Positions 1-64,000 of a DNA stretch of 64,000 nt are shown here, in pieces. A program made the translations under genes and the position numbers. Positions within the stretch are counted from its first letter, which is position 1, and every line of letters begins with the position of its first letter. The stretch lies in NCBI RefSeq assembly GCF_003590795.1, contig NZ_QYUL01000006.1:62001-126000 (forward strand), read 5' to 3'. The DNA is from Azospirillum cavernae. Lineage in GTDB: Bacteria > Pseudomonadota > Alphaproteobacteria > Azospirillales > Azospirillaceae. Below the pieces are notes generated by a model. It did not search any database. It was not told the origin of the DNA and worked only from the letters and a program-made list of their open reading frames with translations.

Positions 1-3
1 CTT

Positions 4-1398
4 GTGCAGATCAAGCCCTCGTCGCGCGAGCTGGAGGAGGCGGATCGTTCGATCGCCGATTTCCAATCGGACACCTCCGAGATCGAGAACCAGCCCGAAC
101 CGATGCTGACCCGGTTGACGCTCTATGTGACCACCGGGTTGATCGTCACGGCCATCGTTTGGGCGTCGCTGGCCCGGATCGACCGCGTGGTGTCGGCCAC
201 AGGCAGGCTGGTGTCAACCGAAACGCCGATCGTCATCCAGTCTTTCGAAACAGCGATCCTGAAAAGCATCAAGGTGCGGGCTGGCGACATCGTCAAGGCC
301 GGGCAGGTTCTGGCGACCATTGATCCGACCTTTGCCCAATCGGACATTGGTCAGATCACCGTGCGCTTGCAGACCGCCGAGGCCGCCATCTCGCGGCTTG
401 AGGCCGAACTGGCCGGGCAGACCTACAAGCCGCCGTCCGACTTGCCGCCCGAACTGGCGATTGGACAGCTCGGGTTGTGGCGCAACCGCCAAGCCCAGTT
501 CAACGCCCAGGTCTTGAGCTACAACGAGCGCATCGCCCGCTCTCAGGCCACCATGGCCAGCAGCGCGATCCAGATCACCAATCTGACCGCGCAGCTTCAG
601 AAGTGGAAAGAGATCGAGGACATCCGCAACACGCTGGCGGCCTCGCAAGTCGGCAGCAAGCTAAACGCTCTGGCCGCCACGGCGAATCGTCTGGACATCG
701 ACCGCAGCCTGACCACGGCCAAGGCCACCGAACAGCAGAGCCGCCACGAGTTGGACGACATGAAGGCGCAACGCGAAGCCTTCATCCAGCAGTGGAGCAA
801 CACGATCGCCCAGGAGTTGATGCAACAGCGCACCGAGCGGGACGTGCTGTCTGAGCAGATGGCCAAGGCGAAGAAGCGTCAGGAGTTGGTCACTCTGACG
901 GCGCCCGTGGATGCGGTGGTTCTGGAGGTGGCGAACCGGTCGGTCAACTCGATCGCCCAGGCGGCTGAGCCGCTGTTCACGCTGGTTCCGATCAACGCCC
1001 CTTTGGAAGCGTCGGTTCAGATTGATGGGCGGGAGATTGGCTTTATCCGCGAAGGTGACACGGTTGCTCTGAAGTTCGACACCTACAATTATCTGGAGCA
1101 TGGCGCCGCGCAGGGCGTGGTGCGGACGATCAGCGACGATTCGTTCAGCCGCAATGATCGAACCAGCGGCATCGCCAAGGCGGACGGCGGCGCGGCGACG
1201 ACTGGAAGCGGCAGTGGGCTGTTCTACCGCGCTCAGATCAAGCTGACCAACGTCGATCTGCGCAACGTTCCAGAAGGGTTCCGCCTGGTTCCTGGTCTGC
1301 CGCTGACCGCCGACGTCAAGGTGGGCAACCGCACCATCATCGCCTATTTCCTGAAGCCCTTGATGGGCAGCATCAACGAAAGCATGCGCGAGCCTTAA
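4..1398 (+). CDS. HlyD-family type I secretion periplasmic adaptor
   Basis: This is a membrane fusion protein that would bridge an inner-membrane ABC exporter and a TolC-like channel for one-step secretion of a large protein. A single membrane segment lies near residues 38-56, after a hydrophilic N-terminus. A lipoyl-like half motif follows at about 68-110 (GDIVKAGQVLATIDPT), then a long coiled coil at roughly 115-290. The second lipoyl half and beta-barrel region begins around LVTLTAPVDAVVLEV. The length (464 aa) is usual for HlyD/PrtE adaptors. The GTG start is only 3 bases into the window and no stop precedes it, so the true N-terminus may lie outside. The ABC ATPase partner and the secreted substrate are not in the window and are probably upstream. 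The Sel1-repeat gene follows after 16 bp. Confidence 0.9.
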   Translation: MQIKPSSRELEEADRSIADFQSDTSEIENQPEPMLTRLTLYVTTGLIVTAIVWASLARIDRVVSATGRLVSTETPIVIQSFETAILKSIKVRAGDIVKAGQVLATIDPTFAQSDIGQITVRLQTAEAAISRLEAELAGQTYKPPSDLPPELAIGQLGLWRNRQAQFNAQVLSYNERIARSQATMASSAIQITNLTAQLQKWKEIEDIRNTLAASQVGSKLNALAATANRLDIDRSLTTAKATEQQSRHELDDMKAQREAFIQQWSNTIAQELMQQRTERDVLSEQMAKAKKRQELVTLTAPVDAVVLEVANRSVNSIAQAAEPLFTLVPINAPLEASVQIDGREIGFIREGDTVALKFDTYNYLEHGAAQGVVRTISDDSFSRNDRTSGIAKADGGAATTGSGSGLFYRAQIKLTNVDLRNVPEGFRLVPGLPLTADVKVGNRTIIAYFLKPLMGSINESMREP

Positions 1399-1414
1399 CG
1401 GCCCGTTCCCAATC

Positions 1415-2755
1415 ATGAGCCAGACCATCAACAAACCTCAGGGAACGTTGCTTCGTGGGCAACGCAAAGCGCTTCAATCCTGGCCAAAGGGGAAGCGCAT
1501 CCCTTTTCCCGGCTTGTTTCAGAAGCTTCGGGGAACCGACAAGCTCCTGAGCGACGCTGACGCTGCTTTTGAGGAAGGGCGCCTGACGGAGGGCGCGCGG
1601 CTGCTGAAAATTCTGGCGGGTCGGCGTCACACCGACGCTCTGTTCCGGCTGGGTCAATGTTACGCGCAGGGGCGCGGAGTCGTCCGCAACATGCCGGAGG
1701 CGGTCAGTTGGATACGTCGGGCGGCGGAGTTGGGGCACACCGACGCGCAGCACTTCCTGGGACAGATCTATTCCCAGGGGATGGGCAAGGTGCGGGACTA
1801 CAGCGATCCGATGCGGCTCTACGCGGCGACGGACGAGGCTGACCCTCATTCCAACCGCAGCCTTTTGTTTCCTGCCGGCGTCAACATTGAGCGCAACGAA
1901 GCCGAGGGGTTCCTCTGGCTGGAACGTGCAGCGAAAGCTGGGCACGCCTTTGCTCAACTCGATCTGGCGCAGCGTTTCCTGTACGGATGGTCGGGCGGTG
2001 AGCCAGACATCCCGCACGCTCTGGAACTGCTCAAGGCGTCGGCTGTTCAGAATTGCTCCAAGGCGCATGTCGTCCTCAGCCGGATGTTTTTGGAGGGCAA
2101 GCTGGTGGAGCGGGATCCGAAGGCTGGGGTGGAGCATCTGCGCACCGCCGCCGAACTCGGGAATCCCGACGCGGCGGGTGAGTTGGGGGTTCTGCTGGCG
2201 AGCGGAACCGATGTGCCCGCCGATCCGGTCGAAGCGATTCAGTGGTTTGAAAAAGCGGTGGCCCGCAACCATGCGCCGTCGGTCCTCAATCTGGCCAACA
2301 TGCGTCTGCGTGGTCAGGGGGTTCCCCAGGACCCGGCTAAGGCGGCCAGCCTGTACCGCACGGCGATCAAGCTTGCCCGCTATCCTCAGGCGCAATGGCG
2401 GTTGGGGAGCCTGTACGAGACCGGGCAGGGGGTCGAGCAGGATGGCTTCGAGGCGTCGGAATGGTATCGGCAGGCGGCCGAGCAGGGGTATGTCCCGGCG
2501 CAGTTTTCGCTTGCCTTGCTGTATTCACGCGGCGGCGGTGTGGTTCGCAACGATCAGAAAGCGGCGGACTGGTTCGAGAAGGCCGCCAACGCCGGGCATG
2601 TTCAATCGTGCCTCAATTTGTCGCTGATGGCGCTGCGTGGTCGGCTTGGCGCTCCAGACCGCGACCGGGCGCGCCAATGGCTCGAACGGGCGCGCGCGCA
2701 TGCCGGCCCTGGCGATCAGGAACACATCCGGCATGTGGAAAGCCAAGTGGGGTAA
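1415..2755 (+). CDS. Sel1-like repeat protein
   Basis: This is a solenoid protein built almost entirely from about ten Sel1-like (TPR-related) repeats of about 36 residues. Examples are the units starting ALFRLGQCYAQGRGVV and AQWRLGSLYETGQGVE. No enzymatic domain and no clear signal peptide were seen; the first 45 residues are basic. Sel1 proteins usually act as protein-interaction scaffolds. It sits 16 bp after the HlyD adaptor and just before three TPR-glycosyltransferases, so a role in recruiting a secreted substrate or the glycosylation enzymes is possible, but that is inference. It converges on the TPR-SPINDLY gene with a 34-bp gap. Confidence 0.85.
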   Translation: MSQTINKPQGTLLRGQRKALQSWPKGKRIPFPGLFQKLRGTDKLLSDADAAFEEGRLTEGARLLKILAGRRHTDALFRLGQCYAQGRGVVRNMPEAVSWIRRAAELGHTDAQHFLGQIYSQGMGKVRDYSDPMRLYAATDEADPHSNRSLLFPAGVNIERNEAEGFLWLERAAKAGHAFAQLDLAQRFLYGWSGGEPDIPHALELLKASAVQNCSKAHVVLSRMFLEGKLVERDPKAGVEHLRTAAELGNPDAAGELGVLLASGTDVPADPVEAIQWFEKAVARNHAPSVLNLANMRLRGQGVPQDPAKAASLYRTAIKLARYPQAQWRLGSLYETGQGVEQDGFEASEWYRQAAEQGYVPAQFSLALLYSRGGGVVRNDQKAADWFEKAANAGHVQSCLNLSLMALRGRLGAPDRDRARQWLERARAHAGPGDQEHIRHVESQVG

Positions 2756-2789
2756 TCGCTTGCCGTATTGGGATAAGGGGTGGCGCCGG

Positions 2790-5246
2790 TCACGTTGAGG
2801 CCGTCCGGCGCCAGCGTCGCCATTCCTCGCGGAGCGCTGTTTCCAGGGCGCGGGAGAAGCTTGGCCCGTCGAGCAGGGGAGAGTGCCGCATCCGTGCGCG
2901 CAGCCCTGCCCGCAACGCCGTCAGCCGTTCCAGATCGCCGCACAGCTTGGCAATCGCCTCGACGCAGGCGTCGGCGCTGTCGACCACGAGATCCGATAGG
3001 CCAAGCAGACTGAGGAAATGGGCGCTCTGCCGACCGGCGGGGCGGTCGTTCGGCCAAGCGACCATGGGAACGCCCATCCACAGGGCCTCGCAACTGGTCA
3101 AGCCGCCGGAAAAGGGCAGGGGATCGAGCGCGATGTCGATCTCCCCATACTCCGCGAGAAGCGCGGCGTGGGATGACCAGCCGCGCAAGTCGAGCCGTTG
3201 CGGATCGACGCCCGCCGCCGCGAAACGCCGACTAATCCGATCACGCACCACGGGATCGCCCAGCGGTCGGGCTTTTAGCACCAACCGCGAATTGGGAACC
3301 GCCGCCATCACCCGCGCCCACAGCGCCACCGTGTCCACCGACAGCTTGGCCAAGCTGTTGAACGAGCCGAAGGTGATGGTGCCGCCATTGCTCAAGGCCG
3401 GGGGCGGGCCGACGGGCGGAGCCTCGTCAGGCGGGCGGTAGCAGAAGCGGCCCTGCGGCAGAGCCACCAGCCGCTCTTCGAACCAGTCGGCGGCTGTTTC
3501 GGGCATCTCCAAGCCGCCGCCGATGATGAGGTCGATGGCGCTCATCCCGGTGCTGTGCGGATAGCCGATCCATGTCGCTTGGATCGGCGCTGGGCGGTGG
3601 GCGAAAAGCGGCAGGCGGTGGTCGGCGGTGTGGCCGGACAAATCGACCAGGATGTCAATCGCATCGGCGCGGATCGCCGCCGCCGCCGCCGCGTCGTCCA
3701 AGTCGCCGATCCATCGCCACCCGGCGGCGTGCCCCATCAATTCGCGCGTCAGCGGGTCGGGGGTGTGGGGCGCTGTCTGGTTGGCGTAACCGATCACGGC
3801 GATCTGTTCACGGTCGTGGGTGGCCAAGAAGGGCGCCACAAAATAACCCACCGGATGGCGGCGCAGGTCGGCCGACACCAGACCGATCCGCAGACGCCGT
3901 TCAGGAGCCGGATCGTTCGGGAAAACGCCGCCGGGTGGATCGCTGGGGATCGCCGGGTTCGGAGCGGCGGCGTGCCGGTCATGCCACGCCCGATGTTCGG
4001 CCCGTCTTTCCGCCGGGCTGCCGCCGGGTTGATATTGCCGGGCGAACAGCAGACTGCTGTGCGCCTTGTACGAGGCCGGGTTGACGATCAACGCGCGTCG
4101 CAACCGGCGCACCGCTTCATCCACCCGCCCCTCGTCGACCATGGCGATGGCGCTGTTGGTGAGCAGGCTGGAATCGGCAGGGGCCAGAGCCAACGCCGTG
4201 TGAAACAGGGTCTCACCTCGGCTGTGCCGTCCCGCCGCCGTTTCCGCTCTGGCCAGCCGGTCTCGGTGGCGGGCGTCGGTTGGCGAGCGTTGCGCCGCCT
4301 GTCGGAACGCGCGCAGTCCGGTCATGCGCTCTCCCGCCGCTTCCGCCGCCTCTCCGATGCGGCGCCAGAGCGTGGACGGGTTGGCGGCGTCAGATCGGCG
4401 TCGCTCGGTTGCCAGCATCACCGCCGCCGCCCGCCAGTGGCCGCCATCGAGCAGGGCCGAAGCCAAGCCGAACGCCGCCTCCGGGTGCCCAGGGTCAACG
4501 GACAGGGCGGCCCGGAAAGCGGACGTCGCCTGAGGGATCTGGTTCAATCGCAGCAGGGCGTTGCCGCGATTGACCAGCGGCGTCACCTTGGCCGGATCAA
4601 GCAGCACGGCGCGACCGCTCGCCGCCGCCGCCTCATGGTCGTCCGTCAGGATCAGCCCCAGCAAACTCCAAAGGTCGGCCCGGTCCGGCGCGCTTTTCAG
4701 AAAAGCGCGGCATGCCGTTTCCGCTTCGGCCATGCGCTCCAGCCGTCGCAAGCCATCCACCAAAAGGACCGGCAATTCCGGGCGGTTCTGGCCAAGGAGC
4801 AGCGCGCGCCCGGCGGCGGCCACGGCGCCTTCCTGCTCGTTCTGGCCGTAAAGCAGCCGGGCGCGCAGCGCGTGGGCGGGCGGAAGGGCGGGGGCGAGCG
4901 CAAGGGCGATGGCGCTGTCGGCAAGCGCCTTCGTCGGCAGCCCCTTCATCAACCGCAGGGCCGACCGATTGGCCCAGGCTTCGGCATAATCCGGTCGAAG
5001 CGTCAGGGCGCGGGCAAAGCCCCGCTCGGCTCGTTGCGGATCACCGTGCAATTGGCGCAGCAGGCCGTCGGTCAGGGCGGCTTCGGCGGATTGGGGATCC
5101 AGCGCGGTCAGGACGGCGCAGATCCGCCGTGCTTCGACCAGTCGACCGCCGCGCATATGATGGCGCATGACGTCCCGCAGACGCGCAGTGTTGTCCGGAA
5201 CGGACGCGTCGTCAGCGCGCGTCGGTGAGGAATCGGATGGATGCAC
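2790..5246 (-). CDS. TPR-containing SPINDLY-family (GT41-like) O-linked glycosyltransferase
   Basis: The predicted protein (about 818 aa) has an N-terminal TPR array of roughly ten repeats (first unit MRHHMRGGRLVEARRICAVL). This is followed by a SPINDLY/OGT catalytic region typical of GT41: RLRIGLVSADLRRHPVGYF, a DILVDLSGHT segment, APIQATWIGYPHSTG, then FGSFNSLAKLS, and DIALDPLPFSGGLTSCEALW near the C-terminus. GT41 enzymes transfer a sugar from a nucleotide donor to Ser/Thr of a cytosolic protein. The start is uncertain. The open frame extends to 5399, a GTG at 5246 is used here because it keeps the helix before the first TPR, and an ATG at 5168 with a GGGA just upstream is the alternative. 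It diverges from the next TPR-glycosyltransferase. Confidence 0.85.
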   Translation of the reverse strand: MHPSDSSPTRADDASVPDNTARLRDVMRHHMRGGRLVEARRICAVLTALDPQSAEAALTDGLLRQLHGDPQRAERGFARALTLRPDYAEAWANRSALRLMKGLPTKALADSAIALALAPALPPAHALRARLLYGQNEQEGAVAAAGRALLLGQNRPELPVLLVDGLRRLERMAEAETACRAFLKSAPDRADLWSLLGLILTDDHEAAAASGRAVLLDPAKVTPLVNRGNALLRLNQIPQATSAFRAALSVDPGHPEAAFGLASALLDGGHWRAAAVMLATERRRSDAANPSTLWRRIGEAAEAAGERMTGLRAFRQAAQRSPTDARHRDRLARAETAAGRHSRGETLFHTALALAPADSSLLTNSAIAMVDEGRVDEAVRRLRRALIVNPASYKAHSSLLFARQYQPGGSPAERRAEHRAWHDRHAAAPNPAIPSDPPGGVFPNDPAPERRLRIGLVSADLRRHPVGYFVAPFLATHDREQIAVIGYANQTAPHTPDPLTRELMGHAAGWRWIGDLDDAAAAAAIRADAIDILVDLSGHTADHRLPLFAHRPAPIQATWIGYPHSTGMSAIDLIIGGGLEMPETAADWFEERLVALPQGRFCYRPPDEAPPVGPPPALSNGGTITFGSFNSLAKLSVDTVALWARVMAAVPNSRLVLKARPLGDPVVRDRISRRFAAAGVDPQRLDLRGWSSHAALLAEYGEIDIALDPLPFSGGLTSCEALWMGVPMVAWPNDRPAGRQSAHFLSLLGLSDLVVDSADACVEAIAKLCGDLERLTALRAGLRARMRHSPLLDGPSFSRALETALREEWRRWRRTAST

Positions 5247-5415
5247 GGAACCCCGAAGAAACGAAACTGGGCAAATCCGGTTGATGCGGCGGCGCGGGCG
5301 GGCGTATACCACAGCTTTCTGCGCCCAACCGGAACAATTCAACAGAGCCACCAGGAAAAGCCGGTGACAAGCAGGGTTTCCTCCGCCTCCGTTCCGCACA
5401 CGAGATCACGCGACC

Positions 5416-6786
5416 GTGTCCTTTGATCCTCCCGCCCCGGCGGATGAAGCTCTCGATCAGGACGCGGCCTATGTTCAGGCGCGGCGGCGTTATGAAGCGG
5501 GAGATCTGCGGGAGGCGGCCCGGATCTGTCACGCTTTGGTTGACCGCGCGCCTCTGCACGGACCAGCCCTGAAGCTTTTGGGCGCAATGGCCCATCGCAG
5601 CCAACGCTATGGTTTGGCTGTGGATTTCTTCCGACAAGCGCTCATCGCCCTGCCCGCAGACGCGGCGGCTCGCAGCAACTTCGCCACGTCGCTGAAGGAT
5701 TGGGGACGACTGGACGCCGCGCAGGCGCAATTCCGTGTGTTGTTGGCCGAGCAGCCCGACCTGTTGGCCGGTTGCTACAATTTTGCCAATCTGCTGCAAC
5801 ATCTCCATCGTTTCGATGAGGCCATCACCCTTTACAAGCGGGTGGTGGCGCTTGACCCCGATTGCGTCGACGCCCATTGGAACTTGGCGCTGAATCTGCT
5901 GCGCGTGGGCCGTTTCGCCGAGGGCTGGGGCGAGTATGAGTGGCGGTGGAGGCGTCCGGGCACCCCGGTGGAGCATCGCGGCGTTCCCGCTTGGGATGGC
6001 GGCCCATTGAACGGGCGAACGCTGCTGTTGGTGTGCGAGCAGGGGTTGGGCGACACCCTTCAGTTTTTGCGCTATGCGCAATCTCAGGCGCTGTCCGGCG
6101 GCTCCGTGGCGCTGCGCTGTCAGGCCGAGTTGGCAAGCCTGCTGGAAGGGCAGCCGGGCATTGACCGCGTGACGACGACCCGTGATCCGCCGCCGCCCTG
6201 CGATGTCCAGGCGTCGCTGATGAGCCTGCCTGGGCTGCTCGGTTCCAGGCTCGACACCATCCTCGCCGCTGTTCCCTATTTGCGGGCGCCGAAACGTCGG
6301 GTGGCGTTGCCGGACGGCGGTTTCCGCGTCGGGCTGGTGTGGGGCAGTTCGCCGACCGATCCGTCGCGCAGTTGTCCATTGTCGGCGCTGACCCGGTTGG
6401 GCGGGATTCCAGGTCTGCGGGTCTTCAGCCTTCAAAAAGGGCCGCACGCCGATCTGTTGTCGACCACGCCCGGCGCCGGTTTCATCACCGACCTGTCAGC
6501 GGAAATCGCCGACATGGCGGACACGGCGGCCCTCATGCAGGACATGGATCTGGTGGTGACGGTGGACACCTCGGTGGCGCATCTGGCTGGCGCGCTGGGG
6601 CGTCCGGTCTGGATCCTCTTGCCGCATCTGGCGGATTGGCGATGGCTGCTCGACCGCGATGACAGTCCATGGTACCCGACGGCGCGTCTGTTCCGGCAGA
6701 CGACCGCCGGTGATTGGGGCAATGTCGTGGAGAGGCTGGAAAAGGCGCTGCTCCAGCGCCTCCAGACATGGAGACGCGGGTCATGA
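5416..6786 (+). CDS. TPR protein with GT9-like glycosyltransferase domain
   Basis: Residues 1-170 form four or five TPR units (YEAGDLREAARICHALVDRA; RFDEAITLYKRVVALDPDC). A linker, FAEGWGEYEWRWRRPG, leads into a GT-B fold related to the ADP-heptosyltransferase (GT9) family. The family hallmark RTLLLVCEQGLGDTLQFLRY is present, as is the C-terminal VVTVDTSVAHLAGALGRPVW. Such TPR-GT9 proteins are common next to flagellin or adhesin glycosylation loci. The GTG start has only a weak ribosome-binding site. Its TGA overlaps the next gene's ATG (ATGA), so the two are translationally coupled. The donor sugar and target cannot be read from sequence. Confidence 0.85.
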   Translation: MSFDPPAPADEALDQDAAYVQARRRYEAGDLREAARICHALVDRAPLHGPALKLLGAMAHRSQRYGLAVDFFRQALIALPADAAARSNFATSLKDWGRLDAAQAQFRVLLAEQPDLLAGCYNFANLLQHLHRFDEAITLYKRVVALDPDCVDAHWNLALNLLRVGRFAEGWGEYEWRWRRPGTPVEHRGVPAWDGGPLNGRTLLLVCEQGLGDTLQFLRYAQSQALSGGSVALRCQAELASLLEGQPGIDRVTTTRDPPPPCDVQASLMSLPGLLGSRLDTILAAVPYLRAPKRRVALPDGGFRVGLVWGSSPTDPSRSCPLSALTRLGGIPGLRVFSLQKGPHADLLSTTPGAGFITDLSAEIADMADTAALMQDMDLVVTVDTSVAHLAGALGRPVWILLPHLADWRWLLDRDDSPWYPTARLFRQTTAGDWGNVVERLEKALLQRLQTWRRGS

Positions 6787-8756
6787 CGCAAAACACACAG
6801 ACGGACATGTCGGCGGCCTCTCTTCTGCGCCGCGCCGCTCTTGCGCGTCGTCAGAACCGTTTGCCCGAAGAGGCGGCGGCGCTTCAGGCCGCCCTGCGGG
6901 CCGCGCCCCAGGACGTCGACGTCCATTTCGCCATCGCCAACGCCCTGTTCGCTCGGGGGCGGCACCCCGCCGCTCTTGCCCAATTCCGCCGCGTCATCGC
7001 CATCGCGCCGGAGTTTGTTCAGGCTCAGCACAATCTTGCCATCCTGTTGAAGAAGCAGGGAAAGACGGCGGCGGCAGCGGCAGTTCTGAATCGTGTGGTG
7101 CGGCTGAATCCAACACTGGGCGGCAGTCAATTGGCGCTGGGCGACGCGCGGCTGACGCAGGCCGATCATGTTGGGGCGCAAGCGGCGCTGGAGCGCGCCG
7201 CTCTTCTTCTGCCAGCGGAGTCGCGCGTCTGGCTGCTTTTGGGATTTCTGGCCAAGAGACGCGACGATCCTGATCGGGCGGCCTCCTGCTTTGATCGAGC
7301 CTCCAAGCTTGCCAGGATGGACAGCGTGGCGCGGTTGGGGTTGTGCATGGCGCGCCTTCCCAGCCTCTATGACCAGAGCGAAGACATCGAGCTGGCGCGG
7401 CGGCAATACGCCGCCGATCTGGAATCGCTTGTCGCGTCGGTGCGGTTGGACGATCCGGCGGCGGTTCAGGAGGCGGCCAACGCGATCGGCAGCTTCCAAC
7501 CCTATTATCTTGCCTATCAGGAGCGGTGCGACCGCCCGCTTCAGGAGCTTTATGGCCGGTTCGTCGCCGGGGTGATGGCGGCGCGCTATCCGGCTTGGGC
7601 GAACCGCCCGCCCATGCCGCCGCGCTCTCCGGGGGAGCCGCTGCGGGTTGGCGTCGCTTCGGGTTTTTTCCGGTGGCACACGATCTGGAAATTGATGATC
7701 CGAGGTTGGATGGACGGGCTGGATCCGGCCCGCATCCAGCTTTACGGCTATCACACCGCCGCCATTCGCGATGACTGCACCGAACAGGCGCGGTCACGCT
7801 TTCACCGCTTTGCCGACGGGCTGTCGTTTGACGCGATGGCCGCCGCCATCCGGGCCGACGATCTGCATGCGCTGATTTACCCGGAAATCGGCATGGATCC
7901 GATGACCAGCAAGCTGGCGGCGTTGCGGCTGGCCCCGGTTCAGTGCGTGTCCTGGGGGCATCCCGACACCACGGGGCTGCCAACCATCGACTGCGTGCTG
8001 AGCAGCGATCTGATGGAACCGGAGGGCGCCGACGAGCATTACAGCGAGCGCTTGATCCGCCTGCCTGGGCTTGGCATCGCCTATCCGCCGTTGGTGGTGG
8101 ATTCCGAGGCGACGGACTTCGCCGCCTTTGGCGTTCGGCCTTCGTCCATTGCCTATCTCTGCTGCCAGTATGTGTCCAAATATCTGCCCCAACACGATGA
8201 TCTGTTCCCACGGATCGCCTTGCACGTTCCTGACAGTCAGTTCCTGTTCATCAACCCGCGTGCGGACGGAGTTGCAGCGCGGCTGCGCAAACGGCTGGAC
8301 GCGGCCTTTGCCCGGCATGGGTTGGACGCCGCGCGCCATGTGGTGATTTTGCCCTATCTGCGACCGGGGCAGTATGTGGCGCTGAATCGGCGGGCCAACG
8401 TCTATCTCGACAGCGTCGGTTGGTCGGGCGGCAACACGACGCTGGAAGCGGTCGCCGAGGGGCTTCCGGTGGTGACCTTGCCCGGAGCGTTGATGCGCGG
8501 GCGTCACAGCGGCGCCATTCTGACGCAAGCGGGCGTCACCGAGACCATTGCGGCGGATCTGGACGACTATGTCGCGCTTGCCATCCGTTTGGGCAATGAT
8601 CCAGTGTGGCGAGCTACCGTCTCGGTGCGGATCCAGGAGGGATGCCGCCATATTCACGAGGATACCCGGCCCTTGCGGGCCTTGGAGGATGCGTTGGAGT
8701 GGTTGGCTGAAGGGGAAGTACAGATTGGAGTTGCCGGAACGTGTCAACGATTATGA
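6783..8756 (+). CDS. TPR-containing SPINDLY-like glycosyltransferase
   Basis: This predicted 657-aa protein is the third TPR-glycosyltransferase in a row. TPR units occupy about residues 8-200, beginning LLRRAALARRQNRLPEEAAA. The C-terminal half carries GT41/SPINDLY-type elements: PLRVGVASGFFRWHTIWKL, HALIYPEIGMDPMTSKLA, LAPVQCVSWGHPDTTGLP and YLDSVGWSGGNTTLEAVAEG. The ATG at 6783 is preferred over an upstream ATG at 6714 because it forms an ATGA overlap with the previous gene. The likely role is cytosolic O-glycosylation of a protein target, in tandem with the two neighbouring enzymes. The target may be the substrate of the nearby type I secretion system (inference). Confidence 0.85.
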   Translation: MTQNTQTDMSAASLLRRAALARRQNRLPEEAAALQAALRAAPQDVDVHFAIANALFARGRHPAALAQFRRVIAIAPEFVQAQHNLAILLKKQGKTAAAAAVLNRVVRLNPTLGGSQLALGDARLTQADHVGAQAALERAALLLPAESRVWLLLGFLAKRRDDPDRAASCFDRASKLARMDSVARLGLCMARLPSLYDQSEDIELARRQYAADLESLVASVRLDDPAAVQEAANAIGSFQPYYLAYQERCDRPLQELYGRFVAGVMAARYPAWANRPPMPPRSPGEPLRVGVASGFFRWHTIWKLMIRGWMDGLDPARIQLYGYHTAAIRDDCTEQARSRFHRFADGLSFDAMAAAIRADDLHALIYPEIGMDPMTSKLAALRLAPVQCVSWGHPDTTGLPTIDCVLSSDLMEPEGADEHYSERLIRLPGLGIAYPPLVVDSEATDFAAFGVRPSSIAYLCCQYVSKYLPQHDDLFPRIALHVPDSQFLFINPRADGVAARLRKRLDAAFARHGLDAARHVVILPYLRPGQYVALNRRANVYLDSVGWSGGNTTLEAVAEGLPVVTLPGALMRGRHSGAILTQAGVTETIAADLDDYVALAIRLGNDPVWRATVSVRIQEGCRHIHEDTRPLRALEDALEWLAEGEVQIGVAGTCQRL

Positions 8757-9125
8757 GAAGGGCCGATTTGCGAATCAGACTTGGATGATTTCCGGTTTTT
8801 TGGTTGGACTGATCCAGATTTCGATTGGCATGGCGGGCGGTTCAGGCTTTTTGCGGGCGAACCGTTCTGGATTGATGCGAAAGACGCGGTCAAGTGTTTC
8901 CTGCCGGGCGACATGCACGGCGTCGGCTACGCCCTCCGTGCCAATGAAGATGAGACCAGCCCTCTGAAGTTTAGGCTCGAGGGCGTAGGACACTCATTGC
9001 ATGGTTATGCCCAACAAACGCCCCCGCCAGTCACTGGAGTTGGCGCCGTCCCTGACGTTGGCAGCCCACCGAGGGTTGCCGCCGCGCCTGCGGCAGCCTC
9101 CCCGGAACGGTTGGCCCGTCCGCAA
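8757..9125. other. degenerate stretch with an unrecognised short open frame
   Basis: No convincing gene lies here. A plus-strand frame opens at a TTG at 8781 and encodes [19 protein letters not shown] and about 55 further residues that I do not recognise. It then runs, without a family boundary, into the transposase remnant that follows. This could be the start of a lost gene cut by the insertion sequence. Confidence 0.4.
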
Positions 9126-9248
9126 CGCCGCACCTTCACGGCGGCGGAGAATCTGGGGATCCTGGAGGAGACGGATCGGGCGGCGGACACCGACGGGATC
9201 GCCGCGATCCTGCGACGTGAAGGTCTGTACTCCTCCGAGCGCCTCCAA
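9126..9248 (+). pseudogene. IS3-family OrfA transposase remnant
   Basis: The translated segment reads [19 protein letters not shown] and then a stretch ending [12 protein letters not shown]. This matches the N-terminal helix-turn-helix of IS3-type OrfA proteins, whose family pattern is RR.FTAE.KLRIL.EAD and [10 protein letters not shown]. Only about 41 residues are recognisable; the rest of OrfA and all of OrfB are missing. About 215 bp on to the next gene (9464) hold nothing I can identify. Confidence 0.65.
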
Positions 9249-9463
9249 GCGCCAGAAATTCACGAAGATTTCCGACCACGCGGGGCCGCCGACCCGTCCT
9301 AAGCGCCATGTCCCGACGTCTATCGCCACCCTGCGCATCACCATCGGCCCGGACGCTCGCTTGAAACCTCCAGCGATGTCCTTGCTGCCAAAAATTGTGT
9401 ATTTTATGACATAGTAAAAGTAAGAGGGCAGAAACAAGAGGTTCCTCGATCACCCTGAACTGG

Positions 9464-10561
9464 TCAGGTGTTGCTGAAAAGGTCGGCTCCCTCTTCGTTT
9501 TCAAGCGCTTCCAGGGCGGTAAGGACACGCGTCGGATCGGCGTGGAAATCGGCGTTGTGATCGCTTGACGGATCGGCGCCTGTTGGCGCCGCCCGCAGAG
9601 CCGTGAAGCGATGACCGAGAGCGCGCGCGAGAAAGGCAAAATGCCGCAACGGCGGGGCGTCGGGCCACAACTCCACCACCCTCGCGCCGGGGGGCGCAAA
9701 CAGCATGTTGGTCAGCCCCGCCCCATGCGGTCCGACAATGACGCAGGCTTCGGCAAACAACCGGCGTTGAGCATCAAAAGACAGAGCGCCGGGAACAACC
9801 GTTTCGATTCCTCGAGCGGCCAAGGCTGCGGTCAGCTCTTCTTCATTCCGAATCCGCCGCGCGTTGGCATCCCGCCGGGACACATACAGCGCCCGCTTCG
9901 CTGCTCCCGCACCGGGCGGCGGCGGGAACTCGGCGCGCAAGGTTTCAACAGCGAACGGATGGATATAGCCGTACTGCGAAACGTTGGACAGCAGCGCCAG
10001 CGACCGGACGGGGCGGGGCTGGTTGCCGTCGATCCACAGCACATCCTCCTCCCGCAGACCCAAATGGGCGAGCAGGGCGAAAACAACCTCTGGCGGATCC
10101 CGCAGCAACGCAATCCGCAAGATTCCCAGCGCCCGCAGCCGGGGCCTCAACCGCAGGAAGGCCACGAGGCGGGGAAAAAAATCAACCAGCCAGTGATAGT
10201 AATTGCCCATGCAATCACCGCCGACGAAAAAAACCGGCTCATCGATGGGATCGCCAACCTCCAGCGTCAGGGCGCAGCCCTCGCCCCCCGTCGGCTGAAT
10301 TGCCGGAAAGCGGCCCTTGCGAATCAGATAGGGGTTGATCGCGATTCCATCGACGATCAACCGGTCATCGTTCGTCAGGACGCTCCAATCCGGCGGAATA
10401 ACCAAGACGTCGTTCAACACGAACAACGCGGGAAACAGGCGCAGGGTGTGGGCGTCCTCCACCCAAATCCCTTGCGGGTGCAAAGCGCCCAGAAAACGCC
10501 CGGCCTCGAACACCGAGGTAAAACGGGCCTTACGCCGCAGGGGGAAAGGGGCGGCCATCAT
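9464..10561 (-). CDS. GT61 (DUF563) family glycosyltransferase
   Basis: This 365-aa protein has the DUF563/GT61 hallmarks in order. GNYYHWLVDFFPRLVAFL comes first, then ALYVSRRDANARRIRNEEEL, and finally the C-terminal VGPHGAGLTNMLFAPPGARV. Bacterial members are usually found in exopolysaccharide or capsule clusters and are presumed cytosolic transferases. It is the last gene of a leftward set with gmd and fcl, beginning 15 bp after the fcl stop, so it may transfer L-fucose or a related deoxyhexose (inference from position only). Two adjacent ATG codons open the frame; the first is used here. Confidence 0.88.
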   Translation of the reverse strand: MMAAPFPLRRKARFTSVFEAGRFLGALHPQGIWVEDAHTLRLFPALFVLNDVLVIPPDWSVLTNDDRLIVDGIAINPYLIRKGRFPAIQPTGGEGCALTLEVGDPIDEPVFFVGGDCMGNYYHWLVDFFPRLVAFLRLRPRLRALGILRIALLRDPPEVVFALLAHLGLREEDVLWIDGNQPRPVRSLALLSNVSQYGYIHPFAVETLRAEFPPPPGAGAAKRALYVSRRDANARRIRNEEELTAALAARGIETVVPGALSFDAQRRLFAEACVIVGPHGAGLTNMLFAPPGARVVELWPDAPPLRHFAFLARALGHRFTALRAAPTGADPSSDHNADFHADPTRVLTALEALENEEGADLFSNT

Positions 10562-10576
10562 CGGGGCGGATTTGGG

Positions 10577-11563
10577 TTAGGAGGACGTGGCGGCGCGCAA
10601 CACATGCTCCCGGTACCAAACGTAAGCGTTTTCCACCCCGTCGCGCAGTCCGATGCGGGCGCTCCAGCCCAGCCCGGCCAGTTGCCCGACGTCCAGCAGC
10701 TTGCGCGGCGTGCCGTCCGGCTTGCTGGTGTCGTAAACGAAGCGTCCGGTGAATCCCACGACGTCGGCGATCAACTCCGCCAATTCGCGGATGGTCACGT
10801 CGGAGCCGACACCGACGTTGAGCGGCACGTCGCCCGAGTAGTTTTGCAACAGGAAGACCGAGGCGTCGGCCAGATCATCCACATGCAGGAACTCACGCCG
10901 GGGTTGGCCGCTGCCCCAGATCTCCACAGCCTCCAATCCCTCGCGCTTGGCGCGGTCGATCTTGGCCATCAGGGCGGGCAGCACATGGCTGGATGTCAGA
11001 TCAAAATTGTCGCCGGGGCCGTACAGGTTGGTCGGCATCAGCGAGATGAAATCGCAGCCATATTGCTGGCGGTAGGATTGGCACAGCTTGATGCCCGCGA
11101 TCTTGGCGATGGCGTACCATTGGTTGGTCGGCTCCAGCGGCCCGGTCAGCAGGGCGTCTTCGGTGATCGGCTGCGGCGCCAGTCGCGGATAAATGCAAGA
11201 CGAGCCAAGGAACAGCAGCTTGCTCACCCCTGCCTTCCACGCCGCGTGGATGACGTTCGCCTCGATCACAAGGTTGTCGTAGAGGAATTCCGCTGGTCGG
11301 GTCGAGTTGGCCAGGATGCCGCCGACCCGAGCCGCCGCCACGACCACCACATCGGGCCGCTCCGCGTCCATCCAGGCTTCGACCTCGGCCTGTCGGCGCA
11401 GATCGACGCGGTCACGCCCGGCGGTCAGGACAGTGCAGCCCTCCCGGCCCAGGCGGCGGACGATGGCGGATCCCACCATGCCCCGATGCCCGGCCACCCA
11501 GACGCGGCGGCCTTCCAGAGAAAAGGGGGAAGACGGCGCAGCCGTCTCAGCCACGGTCGCCAT
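10577..11563 (-). CDS. fcl: GDP-L-fucose synthase
   Basis: This extended SDR converts GDP-4-keto-6-deoxymannose to GDP-L-fucose by epimerisation and NADPH reduction. The nucleotide-binding motif GHRGMVGS lies at residues 25-32. The catalytic set is visible as LGSSCIYP (Ser121/122) and WYAIAKIAG (Tyr150, Lys154). The family marker [10 protein letters not shown] is also present. At 328 aa the protein is slightly longer than usual, because of a 15-residue N-terminal extension. Its start overlaps the end of gmd by 17 bp, which points to a single transcript and coupled translation. ManC at 27.7 kb could supply GDP-mannose at the head of this pathway. Confidence 0.93.
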
Positions 11564-12617
11564 AGCGCGGGGCCTCCAGCTTGATTGCGTGCAAATCGGA
11601 TTCGACCATTTCCCGGACCAGATCGGGGAAGGCGGTGGTGTGAGTCCAGCCCAGCTTCTCCCGCGCCTTGGACGGGTCGCCCAGCAGCAAATCCACTTCG
11701 GTTGGGCGGAAATAGCGGGGATCGATTTCGATCAGAATTTCACCCGTCTCAGCGTCCACACCTTTCTCATCGACCCCGCTGCCGGTCCAGGCGATCTTGC
11801 GGTCGGTGTGCGAGAAGGCCAATTCGACGAATTCGCGGATGCTGTGCGTTTCGCCGGTGGCCAACACATAATCGTCGGGCTGGTCCTGTTGCAGGATCCG
11901 CCACATGCCTTCCACAAAGTCGCGGGCGTGGCCCCAATCGCGCTTGGCGTCGAGGTTGCCCAGATAGAGGCGCTTCTGACGATCCAGCGCGATGGCGGCG
12001 ACGGCGCGGGTGATCTTGCGGGTGACGAAGGTTTCACCCCGCGTCGGGCCTTCATGGTTGAACAGGATGCCGTTGGAGGCGTGCAGCCCATGAGCCTCGC
12101 GGTAATTCACCGTGATCCAATAGGCGTAAAGCTTAGCGGCGGCGTAGGGGCTGCGCGGGTAGAAGGGGGTGGTTTCCTTCTGCGGCGTTTCCTGCACCTT
12201 GCCATACAGCTCCGAGGTGGAGGCCTGATAGAAGCGCACCCGGTCGGACAGCTTCAGAATGCGGATCGCCTCCAGCAGGCGGAGCGTTCCAATGCCGTCG
12301 GCGTTGGCTGTGTATTCCGGCGTCTCGAAACTGACCTGCACATGACTCTGGGCCGCCAGATTGTAGATTTCGGTCGGCTGGACCTCCCCCACCACGCGGA
12401 TCAGGTTGGTCGCGTCGGTGAGGTCGCCGTGATGGAGCACGAAACGCACATCCGGTTCATGCTGGTCACGGTAGAGATGATCGATGCGCGCGGTGTTGAA
12501 GGACGAGGAACGCCGCTTCAGCCCATGCACCCGATAACCCTTGGCGAGCAAAAGCTCCGCCAGAAAGGCGCCATCCTGGCCCGTGGCTCCGGTGATCAAC
12601 GCGACCTTGTCTGACAT
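11547..12617 (-). CDS. gmd: GDP-mannose 4,6-dehydratase
   Basis: This is the first committed enzyme from GDP-D-mannose to GDP-fucose, rhamnose or perosamine sugars. The NADP-binding motif TGATGQDG is at residues 9-16. Active-site residues are seen in QASTSELYG (Thr134, Glu136) and [12 protein letters not shown] (Tyr158, Lys162). The family signature [15 protein letters not shown] is intact, and the 356-aa length is typical. It is the promoter-proximal gene of the leftward gmd-fcl-GT61 set. About 430 bp separate it from the divergently oriented parA. Confidence 0.95.
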
Positions 12618-13043
12618 ACGCTCTTCCTTACCATCGGCTTTGGATTGCCCGACCCATGCGTGCGGCGGGCGACGCCTTGTAATTCACCAGTTGGCCGAAA
12701 GCGTCAAGCCGCGCGCCACGGCGCACCCGGAAAATGGAGTGTCGCTTTTGGTTGTTTGCCCAAAAACCCTTTTGCCCAATAGGTTTCTTGCCATCATGCC
12801 CATCAAGGTGGGCGGCGCGCCGATGCCTCAGCCCAGACAGCACCCCACAGATATTTGTTATTATTCAATCCAATAGGGAGTACCCTCTGGTCGGAGTGCA
12901 ACACAGGCCCAAGAGGCCAAATATCCTTTTGGGTTCTTGACCAAAAGAATGCCAGAGCAAGAGACCTCTTGCCCATCTGCCCGATGACACTTAAAGTCCA
13001 ACGCGTTCGATCCCCTATTCTCACCATTCGGAGCGGCCCTCCC
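12618..13043. promoter_or_regulatory. par upstream region with TTTTGCCC-type repeats and a CTTTTGG hairpin
   Basis: This divergent region between gmd and parA holds short repeats built on TTTGCCC. TTTGCCC is at 12755-12761, and CCCTTTTGCCC is at 12767-12777. A perfect inverted pair lies at 12926-12932 and 12941-12947 (CTTTTGG/CCAAAAG, 8-nt loop), and another CTTGCCC at about 12968. The same core recurs in reverse complement just after the par operon. That placement suits a centromere (parS) or operator bound by the ribbon-helix-helix partner protein. Binding is inferred, not shown. Confidence 0.45.
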
Positions 13044-13718
13044 GTGATCACCATTGCCCTGGCCAGCAACAAGGGCGGTTGCGCCAAAACCACGATGGCC
13101 TGCGCCTTGGCGACGGATCTGGCGCTTGATGGCTTGCGCGCCAGCATCCTTGATTGCGACCCCAACCAACACGCCGCCGCTTTCGGACGTCGGGCCGACC
13201 TTCCAGGCTTTTCAATCGTTCCCAATGTCGGTGAGGAGAGCGTCATTGGAGAGATTCGCAACGCCCGCAGCGGCTGCGATTTCCTGATCCTTGACCTGCC
13301 CGGCGTCGCCTCGCGCTTGACGATCCTGGGGATCGGCAAAGCGGCGTTCGTCATCGTGCCGTGCCAGCAATCCGCCCCCGACCTGCGCGACGCGCTGCGC
13401 ACCAACCACCAGATCGACGAGACCGGCGACATCGGCAACCGGGTCATCGGTCGGGCCATGCTGTGGACGCGGGTTCCCTCAGGCTTTGAAAGCCGGGTTG
13501 CCCGACAGATCCGCAGCGACGGCGAAACCCGCATGCCGACTTTTTCCAGCAGTCTGATGGAGCGAACCGCCTACAAAGAAATGCTGCTGACCGGCGTTCC
13601 TCCTCGCGTGTCGGATCCTGACGGCGCGGCGGCGGCCAACATCCAGGCGATCAAATCCGAACTTTTGAGGCGGCTGGCCGAACTGGACGCGGCCGTCCGC
13701 ACGGAGGCGCTCGCATGA
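13044..13718 (+). CDS. parA: ParA-family partition ATPase (short, type Ib-like)
   Basis: This is a Walker-type ATPase that segregates the replicon by binding nucleoid DNA. The deviant Walker A reads NKGGCAKTT at residues 9-17, with the signature lysine Lys10 and Ala14 where Gly is canonical. The A' motif is ILDCDPNQ and Walker B is LILDLPG. Starting at the GTG at 13044, which has GGAG about 10 nt upstream, the protein is 224 aa with no N-terminal helix-turn-helix, as in type Ib ParA. An in-frame ATG at 12855 would add 63 residues unlike any ParA, so it is not used. The gene overlaps the next by ATGA. Confidence 0.85.
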   Translation: MITIALASNKGGCAKTTMACALATDLALDGLRASILDCDPNQHAAAFGRRADLPGFSIVPNVGEESVIGEIRNARSGCDFLILDLPGVASRLTILGIGKAAFVIVPCQQSAPDLRDALRTNHQIDETGDIGNRVIGRAMLWTRVPSGFESRVARQIRSDGETRMPTFSSSLMERTAYKEMLLTGVPPRVSDPDGAAAANIQAIKSELLRRLAELDAAVRTEALA

Positions 13719-14200
13719 CCAAGAATCGCCGCGACCGCCAGCCCCTGCCGTCCGCTTTCGACGGTGAAGACGCTGTTCCAACACGCCCCGACACGTCTCT
13801 GCGCCGTTCGGATTTGTCGGCCCTGGCCGCGCTTGCCGATGGGGTGGACGATCAGCGTCTGCTGGCTGGCGCGGACGAGTTCGCCACCACCATCGGCCTG
13901 CCCTCTCTGCGCCCGATGGCCACTCTGCGCCACGTGCCGGAAGCCGTGCCGATCCCGGCGCCCCTCCCAGAACCACCGCCGCGTGAGCCAACGGAAGAGT
14001 TCAAGGTGACGGTGCCGCGCTATCTGAACCGCCAGCTCGCGGCGCTCGCCGCCGAACGTCGCGTCACCAAACAGTATCTGGTTCTGGAGGCGCTGCGCGC
14101 CGCCGGCTACCGCCTGGACGACGCCGATTTGCACGAGGATGGCCGCCGCTATCGCGGACGCCGGGCCACTGAACGCGATGGCGGAAACCAAAAGGCTTGA
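13715..14200 (+). CDS. ribbon-helix-helix partner protein of ParA (putative centromere-binding protein)
   Basis: This 161-aa protein is joined to parA by an ATGA overlap, the position of the centromere-binding partner in partition operons. The N-terminal 90 residues are proline- and charge-rich and probably flexible. Residues about 94-136 read as a ribbon-helix-helix: a strand EEFKVTVPRYLNRQL, then helix AALAAERRVTKQYLVLEALR. CopG- and ParG-like proteins share this layout. It would bind DNA as a dimer and repress its own operon; the GGGCAAAA-type repeats flanking the operon are candidate sites. There is no resemblance to ParB-type HTH/CTPase proteins. Confidence 0.65.
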   Translation: MTKNRRDRQPLPSAFDGEDAVPTRPDTSLRRSDLSALAALADGVDDQRLLAGADEFATTIGLPSLRPMATLRHVPEAVPIPAPLPEPPPREPTEEFKVTVPRYLNRQLAALAAERRVTKQYLVLEALRAAGYRLDDADLHEDGRRYRGRRATERDGGNQKA

Positions 14201-14201
14201 T

Positions 14202-14246
14202 GGCCGACAGGTCAAGGGCCCAAAAGGGCAAAAGGGCAAACCTGTC
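14202..14246 (+). terminator. hairpin enclosing GGGCAAAA repeats after the par operon
   Basis: An 11-bp inverted repeat (14202-14212 with 14236-14246, one mismatch) begins 2 nt after the partner gene's stop. The 23-nt loop contains GGGCCCAAAAGGGCAAAA, the reverse complement of the CCCTTTTGCCC element upstream of parA. It could be a terminator, a partition site, or both. No T-tract follows. Confidence 0.4.
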
Positions 14247-14254
14247 TGCCATCA

Positions 14255-15148
14255 TCAACTTTTGCTCGACACAACGCTGTAATGGAAGGGAGGCGTGTTG
14301 GAAAATGCCAAGCGCCGTTGAAGATAGCGATGGTCGCCATGGCGGACCTCCAGAAATCCCGCATTCTCCCGCGCCGGTTTGTAAACCGCAAAATGCCGGA
14401 TTAGCCCCAACGTGGCGGCGCTTTCCAATGGTCCAATGTAACTTGTGGCTCGATCAAGAAAATCAGGCGCGGCAGCCCACCGCCGCATCTGCGCCTCGGT
14501 GAGAAAAAAGCACCCGCTGTGAGGATTGGGCACCTGCTGAAAGGCAATGGTCCTGCCAAGATGGGGCGCTTCGATACGCCTTGGCACGTCTCCGACAGCC
14601 TGCTGTGGCACCAAGTTTCTGGAAAACGGGTGCCCATCAATGTAAAGCCGCAGCACCGCTCCCGTGTCCGTCACCTCGAAACGGTTGGGCTGAAGAACGC
14701 AACGTTCATCGCCAACCAGTTCCTGGAACCACATTAATTTTTGGAAGAAGAACAGATCCTCGATCCGAATATCATCTTCTAAATAAACATACCAATCATA
14801 TTGGCCAAGCCCATTTCGCAAAATGGTGTGACACTCATAGCCCAGCAACGGCGGAGAGGCCACAGTGGCGTGATGGCGGCACAGACCGGCGGGCAAGTGA
14901 TCCGCCAGATGGTTATTGCCAGTTGTGCACAGTACGATGTCAATCGTCGCGTTGGTCACCTCGTTTGTCTGACGAAGACAGTGCTCTGGAGCAAAAATCA
15001 GGCCTTGTGCAGAACCAAACACCTGGTGAAGAGCGGCCAGACTTGCCGTCAAACTGGCCAGACGAGGTCGATGATCCGGCCCCAAAGAGCCGTAATAACC
15101 AAGATTGGTCGCCTGGTAGAAATGGGGAATGGCAACGAGGATGCGCAT
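14255..15148 (-). CDS. putative glycosyltransferase (GT-A-like)
   Basis: The product is a protein of about 297 aa that starts MRILVAIPHFYQATNLGYYG. It contains YDWYVYLEDDIRIEDLFFF, an acidic metal-binding-like motif in the position of a GT-A DXD. Later segments include PNPHSGCFFLTEAQMRRW, which resembles the acceptor-side region of several uncharacterised sugar transferases. No precise family is recognised. The ATG at 15148 is chosen over 15208 because the sequence before it is not family-like. It ends close to the par operon and is isolated, with an ISAs1 scar upstream, so its original cluster context is lost. Confidence 0.6.
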   Translation of the reverse strand: MRILVAIPHFYQATNLGYYGSLGPDHRPRLASLTASLAALHQVFGSAQGLIFAPEHCLRQTNEVTNATIDIVLCTTGNNHLADHLPAGLCRHHATVASPPLLGYECHTILRNGLGQYDWYVYLEDDIRIEDLFFFQKLMWFQELVGDERCVLQPNRFEVTDTGAVLRLYIDGHPFSRNLVPQQAVGDVPRRIEAPHLGRTIAFQQVPNPHSGCFFLTEAQMRRWAAAPDFLDRATSYIGPLESAATLGLIRHFAVYKPARENAGFLEVRHGDHRYLQRRLAFSNTPPFHYSVVSSKS

Positions 15149-15213
15149 GACGCCATGTCTTTTTTCAGAGTGCCACCACCTAATGCACGCCCCCCTTTCC
15201 TCCGTCAACTGGC

Positions 15214-15474
15214 CTAACGGGCGGGCCTGGGGCTATTCGAAGAATAGCCGTTCTTGACGGTTGCAATGGTGGCGCAGCGACCTTCGGCGCATGCCATGCG
15301 GACGGCGGGGAGCGGGGAGCGGGGAGCGGGTCGTCGAAGAGATTGGTGATGCCCGAGCATGGTGTTGCACAGCATCGCCATCGCCTGTGGCGCGGCGCCG
15401 GATCGCACCCGGCTGGCGTCTTCGCTCAAGAGGACGTCATGGCGCCAGTGTCGGCGATTTTCGATCGGCGGCAA
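15214..15474 (-). pseudogene. ISAs1-family transposase C-terminal fragment (copy 1)
   Basis: The minus strand encodes IENRRHWRHDVLLSEDASRV and about 35 more family-like residues. This matches the end of ISAs1-type DDE transposases, whose pattern is HWGIEN.LHW..DV.F.EDASR. Everything upstream of IENRRHW is gone. Copy 2 lies at 35.7-36.0 kb. This copy has a local tandem expansion, GGGGAGC three times, where copy 2 has one. Confidence 0.75.
15230..15465 (+). repeat. direct repeat copy 1 (pairs with 35700-35920)
   Basis: The two segments are nearly identical and in the same orientation. By eye they differ by about ten substitutions, two extra 7-bp GGGGAGC units and one extra base here. They bracket about 20.5 kb that includes repA, manC and the Rieske cluster. 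Confidence 0.8.
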
Positions 15475-15573
15475 AGCCTGAAATGGCAGAGAAGATGACA
15501 GCCGGGGCTTGAACCGCTACAACGGCCCGTTCGGTCGCGCCGTTGCGCGCGGCCTCCACGCTTGCGCGCAGGG

Positions 15574-16599
15574 ATGATGCCCCAGGCCCTTTTCGACCCG
15601 CCCTTTGCCCCTCCGGGGACCGCGCCGGACGCCGCGCGGGGCCGACGTTGGTCGACCCTGATAAAGGCGGTGGTGACGGTCGCGATTCTGGCGCTGATCG
15701 CCGCCGGGGCGGATTGGGCCGCCATCGCCAGCCGCCTGACCACCGCTGATCCGCTGTTGCTGGCCGCTGGCGTGGCCGTCAAGGCGGCGACTCTGCCGTT
15801 GGCCGCCCTGCGGTGGCGCGCGGTGGGGCGGGCCGCCGGTTTCTCGATCACCCGCTGGTTGGCCTTCCGGCTCCAGATGACCAGCAGCTTTCTGGGGCAG
15901 GTCCTGCCCGGCTCGGTCGGGGCCGACCTGTTGCGCGGCTGGTTCACCTGGCGTTTGGGCCATCCGGCGGGGGCGGTGATGCTGGCGCTTCTGGTGGATC
16001 GGTTGATGGCGCTGCTGGGCGTCGTGTTGATCGGCTTGGTCGGCTTGCCGCGTCTGGCCGCCGTCGCGCCCCCCGCCGTCGCCTGGACCGTGCTGGGCGG
16101 GGCCGCCGCCCTTGGCCTTGGCATGGGCGCCCTGCTGTTGGTGGCGCGGATTCCACGCGACCGACTGCCCCTGCCCCGGCGTTTGCGCGACGGGGCGCTG
16201 GGCCGAACGCTTTGGACGGCGGTCGGGGAGTTGCGCGCCATGGCCGGGCGGCCCGCCGCCTGGGCGTCGTTGGGCCATGGGATCGCGGTTCATCTCGCCA
16301 CCATCGCGGCGGTCATCCTGTTCGCCCGTTCGTTGGGCCTGCCCTTGAGCTGGCTGGACGGGCTGGCGATTGTCCCGGCGGCCATCGTCGCCGCCGCTCT
16401 GCCCGTCTCGCTGGGCGGCTGGGGCGTCCGCGAGGGGGCGATGATCGCCGGCTTCACCCTGCTGGGCTTTGATCGTGACGCCGCCCTGCTTGTGTCTCTT
16501 CTGATCGGGACGTCAATCGCCGTCCTGTCGCTTCCCGGCGGCGTCTTTTGGCTGCTGCTGCGGCATGAAACCTCTTCCCTGCCGGATTCCTCCCGATGA
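15574..16599 (+). CDS. flippase-like integral membrane protein (LPG_synthase_TM/UPF0104 family)
   Basis: This is a multi-pass protein of about 341 aa with some eight hydrophobic segments. The family signature LPVSLGGWGVREGAMIAGF lies near residue 290, and QVLPGSVGADLLRGWFTW near 115. Members resemble the membrane half of lysylphosphatidylglycerol synthase/flippases and are often found with polyprenyl-linked sugar enzymes. It overlaps the following methyltransferase-GT2 fusion by ATGA, so it may move a lipid-linked product of that enzyme (inference). The frame opens at a TTG at 15562. The ATG at 15574 is preferred, with another ATG immediately after it. Confidence 0.82.
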   Translation: MMPQALFDPPFAPPGTAPDAARGRRWSTLIKAVVTVAILALIAAGADWAAIASRLTTADPLLLAAGVAVKAATLPLAALRWRAVGRAAGFSITRWLAFRLQMTSSFLGQVLPGSVGADLLRGWFTWRLGHPAGAVMLALLVDRLMALLGVVLIGLVGLPRLAAVAPPAVAWTVLGGAAALGLGMGALLLVARIPRDRLPLPRRLRDGALGRTLWTAVGELRAMAGRPAAWASLGHGIAVHLATIAAVILFARSLGLPLSWLDGLAIVPAAIVAAALPVSLGGWGVREGAMIAGFTLLGFDRDAALLVSLLIGTSIAVLSLPGGVFWLLLRHETSSLPDSSR

Positions 16600-18101
16600 C
16601 CGAACCGACCTTGCCGATTCTCGACCGGACCGCCGCCGGAGAGGGCGCCGCCCAGCCGACTCCCCTGTCTTCCCGACAGGAGCGGATCCGCGCCCTGTTC
16701 GACGCGGCGGCGGCGGCGCCGGTCCGTTGGGCTGAGCGCAACCGAGCCTTCCACGAGGCCGACCGCGCCTATCTGCGCTTCCTGATCCCGGACGGGGCCA
16801 CGGTGCTGGAGATTGGTTGCGGCGTTGGCGACACGCTGGCCGCCCTGAACCCGGCGCGCGGCGTCGGCATTGACCTCAGCCCGGCGACGGTGACGCAAGC
16901 GCGGGCGCGTCATCCGCAACTGGAATTCCACGCGGGCAACGCCGAGGATCCGGCGGCGCTCGACGCCATCGACGGGCCGTTCAGCCACATCCTTCTGTCC
17001 GGCACCATCGGCTTTCTCGACGACATCGAAGAGACGTTGCGCCTGCTGCGCCGTTTCGCCACGCCCAAGACGCGGATCATCGTCAGCTACCATTCCCGCG
17101 CCTGGGAGCCGATCCTGTGGGTGGCGGAAAAGCTGGGCATGCGAATGCCGCAGGGCCAACAGAACTGGCTGTCCACCACCGACATCGTCAATCTGCTGGA
17201 TCTGGCGGGGTGGGAGCCGGTGCGCCGTGAATGGCGCCAACTGATCCCAAAGCGTTTGTTGGGGCTGGGGCCGCTGGTCAACCGCTGCGTCGCCCCGCTG
17301 CCGGGCATCCGGCGGCTGTGTTTGCGCAGCTACGTCGTCGCCCGCCCGCAGGCGGTCGAAACGGTGACGGTGGACGGCAAGCCGCCGTCGGTCACGGTGC
17401 TGATCCCCTGCCGCAACGAGCGCGGCAACATCGAAAACGCCATCCGCCGCCTGCCCCGCTTCGCTCCGGACATCGAGGTCCTTTATTGCGAAGGGCACAG
17501 CAAGGACGGCACCTATGAGGAGTGCGAGCGGGTCCGCGACGCTTACCCCGACTGGGACATCAAGGTCATGCGCCAGCCCGGCAAGGGCAAGGGCGACGCG
17601 GTGCGCGCCGGTTTCAAGGTGGCGCGCGGCGACATCCTGATTATCCTCGACGCCGATCTGACGGTGCCGCCGGAAACCATGGGGAAATTCTATCAGGCCA
17701 TGGTGTCGGGCAAGGGCGAGTTCGTGAACGGCACCCGTCTGGTCTACCCGATGGCGGCGGAAGCGATGCGCTTCCTGAATTTCCTGGCGAACCGGGCCTT
17801 CGCGCGGATCTTCTCCTACCTGCTGAACCAGCGCTTCACCGACACGCTGTGCGGCACCAAGGTTTTGTGGCGCAAGGATTACGAGGAAATCGTCGCCAAC
17901 CGCCATTATTTCGGCGATTTCGACCCGTTCGGCGACTTTGATCTGATTTTCGGCGCGGCCAAGCTGAATTTGAAGATCGTCGAGGTGCCGGTCCGCTACG
18001 CCGACCGCAGCTATGGCGAAACCCAGATCTCGCGCTTCACCCATGGCTGGCTGCTGGCCCGCATGGTGGTCTTCGCCTGGAAGAAGCTGAAGGCGTTCTG
18101 A
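16596..18101 (+). CDS. fusion of SAM-dependent methyltransferase and GT2 glycosyltransferase
   Basis: The 501-aa protein has two domains. Residues about 30-245 form a class I methyltransferase with the SAM motif VLEIGCGVGDT at about 70-80 and an acidic loop GVGIDLSP. Residues about 262-501 form a family 2 glycosyltransferase, beginning SVTVLIPCRNERGNIENAI. It has a DAD metal motif in ILIILDADLTVPPE and a late segment FGDFDLIFGAAKLNLKIVEV. The GT half looks like polyprenyl-phosphate or dolichyl-type transferases, but no C-terminal membrane anchors are present. The ATGA overlap with the upstream flippase-like gene suggests that they work on the same lipid-linked sugar. Confidence 0.85.
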   Translation: MTEPTLPILDRTAAGEGAAQPTPLSSRQERIRALFDAAAAAPVRWAERNRAFHEADRAYLRFLIPDGATVLEIGCGVGDTLAALNPARGVGIDLSPATVTQARARHPQLEFHAGNAEDPAALDAIDGPFSHILLSGTIGFLDDIEETLRLLRRFATPKTRIIVSYHSRAWEPILWVAEKLGMRMPQGQQNWLSTTDIVNLLDLAGWEPVRREWRQLIPKRLLGLGPLVNRCVAPLPGIRRLCLRSYVVARPQAVETVTVDGKPPSVTVLIPCRNERGNIENAIRRLPRFAPDIEVLYCEGHSKDGTYEECERVRDAYPDWDIKVMRQPGKGKGDAVRAGFKVARGDILIILDADLTVPPETMGKFYQAMVSGKGEFVNGTRLVYPMAAEAMRFLNFLANRAFARIFSYLLNQRFTDTLCGTKVLWRKDYEEIVANRHYFGDFDPFGDFDLIFGAAKLNLKIVEVPVRYADRSYGETQISRFTHGWLLARMVVFAWKKLKAF

Positions 18102-18120
18102 TCCGGGGACGGGACGCGGC

Positions 18121-19101
18121 TCAGGGGGCCGCGTAAATCTGGTTCACGAAGGGATCATGCCCGCACTCCGCCCGGCTGAGAATGGGCTGTCGGGGGCCGT
18201 GCGGCGTGCGGTTGACGTTGTATTGCGCCGACAGCAGCAGACGGCGGCCCCGGCGCGGCAAGGCCCCCTTGTGGACGCCGTAGGTGTCGCCCAAAAACCA
18301 ACTTCCCGCCGGGCCGGTCATCGCCACCGTGTCGTGTGCGCCGAAGGCGGCCTCGACCTCGGCGTCGGTCAGGGCGCGGCCGGTGGAGAGTTGGCGGCTG
18401 CGGTGGCTGCCCTTGACGAAGACATGTGGGCCGCTCTCCTCCCCCACATCGGTCAAATAGAAGAAAATCTTGAAGCCGCGCAGGCTGTCGAGGTCGCGGT
18501 GGTGGCGCTGGGTTCCCTTGGCGGCTTCGCGCGCGCCAAAGGTCTCGCCGCCGTAGGACCACCAGCAGCCGATGTTGTCGAGCAGCGGCTTGCAGCCCAG
18601 ATACAGCTCCGCCGTTTCCAGAACGCGCGGGTCGTTGAACAGGTCCATCACACGGGGCGCCCGCAGGATCTGCTCGATGCTGTGATAGCCCATGTTGGAG
18701 TCCGGGCTGGGCGGCGAGTCGGGCCGGAACCAGCCCAGATGCGGGCGGAACGAGTCGATGCAGGGGGTTTCCTCGAAATACCCGCGCAGATCGGCGACGA
18801 TTCCGGGGTCGATGGGCGGCAGGAGCGGGGTGATGCCGTCGCGCTCCAGCGTTCGGCGCCAGTCGCGAGCGGTCAGGGAGGGGTGAAAATCCGGCGTGCG
18901 GGGCCGTCCCCAGGCGATCATCGCGGCCATTCGGTCGCGCAGGTCGGGGTCGGTGACGATGGGCAGGATGTCGTAAATGGCGTAACGCCCGTCTTGCCGG
19001 ATCTTGCGCAGATACTGACCGGGGGAGGCGATGCGGGTCCGCGCCTTGGCCCGGAAGGCGTCCAGCAGGCTGATGGGGGACAGTGCGGTCAGGACGGTCA
19101 T
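18121..19101 (-). CDS. phytanoyl-CoA dioxygenase (PhyH) family protein
   Basis: This is a putative Fe(II)/2-oxoglutarate oxygenase of about 326 aa. The iron-binding HxD lies in QRHHRDLDSLRGFKIFFY, followed by the PhyH block LTDVGEESGPHVFVKGSHRS. A distal His sits in GDTYGVHKGALPRRGRRLL. Similar enzymes hydroxylate lipids or small natural products. It is paralogous in its core to the PhyH half of the gene at 38.9 kb (LTDVDETSGPHVYIKGTHR). The ATG at 19101 is preferred to 19185. It is divergent from the BNR-repeat gene with a 133-bp intergenic space. Confidence 0.82.
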   Translation of the reverse strand: MTVLTALSPISLLDAFRAKARTRIASPGQYLRKIRQDGRYAIYDILPIVTDPDLRDRMAAMIAWGRPRTPDFHPSLTARDWRRTLERDGITPLLPPIDPGIVADLRGYFEETPCIDSFRPHLGWFRPDSPPSPDSNMGYHSIEQILRAPRVMDLFNDPRVLETAELYLGCKPLLDNIGCWWSYGGETFGAREAAKGTQRHHRDLDSLRGFKIFFYLTDVGEESGPHVFVKGSHRSRQLSTGRALTDAEVEAAFGAHDTVAMTGPAGSWFLGDTYGVHKGALPRRGRRLLLSAQYNVNRTPHGPRQPILSRAECGHDPFVNQIYAAP

Positions 19102-19234
19102 GGTGGAAACACCCGCAAAAGGCGACAAGGACGCCGTGAAACTCTTTCCGATCCCGCAGGTCTTTTCAAGGCGCGGAACGAGCAACCGCTGGCTATGCTG
19201 GCTGGGGCATGACGTCGCGGGGGAGGTTGGACGG

Positions 19235-20359
19235 GTGACGGATCGGATCGAGCATCGGGTTCTGTATCGGGACGCGCGATTCTACGCCTCCTTCCCGTCG
19301 GTGGCGACGCGGGCGGACGGAAGCAGCCTGCTCGCCTTCCGGCGGGCGCGCGATCATCGTTGGCTGTTGGGGAGCGGCGTCGACCATGTCGATCATCTCG
19401 ATTCCCGGTCGCAAACCGTCCTTCTGACTCTGGACCATGACGGAATGCCGGTGGGCGAGCCGGTCGGGTTGCCGCCCGATCCGCAGGCCGCCGACCAGGA
19501 CGCCAGCCTGCTGGTTTTGCGCGACGGGCGCATCCTGCTGGCCGGTTTCTGCTGGTACCCGGTTCCGGCGGCGGTTGGCGTGGCCCTGGGCGCGGCGGGA
19601 ATCGGTTTGACCAGCAGCCCGCAAAAGACCGGCGACCTTTACCTCTTCTGGGGCGGCTACACCCGCCACAGCGACGACGGCGGGCGAAGCTGGTCGCCGC
19701 ACGCCTTTCTGCCCGCTTTGCCCGATCATCCCGACATCCTGCCCGGCCAGCGGCCCTTCCATGGCGGCGCCGTGCGCGGGCGCGCGGTGGAGACGGCGGA
19801 TGGAACCATCCTGCTGACCGGCTACACCCATCACCCGACCGGGGGCGCTTACGCCAGCCATCTGTTCGCCTCGACCGACCGGGGGGAGAGTTGGGAGCGC
19901 CGCGCGGTCATCGCCCATGATCCAGAGGGCAAGGCGGGTTTTTGCGAGACGGCGTTGTATCTGGACGGGCGCGGCGTGTTGACCGCCTTCCACCGCACCA
20001 CCGGGCTGGACGACCATCTGGCGACCTCGCGCTCCGACGATCAGGGCCACAGTTGGCAGCCGTGGCGGCGGCACGCGGTGATCGGTCATCCCTATGACCC
20101 TTGCCCGTTGCCCGATGGGCGGTTGCTGCTGTGCGGCGGCTACCGCCACAAGCCCTACGGCCTGCGCGCCCGCGTCTATGACCCGCTGACCCAATCCCCC
20201 GACGACGCGCCGGAGATCCTTTTGCGCGACGACGGGCCATCGCCGGATCTGGGCTATCCCTGGGCGACGGTCCTGCCCGATGGGCGGGCGCTGGTCTGCG
20301 CCTACATCGCCAACGCCGACGGACGGCGCGGGATCGAGGCGAGCCTGTTTCGAGCGTGA
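19235..20359 (+). CDS. BNR/Asp-box repeat sialidase-like protein
   Basis: This 374-aa protein is a predicted six-bladed beta-propeller of the exo-sialidase superfamily. Three Asp boxes (SxDxGxxW) are visible: SDDGGRSWSPH, STDRGESWERR and SDDQGHSWQPW. An N-terminal FYASFPSVATRADGSSLLAF could hold the first arginine-bearing blade. The GTG at 19235 is chosen because GGGAGG sits 8 nt upstream. The open frame begins earlier (19031), but that part overlaps the divergent PhyH gene. No signal peptide is seen, so it may act in the cytoplasm. Whether it cleaves a nonulosonic acid made elsewhere in the window is speculative. Confidence 0.75.
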   Translation: MTDRIEHRVLYRDARFYASFPSVATRADGSSLLAFRRARDHRWLLGSGVDHVDHLDSRSQTVLLTLDHDGMPVGEPVGLPPDPQAADQDASLLVLRDGRILLAGFCWYPVPAAVGVALGAAGIGLTSSPQKTGDLYLFWGGYTRHSDDGGRSWSPHAFLPALPDHPDILPGQRPFHGGAVRGRAVETADGTILLTGYTHHPTGGAYASHLFASTDRGESWERRAVIAHDPEGKAGFCETALYLDGRGVLTAFHRTTGLDDHLATSRSDDQGHSWQPWRRHAVIGHPYDPCPLPDGRLLLCGGYRHKPYGLRARVYDPLTQSPDDAPEILLRDDGPSPDLGYPWATVLPDGRALVCAYIANADGRRGIEASLFRA

Positions 20360-20440
20360 GGGATGAAGCGTCACGCGGTCGCAGGCGCGGCGCCCGGTCG
20401 GCCCTGGACCCGGCGGCGGCGCGCCGTTACCCTGCCGGTC

Positions 20441-21577
20441 ATGCACACGCCCCCCAGCGCGCCGGGCTTCGCGCCGGCCAAGGCCGTTCCGGGCATTCCC
20501 CCGGCGGCCTACCATGATCCGGCGGTCTTCGCCGTCGAGGAGGAGCGGATTTTCCGCCGCTGCTGGGTGTTCGCCGGATTCACCGACGATCTCGCCAAAT
20601 CCGGCGATTGGCTGACCCGGCGGATCGGCGGGTTGGACGTGGTGGTTCGGAATTTTGATGGCGAGCTGCGCGCCTTCCGCAACGTCTGCGCCCACCGATT
20701 CGCCATCATCAAGCGGGAGCCGCGCGGCAACGGGCTGCTGCGCTGTGGCTATCATGGCTGGACTTACGACCGCGACGGCGTGCCCTACGGCATTCCCGGC
20801 AACGACGCCTTTTTCGGTTTGGACAAGGCGGGGCGCTGCAAACGCGCCCTGACCCCGGTGGCGGTCGCGGCCTGTGGGCGTTTCCTGTTCCTGCGGATCG
20901 CGGCGGAGGGGCCGACGCTGGAGGATTGGCTGGGGCCGTATGGCGAGGTTCTGCGCCACGCGTCGGACATCTTCGTCCGCTCCTTCGACGAACAGGAGAT
21001 GGTGTGGAACGCCAACTGGAAGATGGGCGTTGAAAGCGTGCTGGAGGTCTACCATGCCGACACCGTCCATCCGACCACCTTCCGCAAGCTGGTCAAGGGC
21101 GACTGGCGGTGCGACCATGCGGGCGCCCATTCACGCGGCGTCACCAGCGTGTCGGACCAAAGCGCCCGCTGGTGGGATGGGGTGGCCAAGCGGCTGGACT
21201 TCCGCCCCAGCGAGCGTTTGCGGGATTACGACCACCTGCATATTTTCCCCAATCTGGAGATTGGATTCACCCGTGGTCTGGTGATGAGCGTGCAGAGCTA
21301 TGACCCGCTCGACCCCGCGCGCTGCGCGCTGCGCCTGCGGCTGTTTCTGGCCGATCCGGGTGGTCTGGACGGGGGCGGCAAGGGCGGCTCTGCGGCGCGC
21401 CGGGTGATCGAGGACACCGCTCGGGACCTGAACGTCGCCCTGCTGCGCGAGGATCAGGAAGAATCCGAACAGGCCTTTCGAGGCGTGAGGCAAACCGACG
21501 CCCCCGCCCTGCTCGGCCTGAACGAGGAGCGCATCCAACAGTTTCACGCGGTGTGGCGGGACGCGGTGGGGCGCTGA
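20441..21577 (+). CDS. complete Rieske non-heme iron oxygenase, alpha-subunit type
   Basis: The protein carries both modules of a Rieske oxygenase. The [2Fe-2S] site CxH...CxxH is at Cys83/His85 (NVCAHRF) and Cys102/His105 (RCGYHGW), counted from the ATG at 20441. The mononuclear iron site lies in LEVYHADTVHP (Glu202, His205, His210), with Glu in place of the usual first Asp of DxxHx4H. The 378-aa length is normal. A start at 20363 is also possible and adds 26 basic residues. It starts soon after the BNR gene and converges on the GNAT of the split-Rieske operon. The substrate is unknown; the context suggests a glycan or acyl modification. Confidence 0.85.
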   Translation: MHTPPSAPGFAPAKAVPGIPPAAYHDPAVFAVEEERIFRRCWVFAGFTDDLAKSGDWLTRRIGGLDVVVRNFDGELRAFRNVCAHRFAIIKREPRGNGLLRCGYHGWTYDRDGVPYGIPGNDAFFGLDKAGRCKRALTPVAVAACGRFLFLRIAAEGPTLEDWLGPYGEVLRHASDIFVRSFDEQEMVWNANWKMGVESVLEVYHADTVHPTTFRKLVKGDWRCDHAGAHSRGVTSVSDQSARWWDGVAKRLDFRPSERLRDYDHLHIFPNLEIGFTRGLVMSVQSYDPLDPARCALRLRLFLADPGGLDGGGKGGSAARRVIEDTARDLNVALLREDQEESEQAFRGVRQTDAPALLGLNEERIQQFHAVWRDAVGR

Positions 21578-21596
21578 TCGGTCGCGATCCTGTGGA

Positions 21597-22160
21597 TCAG
21601 CGCCACTCCCGCCCGTCCATGTCGGTGTAGACGCCGAAGCGGTTGCGGGTGGCGCGCCAATCGTCGGCCAGCATTTCGAAGACGTGCAGGTCGATTTCGC
21701 GGCCGTCCTTCACCACCTGTCGGGCGAGCACGCCGACCGGGCGGTAGCCGATCATCGGTTGGCCTTTCAGCAGGCGCGGGCTGTTGGTCCCCAGAATGTG
21801 GTTGACCACCTTGCGCAGCCCCAGCGTGAAGAAGACATGGTTCAGCATGTAGGCGAAGTTCAGCGGCGCCGCCCCGACCCGTCCGGCTTTTTCGCCCATC
21901 AGCACGCCGATGGTGGCGATCTTCCAGGCCGGTTCGGTGATGGTGATGGACACATGGCCGGACGGCGTTCCATCCACGCAGAGGACGCGGTGAACATAGT
22001 CCGTCCGCTCGGCGCAGCGGCGCAGCCACGCCTTTTGCCGCTCGACGTCATACGGCACCTCCGACAGCATTTGATCGGCGATGTCGGGCCGGGTGCGCCA
22101 GTCGAGCAGGATCTGGGCGTGCTCTTCGGTCGGCGGGATGAAGGTGAGGACGCCGTTCAC
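21597..22160 (-). CDS. GNAT-family N-acetyltransferase, PseH-like
   Basis: The protein is 187 aa, beginning VNGVLTFIPPTEEHAQILLD. A GTG start at 22160 overlaps the stop of the upstream Rieske-type gene (GTGA). The acetyl-CoA binding part is suggested by IGVLMGEKAGRVGAAPLNFA and GLRKVVNHILGTNSPRLLKG. The layout (TEEHAQILLDWR..., then a conserved His/Asn-rich middle) is like GNATs that acylate amino sugars in pseudaminic or legionaminic acid pathways. A longer open frame reaches 22643, but its N-terminal 160 residues are antisense shadow of the neighbouring oxygenase. It is the last gene of a four-gene leftward operon. Confidence 0.72.
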   Translation of the reverse strand: MNGVLTFIPPTEEHAQILLDWRTRPDIADQMLSEVPYDVERQKAWLRRCAERTDYVHRVLCVDGTPSGHVSITITEPAWKIATIGVLMGEKAGRVGAAPLNFAYMLNHVFFTLGLRKVVNHILGTNSPRLLKGQPMIGYRPVGVLARQVVKDGREIDLHVFEMLADDWRATRNRFGVYTDMDGREWR

Positions 22161-23140
22161 GCCGCCGCTCCGGCGAGCTGGGCCAGCATCGCGGCGTGGA
22201 AGTCCAGGATGCGGCGTTCGCGGCGGCCATAGACGCCGTTGCCCAGGATGGCCGGACGGCCCTGCTGCACCGCTTCGCACACCGGGCGATCCTCGTCGAT
22301 CACGCCAATGGCCGACGTCACCAGATAGGCGGCGGTGGAGCGGTGAAAGGCGCGCTCGCGCGGGCTGTCCAATCGGGTCGTCGGCAGGAACAATTGCCAC
22401 CGCAGGACCGAGGAATCGGGGGCGACCGGATCGACCCGGTGCGGGATGACCACCGCCCCGTAAAAGCTCGCCAGATAGAAATTCGGGAAGATGAAGATGT
22501 GGCGGTAGAACGGCTCGTCGGCGAATTTGGCCAGCCGCAGCTTGGCGTCCAGCTTCGCCCACCAGCCCGCCGTGCCGTCGGCCAGAACCCAGCGGGAATC
22601 GCTGTTCGCCCCATGCCGCTCCGTCGCCAGATGGGTTTGCCAATCGGGATGCACCGCCGGGTGGATGGTGTCGGGGTGAACGGTGGAGCCGTGGAAGTCA
22701 TCCATGGTGTTTTCGACCAACGCCTTCCAGTTGGCTTGGAAGGGGATGCCGACCGGCGGTTCCGGGTTCACGCAATTGACCGACATGGCGGCCAGCCGCT
22801 CGGCGTAGGGGTGGAGATGCTCGGCCAGGGTGGGCGCCAGGTGTGAGTCCGCGCCCTCCGGGGCCACGCGGGCGAAGACCAGGGCGCCGCAGCGGTCGAC
22901 CTCCAGCGGGCGGACGCGCGCGCCGTCGTGGCGCTCGCCGCTCAGCCGTCCGTCGGCGTCGCGGCGGACGGCGAAGCGCAGCCCGGCCATCTCGGCGGAC
23001 AGCGCGCCGCTGGCGTCGAACACCCCCATGTAGAGCCAGCAGCGGCCAAAGACCCGCTCGCGCTCCTGCGCGAACGCCTCCTCCGTCCAGAAATGATGGT
23101 GCGGCAGGAAGGCGCCGGTTTCCGGGAAAAGCGCGGTCAT
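22157..23140 (-). CDS. Rieske-oxygenase catalytic domain lacking the Rieske [2Fe-2S] module
   Basis: This 327-aa protein starts like a Rieske oxygenase (EERVFGRCWLYMGVF would be the family form; here ERERVFGRCWLYMGVFDAS). The segment that should contain CxH and CxxH is replaced by a direct join, DADGRLSGERHDGARVRPLE to VDRCGALVFARV. The mononuclear iron site is intact in NTMDDFHGSTVHPDTIH (Asp147, His150, His155). It therefore has a catalytic iron but no electron-delivering cluster of its own. The next gene upstream encodes a Rieske domain without this iron site and overlaps it by ATGA, suggesting that the two polypeptides form one split enzyme. Confidence 0.8.
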   Translation of the reverse strand: MTALFPETGAFLPHHHFWTEEAFAQERERVFGRCWLYMGVFDASGALSAEMAGLRFAVRRDADGRLSGERHDGARVRPLEVDRCGALVFARVAPEGADSHLAPTLAEHLHPYAERLAAMSVNCVNPEPPVGIPFQANWKALVENTMDDFHGSTVHPDTIHPAVHPDWQTHLATERHGANSDSRWVLADGTAGWWAKLDAKLRLAKFADEPFYRHIFIFPNFYLASFYGAVVIPHRVDPVAPDSSVLRWQLFLPTTRLDSPRERAFHRSTAAYLVTSAIGVIDEDRPVCEAVQQGRPAILGNGVYGRRERRILDFHAAMLAQLAGAAA

Positions 23141-23763
23141 GCGGGCGTCTCCGCGTCAGCGTGGGCGGGATGGAAGGTCCAGGCGCGGGCGAAGCGGTCG
23201 GCGGCGCCGGGCGGCGGCAGGGCCTCCAGCCGCAGGGCCGCAGCCGCGACGACCGCGCGCAGGTTGGCGGTCTCGATCCGCTCCCCCGCCGGATCCAGGT
23301 CGATCAGCTCGCCGCGTCGGGTGAAGCGGTTCGACAGCGCGGCCAACCGGGCGAAGACGTCCGCGCCCATCTGCGCCTCCAGCCCTGGCCCTTCGACCGC
23401 CACCCGGATGAAGACCAAGCGTCCGCACATCGCCAACGAGGCGGGGTTCAGCGCCAACCGCCGCCGCCCTTCCGCGTCGAGCTGGAAGTCGGTCGGGTTG
23501 AAGGGCAACCCCACCGGCACGCCCGCCGCGTCAAAACTCCAACCATGATAGGGGCAGCGCAACGGGCCGCAGCCGCTCGCCGCGTCGTGGATCACCGCGA
23601 ATCGGTGGGTGCAGACGTTGCGGAAGGCGACCACCTCCCCCTTGATGTTCTGCGCCACCAGCGGGATCGCGCCGACCCGCGTCGTGACGAAGGCGTTCGG
23701 GTTGGCCAGATCGTCGGCGGCGCAGAGGAAGAACCAGCGGGTGTCGGGCGTGTCCTCGGCCAT
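23137..23763 (-). CDS. Rieske [2Fe-2S] domain protein lacking the catalytic iron domain
   Basis: This 208-aa protein has a full Rieske cluster site: Cys51/His53 in NVCTHRFAVIHD and Cys70/His73 in LRCPYHGWSF. It begins like an oxygenase alpha subunit (RWFFLCAADDLANPNAFVT). After LAMCGRLVFIRV the sequence becomes a short alanine-, arginine- and proline-rich tail with no DxxHx4H iron site. It is too long for a simple ferredoxin component (about 100 aa) and too short for an alpha subunit (about 350-450 aa). It overlaps the catalytic-only gene downstream by ATGA. It probably supplies electrons to that partner (inference). Confidence 0.8.
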   Translation of the reverse strand: MAEDTPDTRWFFLCAADDLANPNAFVTTRVGAIPLVAQNIKGEVVAFRNVCTHRFAVIHDAASGCGPLRCPYHGWSFDAAGVPVGLPFNPTDFQLDAEGRRRLALNPASLAMCGRLVFIRVAVEGPGLEAQMGADVFARLAALSNRFTRRGELIDLDPAGERIETANLRAVVAAAALRLEALPPPGAADRFARAWTFHPAHADAETPA

Positions 23764-23793
23764 GGGGAAAGCTCTCGTTCGGGGGATCGGGCG

Positions 23794-24558
23794 TCAGGCG
23801 GTGCGCCCGCCATCCACGGTGACGATGGATCCCGTCATCCAGCGGCTGGTGTCGGCGAGCAGATAGGCCAGCATGTGGGCGATGTCGTCGGGATGGCCGA
23901 AGCCCAGCGGCTGGAGCTTGCGCAGATGCTCATACTGCTCCGCCGTCAGCTTCTGCTTGCCGCGTTCGATCAACTCGGTTTCGACGATGGAGGGGACGAC
24001 GCAATTCACCCGGATGCCGTCGCTCAGCAACTCCACCGCCAGCCCCTTGGTGGCGGCGATGACGCCGCCCTTGCTGGCGGCGTAGACGACGTTGCCGGGC
24101 GAGGCCGCCGTCGCGGCGGTCGAGGAGATCAGCGCCATCGCCGCCCGCTCGGCGTGGCAGCCCTTTTGCCGCAGCCCGCGCGCGAGCGCCAGAGCGCTGC
24201 CCAGATTGGCCCGCATCACCGAGTCGAAGAAATCGGCGGAGAAGATGCGGATTGGGCGCAGCGTCTGAATCCCGGCGCAATGGGCGATGCCGTCCAGCGG
24301 TCCGTGATCGGCGGCCAGTTGCTTCACCCACCCCGGCACCGCCTCCAGCTCCGACAGGTCAAAGGCGGCGACGGCGTGCCCGTCGCCTTCCAACTGGGCG
24401 GCGGTGTCGTTCAGCCGGTCGACGTCGCGCCCGTTCAGGATCACGCGCGCGCCCAGCCGTGACAGCATCACCGCCGTCGCCCGCCCGATTCCAGCCGACG
24501 CGCCCGTGACCAGCATGCGGCGGCCAGACAGATCCATGGGGTTGTAAAGGGCGGTCAT
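23794..24558 (-). CDS. short-chain dehydrogenase/reductase
   Basis: This is a classical SDR of 254 aa. The cofactor motif TGASAGIG is at residues 18-25. NCAG-like HCAG follows, the catalytic Ser lies in LISSTAA, and Tyr/Lys in NVVYAASKGG. The C-terminus ends TGSIVTVDGGRTA, as in FabG-type reductases. The ATG at 24558 is preferred; a longer frame from 24597 adds 13 residues. It is first of a leftward operon (SDR, Rieske-only, catalytic-only, GNAT) and lies 171 bp from the divergent KAS III gene. A role as 3-ketoacyl reductase acting on the KAS III product is plausible but unproven. Confidence 0.85.
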   Translation of the reverse strand: MTALYNPMDLSGRRMLVTGASAGIGRATAVMLSRLGARVILNGRDVDRLNDTAAQLEGDGHAVAAFDLSELEAVPGWVKQLAADHGPLDGIAHCAGIQTLRPIRIFSADFFDSVMRANLGSALALARGLRQKGCHAERAAMALISSTAATAASPGNVVYAASKGGVIAATKGLAVELLSDGIRVNCVVPSIVETELIERGKQKLTAEQYEHLRKLQPLGFGHPDDIAHMLAYLLADTSRWMTGSIVTVDGGRTA

Positions 24559-24729
24559 GGGGCGCGGCGTCCATCTTGTGGGGGGATGGCCGACCATAGC
24601 ACAGCCCCCTGTTCCGCCACGGTTATAGACCGCGCGAAATTTGCCTGTCGTTAGGGCATTTTGCCGTAGGCTGGCGGGAGGCGCGGGTCAAAGCGTCGCC
24701 GGACGAGCAACAGGCAAGGACAGGACATC

Positions 24730-25824
24730 ATGAAAGCGGTCGTCGAAGGGGTGCGGATCGCGGGTTTGCGGGCGGTGGTGCCGTCGCAGCGCCATTCCTT
24801 CGTCGAGGATCCCGGCATCTTCACACCCGAAGAGGTTCGGAAGCTGGCCGCCACCATCGGCGTCCACGAACGCCGCGTCTTGGCCCCGCCCTATTGCGCG
24901 TCGGACCTGTGCGTCGCGGCGGCGGAAGGGCTGATGGCGCAACTCGATTGGGATCCGGCCAGCGTCGAGGTGCTGATCTTCGTGTCCCAGGACGCCGATT
25001 ACGTGCTGCCCGCCACCGCCTGCATCATGCAAAAGCGGCTGGGCCTGCCGACGAGCACGGCGGCCTTCGACGTGCCGTTGGGCTGCTCGGGCTATGTCTA
25101 TGGGCTGTGGATCGCGTCCCGCCTGCTGGGCGGTTCGACCGCACGGCGCGCCCTGGTGCTGTGCGGCGACAACGCCACCCGCCATTTGCACCCGGAAGAC
25201 CGGGCGACCCTGCCGCTGTTCGGCGACGCCGGGTCGGCCACCGCGCTGGAGGTTGATCCCGAGGCCACGCCCATTTCTGTGGTGATCGGCACCGACGGGG
25301 CGGGCGCGCCGCACATCTTCGTCAAGGCGGGCGGCAAGCGCCATTGCCTGATCCCGCCAGTGGCGTCGGCCAACCGCGCCATTGACCCGGACGCGGCGGC
25401 GGCGCTGGAGCGCGATTCGCGCCTGGCCCTGAACGGGGCGGAGGTTTTCTCCTTCACCCTGCGCGCCGTGCCGCCGCTGCTGCGCGAGACGATGGAGCAT
25501 GCTGGAACCGACATCGACGGCATCGACCGCTTCGTGTTGCACCAGGCTAATGCTTTCATGCTGGAGCATCTGCGCAAAAAGGTGAAGGCGCCAACAGACA
25601 AGTTCGTTATCGACATGCAGGGGTTTGGCAACACCAGCTCCGCGTCTATCCCGTTGGCGATTTGCCACAGCTTGGGCAGAGAGTTGGCGGAGCGGAGGGT
25701 TAAGACACTGATGGCAGGTTTTGGCGTTGGTTGGTCCTGGGGCGGCATGGTGGCGAATCTTGGGCCGATGCCAGAACCCCAGGTGGTAAATCTGCCGGAT
25801 GACTATCCGGTTTTGGTGGTATGA
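24730..25824 (+). CDS. 3-oxoacyl-ACP synthase III (KAS III)-like enzyme
   Basis: This 364-aa thiolase-fold enzyme has the full KAS III triad: Cys119 in VPLGCSGYVYG, His271 in FVLHQANAFM and Asn301 in GFGNTSSASIP. KAS III enzymes condense an acyl-CoA with malonyl-ACP. Relatives outside fatty acid synthesis make short acyl groups such as acetoacetyl for sugar decoration. It diverges from an SDR and a GNAT that could reduce and transfer such an acyl group (inference). A decayed duplicate lies at 36.3-37.4 kb. The start ATG is supported by AAGGACAGGAC just upstream and by conservation in the duplicate. Confidence 0.88.
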   Translation: MKAVVEGVRIAGLRAVVPSQRHSFVEDPGIFTPEEVRKLAATIGVHERRVLAPPYCASDLCVAAAEGLMAQLDWDPASVEVLIFVSQDADYVLPATACIMQKRLGLPTSTAAFDVPLGCSGYVYGLWIASRLLGGSTARRALVLCGDNATRHLHPEDRATLPLFGDAGSATALEVDPEATPISVVIGTDGAGAPHIFVKAGGKRHCLIPPVASANRAIDPDAAAALERDSRLALNGAEVFSFTLRAVPPLLRETMEHAGTDIDGIDRFVLHQANAFMLEHLRKKVKAPTDKFVIDMQGFGNTSSASIPLAICHSLGRELAERRVKTLMAGFGVGWSWGGMVANLGPMPEPQVVNLPDDYPVLVV

Positions 25825-25950
25825 GGTTAGCGGTGATTCACGCTGGCCGCTGGAGCCGGGTCGGCCTGTGATCTACCGGAACCAGCCCGTCGCCGTTTCG
25901 GTTGGTGTCTCACATTCGTTTGCAGGGAAGCTGCTTTGAGCCTTGGAGTT

Positions 25951-25964
25951 TGGAGTCTTGTCGC
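25951..25964 (-). repeat. iteron copy downstream of repA
   Basis: This is a perfect copy of the 14-bp element GCGACAAGACTCCA (here in reverse complement). It lies about 55 bp past the repA stop, in the 194-bp gap between KAS III and repA. All other copies are upstream of repA, so the initiator gene is bracketed by iterons. Confidence 0.7.
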
Positions 25965-26018
25965 ACTGACCCTAGGCTGCAAAACATTAAAATTGGAAGA
26001 TGCCGATTGAAATCGGAT

Positions 26019-26957
26019 TCAACGGTAAAGCTGGGCGAATTTCCGTTCTGGGATTGGTGGAGGCGACGGATGCATGAGCAATCCTTGTTCCTCAACTTCA
26101 ACTCTGGCATCAGGATAGACAGCAAGCGCCAGTTGGAGCGCCTCAATGAAGCGTTTCCGGAAATCACGCAAACGGCTGTAACCCGCGCCGAATTGTTCGA
26201 ACACGGCGGGCCAAGTGATCTGTGTGGTTCGAGACAGGCTGTGAAGCCGGTAGGCCAGCCAAATATAGATGTCGATGCTGGTGCTGTTGTTCTGGATATG
26301 GCGCAGAGCCGGTTCCCAGATTGGGACGGGATGAGCCTTTAGCTCGCGAAAGAAGGCTTCGGACAACAGAACGCGGTCTTCCCACAAACTGCCCTGATCG
26401 GAACCAGGATTGGCTGAAAAGTGAATGCCGCCTTTGACGATGGAGCCTTTTTCAAAGCCAATGCTGTGGGCGTCTTCCCAGGCGAAGGTTAGATTGCAGG
26501 CGGCAATGCGCGACGCCTGTTCGCGAATGTCACGATAGGTTTGGCCCCCGACCGACAAACCCATACGGTCGAGCCATTCGTGCATGCTGCGTCCCAACTC
26601 GACTTCACGGCTGTCGGTTTGGATGGCGCGGGTTTGCAGATAGAGCAGAATCATGCGGGCGCGGCTGCCATAAGGAACGCCGTAAAGTTTGAATCCTCCG
26701 TTGCGAACGGGCAGTCGTCCCGGCTCGATCAGCAAACGAATCTTATGTCCTCGGCGTTCCCAAGGCTGGTCATCCGGAAGACGGCGATGTGGAAGCGCGG
26801 TTAGCGCAAAACCGGAATAGGTGATGCCAAGCTCTTGCCGCTCCTCTTCGAGGACGGCTGCCGCGACGTCAACTAGGGAACGTCTCTCCGGATCTGGTTG
26901 GAGAGCTTTCGCCTGGTCTCGTCCAAGCTGGGTAATCAGGTGATGTATCTGTCCCAT
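26019..26957 (-). CDS. repA: plasmid replication initiator RepA (RepA_C family)
   Basis: The protein starts MGQIHHLITQLGRDQ and is 312 aa. Its centre carries the RepA_C family block YGVPYGSRARMILLYLQT, then SREVELGRSMHEWLDRMG and TYRDIREQASRIAACNLTFA. The C-terminus contains SIDIYIWLAYRLHSL and FRKRFIEALQLALAVYPDA, winged-helix-like segments for DNA binding. RepA_C initiators are known from plasmids of Alpha- and Gammaproteobacteria. The ATG at 26957 has AAGG about 10 nt upstream; a TTG at 27020 is an alternative and would lie within 3 bp of the first iteron. Iterons upstream are likely both replication origin and autoregulatory operator. Confidence 0.88.
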   Translation of the reverse strand: MGQIHHLITQLGRDQAKALQPDPERRSLVDVAAAVLEEERQELGITYSGFALTALPHRRLPDDQPWERRGHKIRLLIEPGRLPVRNGGFKLYGVPYGSRARMILLYLQTRAIQTDSREVELGRSMHEWLDRMGLSVGGQTYRDIREQASRIAACNLTFAWEDAHSIGFEKGSIVKGGIHFSANPGSDQGSLWEDRVLLSEAFFRELKAHPVPIWEPALRHIQNNSTSIDIYIWLAYRLHSLSRTTQITWPAVFEQFGAGYSRLRDFRKRFIEALQLALAVYPDARVEVEEQGLLMHPSPPPIPERKFAQLYR

Positions 26958-27666
26958 AGCGGGCTGACCTTGGCAGGACTTTATGGAGATCGGTATATCA
27001 CGAGGTTTCCGTGTCAGCAATTTGGAGTCTTGTCGCGCAAACTATTTGTTTGATTATTTGTTTCTATTAATAGTTTGCGCGACAAGACTCCAGTAGAGAA
27101 TCGCGAGTCGCGCGACAAGACTCCAGAATTGTCGCGACAAGACTCCAGTGGATAGTCGATTCGGGCTGTGGATTTATCGTTGGGTCTGGGGTTGTGGTGA
27201 CGAAGATCCAGGGTTTGGGACTGAGTGTATGGCGGAATCATTGATGTTTCCTGGTATTCCGAGTCGCGTTCCTGTTCAGACGGGCGCGAATCGGGTGGCG
27301 TTTGGAGTTCTGTCGCGCTTTGCTCCGCTCGACGCTTCTGCAAGCCGGTCATGGCCAGCCATCCGATCTTTCTTGAGGAGTGGGAATGGAGGGGGGGGCG
27401 CGACAAGAGTCCAAACTCAATGGGAGCAGGATAGGCGGTTTGGGCGGGTTGCGGCGACCGTGTTTGGAGTCTTGTCTCTCTCGTGGTTCTGTCGGCTTCA
27501 TGTCGGGCGTTTCCAGCCGGTTCGGGGTTGGAGGGGCGCTTGTGGATCGGAAAGCGGTCGGTCTATAAACGGTCCGCCCCGGTTTGCCGGTCTGGTCTTC
27601 AGGCCATCAAACCAGGCCATCAAACCGAAGGGCGCGCGTCGTGCGCCAAGCAATAGGACGGCAGCA
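26958..27666. other. iteron-type replication origin region
   Basis: This roughly 0.7-kb gene-free stretch separates repA from manC. Perfect 14-bp iterons (GCGACAAGACTCCA) lie at 27023-27036 (reverse), 27079-27092, 27112-27125 and 27134-27147. Their start-to-start spacing of 33 and 22 bp puts the last three on one helix face. Degenerate copies are at 27303-27316, 27400-27413 and 27465-27478. An AT-rich segment lies at 27047-27068, and TGTGGATTT at 27167-27175 matches 7 of 9 bases of a DnaA box. A G8 run is at 27391-27398. This is the expected anatomy of an iteron plasmid oriV. Confidence 0.75.
27023..27092. repeat. perfect 24-bp inverted repeat with AT-rich centre, built from two facing iterons
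   Basis: Bases 27023-27046 are the exact reverse complement of 27069-27092. The 22-nt spacer has only four G/C bases. Each arm ends in a full iteron. The left arm begins 66 bp upstream of the repA ATG, the position of an operator for RepA dimers or of the duplex-unwinding element. Confidence 0.85.
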
Positions 27667-29103
27667 ATGAACAGCGTTTCCGCGCAAAAGATCGTTCCGG
27701 TGCTGTTGTCCGGCGGTTCCGGGTCCCGTTTGTGGCCGTTGTCGCGGGAACTGTATCCCAAGCAGTTCCTGGCCTTGTGTTCTGACCGGACGATGTTTCA
27801 GGACACGGCCTTGCGGGTTGGCGACGAACTGGCCTTTGCGCCGCCGCTGGTGGTCTGCAATCAGGAACATCGCTTTCTTGTCGCGGAACAGCTCCGCCAG
27901 TCCGGGTTGAAGCCGCGCGGCATCCTGCTGGAGCCGATGGGCCGCAACACCGCCGCCGCCTGCGCGCTCGCCGCGCTGAGCGTCGCCGCGACCGATCCTG
28001 ACGCGCTGCTTCTGCTGTTGCCCGCCGACCATGAGATCCGGGCGCCCGACGCCTTCCGCCAGACGGTGCTGGTCGCCGCTCAGGCGGCGCAGACCGGGCG
28101 TCTGGTCACGTTCGGCATCGCTCCGACGACTCCGGAAACCGGCTATGGTTACATCCAGCGTGGTCGGCCGTTGGATGAGGTCGAGGGGGCTTTCGAGGTC
28201 GCGGCTTTCGTTGAGAAGCCGACGCTGGCGGTTGCCCAATCCTATTTGGAGGATGGCGGTTACGCCTGGAACAGCGGCATGTTCCTGTTCCCTGTCGGTC
28301 AGCTTCTCGCCGAACTGGAGCGCCACGCTCCGGCGGTGGTCGCCGCCTGCCGCGCCGCGTTGGACGGCGGCCAGTCCGATCTGGATTTCTTCCGTCTGGA
28401 CGCCACGGCCTTTGCCGTCGCTCCGTCCATCTCCATCGACTATGCGGTGATGGAGCGGACCGACATGGCCGCCGTGGTTCCCTGCGACATCGGTTGGACC
28501 GACGTCGGCGCCTGGTCGGCGTTGTGGGACGTCGGCAGCAAGGACGCTGATGGCAATGTGTTGGTCGGCGATGTCCTGATGGAAGGGGCGAGCGACTGCT
28601 ACGTGCGCAGCGAAAACCACCTGACCGCCGTGGTCGGGGTGAAGAACGCCGTGGTGGTGGTGGTGGACGACGCCGTTCTGGTGGCCGACCGCGACCACGC
28701 CCAGGACGTGAAGCGCATCGTTGACCGGCTGAAGAAGACCGGGCGCAGCGAGGCGATCAACCATCGCAAGGTCCATCGACCTTGGGGGTCTTACCAGTCG
28801 CTGCACACCGGCGAGCGTTTTCAGGTCAAAAGCCTGACCATCGCCCCGGGGTCGCAATTGTCGCTTCAGAAGCATCATCACCGGGCCGAGCATTGGGTGG
28901 TGGTCAATGGCACGGCTTTGGTCACGCGTGGCGACGAGCAGGTGATGGTCTATGAGAATCAGTCCATCTACATCCCCATCGGCACGGTTCACCGGCTGGA
29001 GAATCCCGGCAAAGTGCCGCTGACCATCATCGAGGTGCAATCCGGCTCCTATCTGGGAGAGGATGACATCGTTCGGCTGGAAGATTCCTACGGTCGCAAC
29101 TGA
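27667..29103 (+). CDS. manC: bifunctional mannose-1-phosphate guanylyltransferase / mannose-6-phosphate isomerase
   Basis: This 478-aa enzyme makes GDP-mannose. The nucleotidyltransferase signature GGSGSRLWPLSRELYPKQ is at residues 16-33, and EPMGRNTAAACALAAL follows. The sugar-binding FVEKP and NSGMFLF motifs are also present. The C-terminal cupin has the isomerase-type block beginning HRPWGSYQSL and HHHRAEHWVVVNGTA. The ATG at 27667 fits the family N-terminus, although the frame is open from 27148 through the origin. It is alone on the plus strand between the plasmid origin and an IS66 scar. It would feed Gmd and Fcl at 10.6-12.6 kb. Confidence 0.95.
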   Translation: MNSVSAQKIVPVLLSGGSGSRLWPLSRELYPKQFLALCSDRTMFQDTALRVGDELAFAPPLVVCNQEHRFLVAEQLRQSGLKPRGILLEPMGRNTAAACALAALSVAATDPDALLLLLPADHEIRAPDAFRQTVLVAAQAAQTGRLVTFGIAPTTPETGYGYIQRGRPLDEVEGAFEVAAFVEKPTLAVAQSYLEDGGYAWNSGMFLFPVGQLLAELERHAPAVVAACRAALDGGQSDLDFFRLDATAFAVAPSISIDYAVMERTDMAAVVPCDIGWTDVGAWSALWDVGSKDADGNVLVGDVLMEGASDCYVRSENHLTAVVGVKNAVVVVVDDAVLVADRDHAQDVKRIVDRLKKTGRSEAINHRKVHRPWGSYQSLHTGERFQVKSLTIAPGSQLSLQKHHHRAEHWVVVNGTALVTRGDEQVMVYENQSIYIPIGTVHRLENPGKVPLTIIEVQSGSYLGEDDIVRLEDSYGRN

Positions 29104-29119
29104 GCGCGCCGAAACGGAG

Positions 29120-29151
29120 ACCGGTTCGGGCGCACGCGCATCCGAACCGGT
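29120..29151 (+). terminator. hairpin after manC
   Basis: A perfect 10-bp inverted repeat (ACCGGTTCGG / CCGAACCGGT, 12-nt loop) begins 16 bp after the manC stop. No T-run follows, so it is a probable but not classical terminator. Confidence 0.5.
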
Positions 29152-29160
29152 TAGGCTAAG

Positions 29161-29271
29161 GGCGCCTGCCAGAATAGATGAATCTGCGTTCCGGCCCAGA
29201 GCGATCCCGCGCAGAGCGCGTTCGGCGGCGTTGTTCGTGAGGCATAGGCGGCCGTCGCGCAGGAAAACGAC
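29161..29271 (-). pseudogene. IS66-family transposase (TnpC) C-terminal remnant
   Basis: The minus strand reads VVFLRDGRLCLTNNAAERAL followed by RGIALGRN. This is the conserved end of IS66 TnpC, family form FL.DGRL.L.NNAAERALR...LGRK.WLFAGS. The WLFAGS part has diverged and nothing else of the element is recognisable. About 200 bp further right, up to 29475, contain only a small CCTCCTT/AAGGAGG hairpin at 29287-29306. Confidence 0.8.
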
Positions 29272-29475
29272 CCCCGCTCATTCAAGCCTCCTTCCCGAAA
29301 AGGAGGTTGAATCACATTTTCGCGTCCTGAGGAATCCTGAATATCAACGGCCTCTAGTTGATAATGGCGACGTATATTCCTGCCCGTTCTATGGCGTCCC
29401 CCCAGACATGAACCAAGCGTAGCGCCGCCGAAAATTGTCCGACAGGTGGCGACCAACTCACTCTGACGCTGGGTT

Positions 29476-30510
29476 CTACTTGACCATACCAGCAGTCCGC
29501 TCCAGAATCGCCAACAGGCCACTCCGGTGCTGTTCAGCGCTGTGGCGTTTTCGGTGGGTTTCCCGCCCATTGACAGCGAGATTGCGACGCAGCGCCAAGT
29601 CATCGCGCAGCCGAACAAGATTGTCGGTTAGGCTGACCGCATCATCAACCGGAGAGAGCAAGCCATTCCAATCGTGGCGGATGGTGTCTGGAATTGCGCC
29701 AAAGTCGCTTGCCGCGACCGCAAGACCACTCTGCAAGGCTTCCAGGATGGCCAGAGCGACTAGGTCGTCACGGGTCGGACAGGACAGCGCGTCGCAATGC
29801 TGAAGATAGGCGGCAACCTGGATTTCAGACTTAGAGCCAAGGAAGCGAATGCGCGTGGTTTCCTCAACCGTCAGTTCGGGCATGAAATTCGGGTGACGCG
29901 GTCCGACATAAACCAGATGCACGCGTGGGTCGCCCAGTCGGCGAACCGCCTCCAACGTCAAATCAACACCCTTTCGCAATTCAACGGTTCCGAGCTGTAG
30001 GATGGTGAAGCACCCCGGAAACAGATCCGTTGGTCGTGGCTGCGGACGAAAATCAACCGCCACGCCATTCTCCACCACCGTCCAGTTTTCCCGAGTCAAC
30101 CACTCCTGATAGACGTTGGTCGCCTGCCAGCGGGTCGGAAAAACGATGGTGGTCGCTGTGGTGAAGGCCCCGAACATCGCCGGGTTCTGGCGGACTATGT
30201 CGGCGCCGAAGCATGGCTCGTGAATCCACCAGACTGTTGGGCACTGGGCAACACAGCGCTGAACCAGGGCGCCGGTCAGGATAGAGTTGCACAGCACCAC
30301 GTCGTACGACTTAGGCGTCGCGTCCAGAATCACCGGGATGCCAAGAGCGGTGTAGGCGTTTCTTAGCGATGGCGGGCCAAGTTGGCACCACAACACCTCA
30401 ACCTCATGCCGCCCGGCCATATCCCCAGTCACCAACCCTTTCAGAAAGCGGTAAAGGGCGAGGGATGATCCCGAAAAGTCGAGATTGCCCGAAATGGCCA
30501 GGATCCGCAT
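29476..30510 (-). CDS. GT4-family glycosyltransferase
   Basis: This is a 344-aa GT-B enzyme. The N-terminus MRILAISGNLDFSGSSLALY has the usual donor-independent Rossmann half with a Gly/Ser loop. The C-terminal half has LQLGTVELRKGVDLTLEAVR (family form G.....KG.d.l), PTRDDLVALAILEALQSGLA and VAASDFGAIPDTI, where the EALQSGLAV element corresponds to the GT4 E-x7-E region. It transfers a sugar from an NDP donor during polysaccharide or O-antigen assembly. It is the last of a leftward five-gene set that begins with an aminotransferase at 35.6 kb. Confidence 0.87.
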   Translation of the reverse strand: MRILAISGNLDFSGSSLALYRFLKGLVTGDMAGRHEVEVLWCQLGPPSLRNAYTALGIPVILDATPKSYDVVLCNSILTGALVQRCVAQCPTVWWIHEPCFGADIVRQNPAMFGAFTTATTIVFPTRWQATNVYQEWLTRENWTVVENGVAVDFRPQPRPTDLFPGCFTILQLGTVELRKGVDLTLEAVRRLGDPRVHLVYVGPRHPNFMPELTVEETTRIRFLGSKSEIQVAAYLQHCDALSCPTRDDLVALAILEALQSGLAVAASDFGAIPDTIRHDWNGLLSPVDDAVSLTDNLVRLRDDLALRRNLAVNGRETHRKRHSAEQHRSGLLAILERTAGMVK

Positions 30511-30540
30511 ACCAGTGTTTCCTTGCTCCGCTTGCGTTGC

Positions 30541-31647
30541 TCAACCAAGCAGGGGCAGGAGGTCGCGAACACGATGGTGATAGGTGTGGCGCGACAGCAC
30601 CGCCTGCTGACCGGCCTTGGCGATGGCGTCCAACTCGTCCGGCGCCGATTGAAGGCGCTTGATCGCGGCAATGCAGCCAGGGGCGTCATCATAAACCACG
30701 ATTTCACGGCCTGGGTCGAAATAGTCGCGGATGTTTCGTTTGTTGTCAGTCACCAGGACCGAGCCGACCCCTGTCACCTCAAACAGACGCAGGTTGTTGG
30801 CATAGTCCCCAGCGGCGTCGAGGTGGAAGTTCAGCACCATCCGGCAGTCTTTTAAGGCCTGATACATCGGCAGGCCCCACAACGGTGGATTGCTGGTGAT
30901 TTTCAGCGCGGACGGGTCGATGTCCTCCGGCCAGGAAGCGCTGCCCCAGAAAGAAACCGGCAACTCCTGCGCCACGTCGGCGATGAAACGGGCGCGACCA
31001 CGGTGATGCGATGAGATTTGACCGATGAAGGCGAGGTCGTGGGGCTTGCCATGGTCGGCCAACTGCAACAGCAACCGTTCATCGAACGCCAACTTGACCA
31101 ACTCGCTGCGGATGCCTTGTTCCTTGAACGCAGCGACCTGATTGGGCAGCGACGAGATAATCAGATCGTAACGTTTGAGGCTGTTGCGCGGCATGACCGC
31201 CGCGTGTTGGCCGACGGCGACCCCATAGCTGCCTTTGACCGTTTCCAGAAATGCGTCATCGAACATGTAAAGGTTGGCGCACAGCAAGACGTCGGGGCGG
31301 AACTTGCGCACCTGTTCGGCGACAAAGCCGCGCTGCCAGCCAAAATCCTGCTTCTGCCGCAGGCTGTAGCCACCAAACACCAGCGCATCGCTCAACGTCT
31401 TCGCGGCATCCAGTCGATCATTCTCAACCATCCAGCGGACCTGCTGGGGCGCGTTGTTGGCCGTGATGTCGAGCACTTCGTGACCGAGCGCGCGCAACGG
31501 TTCGCTCCAAGCGCCGGCGGTGTGGAAGAATCCATCAACCTGCGCGCGGTACTGCTCATCAAACGACCGTACCGCCAAGCCTGGCGCCCGTGTGTTGTAG
31601 AGCCACTGGAGAAAGCCGTCATAGACGGTGTCAACGATTAGGAAGCG
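30541..31647 (-). CDS. CgeB-like glycosyltransferase family protein
   Basis: The protein is about 368 aa, beginning MRFLIVDTVYDGFLQWLYNT. The pattern is that of CgeB/DUF3880-type proteins: a long N-terminal domain (PDVLLCANLYMFDDAFLETV), then DLAFIGQISSHHRGRARFI. The C-terminal Glycos_transf_1_2-like part has YANNLRLFEVTGVGSVLVTD and DYFDPGREIVVYDD. These are predicted GT-B transferases in surface polysaccharide loci. The ATG at 31647 matches the conserved start better than 31680. It follows the SDR by 60 bp and precedes the GT4 gene by 30 bp. Confidence 0.8.
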   Translation of the reverse strand, partial: RFLIVDTVYDGFLQWLYNTRAPGLAVRSFDEQYRAQVDGFFHTAGAWSEPLRALGHEVLDITANNAPQQVRWMVENDRLDAAKTLSDALVFGGYSLRQKQDFGWQRGFVAEQVRKFRPDVLLCANLYMFDDAFLETVKGSYGVAVGQHAAVMPRNSLKRYDLIISSLPNQVAAFKEQGIRSELVKLAFDERLLLQLADHGKPHDLAFIGQISSHHRGRARFIADVAQELPVSFWGSASWPEDIDPSALKITSNPPLWGLPMYQALKDCRMVLNFHLDAAGDYANNLRLFEVTGVGSVLVTDNKRNIRDYFDPGREIVVYDDAPGCIAAIKRLQSAPDELDAIAKAGQQAVLSRHTYHHRVRDLLPLLG

Positions 31648-31707
31648 CATGGGAAGCCTCTGGGACCTATAGACGGTCAATGTGGATGAAGGGGCAATGC
31701 GAACGGC

Positions 31708-32700
31708 TCAGCCGTAATGCTCCCTGTTGGTCTGGAAGAAATCCACCGTCCGCTCAATCCCTTCGCGGAAGCTTGTCTTCGGTGTCCAGCCGGTGGCGGT
31801 GCGGAACAGGGTAAAGTCGGAATAATAATCACCAATGTCGATTTTGCGGCGTTCAGCCGGGTAATCGCGCACGGTGTAACGTCCATCGGGCCGCAGCGCG
31901 GTCAGAAGACGCGCCACCTCCTCCAGCGACAGCACTTCCTCACTGCCGATGTTGTAGACTTTTCCATCGCTGGCGCGATCAAGGGCCGCGATCAGCAGGG
32001 CATCGACAACATCGTCGACATAGTTGAAGTCGCGCAGTTGAGCGCCACCCCACACATCGATCGCAGCGCCCTGCAACAGATTCTGGATCCAGATGCCCAG
32101 GAAAGTCTGGCGGGCGTCCTTGATGCGCATGCGCGGACCATAGGTGTTCGTCAAACGCAGCACAGTGGCCCGGATGCCGTACACGTCGTTGTAGAGGATA
32201 TGATAAAATTCGCCCGCCGCCTTGTTGATGCCGTTCACGTCGACGGGACGGATGGGATGTTTCTCGTCCACAGGCAAATACTGCGGTCGACCGTAGATCT
32301 GGCGCGTGCTGGCGAACACCAACTTGGCGTCGGGATTGTGCGCCCGACAGACCTCCAGCAGCGACAACTGCGCGGTGCAGTTGATCTCCAGATCGGTGAA
32401 AGGGTCGGCCATCGAATCCATATGGCTGGTCTGGCCGGCCAGATTGAAGATGACCTGCTGGTCCTTCACCAGATAGGACAGGCTGTGCTTATCGCGGACA
32501 TCGGCGATGTTGACGCGCACGCGGTCCTTGATCGGGGCGATGTTGTGCAGGTTGCCGCCGTAGAGAGGATTCATGCTGTCCACCAGCAGAACCGAGGCCC
32601 CCAACTCAACCAGTCGCATGGCAAGGTTGGAGCCGATGAAGCCCAACCCGCCGATAATCAGGGCATTGCTGCCCGCCAGATTTGTCGGATCGACCGTCAT
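31708..32700 (-). CDS. extended SDR, NDP-sugar epimerase/dehydratase family, with Tyr-to-Asn in YxxxK
   Basis: The cofactor motif is GGLGFIGS near the N-terminus, and VFASTRQIYGRPQYLPVDE follows as in NDP-sugar epimerases. The segment that normally reads PYGxSKxAGE is VDVNGINKAAGEFYH, so the Tyr of YxxxK appears to be Asn while the Lys is kept. LTNTYGPRMRIKDARQTFL supports an NDP-sugar substrate. Such enzymes may form a subfamily using another base, or have altered chemistry. The ATG at 32700 has AAGGA 8 nt upstream; ATG at 32706 or 32718 are alternatives. It lies between the GT8-methyltransferase fusion and the CgeB-like gene. Confidence 0.8.
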   Translation of the reverse strand: MTVDPTNLAGSNALIIGGLGFIGSNLAMRLVELGASVLLVDSMNPLYGGNLHNIAPIKDRVRVNIADVRDKHSLSYLVKDQQVIFNLAGQTSHMDSMADPFTDLEINCTAQLSLLEVCRAHNPDAKLVFASTRQIYGRPQYLPVDEKHPIRPVDVNGINKAAGEFYHILYNDVYGIRATVLRLTNTYGPRMRIKDARQTFLGIWIQNLLQGAAIDVWGGAQLRDFNYVDDVVDALLIAALDRASDGKVYNIGSEEVLSLEEVARLLTALRPDGRYTVRDYPAERRKIDIGDYYSDFTLFRTATGWTPKTSFREGIERTVDFFQTNREHYG

Positions 32701-32738
32701 AGACATCTTCCTTGTCATCGTCTCACCGCTTCATCCCC

Positions 32739-34436
32739 TCAATTGGTCGGAACGTCACGCACCCGTTCGAACAAATAGGAGTGGAAGGTCGGCTGTTTGG
32801 GCGCTCCGTCAATCTGCGCGGCGTCACCGGATAGGAAACGCTGCGCCACCTCGAACCCACGACTGCGGATCACCTCAACCAGCTCGCGTTCGTTCAGGAT
32901 CCAGCAGGTGAAGACCGTGCCATAAGCGTTCTGGTAAGCAACGTAGGAAGGCTGATCGCGCACCGTCGGCTGACGGGCGATGAGCAGGCCCGTGTTCGCC
33001 GAATCGGCCAACCCGGTCGCCACAGCGCGCCAGTCACGGCTGTAATGCAGCGACGCACTGGCGATCGCCAGATTGTAGCGCTGAGCAAGCGCCTTGTCCT
33101 CTTTGTCGGTGAAGGCGATTCCCGGCATCAGTTCGGCGCCAAGCCTGCAAATCTCGGCCACCTCCTTGACCGTGTAGGAGAAGGAAACGGTGGGAGCCAG
33201 CCGATGCAGAACCTCGGCGGTCAGTCCAACAGCTCCGCCCCAATCAAGGATCGACACCGCCTCCGCAGCGCCAAGACGACCCTGCACATGGTTGAGCGCC
33301 GTTGCGGCAACGAGCGAATTGGCTTGCTCCAGCAACGTGCTCCCGGCTGCGATGGCGGAAGGGCGTTGGCGGAACTCGGCAACCTGCTTGCGGCGGATGT
33401 CGGCGATGGCTTCGAAGGACCAACCACCATTTTGGGGATTGACCGGTTCGGGCCAGGAGACGCCAACATAGCGCCAGCCGCCGGGCGGGAACGGCGCGGC
33501 GTCCAGTTTGGCTTCATGCTTTTTGGCATAGCGGATGTCGGTGTATTTGCGGATCGGTCCGTAGCGCTCTTCCATCTCCACGCCCTTGGCCTTCAGCCGT
33601 TCCACATAGGGACGGTAGATGGCGTCGATCAGCAGCGGATGGCGCTGTCCCATGAGACTGTCGAGGCTTAGGTTCCAGCGACCGTCGGGCATCTCGCGCA
33701 AGGCGTGGTAATGGAAAAAAATCACGCGGCGGTCGCCGAAGAACAGGATGTCGTCCACCACAGACAGGCAGTGGCTGTTGATGTTCCAGGCCGCCAGATT
33801 GGCGCCGATGTGTTGGATGATGCGCAGGTTCGGATATTTGGCCGGCCACGCGTCAAGATACTTCTGGTCGGCGAAGCGGTTTTCTTCCAACCGATCGTAA
33901 CACCAAGCGATGCAGTTCGCCCGATAGTCGGCAAGGCAGCGCCGTCCCTCTTCGTCGTTGCGCCAGGACACCCAACCGACGTTGAACAAACCGTACTTGG
34001 CAAGATGTTGGCGTTCGGGAGAGAATCGGTGCGGGATGATGGCGACCGAAGCGTCGCCGATCTCCTCATGCACAATCTCTGGATCAGCGAAGAACCAGAG
34101 GTCGGCATCGAGATAGGTGATAAGGTCGATTTCAGGAAAACGGTCGAACAGGTATGACGGCCAACTGGGCGTGCAGGTGAAGTAATACTCCACCAACGAC
34201 CGATTGGCCTTGGCCACCAGCAGCTCTGGATCGGCCGCCTCCAACTCCGCCAGCGGGATTGCGGTGATGTTGGGATGGGCGAATTGGTCGAGCAGCCGCT
34301 TGCACTCCTCGTCAAAGCATAAGACGAAAAAGCGAGCCGCCGGGTTGTAGGCCCAGATCGACTCCATCAGCACCAGGCCACGCGGCAGATAGCGATGGTC
34401 GAAGTAAGAGCAGTAATAGCGGATGGGCGGTGCCAT
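32739..34436 (-). CDS. fusion of GT8-like glycosyltransferase and TIGR04325-type methyltransferase
   Basis: This 565-aa protein has a nucleotide-diphospho-sugar transferase half (residues 1-270), with YYCSYFDHRYLPRGLVLMES at the start and the metal motif in LITYLDADLWFFADPE. After a linker near 290-350, the second half begins GGWSFEAIADIRRKQ. It holds SILDWGGAVGLTAEVLHRL, the SAM-binding loop of the TIGR04325 putative methyltransferase family, then YNLAIASASLHYSRDW. Each domain is otherwise found alone. The fusion suggests addition of a sugar and its methylation (inference). Its ATG overlaps the stop of the aminotransferase by one base (TGATG). Confidence 0.82.
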   Translation of the reverse strand: MAPPIRYYCSYFDHRYLPRGLVLMESIWAYNPAARFFVLCFDEECKRLLDQFAHPNITAIPLAELEAADPELLVAKANRSLVEYYFTCTPSWPSYLFDRFPEIDLITYLDADLWFFADPEIVHEEIGDASVAIIPHRFSPERQHLAKYGLFNVGWVSWRNDEEGRRCLADYRANCIAWCYDRLEENRFADQKYLDAWPAKYPNLRIIQHIGANLAAWNINSHCLSVVDDILFFGDRRVIFFHYHALREMPDGRWNLSLDSLMGQRHPLLIDAIYRPYVERLKAKGVEMEERYGPIRKYTDIRYAKKHEAKLDAAPFPPGGWRYVGVSWPEPVNPQNGGWSFEAIADIRRKQVAEFRQRPSAIAAGSTLLEQANSLVAATALNHVQGRLGAAEAVSILDWGGAVGLTAEVLHRLAPTVSFSYTVKEVAEICRLGAELMPGIAFTDKEDKALAQRYNLAIASASLHYSRDWRAVATGLADSANTGLLIARQPTVRDQPSYVAYQNAYGTVFTCWILNERELVEVIRSRGFEVAQRFLSGDAAQIDGAPKQPTFHSYLFERVRDVPTN

Positions 34437-35563
34437 CAGGCCCCCTGGAACTTGCGGATCAGATCGGTCACGCGACGGGCATCGTCGTGCGTCAACTGTG
34501 GGTACATGGGCAGACTCAGGATGTCAGCGGCCACGGCCTCGGTGTTGCGCAACGTCCGGCAATGCCGATCGAAGCGACCGAGATAGGCAGGTTGCGCGTG
34601 GACTGGAACCGGATAGTGAATGCCAGTGCCAACACCCTCGGCGCGGAGCCGAGCGGCTAGCCCATCGCGGTCGGTCGTGCGCACCACATACTGATGGTAG
34701 GCATGGGTTAGCGGCGCTGGAACCGCTGGCGTGGTGATCGCGCCGCCCGTCAGTCCGGCGTCATAAAGGGCGGCAATGGCCCGTCGGCGCTGGTTGCGCT
34801 CTTCCAGCCGAACCAGACCAATGCGCAAAATGGCGGCCTGCACCGGATCGAGCCGACTGTTGATGCCTTCGATGGCGCTGATGTAACGCTCTTTCCAACC
34901 ATATTGGCGGATCAGCCGAGCCAGTTCGGCTGCCGCATCGTCACTGGTGCAGACCATGCCGCCGTCACCAAGCGCGCCAAGATTTTTCGTGGGATAGAAG
35001 CTGAAGGCGCTCGCGTCGCCAAAGCTCCCAGCCCGCTTGCCATCCCAGGCGGCGCCGTGAGCCTGGGCGCAATCCTCAACCAACTTCAACTCATGGCGGC
35101 GACAGACCTCAAGCAGCGGGCCAGGCTCCACCATCGCGCCATAGAGATGGACCGCGACCACCGCCTTCAGCCGCGCCCCATCCGGCCCAGCGCGCAACGT
35201 CGCAGCGGTCTCGTCGAGCAGCCCGACATCCATGGTGAAGTGACCGTCAGCAACATCCACCCACACCGGCTCGGCTCCGCAAGCGCGAATGGCCGCAGCC
35301 GTGGCGACGGCGGTGTGGGAAACGGTCAACACCAGATCACCGGCCCCAACCCCGACCGACCGCAGGGCGATTTCCACCGCCTGGGTCCCGTTGGCGACGG
35401 CGATGCCATGACGGGCTCCGATCCAGGCGGCGAACTCCGCTTCGAAGGCCTCGACCTCCTGACCCATGATGTACATGCCGGAGTCCAGAACGCGCAAAAC
35501 GGCGGCGTCCAAGAGCGCCTTGTCTTCGCGATAGCTCGCACGCGGATCGACCTGAGGTATCAT
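34436..35563 (-). CDS. DegT/DnrJ/EryC1/StrS sugar aminotransferase
   Basis: This 375-aa PLP enzyme would aminate a keto NDP-sugar. The PLP lysine is Lys193 in SFYPTKNLGALGDGG. The upstream cofactor-binding segment VEDCAQAHGAAWDGKRAGSF and the GTQAVEIAL phosphate loop are both present. The C-terminal HYPVPVHAQPAYLG is typical of the family. It is the first gene of a leftward set (aminotransferase, GT8-methyltransferase, SDR, CgeB-like, GT4). It lies downstream of the ISAs1 scar, so its promoter is probably in the 140 bp before 35700. Confidence 0.9.
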   Translation of the reverse strand: MIPQVDPRASYREDKALLDAAVLRVLDSGMYIMGQEVEAFEAEFAAWIGARHGIAVANGTQAVEIALRSVGVGAGDLVLTVSHTAVATAAAIRACGAEPVWVDVADGHFTMDVGLLDETAATLRAGPDGARLKAVVAVHLYGAMVEPGPLLEVCRRHELKLVEDCAQAHGAAWDGKRAGSFGDASAFSFYPTKNLGALGDGGMVCTSDDAAAELARLIRQYGWKERYISAIEGINSRLDPVQAAILRIGLVRLEERNQRRRAIAALYDAGLTGGAITTPAVPAPLTHAYHQYVVRTTDRDGLAARLRAEGVGTGIHYPVPVHAQPAYLGRFDRHCRTLRNTEAVAADILSLPMYPQLTHDDARRVTDLIRKFQGA

Positions 35564-35699
35564 GGATGTCTCGCCTGAGTCCTATGGTGATGCCGATGCT
35601 TCATCATCCGTCAATGTTCCGGAAGTCAGCATTTCCCAAATGTTTGGGATGACTAACGTGCTTCCTAGTCGGTTTCAAGCGGTCTCTGGATGAGGTGCA

Positions 35700-35920
35700 G
35701 GGCCATTCGAAGAAAGCCGTTCTTAACGGTTGCAATGGTGGCGCAGCGACCTTCGTCGCATGCCATGCGGACGGCGGGGAGCGGGTCGTCGAAGAGATTG
35801 GCGATGCCCGAGCATGGTGTTGCGCAGCATCGCCATCGCCTGGGGCGCGGCGTCGGATCGCACCCGGCTGGCGTCTTTGCTCAAGAGGACGTCACGGCGC
35901 CAGTGTCGGCGATTTTCGAT
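35700..35920 (+). repeat. direct repeat copy 2 (pairs with 15230-15465)
   Basis: This copy has only one GGGGAGC unit and continues beyond the point where copy 1 breaks (TTTTCGAT), because more of the ISAs1 element is kept here. Confidence 0.8.
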
Positions 35921-36045
35921 GCCCCAGTGGTCGCGCACGAGCGCGAGCAGCGCCACAGGCGAGGCGTGGCCGCAGTCCAGGCTGGTGATCGCCGGTGAAG
36001 ACGCCCCGCAGATAAAGAACCGGCAGCAGAGCGCCCAGACTCTTG
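35723..36045 (-). pseudogene. ISAs1-family transposase C-terminal fragment (copy 2)
   Basis: The minus strand encodes LALVRDHWGIENRRHWRRDV and SKDASRVRSDAAPQAMAMLR, the end of an ISAs1-type DDE transposase including the HWGIEN block. About 40 residues before it (RFFICGASSPA...) are partly family-like. The N-terminal two thirds are missing and no terminal inverted repeat is visible. Together with the flanks it accounts for most of the 0.7-kb gap between the aminotransferase and the decayed KAS III copy. I see nothing else in 36046-36272. Confidence 0.78.
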
Positions 36046-36272
36046 GTCCGGCGCGTCCAGCGCCGAACAATGATCCAAAAGCGACCGTGCCTGCATGGGG
36101 TGAGCCTCCGATCCGAGACCCTCTATGAATCACAGCAACCCGCGTACCGGAATCCCCCTCGTCTTCAAGCGATTGCCCTGCTCTCCACTTACGGCGCTTT
36201 CCAAACCCCATCTGTCTATGGCACGGTTTTCTTTCGAATTAGGCGCTTCGCAAAAGTCAAGGAAGCCATTCC

Positions 36273-37360
36273 ATGAAGGCGGTCATCGACGGTGTGCGGA
36301 TTGCCGGCTTGCGCGCGGTCGTGCCGCGCCAGCGTCATTCCTTCGTCGAGGACCCCGGCATTTTCACGGTGGAGGAGGCGAAGAAGCTGGCCGTCACTGC
36401 GGGCGTCCACGAACACCGCGTGCTGCCGGTCCTATTGCGCGTCGGACATGTGCGTGGCGGCGGCGGAAGGGCTGATGGCGCAGCTCGATTGGGATCCGGC
36501 GAGCGTAGAGGTTCTGGTCTTCGTCTCGCAGGATGCCGATTACGTGCTGCTGGCGACCGCCTGCGTCATGCAGAACCGCCTCGGCCTGCCGACCAGCGCG
36601 GCGGCCTTCGACGTGTCCCTGGGCGGCTCGGGCTACGCCTACGGGCTGTGGATCGCCGCGCCGCCGATGGGCGGCTCGACCGCGCGCGCGGGCTTGGTGC
36701 TGTGCGGAGACAACGCCACCCGCTAGCTGCACCCCGAGGACCGCGCCGCCCTGCCGCTGTTCGGCCACGCTGGATCCGCCACCGCGCTGCTGGAGGTGGA
36801 TCCGCACGCCTCCCCCATCCCGGTGGCGCTAAGCGCCGATGGTGGCGGCGCGCCGCACATCCTCGTCAAGGCCGACGGCAAGCGCGACGGCCTGATCTCA
36901 TCGGGCGAGCCCCGCAGCCCGGAGGAGGAGACTCGCCTGATGACCGACGCGCGCCTGACGCTGAACGGGGTGGAGGTGTTCTCTTTCAGCCTGCGCGCCG
37001 TGTCGGTCCTGCTGCGCGAGACGCTGGAGCACGCGGGGACCACCATCGACTCCCTGGATTGGGTGGTTCTGCGCTAGGCCAACAAGTTCATGCTGGAGCA
37101 TCTGCGCAAGCGCGTACAGATCCCGGTCGGGAAGTTTGTGATCGACATGCACGGCCTCGACAACACCAGCTGCGCCTCCATCCCGCTGGCGATCTGCCAC
37201 AGCCTGAGCGACAACGTGGCGTCGGGAACGCGCCGGATGCTAATGGCGGGGTTTGGTGTGGGGTGTGGTCCCGGGGCGCCATGGTGGGGCCGACATCGGT
37301 CGAATCCTGGAGCCGTAGGTGGTGGATTTGCCGGAAGGCTGTCCGACGCTGGCTGTGTGA
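36273..37360 (+). pseudogene. decayed duplicate of the KAS III-like gene
   Basis: This is a close relative of the intact gene at 24.7 kb, starting MKAVIDGVRIAGLRAVVPRQ. A 2-bp deletion near 36430 shifts the frame (RVLPVLLRV instead of RVLAPPYCASD). Premature TAG codons occur at 36724, 37075 and 37316, and more shifts follow near 37260-37300. The catalytic Cys is Gly (VSLGGSGYAYG), and the catalytic His-Gln pair is Arg-stop (VVLR*AN). The Asn is kept in LDNTSCASIP. It still aligns to its end (TLAV*), so decay is recent or the copy was inactivated by point mutation rather than truncation. Confidence 0.9.
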
Positions 37361-37523
37361 GGCGGGAAGATAGGGAATCTCAAACGGTCCGGGTGCTCCG
37401 CTTCGCACGCTCTCCTGGAATCCAGGGCCGTTCCGCAAAGCGGGCCTGTCATTCTGTTTTTCTGCGTCCTTGAAGGGACTGCGGAGCAAAGTCGTTACGG
37501 ATCGAAAACTGGAGGACGCGGTT

Positions 37524-38651
37524 ATGGTGGGGAACGCTAGGGATGAGAGGGAAACGCTTCGGCCGGTCGATGCCGACGTGAGCGAAATCATTACGATGGA
37601 GCGCTACATCGCGCTTGAGGCGCAGGCGACCGCCGAAACGGCTCTTCCCATCCTGACGGCTTTCACCCCGATCACCTATCACCGGAACGGCGTTCCTGTC
37701 GAACTGAGCAGCGAGCGCGAACTCATCCGATACGTCGATCACAATTTCGAGTCGGAAATCCCCGGCTTGTTCAAGCCCGACGCGCGTTTTGCGCCGGCTT
37801 GCTACGTCAACCGCTTCACAGCCGACGAGAAGGCTCTGGTGGACGCTGTGCGTGACCATGTGGCCCGGATGAGCGGCCGCATGTTCGGCCGTGCTCTGCG
37901 GCCCATTTCCAATCTTCTGGTTCAAGTGGCGCCGTTCCGCATCCTGACCGAGTTGGCGCGCTTGGCGGGGCGAAGCAGCCTGTCGGTCTATGAAGCGGGC
38001 CCAGGGTTGGGCTATCTTGGCGCGCTGCTGGCCATCAGCGGGCATTCTTACGCAAGCTACGACGTGTCCCCGGCGCTTTATCTGTGGCAGAATCGGCTGA
38101 TGCGTGAAATCATCGGCGATGATTTCCGCGAAGGGGCGCTGCTCGACGCCGCCGCACCCGACGATCCGGCCTTCACGCAGACACGGGGGCTGCATGTGCC
38201 CTGGTGGCAGCATTACGCGATGTTCGGCGTGTCGCCGCGTCCGATTGATGTGGTCTATGCCAACTCGAACCTTTGCGAGATGCATCTGGTTTGCGCCCGT
38301 TTGCTGATGCGCAGAGCCTTGCCGCTCCTGAAGACGTCCCCGCTCGGCCTCTTTGTGTTCATGAGCTGGGGCTTTCAAGGTCAGAGCACGGCTGAATCGC
38401 TGCATGCGGAGTTCGTCAACGAAGGTTATCGACGGGTTCAGGGGTTGTCTTTCAAGGCCTACGCACCGGCCGACCGTGACACCACGGCGATCGAACAGGC
38501 TTTCGCTGAAGGCATTCCGTTCTACGATCCCACGGGATACGGGCCCCGGTTGACGGCGGACGATCTGGTCGCCCTGCACCGTGCCGAAGCGCCGGTCGAT
38601 GTCGCTCCCGCCATGGAGTATTATGGCTGGAAGCCGCCCTTTCTCGACTGA
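37524..38651 (+). CDS. putative SAM-dependent (sugar) methyltransferase
   Basis: This 375-aa protein contains LSVYEAGPGLGYLGALLAIS, a glycine-rich loop resembling SAM motif I, followed by SYASYDVSPALYLW. Later VVYANSNLCEMHL and FVFMSWGFQGQSTAESLH are seen. I recognise no exact family; it resembles putative sugar O-methyltransferases found in O-antigen loci. The ATG at 37524 is chosen because GGAGGA lies 7 nt upstream; the frame opens earlier at 37470. It is a single plus-strand gene between the KAS III pseudogene and a 40-bp perfect hairpin. Confidence 0.65.
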   Translation: MVGNARDERETLRPVDADVSEIITMERYIALEAQATAETALPILTAFTPITYHRNGVPVELSSERELIRYVDHNFESEIPGLFKPDARFAPACYVNRFTADEKALVDAVRDHVARMSGRMFGRALRPISNLLVQVAPFRILTELARLAGRSSLSVYEAGPGLGYLGALLAISGHSYASYDVSPALYLWQNRLMREIIGDDFREGALLDAAAPDDPAFTQTRGLHVPWWQHYAMFGVSPRPIDVVYANSNLCEMHLVCARLLMRRALPLLKTSPLGLFVFMSWGFQGQSTAESLHAEFVNEGYRRVQGLSFKAYAPADRDTTAIEQAFAEGIPFYDPTGYGPRLTADDLVALHRAEAPVDVAPAMEYYGWKPPFLD

Positions 38652-38698
38652 GACCCCGCCCTTTCGTGGGTGGAGTTCGAAAAACCCTCTTAGGTTTA

Positions 38699-38788
38699 AG
38701 AGTCTGACTCAGAATCGCTCTGACTGCGCTCATGTTCGAGCGACCCACCGAACATGAGCGCAGTCAGAGCGATTCTGAGTCAGACTCT
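38699..38788. repeat. perfect 40-bp inverted repeat with 10-nt loop
   Basis: Bases 38699-38738 are the exact reverse complement of 38749-38788; the loop is AGCGACCCAC. It starts 48 bp after the methyltransferase stop, at the border where GC content drops. Perfect arms of this length exceed what a terminator needs and lack a T-run. A miniature inverted-repeat element or fused insertion-sequence ends are more likely. Confidence 0.85.
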
Positions 38789-38854
38789 GAGAAATTACAC
38801 TCCGGCGGTTGTCCTATTGGACAGGCTATTAAACAGACTTTGAGGAAATAGTTA

Positions 38855-40417
38855 TTATTTTTCCCGTATGTAATAAACATCAGGGAATGCAAGAGGGTGT
38901 TTGGCGACAAAATCTAAAAATTTTTGTGTATAGTTGCGTTTAATAATTAATTTCTTTCCTTGCCACAGGTTTGTTCCGATAAGAGTGGAAAAAAAATTGA
39001 ATTGCAGGAGAAGTCTCCTGTTTTTCGTTGGCTTCAATCCTTTATGGTAGCATCGGGTGTCTCCAAAAATAATGCTCCCTTGCGGCCCGCAAACAGTAAT
39101 GATTTGATCTTCATCATAATAACGCTCAATATCCTCATCTGAGATTCTGGCATAGAATCTGTTCAAAAGATCTTTTGGCTTTGCATAAGGACGATGCGTG
39201 CCTTTAATGTAAACATGAGGCCCGCTCGTCTCATCTACATCGGTAAGATACAGGAAAATTTTGAGCCATTTTACTGCATCGGCATCCCAGTGATAAAGCT
39301 GGGCAAGCGCATCGCTGGGAGAGGTGCGATCACTTGGCACGCTCCAGCGCATCACCGGGCCGACGCAGATCGGTTCACAACCAAGATGCTGCTGCATGAA
39401 GCTGAACAGTGAAGGATCGCACATCAATGCCTGAATGTCGGGATCATCAAGAAGTGTTTGAGCATCGATGCTGAAACCATCAAACCCGGTATCGTCGAAA
39501 TCGACGCAGGCCATTTCCTTTTCCGTCCCGTCAGCCTGGATGCCTGTGGCAGAGACCGAAAGTGACATCCTGACAAGACGGTCCACCATATCGCACGGCA
39601 GTCGCTTTTCGAACAGGTGATAGCCCTCTTCACGCGTTTGAGCGAGCGCCTTTGCGATCTCGGGCGTATTGATGGAACCAAGAATCCCCGTTCTTCCCGT
39701 CTCCACCGGAGGACGACGGGCATTGGTGAGCGAGGCAAGCATGTCGGTGAACAAAGCGTCGCTTTGCGTATACAAGCGCAAGCGAGCAATATGCCCGAAC
39801 TCCTCCAACGTGCCTTTCTCGAGACTTGCCACCGCGCTTGCGACGAGCGCCAAAATGTCGGGGGTGTTGCAACGAGTGTTCTTCAGAACATGGTCGAGAA
39901 CACTCTGAAAAATAACTAAGGACTGACTGATCTTCCCCTGCTCGACGATATCCAAGAAGGAAACGATGGATTTCCTGAATTCTGAGAGAGCTTCATCATA
40001 GCGCTGCTCTTCCAAATGCAGGATGCCAGCCTGGATATTTGGAATGATCGTTTCGATTCCCTCAGGATTCTCGCTGCCTTCCGATTCGGCGGAGGCATCT
40101 CGAGAATCAAACCGCAATTGGTCAAACAAATGGATAGCCCGGTCGCGAGGGGAAAATATTAACTTGAACAGAAGATACGTCAAAGTTGCCGATACAGCTG
40201 TCGCGGCTGGATCGGTGGGTGCCTGTAGGTTGATTTTGGTAGGGAGGCGACTGTTGCTTTTGTTTTTCTGAAGACGAAACAGTCCAGCATTGGCGTCGGC
40301 ATTGTTCGGTTGAATCTGCAATATTTGTTTATATATACTTTCCGACTCAAAAATTTTTCCATCATTCTGATGCTGGCGCGCTATTTCCAATGCTTCCTGA
40401 ACGGTTATTTTCTTCAT
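38855..40417 (-). CDS. TPR-like protein fused to a PhyH-type oxygenase domain
   Basis: This 520-aa protein starts with a TPR unit (residues about 7-45, ALEIARQHQNDGKIFESESI). Further helical repeats lie near 130-210. Residues about 260-515 form a phytanoyl-CoA dioxygenase-like domain. Fe(II) ligands are His376 and Asp378 in LYHWDADAVKWLK, with a distal His458 in FGDTRCYHKG; TSGPHVYIKGTHRPYAK matches the other PhyH protein at 18.1 kb. GC content is clearly lower than most of the window (27 of 60 bases in one line counted), which suggests recent transfer. It is the distal gene of the long leftward glycan cluster, separated from it by 204 bp. Confidence 0.82.
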   Translation of the reverse strand: MKKITVQEALEIARQHQNDGKIFESESIYKQILQIQPNNADANAGLFRLQKNKSNSRLPTKINLQAPTDPAATAVSATLTYLLFKLIFSPRDRAIHLFDQLRFDSRDASAESEGSENPEGIETIIPNIQAGILHLEEQRYDEALSEFRKSIVSFLDIVEQGKISQSLVIFQSVLDHVLKNTRCNTPDILALVASAVASLEKGTLEEFGHIARLRLYTQSDALFTDMLASLTNARRPPVETGRTGILGSINTPEIAKALAQTREEGYHLFEKRLPCDMVDRLVRMSLSVSATGIQADGTEKEMACVDFDDTGFDGFSIDAQTLLDDPDIQALMCDPSLFSFMQQHLGCEPICVGPVMRWSVPSDRTSPSDALAQLYHWDADAVKWLKIFLYLTDVDETSGPHVYIKGTHRPYAKPKDLLNRFYARISDEDIERYYDEDQIITVCGPQGSIIFGDTRCYHKGLKPTKNRRLLLQFNFFSTLIGTNLWQGKKLIIKRNYTQKFLDFVAKHPLAFPDVYYIREK

Positions 40418-40461
40418 GATAAAATCTCCGGATGAAACAGATGCCGTGATCGGGCTGACTG

Positions 40462-40552
40462 GAGAGCATTGCGTTAGACCTCGAGCGCCCCATGCTTCTT
40501 ATCAACGGATAAAGTTGCATTTCAAGGTGATCGATTCCAACGCAATGCCTCC
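40462..40552. repeat. spaced inverted repeat upstream of the TPR-PhyH gene
   Basis: GCATTGCGTT (40466-40475) pairs with AACGCAATGC (40539-40548). The arms extend to GGAG/CTCC with one unpaired base. The spacer is 63 nt. This lies in the untranslated leader of the TPR-PhyH gene and could be a leader structure or an operator pair. Confidence 0.4.
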
Positions 40553-40621
40553 TGGTGGTCGGTAAAATTCCAAGGCCGATATGGCCCTAGATATTTGTTT
40601 TATCCGTGGCGATTGGTACGC

Positions 40622-41584
40622 TTATCCACTGTAAGACGGGGATGACGCATTCCAAGAGTCAAAGGATGCCGTCAGCTCATGCGCCTTTGTGAAGAAATCG
40701 AAGACATGGCCAGAGTTGTCGGCTGGTATCACCAAATCGTCTGAAGGAAGCGCGTTCTCCTTCTGGCCGATCACCAAAAGAACGTCGGAGTCAAAATAGC
40801 GATTGATATATACGGGCTTGAATCCGGCGCAGCGCAGAAGGGCGCACATTGAATTTGCGGAGAAAAGATATGGATGCACGTCGGCAGGGTTTTTCGGGTT
40901 GAAAAGATCACGCAATGATTTCCGGAATGGAACAAGGATCCGAGACGAATCCGCCAGAACCATATAGCCACCATCTTTGATGTTCTTGCGAACCTCCATC
41001 AGGACGTCGAGAGGGCGAATGCAATTGCAGAGAGTCCAGGTGAGTGTGCCGATGTCCACGGAAAAAGGCGGCAATTTGCCGTCCCCCAGCATGCAATGGC
41101 TGGCTTCGAAACCAGAATTCCGCAGTTTTTCGACCAGAACCTCTGATCCTTCCGTGCAGCGGATTTGCAGACCCGGCCACTCCCTGCGAATCAGGTCCGG
41201 AAGGACGCCCTGACCTGTTGCAAAATCGCAATAAGAGACGGGATCGGAGATATTTTCTTTCTTTAGAATATTGTCAACGATCACGCGAGCAACATAGTAG
41301 AGCCTTGCTCGCGCGAACGGAAAATAAGCCGAATAGTCTTCAGTCGAAGTGCTCGTAAATATTTTCGAACTCCAGTAATCAATGATATCCTCTGGCGTGT
41401 GCTTTAAATCCGACGACACGACACCAGTGGTCTTATGAACGTATATGGAGTCTCCCTGTCTAACATAGTCATTCAAGGCATCAATTTTTTTTGCATCTAT
41501 CGGCAGATTCTGGAAGCTTTCGCGGAAACTTCCGATTGAAGCGCGTGCTCCGACCCTGAGAGACTCTGACACCGCAATCTCCAA
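40622..41584 (-). CDS. class I SAM-dependent methyltransferase
   Basis: This 320-aa protein has the SAM-binding loop in YCDFATGQGVLPDLIRREWP, an acidic residue in RCTEGSEVLVEKL and motif IV-like LTWTLCNCIRPLDVLMEVR. The VRKNIKDGGYMVLADSSRIL segment is typical post-motif III. The N-terminal 100 residues (VSSDLKHTPEDIIDYWSSK) resemble small-molecule or sugar methyltransferases of surface glycan clusters. GC is about 50% in a line counted, below the flanks. It lies 161 bp downstream of the formyltransferase gene and may be transcribed with it. Confidence 0.8.
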   Translation of the reverse strand: MEIAVSESLRVGARASIGSFRESFQNLPIDAKKIDALNDYVRQGDSIYVHKTTGVVSSDLKHTPEDIIDYWSSKIFTSTSTEDYSAYFPFARARLYYVARVIVDNILKKENISDPVSYCDFATGQGVLPDLIRREWPGLQIRCTEGSEVLVEKLRNSGFEASHCMLGDGKLPPFSVDIGTLTWTLCNCIRPLDVLMEVRKNIKDGGYMVLADSSRILVPFRKSLRDLFNPKNPADVHPYLFSANSMCALLRCAGFKPVYINRYFDSDVLLVIGQKENALPSDDLVIPADNSGHVFDFFTKAHELTASFDSWNASSPSYSG

Positions 41585-41745
41585 GACATTGTTTCGTACA
41601 GATAAGATGTAAGTATATTAATTCAAACGCGCCATTCTCGCAAGACCACCATCTCCGCAGCGCCATTCAAAGAAAATGGATTTTTTTGGCTGGAACACCC
41701 AGAATATTAAATCCCGAAGTAGAATTTTGAATGTTAAACAGTATT

Positions 41746-42642
41746 TCATCTTAAATGAGCGCCATTCGGTAGTTTCTGCGCATTATTTTCAGATATTGAG
41801 TAATCATCCAATAGAATTGCCTTGTCCTGGCAAATGACAAGAGGGCCAAGCCCTTGCAGATAGACCACTCGCCCGGGAACGCCATGAACTGGAAAGGAAT
41901 TGAGTAGAGATGTTCTGAACACCCTGACCATCCGATCACCCAGATAACAATAGGCTCCATTGTAGGGGCGTGTGATGGCGCGGACGAGATCGTGCACAGC
42001 CCGCGCATTGAGCCGTTCCCAGACTATGCGTCCATCACCATCGTTGCGCTGATGCCAATAGCCAGCCAGCCTATCGTCCTGGCGTTCTCCTGGCGAACCC
42101 GCTGTCATACGATGGATGGCGTCCAGAACCAGGGCAGGAAATGCAGCATTCGCCTTCGCGTGGACATCCGCAATGGTGTCGTCAATGTGGATTGGTATGA
42201 GACCGGCGGCCATGACGTTGCCGGTGTCGATCCCGGCGTCCATCCGGATCACGCTCAATCCCGCTTCGGATTCACCATTGATGATTTGCCAGTTCAACGG
42301 CGAACCACCTCGATATTGAGGCAAGCGCCCGGCATGGAGATTCAAAGTTCCAAGACGCGGGATCGCAAGAAGGTCGGTGCTGAAGATGGTTGAAAACCCG
42401 GCGACTGCGAATATGTCTGGCCGCCGGGCAGCAACGCTGTCGATGAAAGCCGGATCGTTGACATTCTCGATGCCAACCACGGTCAATCCCAATCGGGCCA
42501 GGGGCGCAACCACCACTTCTTTCTTCAGCATCGCCGCAGGAAGATAGACAGCGTCTATATCGATGCCTGCCGCGACCAGGGCGTTGCAAACAGCAAGTCC
42601 ACGATCACCATTCATGAAAACACAAAGTCTGACCATACCCAT
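41746..42642 (-). CDS. formyltransferase-fold enzyme (methionyl-tRNA formyltransferase-like, probable sugar N-formyltransferase)
   Basis: This 298-aa protein has the N10-formyl-THF transferase fold. The catalytic triad is seen as Asn101 and His103 in TLNLHAGRLPQYRGGSPLNW and Asp139 in DAGIDTGNVM. In surface-glycan clusters such enzymes formylate the amine of a dideoxyamino NDP-sugar. A C-terminal region of about 80 residues (AITRPYNGAYCYLGDRMVRV) matches the Formyl_trans_C domain. It follows hisF by 37 bp. A second, shorter formyltransferase is found at 48.0-48.7 kb. Confidence 0.87.
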   Translation of the reverse strand: MGMVRLCVFMNGDRGLAVCNALVAAGIDIDAVYLPAAMLKKEVVVAPLARLGLTVVGIENVNDPAFIDSVAARRPDIFAVAGFSTIFSTDLLAIPRLGTLNLHAGRLPQYRGGSPLNWQIINGESEAGLSVIRMDAGIDTGNVMAAGLIPIHIDDTIADVHAKANAAFPALVLDAIHRMTAGSPGERQDDRLAGYWHQRNDGDGRIVWERLNARAVHDLVRAITRPYNGAYCYLGDRMVRVFRTSLLNSFPVHGVPGRVVYLQGLGPLVICQDKAILLDDYSISENNAQKLPNGAHLR

Positions 42643-42679
42643 CGCCCAATGGTGATACGTAAATCCAATTGTTCTGGAA

Positions 42680-43438
42680 TCACTTGCGAACCGCGATTCC
42701 AGCTTTATCGAGGAAATTTTTGGCGCTACGGATGCTGGTTTCCGTAAAGTGATAGATGTTGCTGGTGCAAACTCCCGACGCTCCCGCCTTGTTGAAGGCG
42801 TCGACGAAATGCTGCCAACTCCCGGCGCCGCCGCTGACCAGAACCGGAACCGAAACCGCTTCCGTCACGCTGCGGCACAGATCGAGATCATAGCCGCTTA
42901 ACGAGCCATCACGCTCGATCGAAGTGATGAGAATCTCTCCAGCTCCAGCCGTCTGGGCTTGACGGGCCAGTTTGGCTGGCTCCAGTCCCGTTGGCCGTGT
43001 GCCGAAATGGGTGAAAGCCTCGTACCGCCTGCCGTCGGCCGTTTGGCGAGCATCAATCGAACAAACCACACACTGGGCGCCGTACAAAGATGCGATTTCG
43101 CCCAACAGGGCCGGTCGCTCGACAGTCATGCTGTTGACGACCACCTTGTCAGCGCCCAGGTCAATCATCCGTTTCACATCGTCCAGACTGCGGATGCCTC
43201 CCCCGGCGGCCAGCGGAACAAAGCAGCGGCTGGCGAAATCCTTTACGACGCGAAAAAAGTTTTCCCTTGTCCCTTGCCCAGGGCGCGTCACATCAAGAAC
43301 GACGATTTCATCCACCGACCAAGCATCGACAAAATTGTGCGTGTAACGATAATCCGGTTCGAACAGCTTAGTACGGAACAAAACCCCATCGTTGAAAGTC
43401 AGAACAGTTACTAGACGTTTACGCAGCATCGGCGTCAT
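42680..43438 (-). CDS. hisF: HisF-like subunit of a glycan amidotransferase system, catalytic Asp11 missing
   Basis: This 252-aa TIM barrel starts MTPMLRKRLVTVLTFNDGVL. True HisF has the catalytic Asp in PCLDV near residue 11; here that position is Thr (VLTFN). The second acid is kept (SIDARQ). The phosphate-binding GGGIRSLDDV and VSGGAGSWQHF loops are present. HisF homologues that accompany WbpG/PseA-type sugar amidotransferases also lack this Asp. They are thought to anchor HisH and channel ammonia rather than make imidazole. It overlaps hisH by ATGA. It is not expected to serve histidine synthesis. Confidence 0.87.
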   Translation of the reverse strand: MTPMLRKRLVTVLTFNDGVLFRTKLFEPDYRYTHNFVDAWSVDEIVVLDVTRPGQGTRENFFRVVKDFASRCFVPLAAGGGIRSLDDVKRMIDLGADKVVVNSMTVERPALLGEIASLYGAQCVVCSIDARQTADGRRYEAFTHFGTRPTGLEPAKLARQAQTAGAGEILITSIERDGSLSGYDLDLCRSVTEAVSVPVLVSGGAGSWQHFVDAFNKAGASGVCTSNIYHFTETSIRSAKNFLDKAGIAVRK

Positions 43439-44052
43439 CCTCTCTCGACAAAGTTCTTCAGAACGGTCAAGCCGTGCTGCTGACTCTTTTCCGGGTGAAA
43501 TTGAACGCCGTAAACCATGCCAGCCTGGAAGGACGCCATGAAACGACTGCCATAATCACAGGTGGCCACGGCCAAATCCGCCATACAAGGCTGCATGGCA
43601 TAGCTGTGGACATAATAGAACAGGGCATCATCCGGCACATCGACGAAAAGCGGACAATCGCGCGTGCGGTGCAGTTCGTTCCAACCAACATGCGGAACGC
43701 GCAGATCCGATTGATCCGGAGCCATCTCCAGGCGCCGGACCACCGCATCGACCCAGCCCAGCCCTTCGTGTCGGCCGAACTCATCGCTTTCCCGGCACAT
43801 CATCTGGGCGCCGACACAGATTCCGAGAATTGGCACCTTGTCTTTTACCTGTTCCAAAAAGCGATCCAGGCCAGTTTGTCTAAGATTACGGATGCAATCT
43901 CCGAACGCGCCGACGCCAGGCAGGATGATCTTCTCCGCAGATGAAAGGACCGACGGATCGCTGCTGAGCACAGGTTCAACCCCAAGGTGCCGCAGCGCCC
44001 CGGTGACCGAGGTGAGGTTTCCCGAACCGTAATCGACCACGGCGACACGCAT
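43435..44052 (-). CDS. hisH: HisH-like glutamine amidotransferase subunit
   Basis: This 205-aa class I glutaminase hydrolyses glutamine to deliver ammonia. The catalytic triad is complete: Cys79 in LGICVGAQMM and the His-Pro-Glu in VQFHPEKSQ. The N-terminal VVDYGSGNLTSVTGAL and ILPGVGAFGDCI loops are conserved. It sits between WbpG-like and HisF-like genes, the standard trio for ammonia-dependent conversion of an N-acetyl sugar to an acetamidino or related derivative. It starts 34 bp after the WbpG-like stop. Confidence 0.9.
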   Translation of the reverse strand: MRVAVVDYGSGNLTSVTGALRHLGVEPVLSSDPSVLSSAEKIILPGVGAFGDCIRNLRQTGLDRFLEQVKDKVPILGICVGAQMMCRESDEFGRHEGLGWVDAVVRRLEMAPDQSDLRVPHVGWNELHRTRDCPLFVDVPDDALFYYVHSYAMQPCMADLAVATCDYGSRFMASFQAGMVYGVQFHPEKSQQHGLTVLKNFVERG

Positions 44053-44086
44053 ATCGGTCTCTTTCCTTGTTCTGGAGCGATGAACG

Positions 44087-45196
44087 TCAAACCGGCGGGT
44101 AGCGCAGTTTCCACTGGTTGCCTTCGAAGTCCCAAAGTTCAGGATTGCGGTGGCGGTCGACCAGTTCGGCGAATTCGATCTCGTTCAGGCCGAGATAGTC
44201 GAGATTGTCGGCGAAGAAGGTGGATGGGAACTCGGCATCATAGCGGCGCGCCACTTCCAACCCCTCCTCTCGCGTCATCCTGCCACGGTAGATATGGCGG
44301 GAAGCATCACGCGAGGCACGGCCAAAACCAAATTTCACATACTGCATGTAATAGTAGAGATTATCGATTTTGTCATCAAGGCTATCGAAATCGATGAAGG
44401 TTCCGTCAACCCGCCCACCCGGCTGAGTTCTGAAATCTATGTTTGATTTGACGTATTCATAATTCGCTGCAATATCCCAGGGGAAGAAATAAGCGAAATA
44501 AATGGCTTTGATGCCGACCCGCGCCACGTCATCGGCTTCCGGATAAAGGTACGGAGCCAGATCATGTTCTTTCACCACGTCGTCCACCCAATTCGCTGGA
44601 TGGTCGCCAACCTGATGCTCCAAAACCTCGACGATGTCGCGGATTTTGCGATGCTCCTCGCTGAGCACGCGCCCGCCATATTCACTCTCGCCATGCTCCG
44701 CGTAAATCACCAGGGGAATGTTGTAACGAACGGCAACCTGGACAGGGACTGCGTTGATCCCGGCATCCCAATGGATCTTGGGGTTTCCACGCTCAATGAA
44801 GAAGCGTCGGGCAAGATGACGCGACACCTTCTGATTGGGCCGCACCATTAGATGGTCGAACCCAGCCTGAAGAAGCGCTTCTCTGTTGTGAACGCCAACG
44901 TCGTTCGGCAGAAGAGGAGAAAAAGTCACGAGAAGAGGGTTGAGGCCGAACTCAAACTTCAACCGATGGGCGATGAAGCTGGAATCCTTCCCGCCCGACC
45001 AGGGAACGATGCAGTCATAGGAACCGTCACGGGACCGGTGGCGCTCCACCAGATCAAGAAACTCCATCCGCCGCGCGTGCCAATCGATGTGCCGCTTGCT
45101 CTCGGCCGTGTGGCAAGCGTTGCATACACCGTTCTCATCAAAGACGATGCGAGGACGAGTGTCGGGCATCAGACATGTCTTGCAATAGCGAACCAT
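44087..45196 (-). CDS. wbpG: N-acetyl sugar amidotransferase (WbpG/PseA family)
   Basis: This 369-aa PP-loop ATPase begins MVRYCKTCLMPDTRP. The Zn-type cysteines CKTC and CNACH are followed by the ATP pyrophosphatase loop CIVPWSGGKDSSFIAHRL. The family block AEHGESEYGGRVL is present, as is YFFPWDIAANYEYVK. With HisH/HisF-like partners, characterised members build the acetamidino group of Man(2NAc3NAmA) O-antigen sugars (WbpG) or of pseudaminic acid (PseA). Which sugar is modified here is unknown. The ATG at 45196 is preferred over 45310, which would overlap the asnB gene. Confidence 0.9.
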   Translation of the reverse strand: MVRYCKTCLMPDTRPRIVFDENGVCNACHTAESKRHIDWHARRMEFLDLVERHRSRDGSYDCIVPWSGGKDSSFIAHRLKFEFGLNPLLVTFSPLLPNDVGVHNREALLQAGFDHLMVRPNQKVSRHLARRFFIERGNPKIHWDAGINAVPVQVAVRYNIPLVIYAEHGESEYGGRVLSEEHRKIRDIVEVLEHQVGDHPANWVDDVVKEHDLAPYLYPEADDVARVGIKAIYFAYFFPWDIAANYEYVKSNIDFRTQPGGRVDGTFIDFDSLDDKIDNLYYYMQYVKFGFGRASRDASRHIYRGRMTREEGLEVARRYDAEFPSTFFADNLDYLGLNEIEFAELVDRHRNPELWDFEGNQWKLRYPPV

Positions 45197-45221
45197 GGAG
45201 CAACCTTCCCAAATAGGCCCG

Positions 45222-47057
45222 TCAGGAGCCGAATTCCTCAAGAAACAGTTTGGTCGAAACAATGCTGAACAGGAATTTGCTTTCACTGTCGGAAAGATTT
45301 TCCTTGTCAATCATAGTGGCGACCTTGTCGCGGCGCAGGAGGTCGTAAACCAAACCGTCGCCGAGAAGCCAGTCTCGCGTGCCTGGATCAGTCCTGTCAA
45401 AGAAGGAAAAAATATCCGCGTTGAAGCCGATCTTCCGGCGATTGTCGAGCAGTTCATCAGGAACCAGCCCCCGCACCGCCTCGCGCAAGACCGCCTTGGT
45501 CAGGCCGTCTCGGATCAGCAGCGGGGTGGGGATCGACAAGGAGAACTCGAACAACGCGCGATCTAGAAACGGTGAGCGGTTCTCGATTGAATAATACATG
45601 GCGTTCAAATCGTCCTCATGCAGGATCTGCGGGACGACTTCATGGAACAACTCGTTGAGCATGCGGTTGCGCAACGGATCGGCGGTGTAGACCGTCTCGA
45701 CAAACCCCTCCGACCATGGCTCTTGCAGAAACGCTTCGTGTTCGCCAACATCGGGGTACAGATGATCGCGGCGGTGCGGCTGCTCCAGGAAGACTCTGGG
45801 ATTTTGCAGCACCGGATTGCGGACGATCGGCTTGATATGGGTCGCCCAGTTCGCCTCAGCCTCAACAAGCCGCACCGGATCATCACGCAGAGCTGACAAG
45901 TAAAAGGCATGGTGATCGTAATAGCCGGTGAACAATTCGTCCGCTGCTGTTCCACTGACGGCGATCCGGCAACCATGCTCGGCCATGCTCTGATGCAGCA
46001 TCGACTGCGCGACATAGCTGATCGTGTAGACAGGGGCATCGTGTTGGCGAACGAGTTCGCGCATCCGGGGAATGAAGTCGGCCGTTCGCACAGGTACGGC
46101 TGTGTGATCGATGTCGAGATGACGAAGCATGCACGCGACCATCGGGGTCTCGTTGTAACGTTCGTCGTCATTGGTGATCGTGAAGCCCTTCACGCCATAT
46201 CCGAAGACACGGCTGGCGATACCGATCAGAGCGTTGGAATCAATGCCACCGCTCATGCAAAAGGCGAGAGGAACGTCGGCGCGCAGCCTAAGATTCATTG
46301 AAGCAATCAGACGCTCTCGCACCCCTGCTACAGCGGTTGGAAAATCCATGGACAAATCTGGCCGGTGGCGGATGTTCCAGTAACGGAAGCTCCGTTCCCC
46401 GCCATTGGGCGACAGAACGAGCGCCTGCCCCGCCGGCAACTCGCTCACGCCCTCAAAGAAGCTGTCCGCCGTTTTGTAGAGGGATCGATATCCATTCACC
46501 AGATAACGGTTCACTTGGTGGAAATTGATGGAAAAGGATTTCCCGGCTAGAGCCGCAAGGAACTTGACCTCTGAGGCAAAATACAGACCGCTCTCATCCT
46601 TGTAGAGATAGAGCGGCTTCTCGCCGAAGCGGTCACGAGACAGGGCCAGCGTGCCGCTCTGCTCGTCATACAGCGCGAATGCCCACATGCCTTCGCAACG
46701 GTCAAGCGCCGTCTCCAACCCCCAGGCGCCAATCGCCCGAACGAGCACCTCCGTATCGGAACGGGTACGGCAAGGAACGCCCTCACGCTTCAGGGCTTCT
46801 CCAACCTCAATGTAATTGTAAAGCTCGCCATTGAAAACGATGTGCCGTCCATCCGACTCGAAAGGCTGGTTGGCCTCGGACGCAAGATCAATGATCGACA
46901 GCCGCGAATGCAGAAGCACCAGCGTCCGACCGTCAGGAACGCCCCACCGCCGGTGATCTCGGTGATCCGGGCCACGGCGCCCCATCTTTTCAAGACAAGC
47001 CTCGACACGCGCCGGGGTCGGCCCAGACCAACCGATATAGCCCGCAATCCCACACAT
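45222..47057 (-). CDS. asnB: glutamine-hydrolysing asparagine synthase-like amidotransferase
   Basis: This 611-aa protein has the Ntn glutaminase domain, with nucleophile Cys2 (MCGIAGYIGW) and RRGPDHR and FNGELYNY motifs. A synthetase domain carries the PP-loop CMSGGIDSNALIGIA. In O-antigen clusters AsnB relatives amidate the carboxyl of uronic or nonulosonic acids, using glutamine. Its place between a deacetylase and the WbpG/HisH/HisF trio favours that role over asparagine supply (inference). The C-terminal region contains SIENRSPFLDRALFEFSLSI and VPDELLDNRRKIGFNAD, as usual. Confidence 0.87.
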   Translation of the reverse strand: MCGIAGYIGWSGPTPARVEACLEKMGRRGPDHRDHRRWGVPDGRTLVLLHSRLSIIDLASEANQPFESDGRHIVFNGELYNYIEVGEALKREGVPCRTRSDTEVLVRAIGAWGLETALDRCEGMWAFALYDEQSGTLALSRDRFGEKPLYLYKDESGLYFASEVKFLAALAGKSFSINFHQVNRYLVNGYRSLYKTADSFFEGVSELPAGQALVLSPNGGERSFRYWNIRHRPDLSMDFPTAVAGVRERLIASMNLRLRADVPLAFCMSGGIDSNALIGIASRVFGYGVKGFTITNDDERYNETPMVACMLRHLDIDHTAVPVRTADFIPRMRELVRQHDAPVYTISYVAQSMLHQSMAEHGCRIAVSGTAADELFTGYYDHHAFYLSALRDDPVRLVEAEANWATHIKPIVRNPVLQNPRVFLEQPHRRDHLYPDVGEHEAFLQEPWSEGFVETVYTADPLRNRMLNELFHEVVPQILHEDDLNAMYYSIENRSPFLDRALFEFSLSIPTPLLIRDGLTKAVLREAVRGLVPDELLDNRRKIGFNADIFSFFDRTDPGTRDWLLGDGLVYDLLRRDKVATMIDKENLSDSESKFLFSIVSTKLFLEEFGS

Positions 47058-47081
47058 GGCGCCCGTGCCCCTTGCTGTCGA

Positions 47082-48005
47082 TCAACCGACCATGATTCGT
47101 TTCAGATGGAAGAGTCCTGTTTCCGGAGTGTTGTCTCCATCCTCGGCCGTCGGACAACAGACGACGCCATGACCACGCAGTGCTTCGATCACCGCATCGG
47201 AATAGCAATGCGCCAATCCTTCCGGATAGGAATAATGCCGACAAGACAGCCCGGCTCGGTCGCGCATCAGGCGAACGCTGGTCTCCAGTTCAACGGCCAA
47301 TGCATCCGGCTCGAGAAACGAGAGGATGTCGTGCCGATGGGAATGGCCGCCCACAATGAACAGCGGATTGTCGGCCAACATGCGCACTTGGTCCCAGTTC
47401 ATCTTCTGATCCAGAGCATTGTCGCCGCTCCAGGTCTCGGGCAAATCGCATTGCGCCTGAATGTCGCTGGCCAGTGCCTGAGGATCAATGGAGCGGTCTT
47501 TTTTGGCAAAACGGCGAATTTCGGTCAGAAGCGCGATGCGCTCCGCCCGCGTTGCGAAGGAAATGGCCCCAGTTCGCCAGGGCAGGCACAAGGAGCCGAT
47601 CAACGTCCGTTCCAGCGCCCACTCGATCCGGTCGATCCAGGACATGGCGTTGTCCTCGATGAAGCCCGTGGTGATGTAGAAAGTCGCCGGAATTCCCAAC
47701 CTGTCTAATTCCGGAGCCGCCACTGTCAGGTTGTTCTCGAAGCCATCGTCGAACGTTATGGCGAAGGCGCGCGACGGATACGGCTCACCAGTTTGTTGAT
47801 GATGAATGACGTCGTCCATCGACAGTGGAGTGCCGCTGCGTTTCAGATCCTCCAGAATGGCGCGGAACTCGCTTTTCAAGCGATGCTTGCCCGTGTAGTT
47901 GCGCACGTCCCACGGCGATTCCGAGACGACGCCATGGAACAGGAAGATGCAGAGCGTTCCATCGCCAAGCCGCTGCGACCATTGGCCGGTCTTGTTCGTA
48001 TTCAT
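47082..48005 (-). CDS. polysaccharide deacetylase (NodB homology, CE4) family
   Basis: This protein of about 307 aa has the CE4 metal and catalytic motifs. FAITFDDGFENNL holds the Asp pair, and GGHSHRHDILS holds the HxxxH zinc ligands. RHYSYPEGLAHCYSDAVIEA corresponds to motif 3 (family R.PYG). It would remove an acetyl group from an N-acetylated sugar. The ATG at 48005 overlaps the upstream formyltransferase stop by ATGA, which suggests a deacetylate-then-formylate pair. No signal peptide is visible, so it may act on a cytosolic or lipid-linked intermediate. Confidence 0.85.
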   Translation of the reverse strand: MNTNKTGQWSQRLGDGTLCIFLFHGVVSESPWDVRNYTGKHRLKSEFRAILEDLKRSGTPLSMDDVIHHQQTGEPYPSRAFAITFDDGFENNLTVAAPELDRLGIPATFYITTGFIEDNAMSWIDRIEWALERTLIGSLCLPWRTGAISFATRAERIALLTEIRRFAKKDRSIDPQALASDIQAQCDLPETWSGDNALDQKMNWDQVRMLADNPLFIVGGHSHRHDILSFLEPDALAVELETSVRLMRDRAGLSCRHYSYPEGLAHCYSDAVIEALRGHGVVCCPTAEDGDNTPETGLFHLKRIMVG

Positions 48006-48715
48006 CGCATGGCACCTGAAAACATGGCGAAGCGACGCACGCAAACCTGCTTCAGCGCCGTCGGCATGAAGGAATAATAACGCCCCCGTCTGGCCTGTGG
48101 TTGTGCCGGAATGCCTCGTCCGCCAACCCAGCCATCAAGAGCGTCTTCGACCAGTTGCAAGCAAACCCGCGTGTTGGCCGCCCGCAGTTGGGCCAGCGTC
48201 ATGCCGTTCGTCAGCAAGATGGGGCGGCGCCCAACGATCGCACCGGTGTCGAGTTCGGGCGCCAACCAATGCAGGGTGGTGCTCAACTGATCGAACGCGC
48301 CATGCCAAACTGCCCAGAGATGAGTGTCCAGGCCACGATATTCTTCCGGGTCGCCACCATGCAAGTTCAGGATGTTGCCGCCGCAGGCGTCGATCACAGC
48401 TTGTGACAGCTTGCCCGTGCCGAACACCACGGCTAGGTCGGGGCGGGTCTGTCGCAACGCCGCCACCGCTGACTCCGCGTTCAGTGATGGAAAGGCCATA
48501 GTATCGCCATGATCGCTCAGGCGCTCTCCTCCCTTGGCGAACCATAAGGCGCGCTCGTGCTCGTCACGCTCCGCTTCAAAAGGATGGGCGGTTTCGTAGG
48601 CAGGGCGCAAGGTTTCTGTTTCCACAAAAACCCGCGCCACGGGATGGCGCCTCGACAGTTCGCGCAGGAACCAAGAGTGATGGAGGGTTTCCGTGGTCAG
48701 GAGAACCAAATTCAA
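48002..48715 (-). CDS. short formyltransferase-fold enzyme
   Basis: At 237 aa it has the N10-formyl-THF transferase catalytic domain only. Asn117 and His119 lie in NILNLHGGDPEEYRGLDTHL, and Asp156 is in APELDTGAIV. The C-terminal domain found in the 41.7-kb enzyme is absent. It may formylate an amino sugar exposed by the neighbouring deacetylase. It overlaps neuB upstream and the deacetylase downstream, each by ATGA, in a tightly packed operon. Confidence 0.85.
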   Translation of the reverse strand: MNLVLLTTETLHHSWFLRELSRRHPVARVFVETETLRPAYETAHPFEAERDEHERALWFAKGGERLSDHGDTMAFPSLNAESAVAALRQTRPDLAVVFGTGKLSQAVIDACGGNILNLHGGDPEEYRGLDTHLWAVWHGAFDQLSTTLHWLAPELDTGAIVGRRPILLTNGMTLAQLRAANTRVCLQLVEDALDGWVGGRGIPAQPQARRGRYYSFMPTALKQVCVRRFAMFSGAMR

Positions 48716-49764
48716 CGAGGTGCGTCCTGTGCGCCCTCATCCAGATCGGCCTTCAGAATTGGCGAACCGGCGGGCAGATTGCGAGTCAGGCGCCGTCCAA
48801 GAACGAGGGTTTCCGCCCCCGGCGGCAAGCCTGTGCCAGGCCGGACCCAGGTGAGATCCGACATCGTCAACACCGCCCCCGCCGACAGATCGTGGTCGGC
48901 GACGATCGAACGTCGATTAGCGATCGCCCCTGCGTCTTCACAGCTGCGGCGCTCTTTGACGGAAGAGCCGAGCATGACCGACGCTGTGCGGATGCGATCC
49001 GCCATCTCCCTCAGCGCCTCGGGATTCGCCGACAATTGGTGGTCCCGGAAGCTCGAGTAATTGTTGTCGATGGTGAAGTGTTTCTCAATGATCCGCGCGC
49101 CGAGCCCCACAGCCAGCACGGCCGCGTCGATGCCGATCGTGTGGTCAGAATATCCGACGGTCGCATCCGGGAATGCCGCTGCCAGGGTGGAGATGGTGGC
49201 CAGATTGGCCTCTTCCGGCGGGGTTGGGTAAGCGCTGACACAGTGAAGGATCGCGAGACCGGGATCGCCCTGTTCCGCCTCCGCCCAGACTCGACGGACC
49301 AAGGCGTCGGCGTAACGGATCTGTTGCATGTCGGCGATGCCGGTCGAGACCAGCATCGGCTTGCCACGCCGCGCCACCGCTTCGATCAAGGGATAGAACG
49401 TGTTGTCGCCAGACGCGATCTTATAGGCGGACACCAGCGGTTCGAGCACAGCGACGCTGCCGAGGTCGAAAGGCGTGGACAGGAAGATCAATCCGGCGTC
49501 CCGAGCCTGCTGCGCCAGTTTGGCGAACTGCTCCCCCGACAGCTCAAAACGCTTCAGTCGGGCGAATCGTTCGCTTTCAGAAGGACTGACGTAATGCTCC
49601 GTCCGGAAGGTCTGGAATTTGACCGCTCCGGCGCCAGCCTCCGCCGCCAATCCGACCAGATCTTGGGCAAGCGCGAAACTGCCCTCATGGTTGTTGCCGA
49701 CTTCGGCGATCAGCAGGACGTCGTTCTGGGAATCCCAGGTCTCGATCAGCATGGGGCGACTCAC
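48712..49764 (-). CDS. neuB: NeuB-family nonulosonic acid synthase (sialic/legionaminic/pseudaminic type)
   Basis: This 350-aa enzyme condenses an N-acyl hexosamine-type sugar with phosphoenolpyruvate to form a nine-carbon keto acid. Family motifs are LIAEVGNNHEGS near the N-terminus, VKFQTFRTEHYV, FLSTPFD, VGYSDHTIGIDA and IIEKHFTID. A C-terminal SAF domain is present (RRSIVADHDLSAGAVLTMSD). The subtype cannot be fixed by eye; SpsE-like members act with SpsF-like cytidylyltransferases such as the one at 53.1 kb. It overlaps the upstream SDR by ATGA. Confidence 0.88.
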   Translation of the reverse strand: MSRPMLIETWDSQNDVLLIAEVGNNHEGSFALAQDLVGLAAEAGAGAVKFQTFRTEHYVSPSESERFARLKRFELSGEQFAKLAQQARDAGLIFLSTPFDLGSVAVLEPLVSAYKIASGDNTFYPLIEAVARRGKPMLVSTGIADMQQIRYADALVRRVWAEAEQGDPGLAILHCVSAYPTPPEEANLATISTLAAAFPDATVGYSDHTIGIDAAVLAVGLGARIIEKHFTIDNNYSSFRDHQLSANPEALREMADRIRTASVMLGSSVKERRSCEDAGAIANRRSIVADHDLSAGAVLTMSDLTWVRPGTGLPPGAETLVLGRRLTRNLPAGSPILKADLDEGAQDAPR

Positions 49765-50807
49765 TCGATAAAGACCGGAACGGCACCCTTGTCCTTGATC
49801 AGACTGTCGTACCAGCGGATGTATTGCGGGAAGCCGGTCTCAAGCGGGAAAGTCGGCTTGAATCCGAGCAGGTCATGAGCCTTCTCCACCGACAGAGTGC
49901 CGCGCTTCGGCATCAGTCGGTCGCGCGGGATATGGCGCAGGGTGGCGTCCGGAAAATGCTTTAGCAGAATGCTGGCCATCTCGCCGATGGTCCGCGCGTT
50001 TCCATAGGTGAGGTTGAAGATCTGGTTCAGCGACTTGGGCTCCACCATGGCCAGCGTCAGCCCCTGGATGAGATCCTGGATGTAGGTGAAATCCAGATAC
50101 TCGTTGCCATCGCCAGCGATGGTGATCTCGTGCCCGTTGATCGCGTTCTCGATAAAGACCTGTCCGACGCGACGGCTGACGCAACGCTCGCCATACAGGG
50201 CGGACGGACGCACGATGGTGTAGGGCAGGCCGAAGACTTGGTTGTAGGCGATGACCATCTTCTCGCCAGCAAACTTCAGCGCACCATAGACGCCAAGCGG
50301 GTTGCAGATGCTGTCCTCAGTCACTGTGCCGCCATCGAAGTCGCCATAGACCATGCTGGACGACATGAAAATCAGTCGTTCGAAATCCCATTTGGGGGAA
50401 CGCAGGCTGTCGAGTGAATTCTCCAACGTGCGCAGCGAGTGGTCGAAGGTGCTGTACGGATCCTTATTCGCCACATTGGCATGCGCCACGGCGGCCAGAT
50501 GCACAACGATTTGCGGCTTGATCCGGTTGAAGGCCTGCGTCGTCAGATGATAGTCGCGGGCGTCAAGGATGTGAATCGGGATTCCGGCCTGACGCAGCAG
50601 ATTCACCCGCTCCAGCAGGATGTCCAGATACAGGTCCCGATTGCTCACCTCCATCCCTGCGGCGATGAAATTGATCAGATTGTTGACCTGGAAACTATCA
50701 AAGACATGCACATCGGCCCCCTTCTCCTTGAGGGAGAGGGCCAGATTGTGGCCGATAAAACCGGCGCCGCCGACCAGAGCGATCGTCTTGCCCGCAAGGT
50801 TAAGCAT
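49761..50807 (-). CDS. NAD-dependent sugar epimerase/dehydratase (extended SDR)
   Basis: This is a 348-aa extended SDR. The cofactor loop is VGGAGFIGHN; the catalytic set is FMSSSMVYGDFDGG and GVYGALKFAGE with Tyr and Lys intact. RPSALYGERCVSRRVGQVFI indicates an NDP-sugar substrate. It could be the 4,6-dehydratase or epimerase feeding the NeuB pathway. Its start overlaps the aminotransferase stop by one base, so dehydration/epimerisation and amination may be coupled, but the order of reactions is not visible from sequence. Confidence 0.85.
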   Translation of the reverse strand: MLNLAGKTIALVGGAGFIGHNLALSLKEKGADVHVFDSFQVNNLINFIAAGMEVSNRDLYLDILLERVNLLRQAGIPIHILDARDYHLTTQAFNRIKPQIVVHLAAVAHANVANKDPYSTFDHSLRTLENSLDSLRSPKWDFERLIFMSSSMVYGDFDGGTVTEDSICNPLGVYGALKFAGEKMVIAYNQVFGLPYTIVRPSALYGERCVSRRVGQVFIENAINGHEITIAGDGNEYLDFTYIQDLIQGLTLAMVEPKSLNQIFNLTYGNARTIGEMASILLKHFPDATLRHIPRDRLMPKRGTLSVEKAHDLLGFKPTFPLETGFPQYIRWYDSLIKDKGAVPVFIE

Positions 50808-51973
50808 CAGAGGACTTCCCGAGCGATTTGGGTGAAGGTGTCGGCTATGTAATCGACCGCTGTGTCGTTCACATGAGGCGCGACGGGGAGATTGATTGAA
50901 CGATCACTGATGGCAGTCGCGTTCGGATAGCGGGCGGCGTCCCAACCGTATTTTTCAGCGTAGTAAGTCAGGCGCGACACCGGGTGAGGATAATGGACGC
51001 TGGTCCCAATCCCAGCCTCGTTCAGCCGCCGCGCAAAGGCGTTGCGGGTTTCCGCCCGCCGACCGCACAGCATAACGCTGAAGGTGTAGGGGACGTAATC
51101 GTCGCGGGAATCGTCGCTGTCAAGCACCAGCACGTCGTCGACCGCGCCGATCCGCTCCTTCAACCGGCTGAAATTATGACGGCGCCGCGCTTCCATCTCG
51201 CCGATGTGAGTGAGCTGAACGCAGCCGATGGCGGCGGCCATTTCACCCATGCGATAATTCATCCCGACGCCGTTGACGTCATACACGCCCGGAATGCTGC
51301 GCTCGCCATGGCTGCGATCAACGTGGAAGGCGCGGAACCGTTCAACCTTCTGGGCGATCTCGACGTGACGGGACACGAACATTCCCCCCTCGCCGGTCGT
51401 CATGTGCTTGGTCGGATAGAAGGAAAAGCACCCTATGTCGCCCAGAAGACCGACGTGGGTTCCACGATAATGAGAGCCGACAGCGGTGGCGCAATCCTCG
51501 ATCACTCGCAGGTTGTGGCGCTGCGCGATCTCCAGAAGCTCGGCCATCGGAGCCGGGATGCCCAGGAAGTGCACCACCGAGATGGCGCGGGTGCGCGGTG
51601 TCACCGCAGCCGCAACCTGCTCAGGATCAAGATTGCCGTTCGGCAGACGGCAGTCGACAAAGACCGGCGTGGCGCCGGTCAGTTCGATCGCGTGAACCGT
51701 CGCGACGTGCGTTTGCGCTGGAACGATGATTTCATCGCCAGGGCCAAATCCAAAATGGATTGAAGCCAAGTGAAGCGCGGCCATACAGGAGCTGGTCGGC
51801 ACGCAAAATTCTGGCCCGACTCCAATATAGGAACCGAAATCTGCCGCGAATTGGCGTCCTTGTATGCCATGAACCAGGATACGGGAGCTCAAGACCGCGC
51901 ACACAGCCTGACGCTCCTCCTCACCAATACAAGGAGAACCGTAAGGAATATTCATCAAGGGAGTTTGGATCAT
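50807..51973 (-). CDS. DegT/DnrJ/EryC1/StrS sugar aminotransferase
   Basis: This 388-aa PLP enzyme has the internal aldimine lysine in FSFYPTKHMTTGEGGMF. The VIEDCATAVGSHYRGTHVG segment and the TSSCMAALHLA phosphate-binding loop are present. Close functional relatives aminate C-4 of a 4-keto-6-deoxy NDP-hexosamine, a step in legionaminic and pseudaminic acid pathways (PseC/LegC type). It differs clearly from the aminotransferase at 34.4 kb. It leads a run of overlapping genes down to the deacetylase, with a 116-bp gap before it. Confidence 0.9.
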   Translation of the reverse strand: MIQTPLMNIPYGSPCIGEEERQAVCAVLSSRILVHGIQGRQFAADFGSYIGVGPEFCVPTSSCMAALHLASIHFGFGPGDEIIVPAQTHVATVHAIELTGATPVFVDCRLPNGNLDPEQVAAAVTPRTRAISVVHFLGIPAPMAELLEIAQRHNLRVIEDCATAVGSHYRGTHVGLLGDIGCFSFYPTKHMTTGEGGMFVSRHVEIAQKVERFRAFHVDRSHGERSIPGVYDVNGVGMNYRMGEMAAAIGCVQLTHIGEMEARRRHNFSRLKERIGAVDDVLVLDSDDSRDDYVPYTFSVMLCGRRAETRNAFARRLNEAGIGTSVHYPHPVSRLTYYAEKYGWDAARYPNATAISDRSINLPVAPHVNDTAVDYIADTFTQIAREVL

Positions 51974-52089
51974 GCCCGATTCAATGCCTTAGTCCGAAAA
52001 AATTCACAGGAAGCTAGCATAAGGCCATATCATTCGCCAGAGGCGAAATCCATGACTTCTATCTTCACATGGCATGTCCTTCACAGAGT

Positions 52090-53106
52090 TTATTCCAGAT
52101 AATCAACGGTCCTGACATAACCCTCGCGCAATGACGCCTCGGCAGCGGCGCAGGCGCAGATCAAGTCAAAATTCCGCTGGGCGGAAGGTGACGTGTTCTC
52201 CCGATTCAAGATCGCTTGGACGAAACCAGGGATCAGGTCGCCCTTCGCCGTTGGCAGGGGGGGGGCTAGGATCGGCGCCGCTCTTTCCTCGGGGGAACGC
52301 GAGCGGTGCAGGCGCGCGCCGACATCATCGTAGATGAAGGTCGCTTTGGTGCCAAAGACGCGCAACACATGGTGGTGACGGTGAACGCACCCGTAATTGG
52401 TCGCGATGCGCCCCACCAGCCCCGATGGGAACGTAAAGGTGGCCGCAGCGAAATCGTCATACCGGAACGAGCTTCCGCGTGTCGAGATGCGGTTGCCAAC
52501 CACACTTACTCGGTCAGGACGCTGATCAGACAGCCACAGCATCAGATCGATCATGTGGATGCCGCCGCCCAGCGTCACGGAATAGTCTGGGATCTCGCCG
52601 CGCCACCCTTGTGTGATCTTGTTCAGACGACCGTACAGATAATCCCCATCGATGGCGTAGATTTCGCCGAATTCCCCCGCTTCGATCGCCGACTTGAGCC
52701 AGCGGTACATTGGCGCGGCCCGCAGGACGAGATTGCTTTCGAGAGCCGGACGTCCCGCCAATTCCCACGCTTTTTTGATCGCCGCCGCCTCCTCGATGGT
52801 GCGGCACAACGGCTTTTCTACAAAAAGATGCTTTCCATGCTTCAGCGCCTGCAAAACCTGCTCGTAATGGGCGTCGTCGAAGGAGGCGATGGAAAGGATT
52901 GAGGTTTCTGGATCGCCAAGGATTGTCGCGAAGTCGGCTGCGATCTCTCCTTGCCCAAGCTGCAGCCGCGCTTTCTCAGCCTGAGCCGCATCAATGTCCA
53001 AAAGCCAGCGGAGACGGGTGGAGGGCAGCGCGGCGTAGGTCAGAGCATGCTGAAAACCGATGCCAAGCCCGACGACGCCAGCCCCAAGCGGCGCTGATGT
53101 GGTCAT
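52090..53106 (-). CDS. Gfo/Idh/MocA-family sugar oxidoreductase
   Basis: This 338-aa protein has the N-terminal dinucleotide motif GVVGLGIGFQHALTYA and the family EKP motif in HLFVEKPLCRTIEEA. YSVTLGGGIHMIDLMLWLSD carries the catalytic-type GGGIHxxD segment. It would oxidise or reduce a sugar hydroxyl using NAD(P). A C9 run in its coding strand lies at 52257-52265. It overlaps the SpsF-like gene upstream by ATGA, a pairing common in nonulosonate loci, where such enzymes adjust the sugar's stereochemistry (inference). Confidence 0.85.
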   Translation of the reverse strand: MTTSAPLGAGVVGLGIGFQHALTYAALPSTRLRWLLDIDAAQAEKARLQLGQGEIAADFATILGDPETSILSIASFDDAHYEQVLQALKHGKHLFVEKPLCRTIEEAAAIKKAWELAGRPALESNLVLRAAPMYRWLKSAIEAGEFGEIYAIDGDYLYGRLNKITQGWRGEIPDYSVTLGGGIHMIDLMLWLSDQRPDRVSVVGNRISTRGSSFRYDDFAAATFTFPSGLVGRIATNYGCVHRHHHVLRVFGTKATFIYDDVGARLHRSRSPEERAAPILAPPLPTAKGDLIPGFVQAILNRENTSPSAQRNFDLICACAAAEASLREGYVRTVDYLE

Positions 53107-53819
53107 GATCGTTCCTCCCAGATGTCTTCGAGAGCGATGGAGACATCGCCCGCGCCTTCCAATCGCCTCAAATCGTCGAGGGTGTCGACCGTGTGGGAGG
53201 CGCTGGAGGACAGGTCGGCGCCCAGACGGATGTTGAGGATGCGGAAATCCTTGGGATTCCGATAGAAATAGGGAGTGACATGCTCTCGGTCGTCAGTCGT
53301 CAGCGCGTGGTCGGAAAGCGCGTTCAGGCTTGCCGTCCGGATCAGTTCGGCGCTCTGCCCCTTCGGAAAGCTGCGTGGAAAGATGTTGGTCACAAGGTCG
53401 CCATCAAAATCGCAGCGGGCGGCGACCGCCGCGATCACTTGCGGATCGATCAGGGGGCTGTCGGCGCTGATCCGCAGCATCCAGGCGCAGGGAAAAGCCA
53501 CAGCCGCCTGACGGAATCGCGAAAGCACATCATCCAGCGGCCCTCGGAAAACCGGAAAACCTAGATGCTCCACGTAGAGCGCCAATGGATCATCTGTCAC
53601 ATCGTCGCTGGTGATCACTACGACTTTGCCGTCGCCGGGCAGCGCCTGGGTGGCGGCACGCAGGACATGCGCAATCATCGGCTTGGACCGGAAGGGGGCG
53701 AGAACCTTTCCGGGAAGCCGCCGGGACGACATGCGGGCCTGAACGAAGATGCGCAATGGAACGCATTCGACGGGACCGCTCAAGGCGGCTGTCCCCTCAA
53801 GGGCGATCATGATGGTCAT
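53103..53819 (-). CDS. SpsF-like cytidylyltransferase
   Basis: This 238-aa nucleotidyltransferase begins with about 20 extra residues before RIFVQARMSSRRLPGKVLAP, the family loop. RISADSPLIDPQVI is the metal- and substrate-binding segment. It belongs to the CMP-nonulosonate/KDO synthetase-like fold. Bacillus SpsF, with SpsE (NeuB-like), takes part in a legionaminic-type pathway. With the NeuB at 48.7 kb it would form CMP-activated sugar for transfer. It heads the leftward cluster, and no other gene lies within the 207 bp to cysNC. Confidence 0.83.
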   Translation of the reverse strand: MTIMIALEGTAALSGPVECVPLRIFVQARMSSRRLPGKVLAPFRSKPMIAHVLRAATQALPGDGKVVVITSDDVTDDPLALYVEHLGFPVFRGPLDDVLSRFRQAAVAFPCAWMLRISADSPLIDPQVIAAVAARCDFDGDLVTNIFPRSFPKGQSAELIRTASLNALSDHALTTDDREHVTPYFYRNPKDFRILNIRLGADLSSSASHTVDTLDDLRRLEGAGDVSIALEDIWEERS

Positions 53820-54026
53820 TGGTTCCAGTCAAAGTGCAAGGATGCGACCGCTCCGGACAATTGCCCAGACTGCGGTGCTCGATACACCAGATACGACCGA
53901 GGACGCTACCCCGCACTGCAACCCAACATGCTGTTGCTCGTTCTGTTGGGCTTGCCGGTGAACAAAGTTGCCCACCACATCGCCTCAATCGAATTCGTTG
54001 CTTGACAGGTTGGCGACGCAAGCGTG
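53820..54026. other. gap between cysNC and the SpsF-like gene
   Basis: The plus strand of this 207-bp gap continues a frame with CPDCGARYTRYDRGR and a hydrophobic tail (LLLVLLGLPVNKVAHHI). It vaguely resembles a zinc-knuckle transposase end, but no family can be assigned. No terminator-like hairpin was found by eye. It should hold the promoter of the leftward nonulosonate cluster. Confidence 0.3.
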
Positions 54027-55970
54027 TCAACGCTCGACGATCCCCCGTTCTTCCAGCATTGCCAGCACCCGTTCTGCCAAGCGTTCCGGCGGCTCCACAC
54101 CCGCAGATAGGCGCAGTTCGGGTGCTTCTGGCATCTCATAAGGGCTGTCAATGCCAGTAAAATGTGGCAATTGGCCGATCCGAGCCTTGTGGTAAAGCCC
54201 CTTCGGATCGCGGCTTTCGCACAGCGCCAACGGGGTGTCCACGAAGATTTCCAGAAACTCGCCTGGCTCCACCAGATCACGGGCCATTCGACGTTCGCTG
54301 CGGAAGGGCGAAATGAAGCTGACCAGCACGATCAAACCGGACTGCACCATCAGCCGCGACACCTCGGCGACGCGGCGGATGTTTTCCACCCGGTCTTCGT
54401 CGGTGAAACCCAGGTCTCGGTTCAAGCCCAATCGGACATTGTCGCCGTCCAGGCTCATGGTGTGATGGCCCCGGAGGTGCAACGCCTGTTCGACCAGATC
54501 GGCAACGGTGGATTTCCCCGCCCCCGACAGCCCGGTGAACCACAGCACGCAGGGCTTCTGTCCCAGGGCGGCGGCGCGGGCGATCTTGTCGACCCTCATT
54601 CGGCGGTGATGAATGTTTGACGCCCGCCGCAAGGCGAAGTCGATCATGCCGCAACCAACTGTGGCGTTGGACATGCGGTCGATCAGCACGAAACCGCCCA
54701 TCGTCCGGTTGTCGGCGTAGGAATCGAACGGCACTGGGCGGTCCAACGCCAGATTGCACACGGCGACACCGTTCAGTTCCAGATGTTTGGCCGCGATGTG
54801 CTCCAGGGTGTTCACGTCAATGGCGTGCTTCAACTCCGTCACCTGGGCGCCGACCGTGCTGGCGCCCAGACGCAGAATGTAGGAACGGCCAGGAAGCAGC
54901 GGCTGGTCGCTCATCCACACCACATGCGCGGAAAACTGGTCGTAAGTCTGCGGCATCCGGTCGGGATCGACCAGGACGTCGCCGCGCGACACGTCGATCT
55001 CGTCGGCCAGCACCAGGGTGACGGCCTGGGTGGCGGCAGCCTCCTCGCGATCACCGTCCATTGTGACGATCCGCGTCACCGTGGTGGTGCGCCCGGCGGG
55101 CAGAATCGCCACCCGGTCGCCCGGACGGATGACGCCACTGGCGACCGTGCCAGAAAAGCCTCGAAAATCCTGATTGGGCCGATTGACCCATTGGACTGGG
55201 AAACGGAACGGAACGCCTCGCGCCTCGGCGTTGGCCGGGGTTGTCTCCAGATGTCCGAGCAGGGTCGGGCCGACGAACCAGGGCATGGCCTGTGACGGGG
55301 TCGTCACGTTGTCGCCGGTCAAGGCCGACACTGGAATGCAGGTCACGTTGGTGATGCCGACGCGGCTGGCAAAGTCGCGGTAATCGGCGGCGATCCGCTC
55401 GAACGTCGCTTCGTCCCAGCCAACCGCGTCCATCTTGTTGACCGCCAGAACGACGTGCCGGATGCCCAGCAACGCCACGATGGCGCTGTGGCGGCGGGTT
55501 TGCGTCAGCACGCCCTTGCGCGCGTCCACCAGCAGCACGGCGACGTCGGCGGTGGAGGCCCCAGTCGCCATGTTGCGGGTGTATTGCTCGTGTCCCGGCG
55601 TGTCGGCGACGATGAATTTCCGCTTGTCGGTGGTGAAAAACCGATAGGCGACGTCGATGGTGATGCCCTGTTCGCGCTCGGCGGCAAGGCCGTCCACCAG
55701 CAGGGCCAGATCAAGCTGGCCGCTTCCGGTCGTGCCAAATCGGCTGGAATCTTTTTCCAGGCTGGCAAGCTGGTCTTCGAACAGAAGCTTGCAGTCATAC
55801 AGCAACCGCCCGATCAGGGTGGATTTCCCATCATCCACCGAACCGCAGGTGATGAAGCGCAGGAGATCTTTGTTTTCCTGAGCGCGCAGATAGGCTTCGA
55901 CCTCGGTGGCCGCTTGCCTGGCGTTGTCGGATGCCGTCTGGAGAGGGATCGTGTCTTGGCGCGCGGGCAT
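54027..55970 (-). CDS. cysNC: bifunctional sulfate adenylyltransferase large subunit / APS kinase (CysNC, NodQ-like)
   Basis: This 647-aa fusion has an EF-Tu-like GTPase half with [27 protein letters not shown] and VNKMD. From about residue 460 an APS kinase half follows, with P-loop [13 protein letters not shown] and [20 protein letters not shown]. Together they turn sulfate and ATP into APS and then PAPS, the sulfate donor for sulfotransferases. In rhizobia NodPQ plays this role for sulfated signals; here a sulfotransferase lies 6 kb away. It overlaps cysD by one base (stop/start contact at 55970). Confidence 0.94.
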
Positions 55971-56884
55971 TAGAAATAGCCCTCCTGCTTCTTGATCTCC
56001 ATTGAGGCGGCGGCGTCCTGGTCAATCACCCGCCCTTGCCGTTCTGAGGTGGTGGCCAGCAGCATTTCGTGGATCACTTCCGGCAGGGTGGCGGCCCGGC
56101 TTTCAACCGCCCCTGTCAGCGGGTAGCACCCCAGCGTGCGGAACCGCACCCACCGCATTTCCGGCGTTTCGCCGGGACGCAGCGGAAAACGTTCGTCATC
56201 CACCATGATGAGCGCGCCATCCCGTTCAACCACCGGGCGCGGTTTGGCGAAATACAGCGGCACCACCGGGATGTTTTCCTGGTGGATGTATTGCCAGATG
56301 TCCAACTCGGTCCAATTGGACAGCGGGAAGGCGCGGATGCTTTCCCCTTTGCCGATCCGACCGTTGTAGAGGCTCCACAGCTCCGGGCGCTGGTTTTTGG
56401 GATCCCAGCGATGGGCGGCTGTGCGGAACGAGAAGACGCGCTCCTTGGCGCGGGATTTCTCCTCGTCACGCCGTGCGCCGCCAAAGGCCGCGTCAAAGCC
56501 GTGGCGGTCCAGCGCCTGTTTCAACGCCTGGGTCTTCATCACGTCGGTGTGCGCCGCCGACCCGTGGCTGAATGGCCCGACGCCCTGGCGCACGCCATCC
56601 TCGTTGACGTGGACGATCAACTCCAGCCCCAGATCCGCGATGCGGCTGTCACGGAACGTGATCATTTCCTGAAATTTCCAGGTCGTGTCCACATGCATCA
56701 GCGGGAAGGGCGGCTTGGACGGGTAGAAGGCCTTCATGGCCAAGTGCAGCATCACCGAGCTGTCCTTGCCGATGGAATACAGCATCACCGGATTGCGGAA
56801 TTGCGCCGCAACCTCGCGCATGATGTGGATGCTTTCGGCTTCCAGGCGCTGCAAATGCGTCGGTCGGGGGGATGACGTGGACAC
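55970..56884 (-). CDS. cysD: sulfate adenylyltransferase subunit 2
   Basis: This protein of about 304 aa begins [20 protein letters not shown] at a GTG (56884), matching the usual CysD N-terminus and length. The PP-loop is [17 protein letters not shown], followed by [14 protein letters not shown]. The conserved [20 protein letters not shown] and [14 protein letters not shown] blocks are present. CysD supplies the adenylyl transfer activity, with CysN's GTPase as partner. The frame is open to 57034, but that extension is not family-like. It diverges from the ABC permease. Confidence 0.93.
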
Positions 56885-57180
56885 GGGCGAACAAGACCTT
56901 ACAAGCGGCGGTGCGGCGCAAAGGGCGATGCCTAGGCGCGTCGCGGGGCAAGACACCTGATATACGTCGTTGGCGCGCTCTTCGGCAACGGCTTCGCTTT
57001 CCAGCAAAGTCGGAAGAGGTAGGCCACACTGCAACGCGATAGTGCGTGACAGCCACGGCTGTCTAGAGTAGGACAGCGGCGTATGGCTTTGCGCCTGTCA
57101 CCGAGAGGAAGGGGGCTTTGCGTTGGATTGCCCTCCCATGCCTTGCCTCCACATCGCGTCCACACCCGCATGATCCGCCG
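56885..57180. promoter_or_regulatory. divergent intergenic region cysD / ABC permease
   Basis: This 296-bp stretch separates the leftward cysD-cysNC operon from the rightward exporter operon. It must carry both promoters. I could not pick out a convincing -35/-10 pair or operator by eye. Confidence 0.4.
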
Positions 57181-57996
57181 ATGACCCTCTTGTTCGATTC
57201 CGCCGACCGCAGTCAAGCCGCGCGCGCCTGCGAAGACCTGCAACTCGGCGCGATGAGTTGGTCGCTGTGGGGCATGCTGGGTTGGCATGACATCCGCAAA
57301 CGCTACCGCCGTTCGGTGCTTGGGCCGTTCTGGCTGACTCTCAGCATGGCGGTCCTGGTCGCCAGCCTGGGCTTCATCTACGGTTCCCTGTTCAATTTCC
57401 ACCTGTCAGACTATCTGCCTTTCCTGGCTCTGGGACTGGCCATTTGGAATTTTGTCGCGGCCATCTTGAACGAAGGCTGTCACAGCTTCCTGGAGTTCGA
57501 GAGCCTCATCAAACATGTGCGAATGCCGCTGTCCGTGCATGCTTTGCGTGTTGTCTGGCGAAATCTGATTATCCTCGCTCACAACGCGGTCATCTTCGTG
57601 GTCATGGCGCTGTGGCTTGGTCTGTGGCCGGGGTTTGGCCTTCTGGAGGCCATGCTCGGGGTTGTTCTGCTTGTGGTCAACGCGGTGTGGATCGCTTTGC
57701 TGTTGGGCATCGCCTGCGCGCGCTTCCGCGACATCCAGCCGATCACCGGCAGCGTGGTCCAACTGCTGTTCTTCATCACGCCGGTGATGTGGAAACCGGA
57801 ACTGATGGCGGAACGCCAGCTTCTGATCACGTTGAACCCGATCTATTATCTTATGGAGGTGGTGCGCGGCCCCCTGCTGGGCGAGACGCTGCCGCTGTCC
57901 ACCTGGGCGGGCGCCCTGCTCATCACCGCGCTGGGATGGTCGCTGACCTTCGCCGTCTATGTTCGTTTCCGCAAACGCATCGCATATTGGCTGTAA
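57181..57996 (+). CDS. wzm: ABC-2 type polysaccharide export permease (Wzm/KpsM-like)
   Basis: This 271-aa membrane protein has an amphipathic N-terminus with the family motif WHDIRKRYRRSVLGPFWLTL. Six hydrophobic segments follow, including FWLTLSMAVLVASLGFIYGS and VVQLLFFITPVMW. FFITPVMWKPE and LNPIYYLMEVVRGPLLGE are characteristic of O-antigen and capsule exporters. The ATG at 57181 is chosen; the frame is open 63 bp further upstream. The ATPase partner starts 4 bp after its stop. Together they would move lipid-linked or capsular polysaccharide across the inner membrane. Confidence 0.9.
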   Translation: MTLLFDSADRSQAARACEDLQLGAMSWSLWGMLGWHDIRKRYRRSVLGPFWLTLSMAVLVASLGFIYGSLFNFHLSDYLPFLALGLAIWNFVAAILNEGCHSFLEFESLIKHVRMPLSVHALRVVWRNLIILAHNAVIFVVMALWLGLWPGFGLLEAMLGVVLLVVNAVWIALLLGIACARFRDIQPITGSVVQLLFFITPVMWKPELMAERQLLITLNPIYYLMEVVRGPLLGETLPLSTWAGALLITALGWSLTFAVYVRFRKRIAYWL

Positions 57997-58000
57997 GCCC

Positions 58001-58807
58001 GTGGCTCAGATCCATCTCGATCAGGTTTCCGTGGATTTCGTCATCTATCAGGGCAGCGGCCGCTCCCTGAAGAAGACGCTGCTGCACTCGTCAACCAGCG
58101 GAATCATCCGGCACGACGCCCAGCACCGCATCCAGGTGCAAGCGCTCGACAAGGTGTCCATACAGCTGGAGCATGGCGACCGGCTCGGGCTGATTGGCGG
58201 CAACGGAGCCGGCAAGACCACGTTGCTGCGCACCATCGCCGGCGTGTATGAGCCGACCGCAGGCCGGATCCGGGTCGAAGGCAAGATCACCCCGCTGTTC
58301 GACCTGTCGATCGGGTTCGACGGCGACGCTTCGGGTTATGACAACATCCGCATGCGCGCGGCCTATTTGGGCGTGTCGCGTGAGGAAATCGAACGCAAGA
58401 TGGACGACATCGCCGCGTTCACCGAATTGGGCGGCCATCTCGACCTGCCGGTGCGCACCTATTCGGCGGGCATGATGCTGCGCTTGGCCTTTGGCGCCGC
58501 CACGGCCATTGACGCGGAAATCCTGCTGATGGACGAATGGATCGCCGTCAGCGACGCGCAATTCCTGGAAAAGGCGGAGCGCCGGGCGGCGGAGTTCGCC
58601 GGGCGGGCCAGCATCCTGGTTGTCGCCTCGCATGTCGAAAGCGTCCTGCGTCGGCTCTGCAACAAGGTGCTGTGGCTGGAAAATGGCCACGTCGTCAAGA
58701 TTGGTCCGGTGGATGAGGTGTTGACCGAATACCGGCAAAATCAGCATCTCGACGCCGCTCCCGCCAACCGGGATCTGGAGCCAACGGTCGGCAAACTGAC
58801 CATGTAG
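58001..58807 (+). CDS. wzt: polysaccharide export ABC ATPase (Wzt/KpsT-like, short form)
   Basis: This 268-aa ATPase has Walker A GGNGAGKTTLLRTI, signature YSAGMMLRLAFG and Walker B EILLMDEWI. The H-loop lies in VVASHVESVLRR. It lacks the C-terminal carbohydrate-binding domain seen in long Wzt proteins such as the one at 62.4 kb, so it probably exports chains without terminal-cap recognition. The GTG at 58001, after a 4-bp gap from the permease, is used. The C-terminus ends shortly after the core fold (KIGPVDEVLTEYRQN). Confidence 0.9.
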   Translation: MAQIHLDQVSVDFVIYQGSGRSLKKTLLHSSTSGIIRHDAQHRIQVQALDKVSIQLEHGDRLGLIGGNGAGKTTLLRTIAGVYEPTAGRIRVEGKITPLFDLSIGFDGDASGYDNIRMRAAYLGVSREEIERKMDDIAAFTELGGHLDLPVRTYSAGMMLRLAFGAATAIDAEILLMDEWIAVSDAQFLEKAERRAAEFAGRASILVVASHVESVLRRLCNKVLWLENGHVVKIGPVDEVLTEYRQNQHLDAAPANRDLEPTVGKLTM

Positions 58808-58869
58808 AAGGCTCTTGCGGCCTTTTTGCCCGCCCCATTCCTTATCAACACAGAACGCCAAGAAAGCCC

Positions 58870-60345
58870 ATGCCGAACAGCGCTGTGGTTCTTGCGTCGG
58901 AGCCGGATCGGATGGAGCGGCCACCGCCGCCATCGGAACTCCGCCTCGACGCGCCGCCGCCCGAGCGCGTGGATGGTCGGCGTGACTTCACTTGGGTTTT
59001 TTCCGGTTGGGCGCGACGACCGGACGCGCGCTTGCGCGCCACCCAGCTGTCCCTTGGCGGGCGGAGCTTTGCCGGACGGACTCCGGCGGTTCGTCTCGAC
59101 GCCGAGGACACGCTCGGTCGAACGGGCGCCAACATCGTCTGCGGTTTCGTCGGTGTGGCCAACCTGCCCGCTGGTCTGCCCACGGCGGAGCTTGACGCGG
59201 TCCTGCGCCTTGACTGGGATGACGGCGTCCAGGAAACCCGCCATCTTGGCGCCGTGACGGTTGCTGTGGACGCTTCTCCTCCGGACGGCCCCGCCAAAAC
59301 ATCGGAACGACGGCTGGTCGCGGTCTGCATGGCCACCTACAACCCCGATCCGGCGCTGTTCCGGGCGCAGATCGCCTCGCTGCTCGCCCAAACCCACCAG
59401 GATTGGATCTGCCTGATCCAGGATGACGGATCGACCGAGGCGCGTTGGCGTGAGATCATCGACGCCACCGCCGGGGATGCCCGCTTCCAGCTCGACCGCA
59501 ACCCGGTCAATCTCGGCTTCTATCGAAATTTCGAACGCAGCCTGACCCGCGTGCCGCCCGACGCCGCTTTCGTCGCCTTCGCCGACCAGGATGATTCCTG
59601 GCATCCCGACAAACTCCGCGTTCTGATCGGCCCGCTGGAGTCCGGCGCGCTTTTGGCGTTCTGCGACATGCGAGTCGTGGATCGCCAGGGGACCGTGTTG
59701 TCCGAGGTGTTCTGGCCCGGTCGGCAGGGGCGCCACGACCAGCCCGGGGCTGTGCTGATGGCCAATGTCGTGACCGGCTGCGCCTGTCTGTTCCGCGCCG
59801 AGCTGCTGGAGCGGGCGTTGCCCTTCCCGCAGGTTGGGCGCCACGCCTACCACGATCATTGGATCGCCTGCTGCGCCGCAGGGGCGGGAAGCGTCGCCTA
59901 TGTGCCCCAGCCGCTCAGCGATTACGTTCAGCATGGCGGCAACACGCTGGGCTATCGGCGGGCGGGCGTCCGCTTGATCGCCAAGGCGGCGACGGCGCTG
60001 CTGCTGGCGCCGCTGGTCGCGGTCGCGTTGTGCGCGCATGGAGTCCGCCGCCGCTGGTCCGGCGTGTTCAACCTGCTGATCGGTTCGGCGTTGCAGGAGT
60101 ATCTGGTTCGGGCAGCGTTCGCCGAGACCCTGCGGCGGCGCGGCCTGCTGCCGGATGGGCCGGACGCCGTTCCGGCGGACTTCCCGCTCGACCAGGGCGC
60201 GCAGCGCTTCCTCATCCGCGCCGGTTTGGCTCCTGGCCGTCGGGGGATCGCCTACCGCGCCACCGCCCTGCGCCTGCTGGCCGGGCTGAAGATCGAACGG
60301 CTGCTGGTCGCGCTTGCCGACTGGCGTTTCCCCGGTTCCAACTGA
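58870..60345 (+). CDS. GT2 glycosyltransferase with an N-terminal accessory domain
   Basis: This 491-aa protein has a proline-rich start and an unassigned beta-rich domain (residues about 30-140; FTWVFSGWARRPDARLRATQ). A GT2 domain follows: RRLVAVCMATYNPDPALFRA, LIQDDGS and FVAFADQDDSWHPDKL, with the acidic metal motif. DHWIACCAAGAGSVAYVPQP is the acceptor-side part. A C-terminal region of about 150 residues is mixed hydrophobic and helical. It is the third gene of the rightward export operon and probably builds the exported polysaccharide. Confidence 0.85.
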   Translation: MPNSAVVLASEPDRMERPPPPSELRLDAPPPERVDGRRDFTWVFSGWARRPDARLRATQLSLGGRSFAGRTPAVRLDAEDTLGRTGANIVCGFVGVANLPAGLPTAELDAVLRLDWDDGVQETRHLGAVTVAVDASPPDGPAKTSERRLVAVCMATYNPDPALFRAQIASLLAQTHQDWICLIQDDGSTEARWREIIDATAGDARFQLDRNPVNLGFYRNFERSLTRVPPDAAFVAFADQDDSWHPDKLRVLIGPLESGALLAFCDMRVVDRQGTVLSEVFWPGRQGRHDQPGAVLMANVVTGCACLFRAELLERALPFPQVGRHAYHDHWIACCAAGAGSVAYVPQPLSDYVQHGGNTLGYRRAGVRLIAKAATALLLAPLVAVALCAHGVRRRWSGVFNLLIGSALQEYLVRAAFAETLRRRGLLPDGPDAVPADFPLDQGAQRFLIRAGLAPGRRGIAYRATALRLLAGLKIERLLVALADWRFPGSN

Positions 60346-60377
60346 ACCTTCCCCGAAGCCATCTCCGGCGGCCGCCC

Positions 60378-61451
60378 ATGCGCGTTCTTCTGCTGTCCCG
60401 TTACGGGTCTCTCGGCTCCAGCAGCCGTTTGCGCCATTATCAGTTCCTGCCCTTTCTCAAGGCGCAGGGAATCTCGGTGGATGTCGCCCCCCTGCTGTCC
60501 GACCATTATCTGACGACGCTCTATGGGGAGGGGCGGCGTTCGCCGGGCGCGATCCTCGCGGCTTACGCCACACGCATTCCCAGGCTGCTCACCGCCCGCC
60601 GCTACGATCTTCTGTGGATCGAGAAGGAGGTTCTGCCCTGGTTGCCTCCCATGCTGGAACGGTTGCTGCTGGCGATGGCCCCGCCCTACGTCGTCGATTT
60701 TGACGACGCTTGGTTCCACCAGTATGACCAGCACCGGCTGGGAATCGTCCGCCGTCTGCTGGGCGACAAGTTGGATCGGCTGATGCGCGGCGCAGCGCTG
60801 GTCACGGTCGGCAACCCGTATCTGGAGGCGCGCGCCCGCGCGGCGGGTGCCTCCAACGTCCTGATTCTGCCCACCGTGGTCGATCCAGCCCGCTACCCGA
60901 CGACGGCGCCGATGGACGGCAAGAGCCGGACGACCATCGGCTGGATCGGCTCGCCCAGCACCTCCCCCTATCTCGATCTGTTGCGGGGGCCGTTGGAGAC
61001 GCTGGACGCTCGTGGGGTGGCCGACGTGGCGCTGATCGGCGCCGCGCCGGACGCTCTCGCCGGATTGCCGGTGCGGCGCCTAACCTGGACCGAGGACAGC
61101 GAAGCCGCCAACATCCTGGGCTTCGACATCGGCGTGATGCCGTTGGCCGACACGCCATGGGAACGCGGCAAGTGCGGCTACAAGCTGATCCAATACATGG
61201 CCTGCGCCCGCCCGGTGGTCGCCAGCCCGGTCGGCGTGAACCGGAGCATCGTCGAGCATGGGGTGAACGGCTTTCTGGCCGAAACGCCGGAAGAATGGCT
61301 CCAGGCGCTCGACCGGCTGTGCGCCGATCCCGCGTTGCGTCAGCGCATGGGCGCCGCCGGTCGCGCCAAGGTGGAGCGCCTCTATTCCGTCGAACAGGTC
61401 GGCCCGTTGCTGGCCGATGGGCTGCGGCGGGCGGCTGGAACGGGCGGCTGA
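60378..61451 (+). CDS. GT4-family glycosyltransferase
   Basis: This 357-aa GT-B enzyme begins MRVLLLSRYGSLGSSSRLRH at an ATG 32 bp after the GT2 stop. The C-terminal half has TTIGWIGSPSTSPYLDLL and FDIGVMPLADTPWERGKCGY. KLIQYMACARPVVASPVGVN is the donor-binding segment with a Lys in place of the first Glu of GT4's EX7E. An open frame reaches back to 59859, but that part overlaps the GT2 gene and is not protein-like. It is the last plus-strand gene of the export operon. Confidence 0.87.
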   Translation: MRVLLLSRYGSLGSSSRLRHYQFLPFLKAQGISVDVAPLLSDHYLTTLYGEGRRSPGAILAAYATRIPRLLTARRYDLLWIEKEVLPWLPPMLERLLLAMAPPYVVDFDDAWFHQYDQHRLGIVRRLLGDKLDRLMRGAALVTVGNPYLEARARAAGASNVLILPTVVDPARYPTTAPMDGKSRTTIGWIGSPSTSPYLDLLRGPLETLDARGVADVALIGAAPDALAGLPVRRLTWTEDSEAANILGFDIGVMPLADTPWERGKCGYKLIQYMACARPVVASPVGVNRSIVEHGVNGFLAETPEEWLQALDRLCADPALRQRMGAAGRAKVERLYSVEQVGPLLADGLRRAAGTGG

Positions 61452-61470
61452 ACCAGAACGCCGAAGGCGG

Positions 61471-62340
61471 TCACTCGGCCTGGGACAGTTCCGCTTGACG
61501 GGCCATCAGCCGGGCTTCCGCCGCCGCGTCTTCGGCCCCGTCGGCCATGCGCAACAGCAGGGCGTGCAGGTCACGGGTGATCGGGCGGATCGGCGCGTCG
61601 GAATTGGCCGCGTGCTGCTTCAGGTTCGGGTCGATGTTGCGGGCGACCTCAGCCCGCGCCGCCGCCCGCTTGTCCGGGTCGGTCAGGCCCAGGAAATCGG
61701 CCAGCCGGTCATATTGACGGCCCCAATCGGCGAACCAAGCGTCGTAATCGACGACGAGGCGCGGCGCGCCCTGGCTGTATTGCAGCGATTCGAAATAATG
61801 CCGTGTCCACAGCCGCTCGGCCTGTGGATAGGGGACCTGCCCCTTGGAGGCGAAGGAGGTGGCGACGGTGCCCGGCCCGCGCAGGCTGATGAGCAGCATC
61901 GGATCCAGGCGCAACGACGCCATGATGTCGTTCCACAGCGGCATCAACCGCACCGTTCGGGGATCCTTGAATCCCCACAGCCCCGGCGCCTCGGCCAGTT
62001 CGCGGCGGACGATCTCCGCCAGCTCGCGCTTCATCGCCAGAATCTCGGGCTGCCGCCACGCGCTCTCCGGGATCGGCCAGTCGGCGCTTTCCCGGTTCCA
62101 ATAGCGGTCCAGAGTCTGCAACAGCCGGTCCTGGATCTCGGTGATCTGGGCGTGCTCCCAGTAATCGTAGCGCGGCGCCTGTTCAAAATTCTCGCGGGTC
62201 AGCACATGGCGGCCAAGCTCCACCCCCATCAGCGCGATCGCGCGCGCCAACAGCGAGGTGCCGCTGTTGTGCATCCCCAGCACGATGACGATCCGGCGGC
62301 GGCGGGGACGGGAGAACAGGCCTTTGAACATCGCGTGCAT
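61471..62340 (-). CDS. sulfotransferase family protein
   Basis: This 289-aa protein has the 5'-phosphosulfate loop near the N-terminus (IVLGMHNSGTSLLARAI). The 3'-phosphate region is probably in LLISLRGPGTVATSFASKGQ. The GFKDPRTVRLMPLWNDI segment resembles bacterial polysaccharide or Nod factor-type sulfotransferases. It would move sulfate from PAPS made by CysD/CysNC onto a sugar of the exported polymer. It is convergent with the GT4 gene and lies 24 bp after the long Wzt stop. Confidence 0.8.
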   Translation of the reverse strand: MHAMFKGLFSRPRRRRIVIVLGMHNSGTSLLARAIALMGVELGRHVLTRENFEQAPRYDYWEHAQITEIQDRLLQTLDRYWNRESADWPIPESAWRQPEILAMKRELAEIVRRELAEAPGLWGFKDPRTVRLMPLWNDIMASLRLDPMLLISLRGPGTVATSFASKGQVPYPQAERLWTRHYFESLQYSQGAPRLVVDYDAWFADWGRQYDRLADFLGLTDPDKRAAARAEVARNIDPNLKQHAANSDAPIRPITRDLHALLLRMADGAEDAAAEARLMARQAELSQAE

Positions 62341-62364
62341 CCGATGGTGTGAAACGGCTCAAGC

Positions 62365-63729
62365 TCAGAGCGGTTGCGCCCGGCTGTCGAAGGCGAAGTC
62401 GATGGGGCCGTTGGAGCAGCGGCCGCGCACCGGCAGGACCATGAACATGGCGACGTCCACCAAACGGCTCAGCCACTGCCGCTCGCCCTCGATCAGGCCG
62501 GAGATGGCGGCGTTGAGGAAATAGGTTCCCTCCATCATCCGGCACTCGAACTCGTGCGTCACCTCCAGCGTCGTCCCGGCCTCCACATAGTCCAGAACGC
62601 GCGTGGTGTTCAGCGTCGTCGCTCCGCCCAGTTCGACGCCGGTCACGGTCTTGATCCGGGTGCCGACGGCGACGCCCCAGGCGGCGTCCTCCACCGTGAC
62701 CCGGTAACGGATGGTGTAGCGGCGACCGGACATCAGCACATTCACCGGGCGGCCGTCCTGCGACACGATCTGCACGTCCAGAATGTGCGCGCCCCGCGTC
62801 TCGTAAGCCGTTGGGCTTTTCGGGACGAGGCCCGGGTTGAAATGCTCCTCCAACTCCGCGTCAGCCTTGGCGGCGGCGTTGGTTTCATCGACCACGACGG
62901 CGTCGGTGGCGGCCCCTTCGTCGGGCAGCGGCGCGTTCCCCCGGCGGGAGGCCAGCAGGGTTTCACGGAAGGCGGCGCGGCGATCCGCCGGGGTGTAAAG
63001 CAGCCGGTGGTAAAAATTGATCGCCCGGCGCGGCGGGCCATCATACAGAAGCTCGCCATGGTCGAGCAGGATGGCGCGGTCGCACAGCTCGACCACTTGG
63101 TTGGCGGAGTGCGAGACGAACAGGATGGTCGCGCCCTTGGCCTTGATCGCCTCGATCCGCGCCATGCAGCGGCGTTGGAACGCCTCGTCGCCGACGGCCA
63201 AAGCTTCGTCCACCACCAGAATGTCCGGGTTGACCGAAATGGCGACGGCGAAGGCCAACCGCATGACCATGCCGGTCGAATAGGTCTTGGTGGGTTGGTC
63301 CAGATAGGGGCCGATGTCGGCGAAGGCGGCGATGTCGTCGAACAGCCGGTCCGTCTCGGCGCGATCAAGGCCGAGGATGGCGCTGTTCAGATAGACGTTC
63401 TCGCGCCCGCTGAACTCCGGGTTGAAGCCGGATCCCAGCTCCAACAGCGCGGACACGCGGCCATTCACCGTCACCTCGCCCGAAGACGGGCGCAGGGTGT
63501 GGCAGATGATCTGCAAAAGGGTGGATTTGCCGGATCCGTTGTGACCAACGATGCCGACGGTGCTTCCCCGCTCGATCTCGAAACCAACGCCGCGCAGCGC
63601 CCAGAATTCCTGATAATAGCGGCGGCGATGACGGAACAGTGCCTGCTTCAGACGGTCTTCCGGACGGCTGTAGATTTGATAAACCTTGGAGACGTCGCGG
63701 ACCGCTATAGCCAAATTGGATCGGAGCAT
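62365..63729 (-). CDS. wzt: O-antigen export ABC ATPase with C-terminal carbohydrate-binding domain (Wzt, long form)
   Basis: The protein is about 454 aa from the ATG at 63729; a start at 63828 would add 33 residues unlike the family. Residues about 5-240 are the ATPase: Walker A GHNGSGKSTLLQII, signature YSTGMVMRLAFA, Walker B DILVVDEALA. After a linker, residues about 300-450 form a beta-rich Wzt_C-type domain (VLMSGRRYTIRYRVTVEDAA, FECRMMEGTYFLNAAI). That domain reads the terminal residue of the O-antigen chain in E. coli O9a/O8. Its own permease is not in the window and may lie upstream, beyond 64000. Confidence 0.9.
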   Translation of the reverse strand: MLRSNLAIAVRDVSKVYQIYSRPEDRLKQALFRHRRRYYQEFWALRGVGFEIERGSTVGIVGHNGSGKSTLLQIICHTLRPSSGEVTVNGRVSALLELGSGFNPEFSGRENVYLNSAILGLDRAETDRLFDDIAAFADIGPYLDQPTKTYSTGMVMRLAFAVAISVNPDILVVDEALAVGDEAFQRRCMARIEAIKAKGATILFVSHSANQVVELCDRAILLDHGELLYDGPPRRAINFYHRLLYTPADRRAAFRETLLASRRGNAPLPDEGAATDAVVVDETNAAAKADAELEEHFNPGLVPKSPTAYETRGAHILDVQIVSQDGRPVNVLMSGRRYTIRYRVTVEDAAWGVAVGTRIKTVTGVELGGATTLNTTRVLDYVEAGTTLEVTHEFECRMMEGTYFLNAAISGLIEGERQWLSRLVDVAMFMVLPVRGRCSNGPIDFAFDSRAQPL

Positions 63730-64000
63730 GAAGGACGAACCGCTGTAGAACCCGGAAAGCTTGCCGTATCTTGCCGCAACGCAACGCACGCAGTATTCGA
63801 AGGGCGCATCCAGAAGCGGGGCATACATAGTCCTGCGGGCTTCCGCCGCGCAACCTTATTCTTTCCACAGCGTCTTCCTCACCACCCCGGCGCAGGGGCT
63901 GGAACATTGGACGGGCAGCGGCTTTTCCACTAGAAAAACAAAGCGTTGGAGACAGGCGGCGGGGTCGCCGATGAGACGAGGATGGCAACGATCATGGTCC
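63730..64000. other. 5' flank of the long wzt gene
   Basis: The last 270 bp contain no gene I can support. They probably hold the wzt promoter or the end of an upstream gene that lies outside the window. Confidence 0.3.

Follow-up and report, generated by a model that had tools for sequence, protein, structure and literature searches.

In ordinary Rieske oxygenases, both metal sites are present in every subunit, and the Rieske cluster of a given subunit donates electrons, through a His-Asp/Glu bridge, to the mononuclear iron of the adjacent one. Because each subunit has both sites, transfer across subunits has been argued from structures and mixed mutants. In the two-chain chlorophyllide a oxygenase (CAO) of Micromonas pusilla, each chain bears one metal site. 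CntA is an example of the cross-subunit mechanism (PMC7948474). CAO is described as a two-chain Rieske oxygenase in PMC9615114, citing Kunugi 2013, with a heterodimer or a trimer of dimers suggested; VanB has served as its surrogate reductase (PMC9615114). In the caffeine N7-demethylase NdmC/NdmD/NdmE, it is the reductase NdmD, rather than the catalytic chain NdmC, that carries the Rieske domain (PMC4408171). A first-pass annotation of the locus analyzed here held that its divided architecture does not belong to a described system, but two-chain CAO (PMC9615114) and NdmCDE (PMC4408171) are precedents and the statement was too strong.

We analyzed a 64,000-nucleotide stretch of a contig of Azospirillum cavernae (hereafter, the window), in which the two halves of a Rieske oxygenase appear to be encoded by adjacent genes, here called SMALL and LARGE. 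The operon is ordered SDR-SMALL-LARGE-PseH-like acetyltransferase, and the two open reading frames (ORFs) of the pair were recovered at the same coordinates as in the first-pass annotation, on the minus strand and with the ATGA overlap (table 1). RefSeq labels SMALL "Rieske 2Fe-2S domain-containing protein" and LARGE "RHO alpha subunit C-terminal catalytic domain-containing protein" and makes no link between them. Single-chain alpha subunits have both motifs in one polypeptide; here there is one motif per chain, except for a fusion in strain G446.

Table 1. Coordinates of the gene pair, of flanking genes, and of linkage variants in other strains (window positions unless a contig or locus is given)
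Feature	Position	Strand	Basis or remark
SMALL, Rieske-only chain, 208 aa	23137..23763	minus	ORF, PF00355, ligand alignment
LARGE, catalytic-only chain, 327 aa	22157..23140	minus	ORF, PF00848, ligand alignment
SMALL/LARGE stop/start overlap ATGA, 4 bp	23137..23140	minus	Translational coupling
SDR-family oxidoreductase, gene 1 of conserved operon	23794..24558	minus	ORF start possibly 24597
GNAT acetyltransferase, overlapping end of LARGE	21597..22160	minus	PseH-like syntenic homologue in g2
RO_full (P0003), complete Rieske oxygenase paralogue, 404 aa	20363..21577	plus	Rieske motif and ExxHx4H
3-oxoacyl-ACP synthase III (KASIII/FabH-like), divergent	24730..25824	plus	With operon in relatives
G446 fusion ORF	C1:569479-570786 (L048, L072, L106:14447-15769)		
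Junction insertions	L005:4662-5979 (L005/G348); L103:4587-5925 (G428)		90.5% identical to each other

SMALL has the features of a Rieske chain. As first read, its 208 residues include the complete set of four Rieske ligands but lack an iron-site motif, and its sole Pfam match is to PF00355 Rieske (E = 1.3e-14). The ligands C51, H53, C70, and H73 are invariant across 18 aligned homologues and lie in a motif of the alpha-subunit type, CTHR...CPYHGW (general form CxHR...CxYHGW). In Nitrospirillum, SMALL is 131–139 aa long and ends directly after the Rieske domain; in Azospirillum, it has a long form with ∼70 aa C-terminal to that domain. Of this extension, the first ∼29 residues can be aligned with the complete paralogue (hhalign probability 84.5, E = 7e-6). 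We considered the Azospirillum C-terminus as a gutted catalytic domain and rejected this, as only those ∼29 residues align to the paralogue. Matches to the predicted fold of the whole chain cover 255–316 columns, with TM scores of 0.46–0.61 by query, and are suggestive only.

The short form in Nitrospirillum is near the size of Rieske ferredoxins, and the ferredoxin CarAc (1vck) is among the PDB sequence matches of SMALL (E = 1.2e-8). SMALL could thus be a diffusible, ferredoxin-like carrier that docks transiently on LARGE without forming a stable heteromer. We consider this unlikely because, besides the type of its motif, every NCBIfam model matched by SMALL is an oxygenase model, its best match among PDB sequences is an alpha subunit (8.3e-10), and the 50 best matches of its predicted fold are all oxygenase chains; by all three comparisons SMALL is closer to alpha subunits than to Rieske ferredoxins. 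A carrier would also leave LARGE as an oxygenase lacking its own Rieske cluster, which is not how known ferredoxin-fed systems are built, and in strain G446 the two chains are fused.

LARGE has the complementary set of ligands. The 327-aa chain has DxxHx4H and no cluster cysteines, in agreement with the first-pass annotation, and only a Pfam catalytic domain scores above cutoff (PF00848 Ring_hydroxyl_A, E = 2.3e-19; a VanA_C match is below cutoff). The [D/E]xxHx4H motif is within the PF00848 domain, and residues D147, H150, and H155, as well as E283/D284, are invariant across 18 aligned LARGE chains; E283/D284 is a plausible candidate for the third iron ligand. A CxH...CxxH motif was found in none of the separate LARGE chains examined. 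The Rieske module is missing from LARGE, as had been noted, with ∼12 residues in place of the ∼65-residue cluster region of the full-length paralogue P0003; the N-terminal helix is retained, as are some of the strands that once belonged to the Rieske domain, without the cluster region. The predicted fold of LARGE matches those of complete alpha subunits such as stachydrine demethylase, CntA, and TPADO, and its best PDB profile match is CntA (1.4e-9). AlphaFold models of LARGE and SMALL have pLDDT values of 69 and 74, respectively, falling below 50 in residues 151–163 beside the iron site of LARGE and in the cluster loops of SMALL. Moderate confidence that is lowest at metal sites may be expected, since metals are absent from the models and only 18 sequences were available. 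That LARGE has no cluster of its own could also mean that it has lost the oxygenase role and is now a binding or structural protein built on the catalytic-domain fold. This is very unlikely, given that the iron ligands and the residues around them (ANWKxxxENTxDDFHG..xH) hardly vary among the three genera and that a Rieske partner is retained in every genome with LARGE.

As the first-pass annotation proposed, we looked for the same adjacent pair in other genomes; among the 82 searched from the family, 30 have it, and these belong to three genera: Azospirillum (15), Nitrospirillum (7; genus g285, assigned by its sequences), and a third genus, g2 (8). A first sample had comprised 18 named Azospirillum and Nitrospirillum loci. 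A separate search with SMALL returned the identical 30 genomes as that with LARGE, and neither chain is alone in any of the 82. The pair was not found outside the family in wider class and phylum samples, in which the best five candidates per genome were scored. Strain G417 carries the locus twice, on two contigs (C1:40953-41918 and C2:10183-11148).

At first sight, overlapping ORFs with complementary halves resemble a broken gene, and a frameshift is what the first-pass annotation had set against its own reading. It is nevertheless exceedingly improbable that the locus is a Rieske oxygenase gene undergoing decay, one broken by a frameshift, or a product of misassembly. The split is shared by the 30 genomes, and LARGE homologues in the 18-row alignment are 49–88% identical. 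SMALL and LARGE total 535 aa versus about 365–404 aa for a complete oxygenase here, and the post-Rieske segment is present in duplicate, one copy per chain: CGRLVFIRVAVEGPGL / CGALVFARVAPEG...PTL (CG.LVF.RVA). As each chain has its own post-Rieske segment and the total is this large, the locus consists of two genes of alpha-subunit type. Both are under purifying selection within Azospirillum, with dN/dS of 0.25–0.46 for SMALL and 0.12–0.38 for LARGE by NG86, a rough method.

Linkage of the two genes is maintained despite variation at their junction. SMALL is immediately upstream of LARGE wherever the contig permits (a contig break interrupts the pair of strain G453), and the two overlap or abut in nearly all relatives. 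The overlap is 4 bp in Azospirillum, 1 bp in most Nitrospirillum, and 7 bp in g2. In two Azospirillum strains, a TnpB-type insertion of ∼1.3 kb is located exactly at the junction, and both ORFs are intact. The end of the insert seems to provide a ribosome-binding-like GGAG before the LARGE start. In locus L005, the TnpB frame is open. The longest frame in L103 lies on the opposite strand, so TnpB may have decayed there.

Strain G446, of the Nitrospirillum genus, has SMALL and LARGE as a single in-frame ORF of about 440–450 aa with both motifs. In trees, the Rieske part of this protein sits among the SMALL chains of Nitrospirillum and the catalytic part beside LARGE of Nitrospirillum, so it appears to be a secondary re-fusion. 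Domain order in the fusion is permuted: the Rieske module comes first and the N-terminal helix of LARGE second, the opposite of the usual order. A natural fusion of otherwise separate chains, a Rosetta-stone case, is strong evidence that SMALL and LARGE act together.

The coupled, adjacent pair in three genera, co-occurrence in 30 of 30 genomes, the one fusion, and the complementary ligands support the heteromeric oxygenase that was first proposed, and we regard such an enzyme as very likely. SMALL has the His73 (YHGW) side of the electron bridge and LARGE the Asp147 side, which argues for a heteromer with electron transfer at the interface. An obligate heteromer of this kind, probably a trimer of heterodimers, is likely as well. 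We infer cofactor loading, complex formation, electron path, stoichiometry, and substrate as follows. SMALL would carry the Rieske [2Fe-2S] cluster, and LARGE would carry the mononuclear iron, bound by H150, H155, and probably D284, with D147 as the bridging residue. Electrons from a reductase would enter the cluster of SMALL and then cross the chain interface to the iron of LARGE, as they do between neighboring alpha subunits of ordinary alpha3 Rieske oxygenases. LARGE would activate O2 on a substrate derived from the neighboring SDR, KASIII, and PseH-like acetyltransferase genes; the substrate would most likely be an N-acyl group or the sugar of a pseudaminic-acid-type nonulosonate, destined for surface polysaccharide or flagellin. 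No dedicated reductase gene was recognized beside the pair.

The complete paralogue, RO_full, has both motifs, with the bridging Asp replaced by Glu (EVYHADTVH). The best curated model for this protein is GbcA, though GbcA scores here are 20–109 against a cutoff of 670 bits. A complete Rieske oxygenase is present in all 30 genomes that have the pair; it adjoins or is near the pair in Azospirillum and g2, and the Rieske domain of SMALL tends to group with RO_full of Azospirillum (77/86, unstarred). These patterns raise the possibility of a three-chain enzyme, in which LARGE, SMALL, or both assemble with RO_full into mixed rings of full and half subunits. We think this improbable, as RO_full occurs without the pair in Azospirillum strains G410, G411, and G427, is ∼26 kb from it in Nitrospirillum strain G443, and has no part in the natural fusion, which unites SMALL and LARGE with each other. 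Strain G446 also holds a full-length-type Rieske match elsewhere (C1:544318-544737). Near RO_full in the window are genes for a BNR-repeat (sialidase-like) protein (19235-20359) and a weakly PhyH-like protein (below cutoff; 18121-19101), both of which are conserved in Azospirillum relatives.

Phylogenetic patterns are consistent with one origin of the split. In trees, all SMALL chains cluster (87/93), as do all LARGE chains (90/96), although these groupings are not fully starred. Strain G355, from another family, has two complete oxygenases in tandem between an SDR gene and a GNAT acetyltransferase gene (L069 / L109:7389-9586). Descent from this tandem pair, which fills the same operon slot, was considered and set aside: in the Rieske tree its two oxygenases group as sisters (89/98), and grouping of SMALL with the upstream copy is disfavored (p-AU = 0.032). 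Constraining LARGE with the downstream copy was not rejected (p-AU = 0.194). The tandem could serve as an analogue, or as a model of an intermediate, rather than as a proven ancestor. We tentatively suggest a fuller scenario, which as a whole is less likely than not. Two complete chains, the products of a duplication, would have lost complementary parts and become an obligate heteromer, later re-fused in one lineage in the order Rieske, N-terminal helix, catalytic domain. This enzyme, possibly with its complete sister oxygenase, would oxidize an acyl group or the sugar of a pseudaminic-acid-type nonulosonate.

In relatives, genes flanking the pair suggest a link to nonulosonate metabolism. The order SDR-SMALL-LARGE-acetyltransferase is retained in all three genera, and KASIII is near the operon in Azospirillum and Nitrospirillum. 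In g2, the operon is contiguous with PseB and PseC, PseI is in the same locus, and the syntenic acetyltransferase homologue scores 58.7 bits against the PseH model TIGR03585, below its cutoff of 93.1. PseG adjoins KASIII in Nitrospirillum. Near the tandem oxygenases of G355 are KASIII, PseG, PseI, and a cytidylyltransferase-like gene, as well as ACP-like and FlgL-like genes recognized by eye only. In the genome of the window itself, the PseI that scores above cutoff is encoded on a different contig, and ∼26 kb separates the pair from a NeuB-family gene. Strain G410 cleanly lacks the pair and has SDR and acetyltransferase genes adjacent and RO_full retained (L066:5537-5575). As some Azospirillum have these three genes without the pair, the step it encodes appears to be optional. 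Such an optional step fits these neighbors as oxidative tailoring of a Pse-type sugar, or of an acyl group that KASIII and SDR would make and the acetyltransferase would attach.

Other features of the window were also identified. Positions 42680-53819 encode a second nonulosonate or amidated-sugar cluster, which includes the NeuB-family synthase (48712-49764), a PseC-like aminotransferase, a dehydratase, and a formyltransferase-like gene, and also cytidylyltransferase-like, WbuX, and WbuZ-like genes. A RepA_C plasmid replication protein (26019-27020) suggests a plasmid or chromid, and a ParA-like ORF (13044-13718) was recognized by eye.

Several aspects of the SMALL-LARGE pair are undescribed within the part of the literature that we searched, namely a bacterial pair of stand-alone Rieske and catalytic chains in a glycan operon, its re-fusion, and versions separated by an insertion. 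That partial search found no further split Rieske oxygenases and no paper joining "Rieske" and "pseudaminic acid". If the fuller scenario is true, Rieske chemistry would, within the same literature, be new to the biosynthesis of bacterial nonulosonates. If the genomic context is read correctly, it points to an unrecognized oxidative tailoring step in pseudaminic-acid-type glycans of Azospirillum, which is plant-associated. Having each metal site on a chain of its own makes it possible to load, mutate, or mix the sites separately, and natural points of comparison exist in the fusion and in the tandem full-length oxygenases.

The closest solved and curated relatives here are alpha3 monooxygenases of the CntA and GbcA type, but these have both metal sites on one chain whereas SMALL and LARGE have one each. 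Rieske ferredoxins of the CarAc type are stand-alone Rieske domains with a size near that of Nitrospirillum SMALL, yet they supply oxygenases that have their own Rieske cluster, and SMALL better fits alpha-subunit models. NdmC is like LARGE in being a catalytic-iron chain with the cluster on another polypeptide (PMC4408171). However, the Rieske domain of NdmD is fused to a flavin/NADH reductase, whereas SMALL has PF00355 only and no reductase domain. NdmCDE also requires the GST-like NdmE (PMC4408171), and no GST-like gene is among the identified neighbors of the pair (SDR, GNAT, KASIII, and RO_full). CAO, compared here by its described architecture, is likewise a Rieske oxygenase in two polypeptides. 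CAO is algal and acts in chlorophyll b synthesis, whereas SMALL-LARGE is bacterial, is encoded in a sugar/glycan operon, and is re-fused in one genome; given host and operon context, chlorophyllide a oxygenase activity is implausible. In SMALL-LARGE, the ligands of the two metal sites are on separate chains and these chains co-occur; both would be required for activity if the architecture is of the CAO type.
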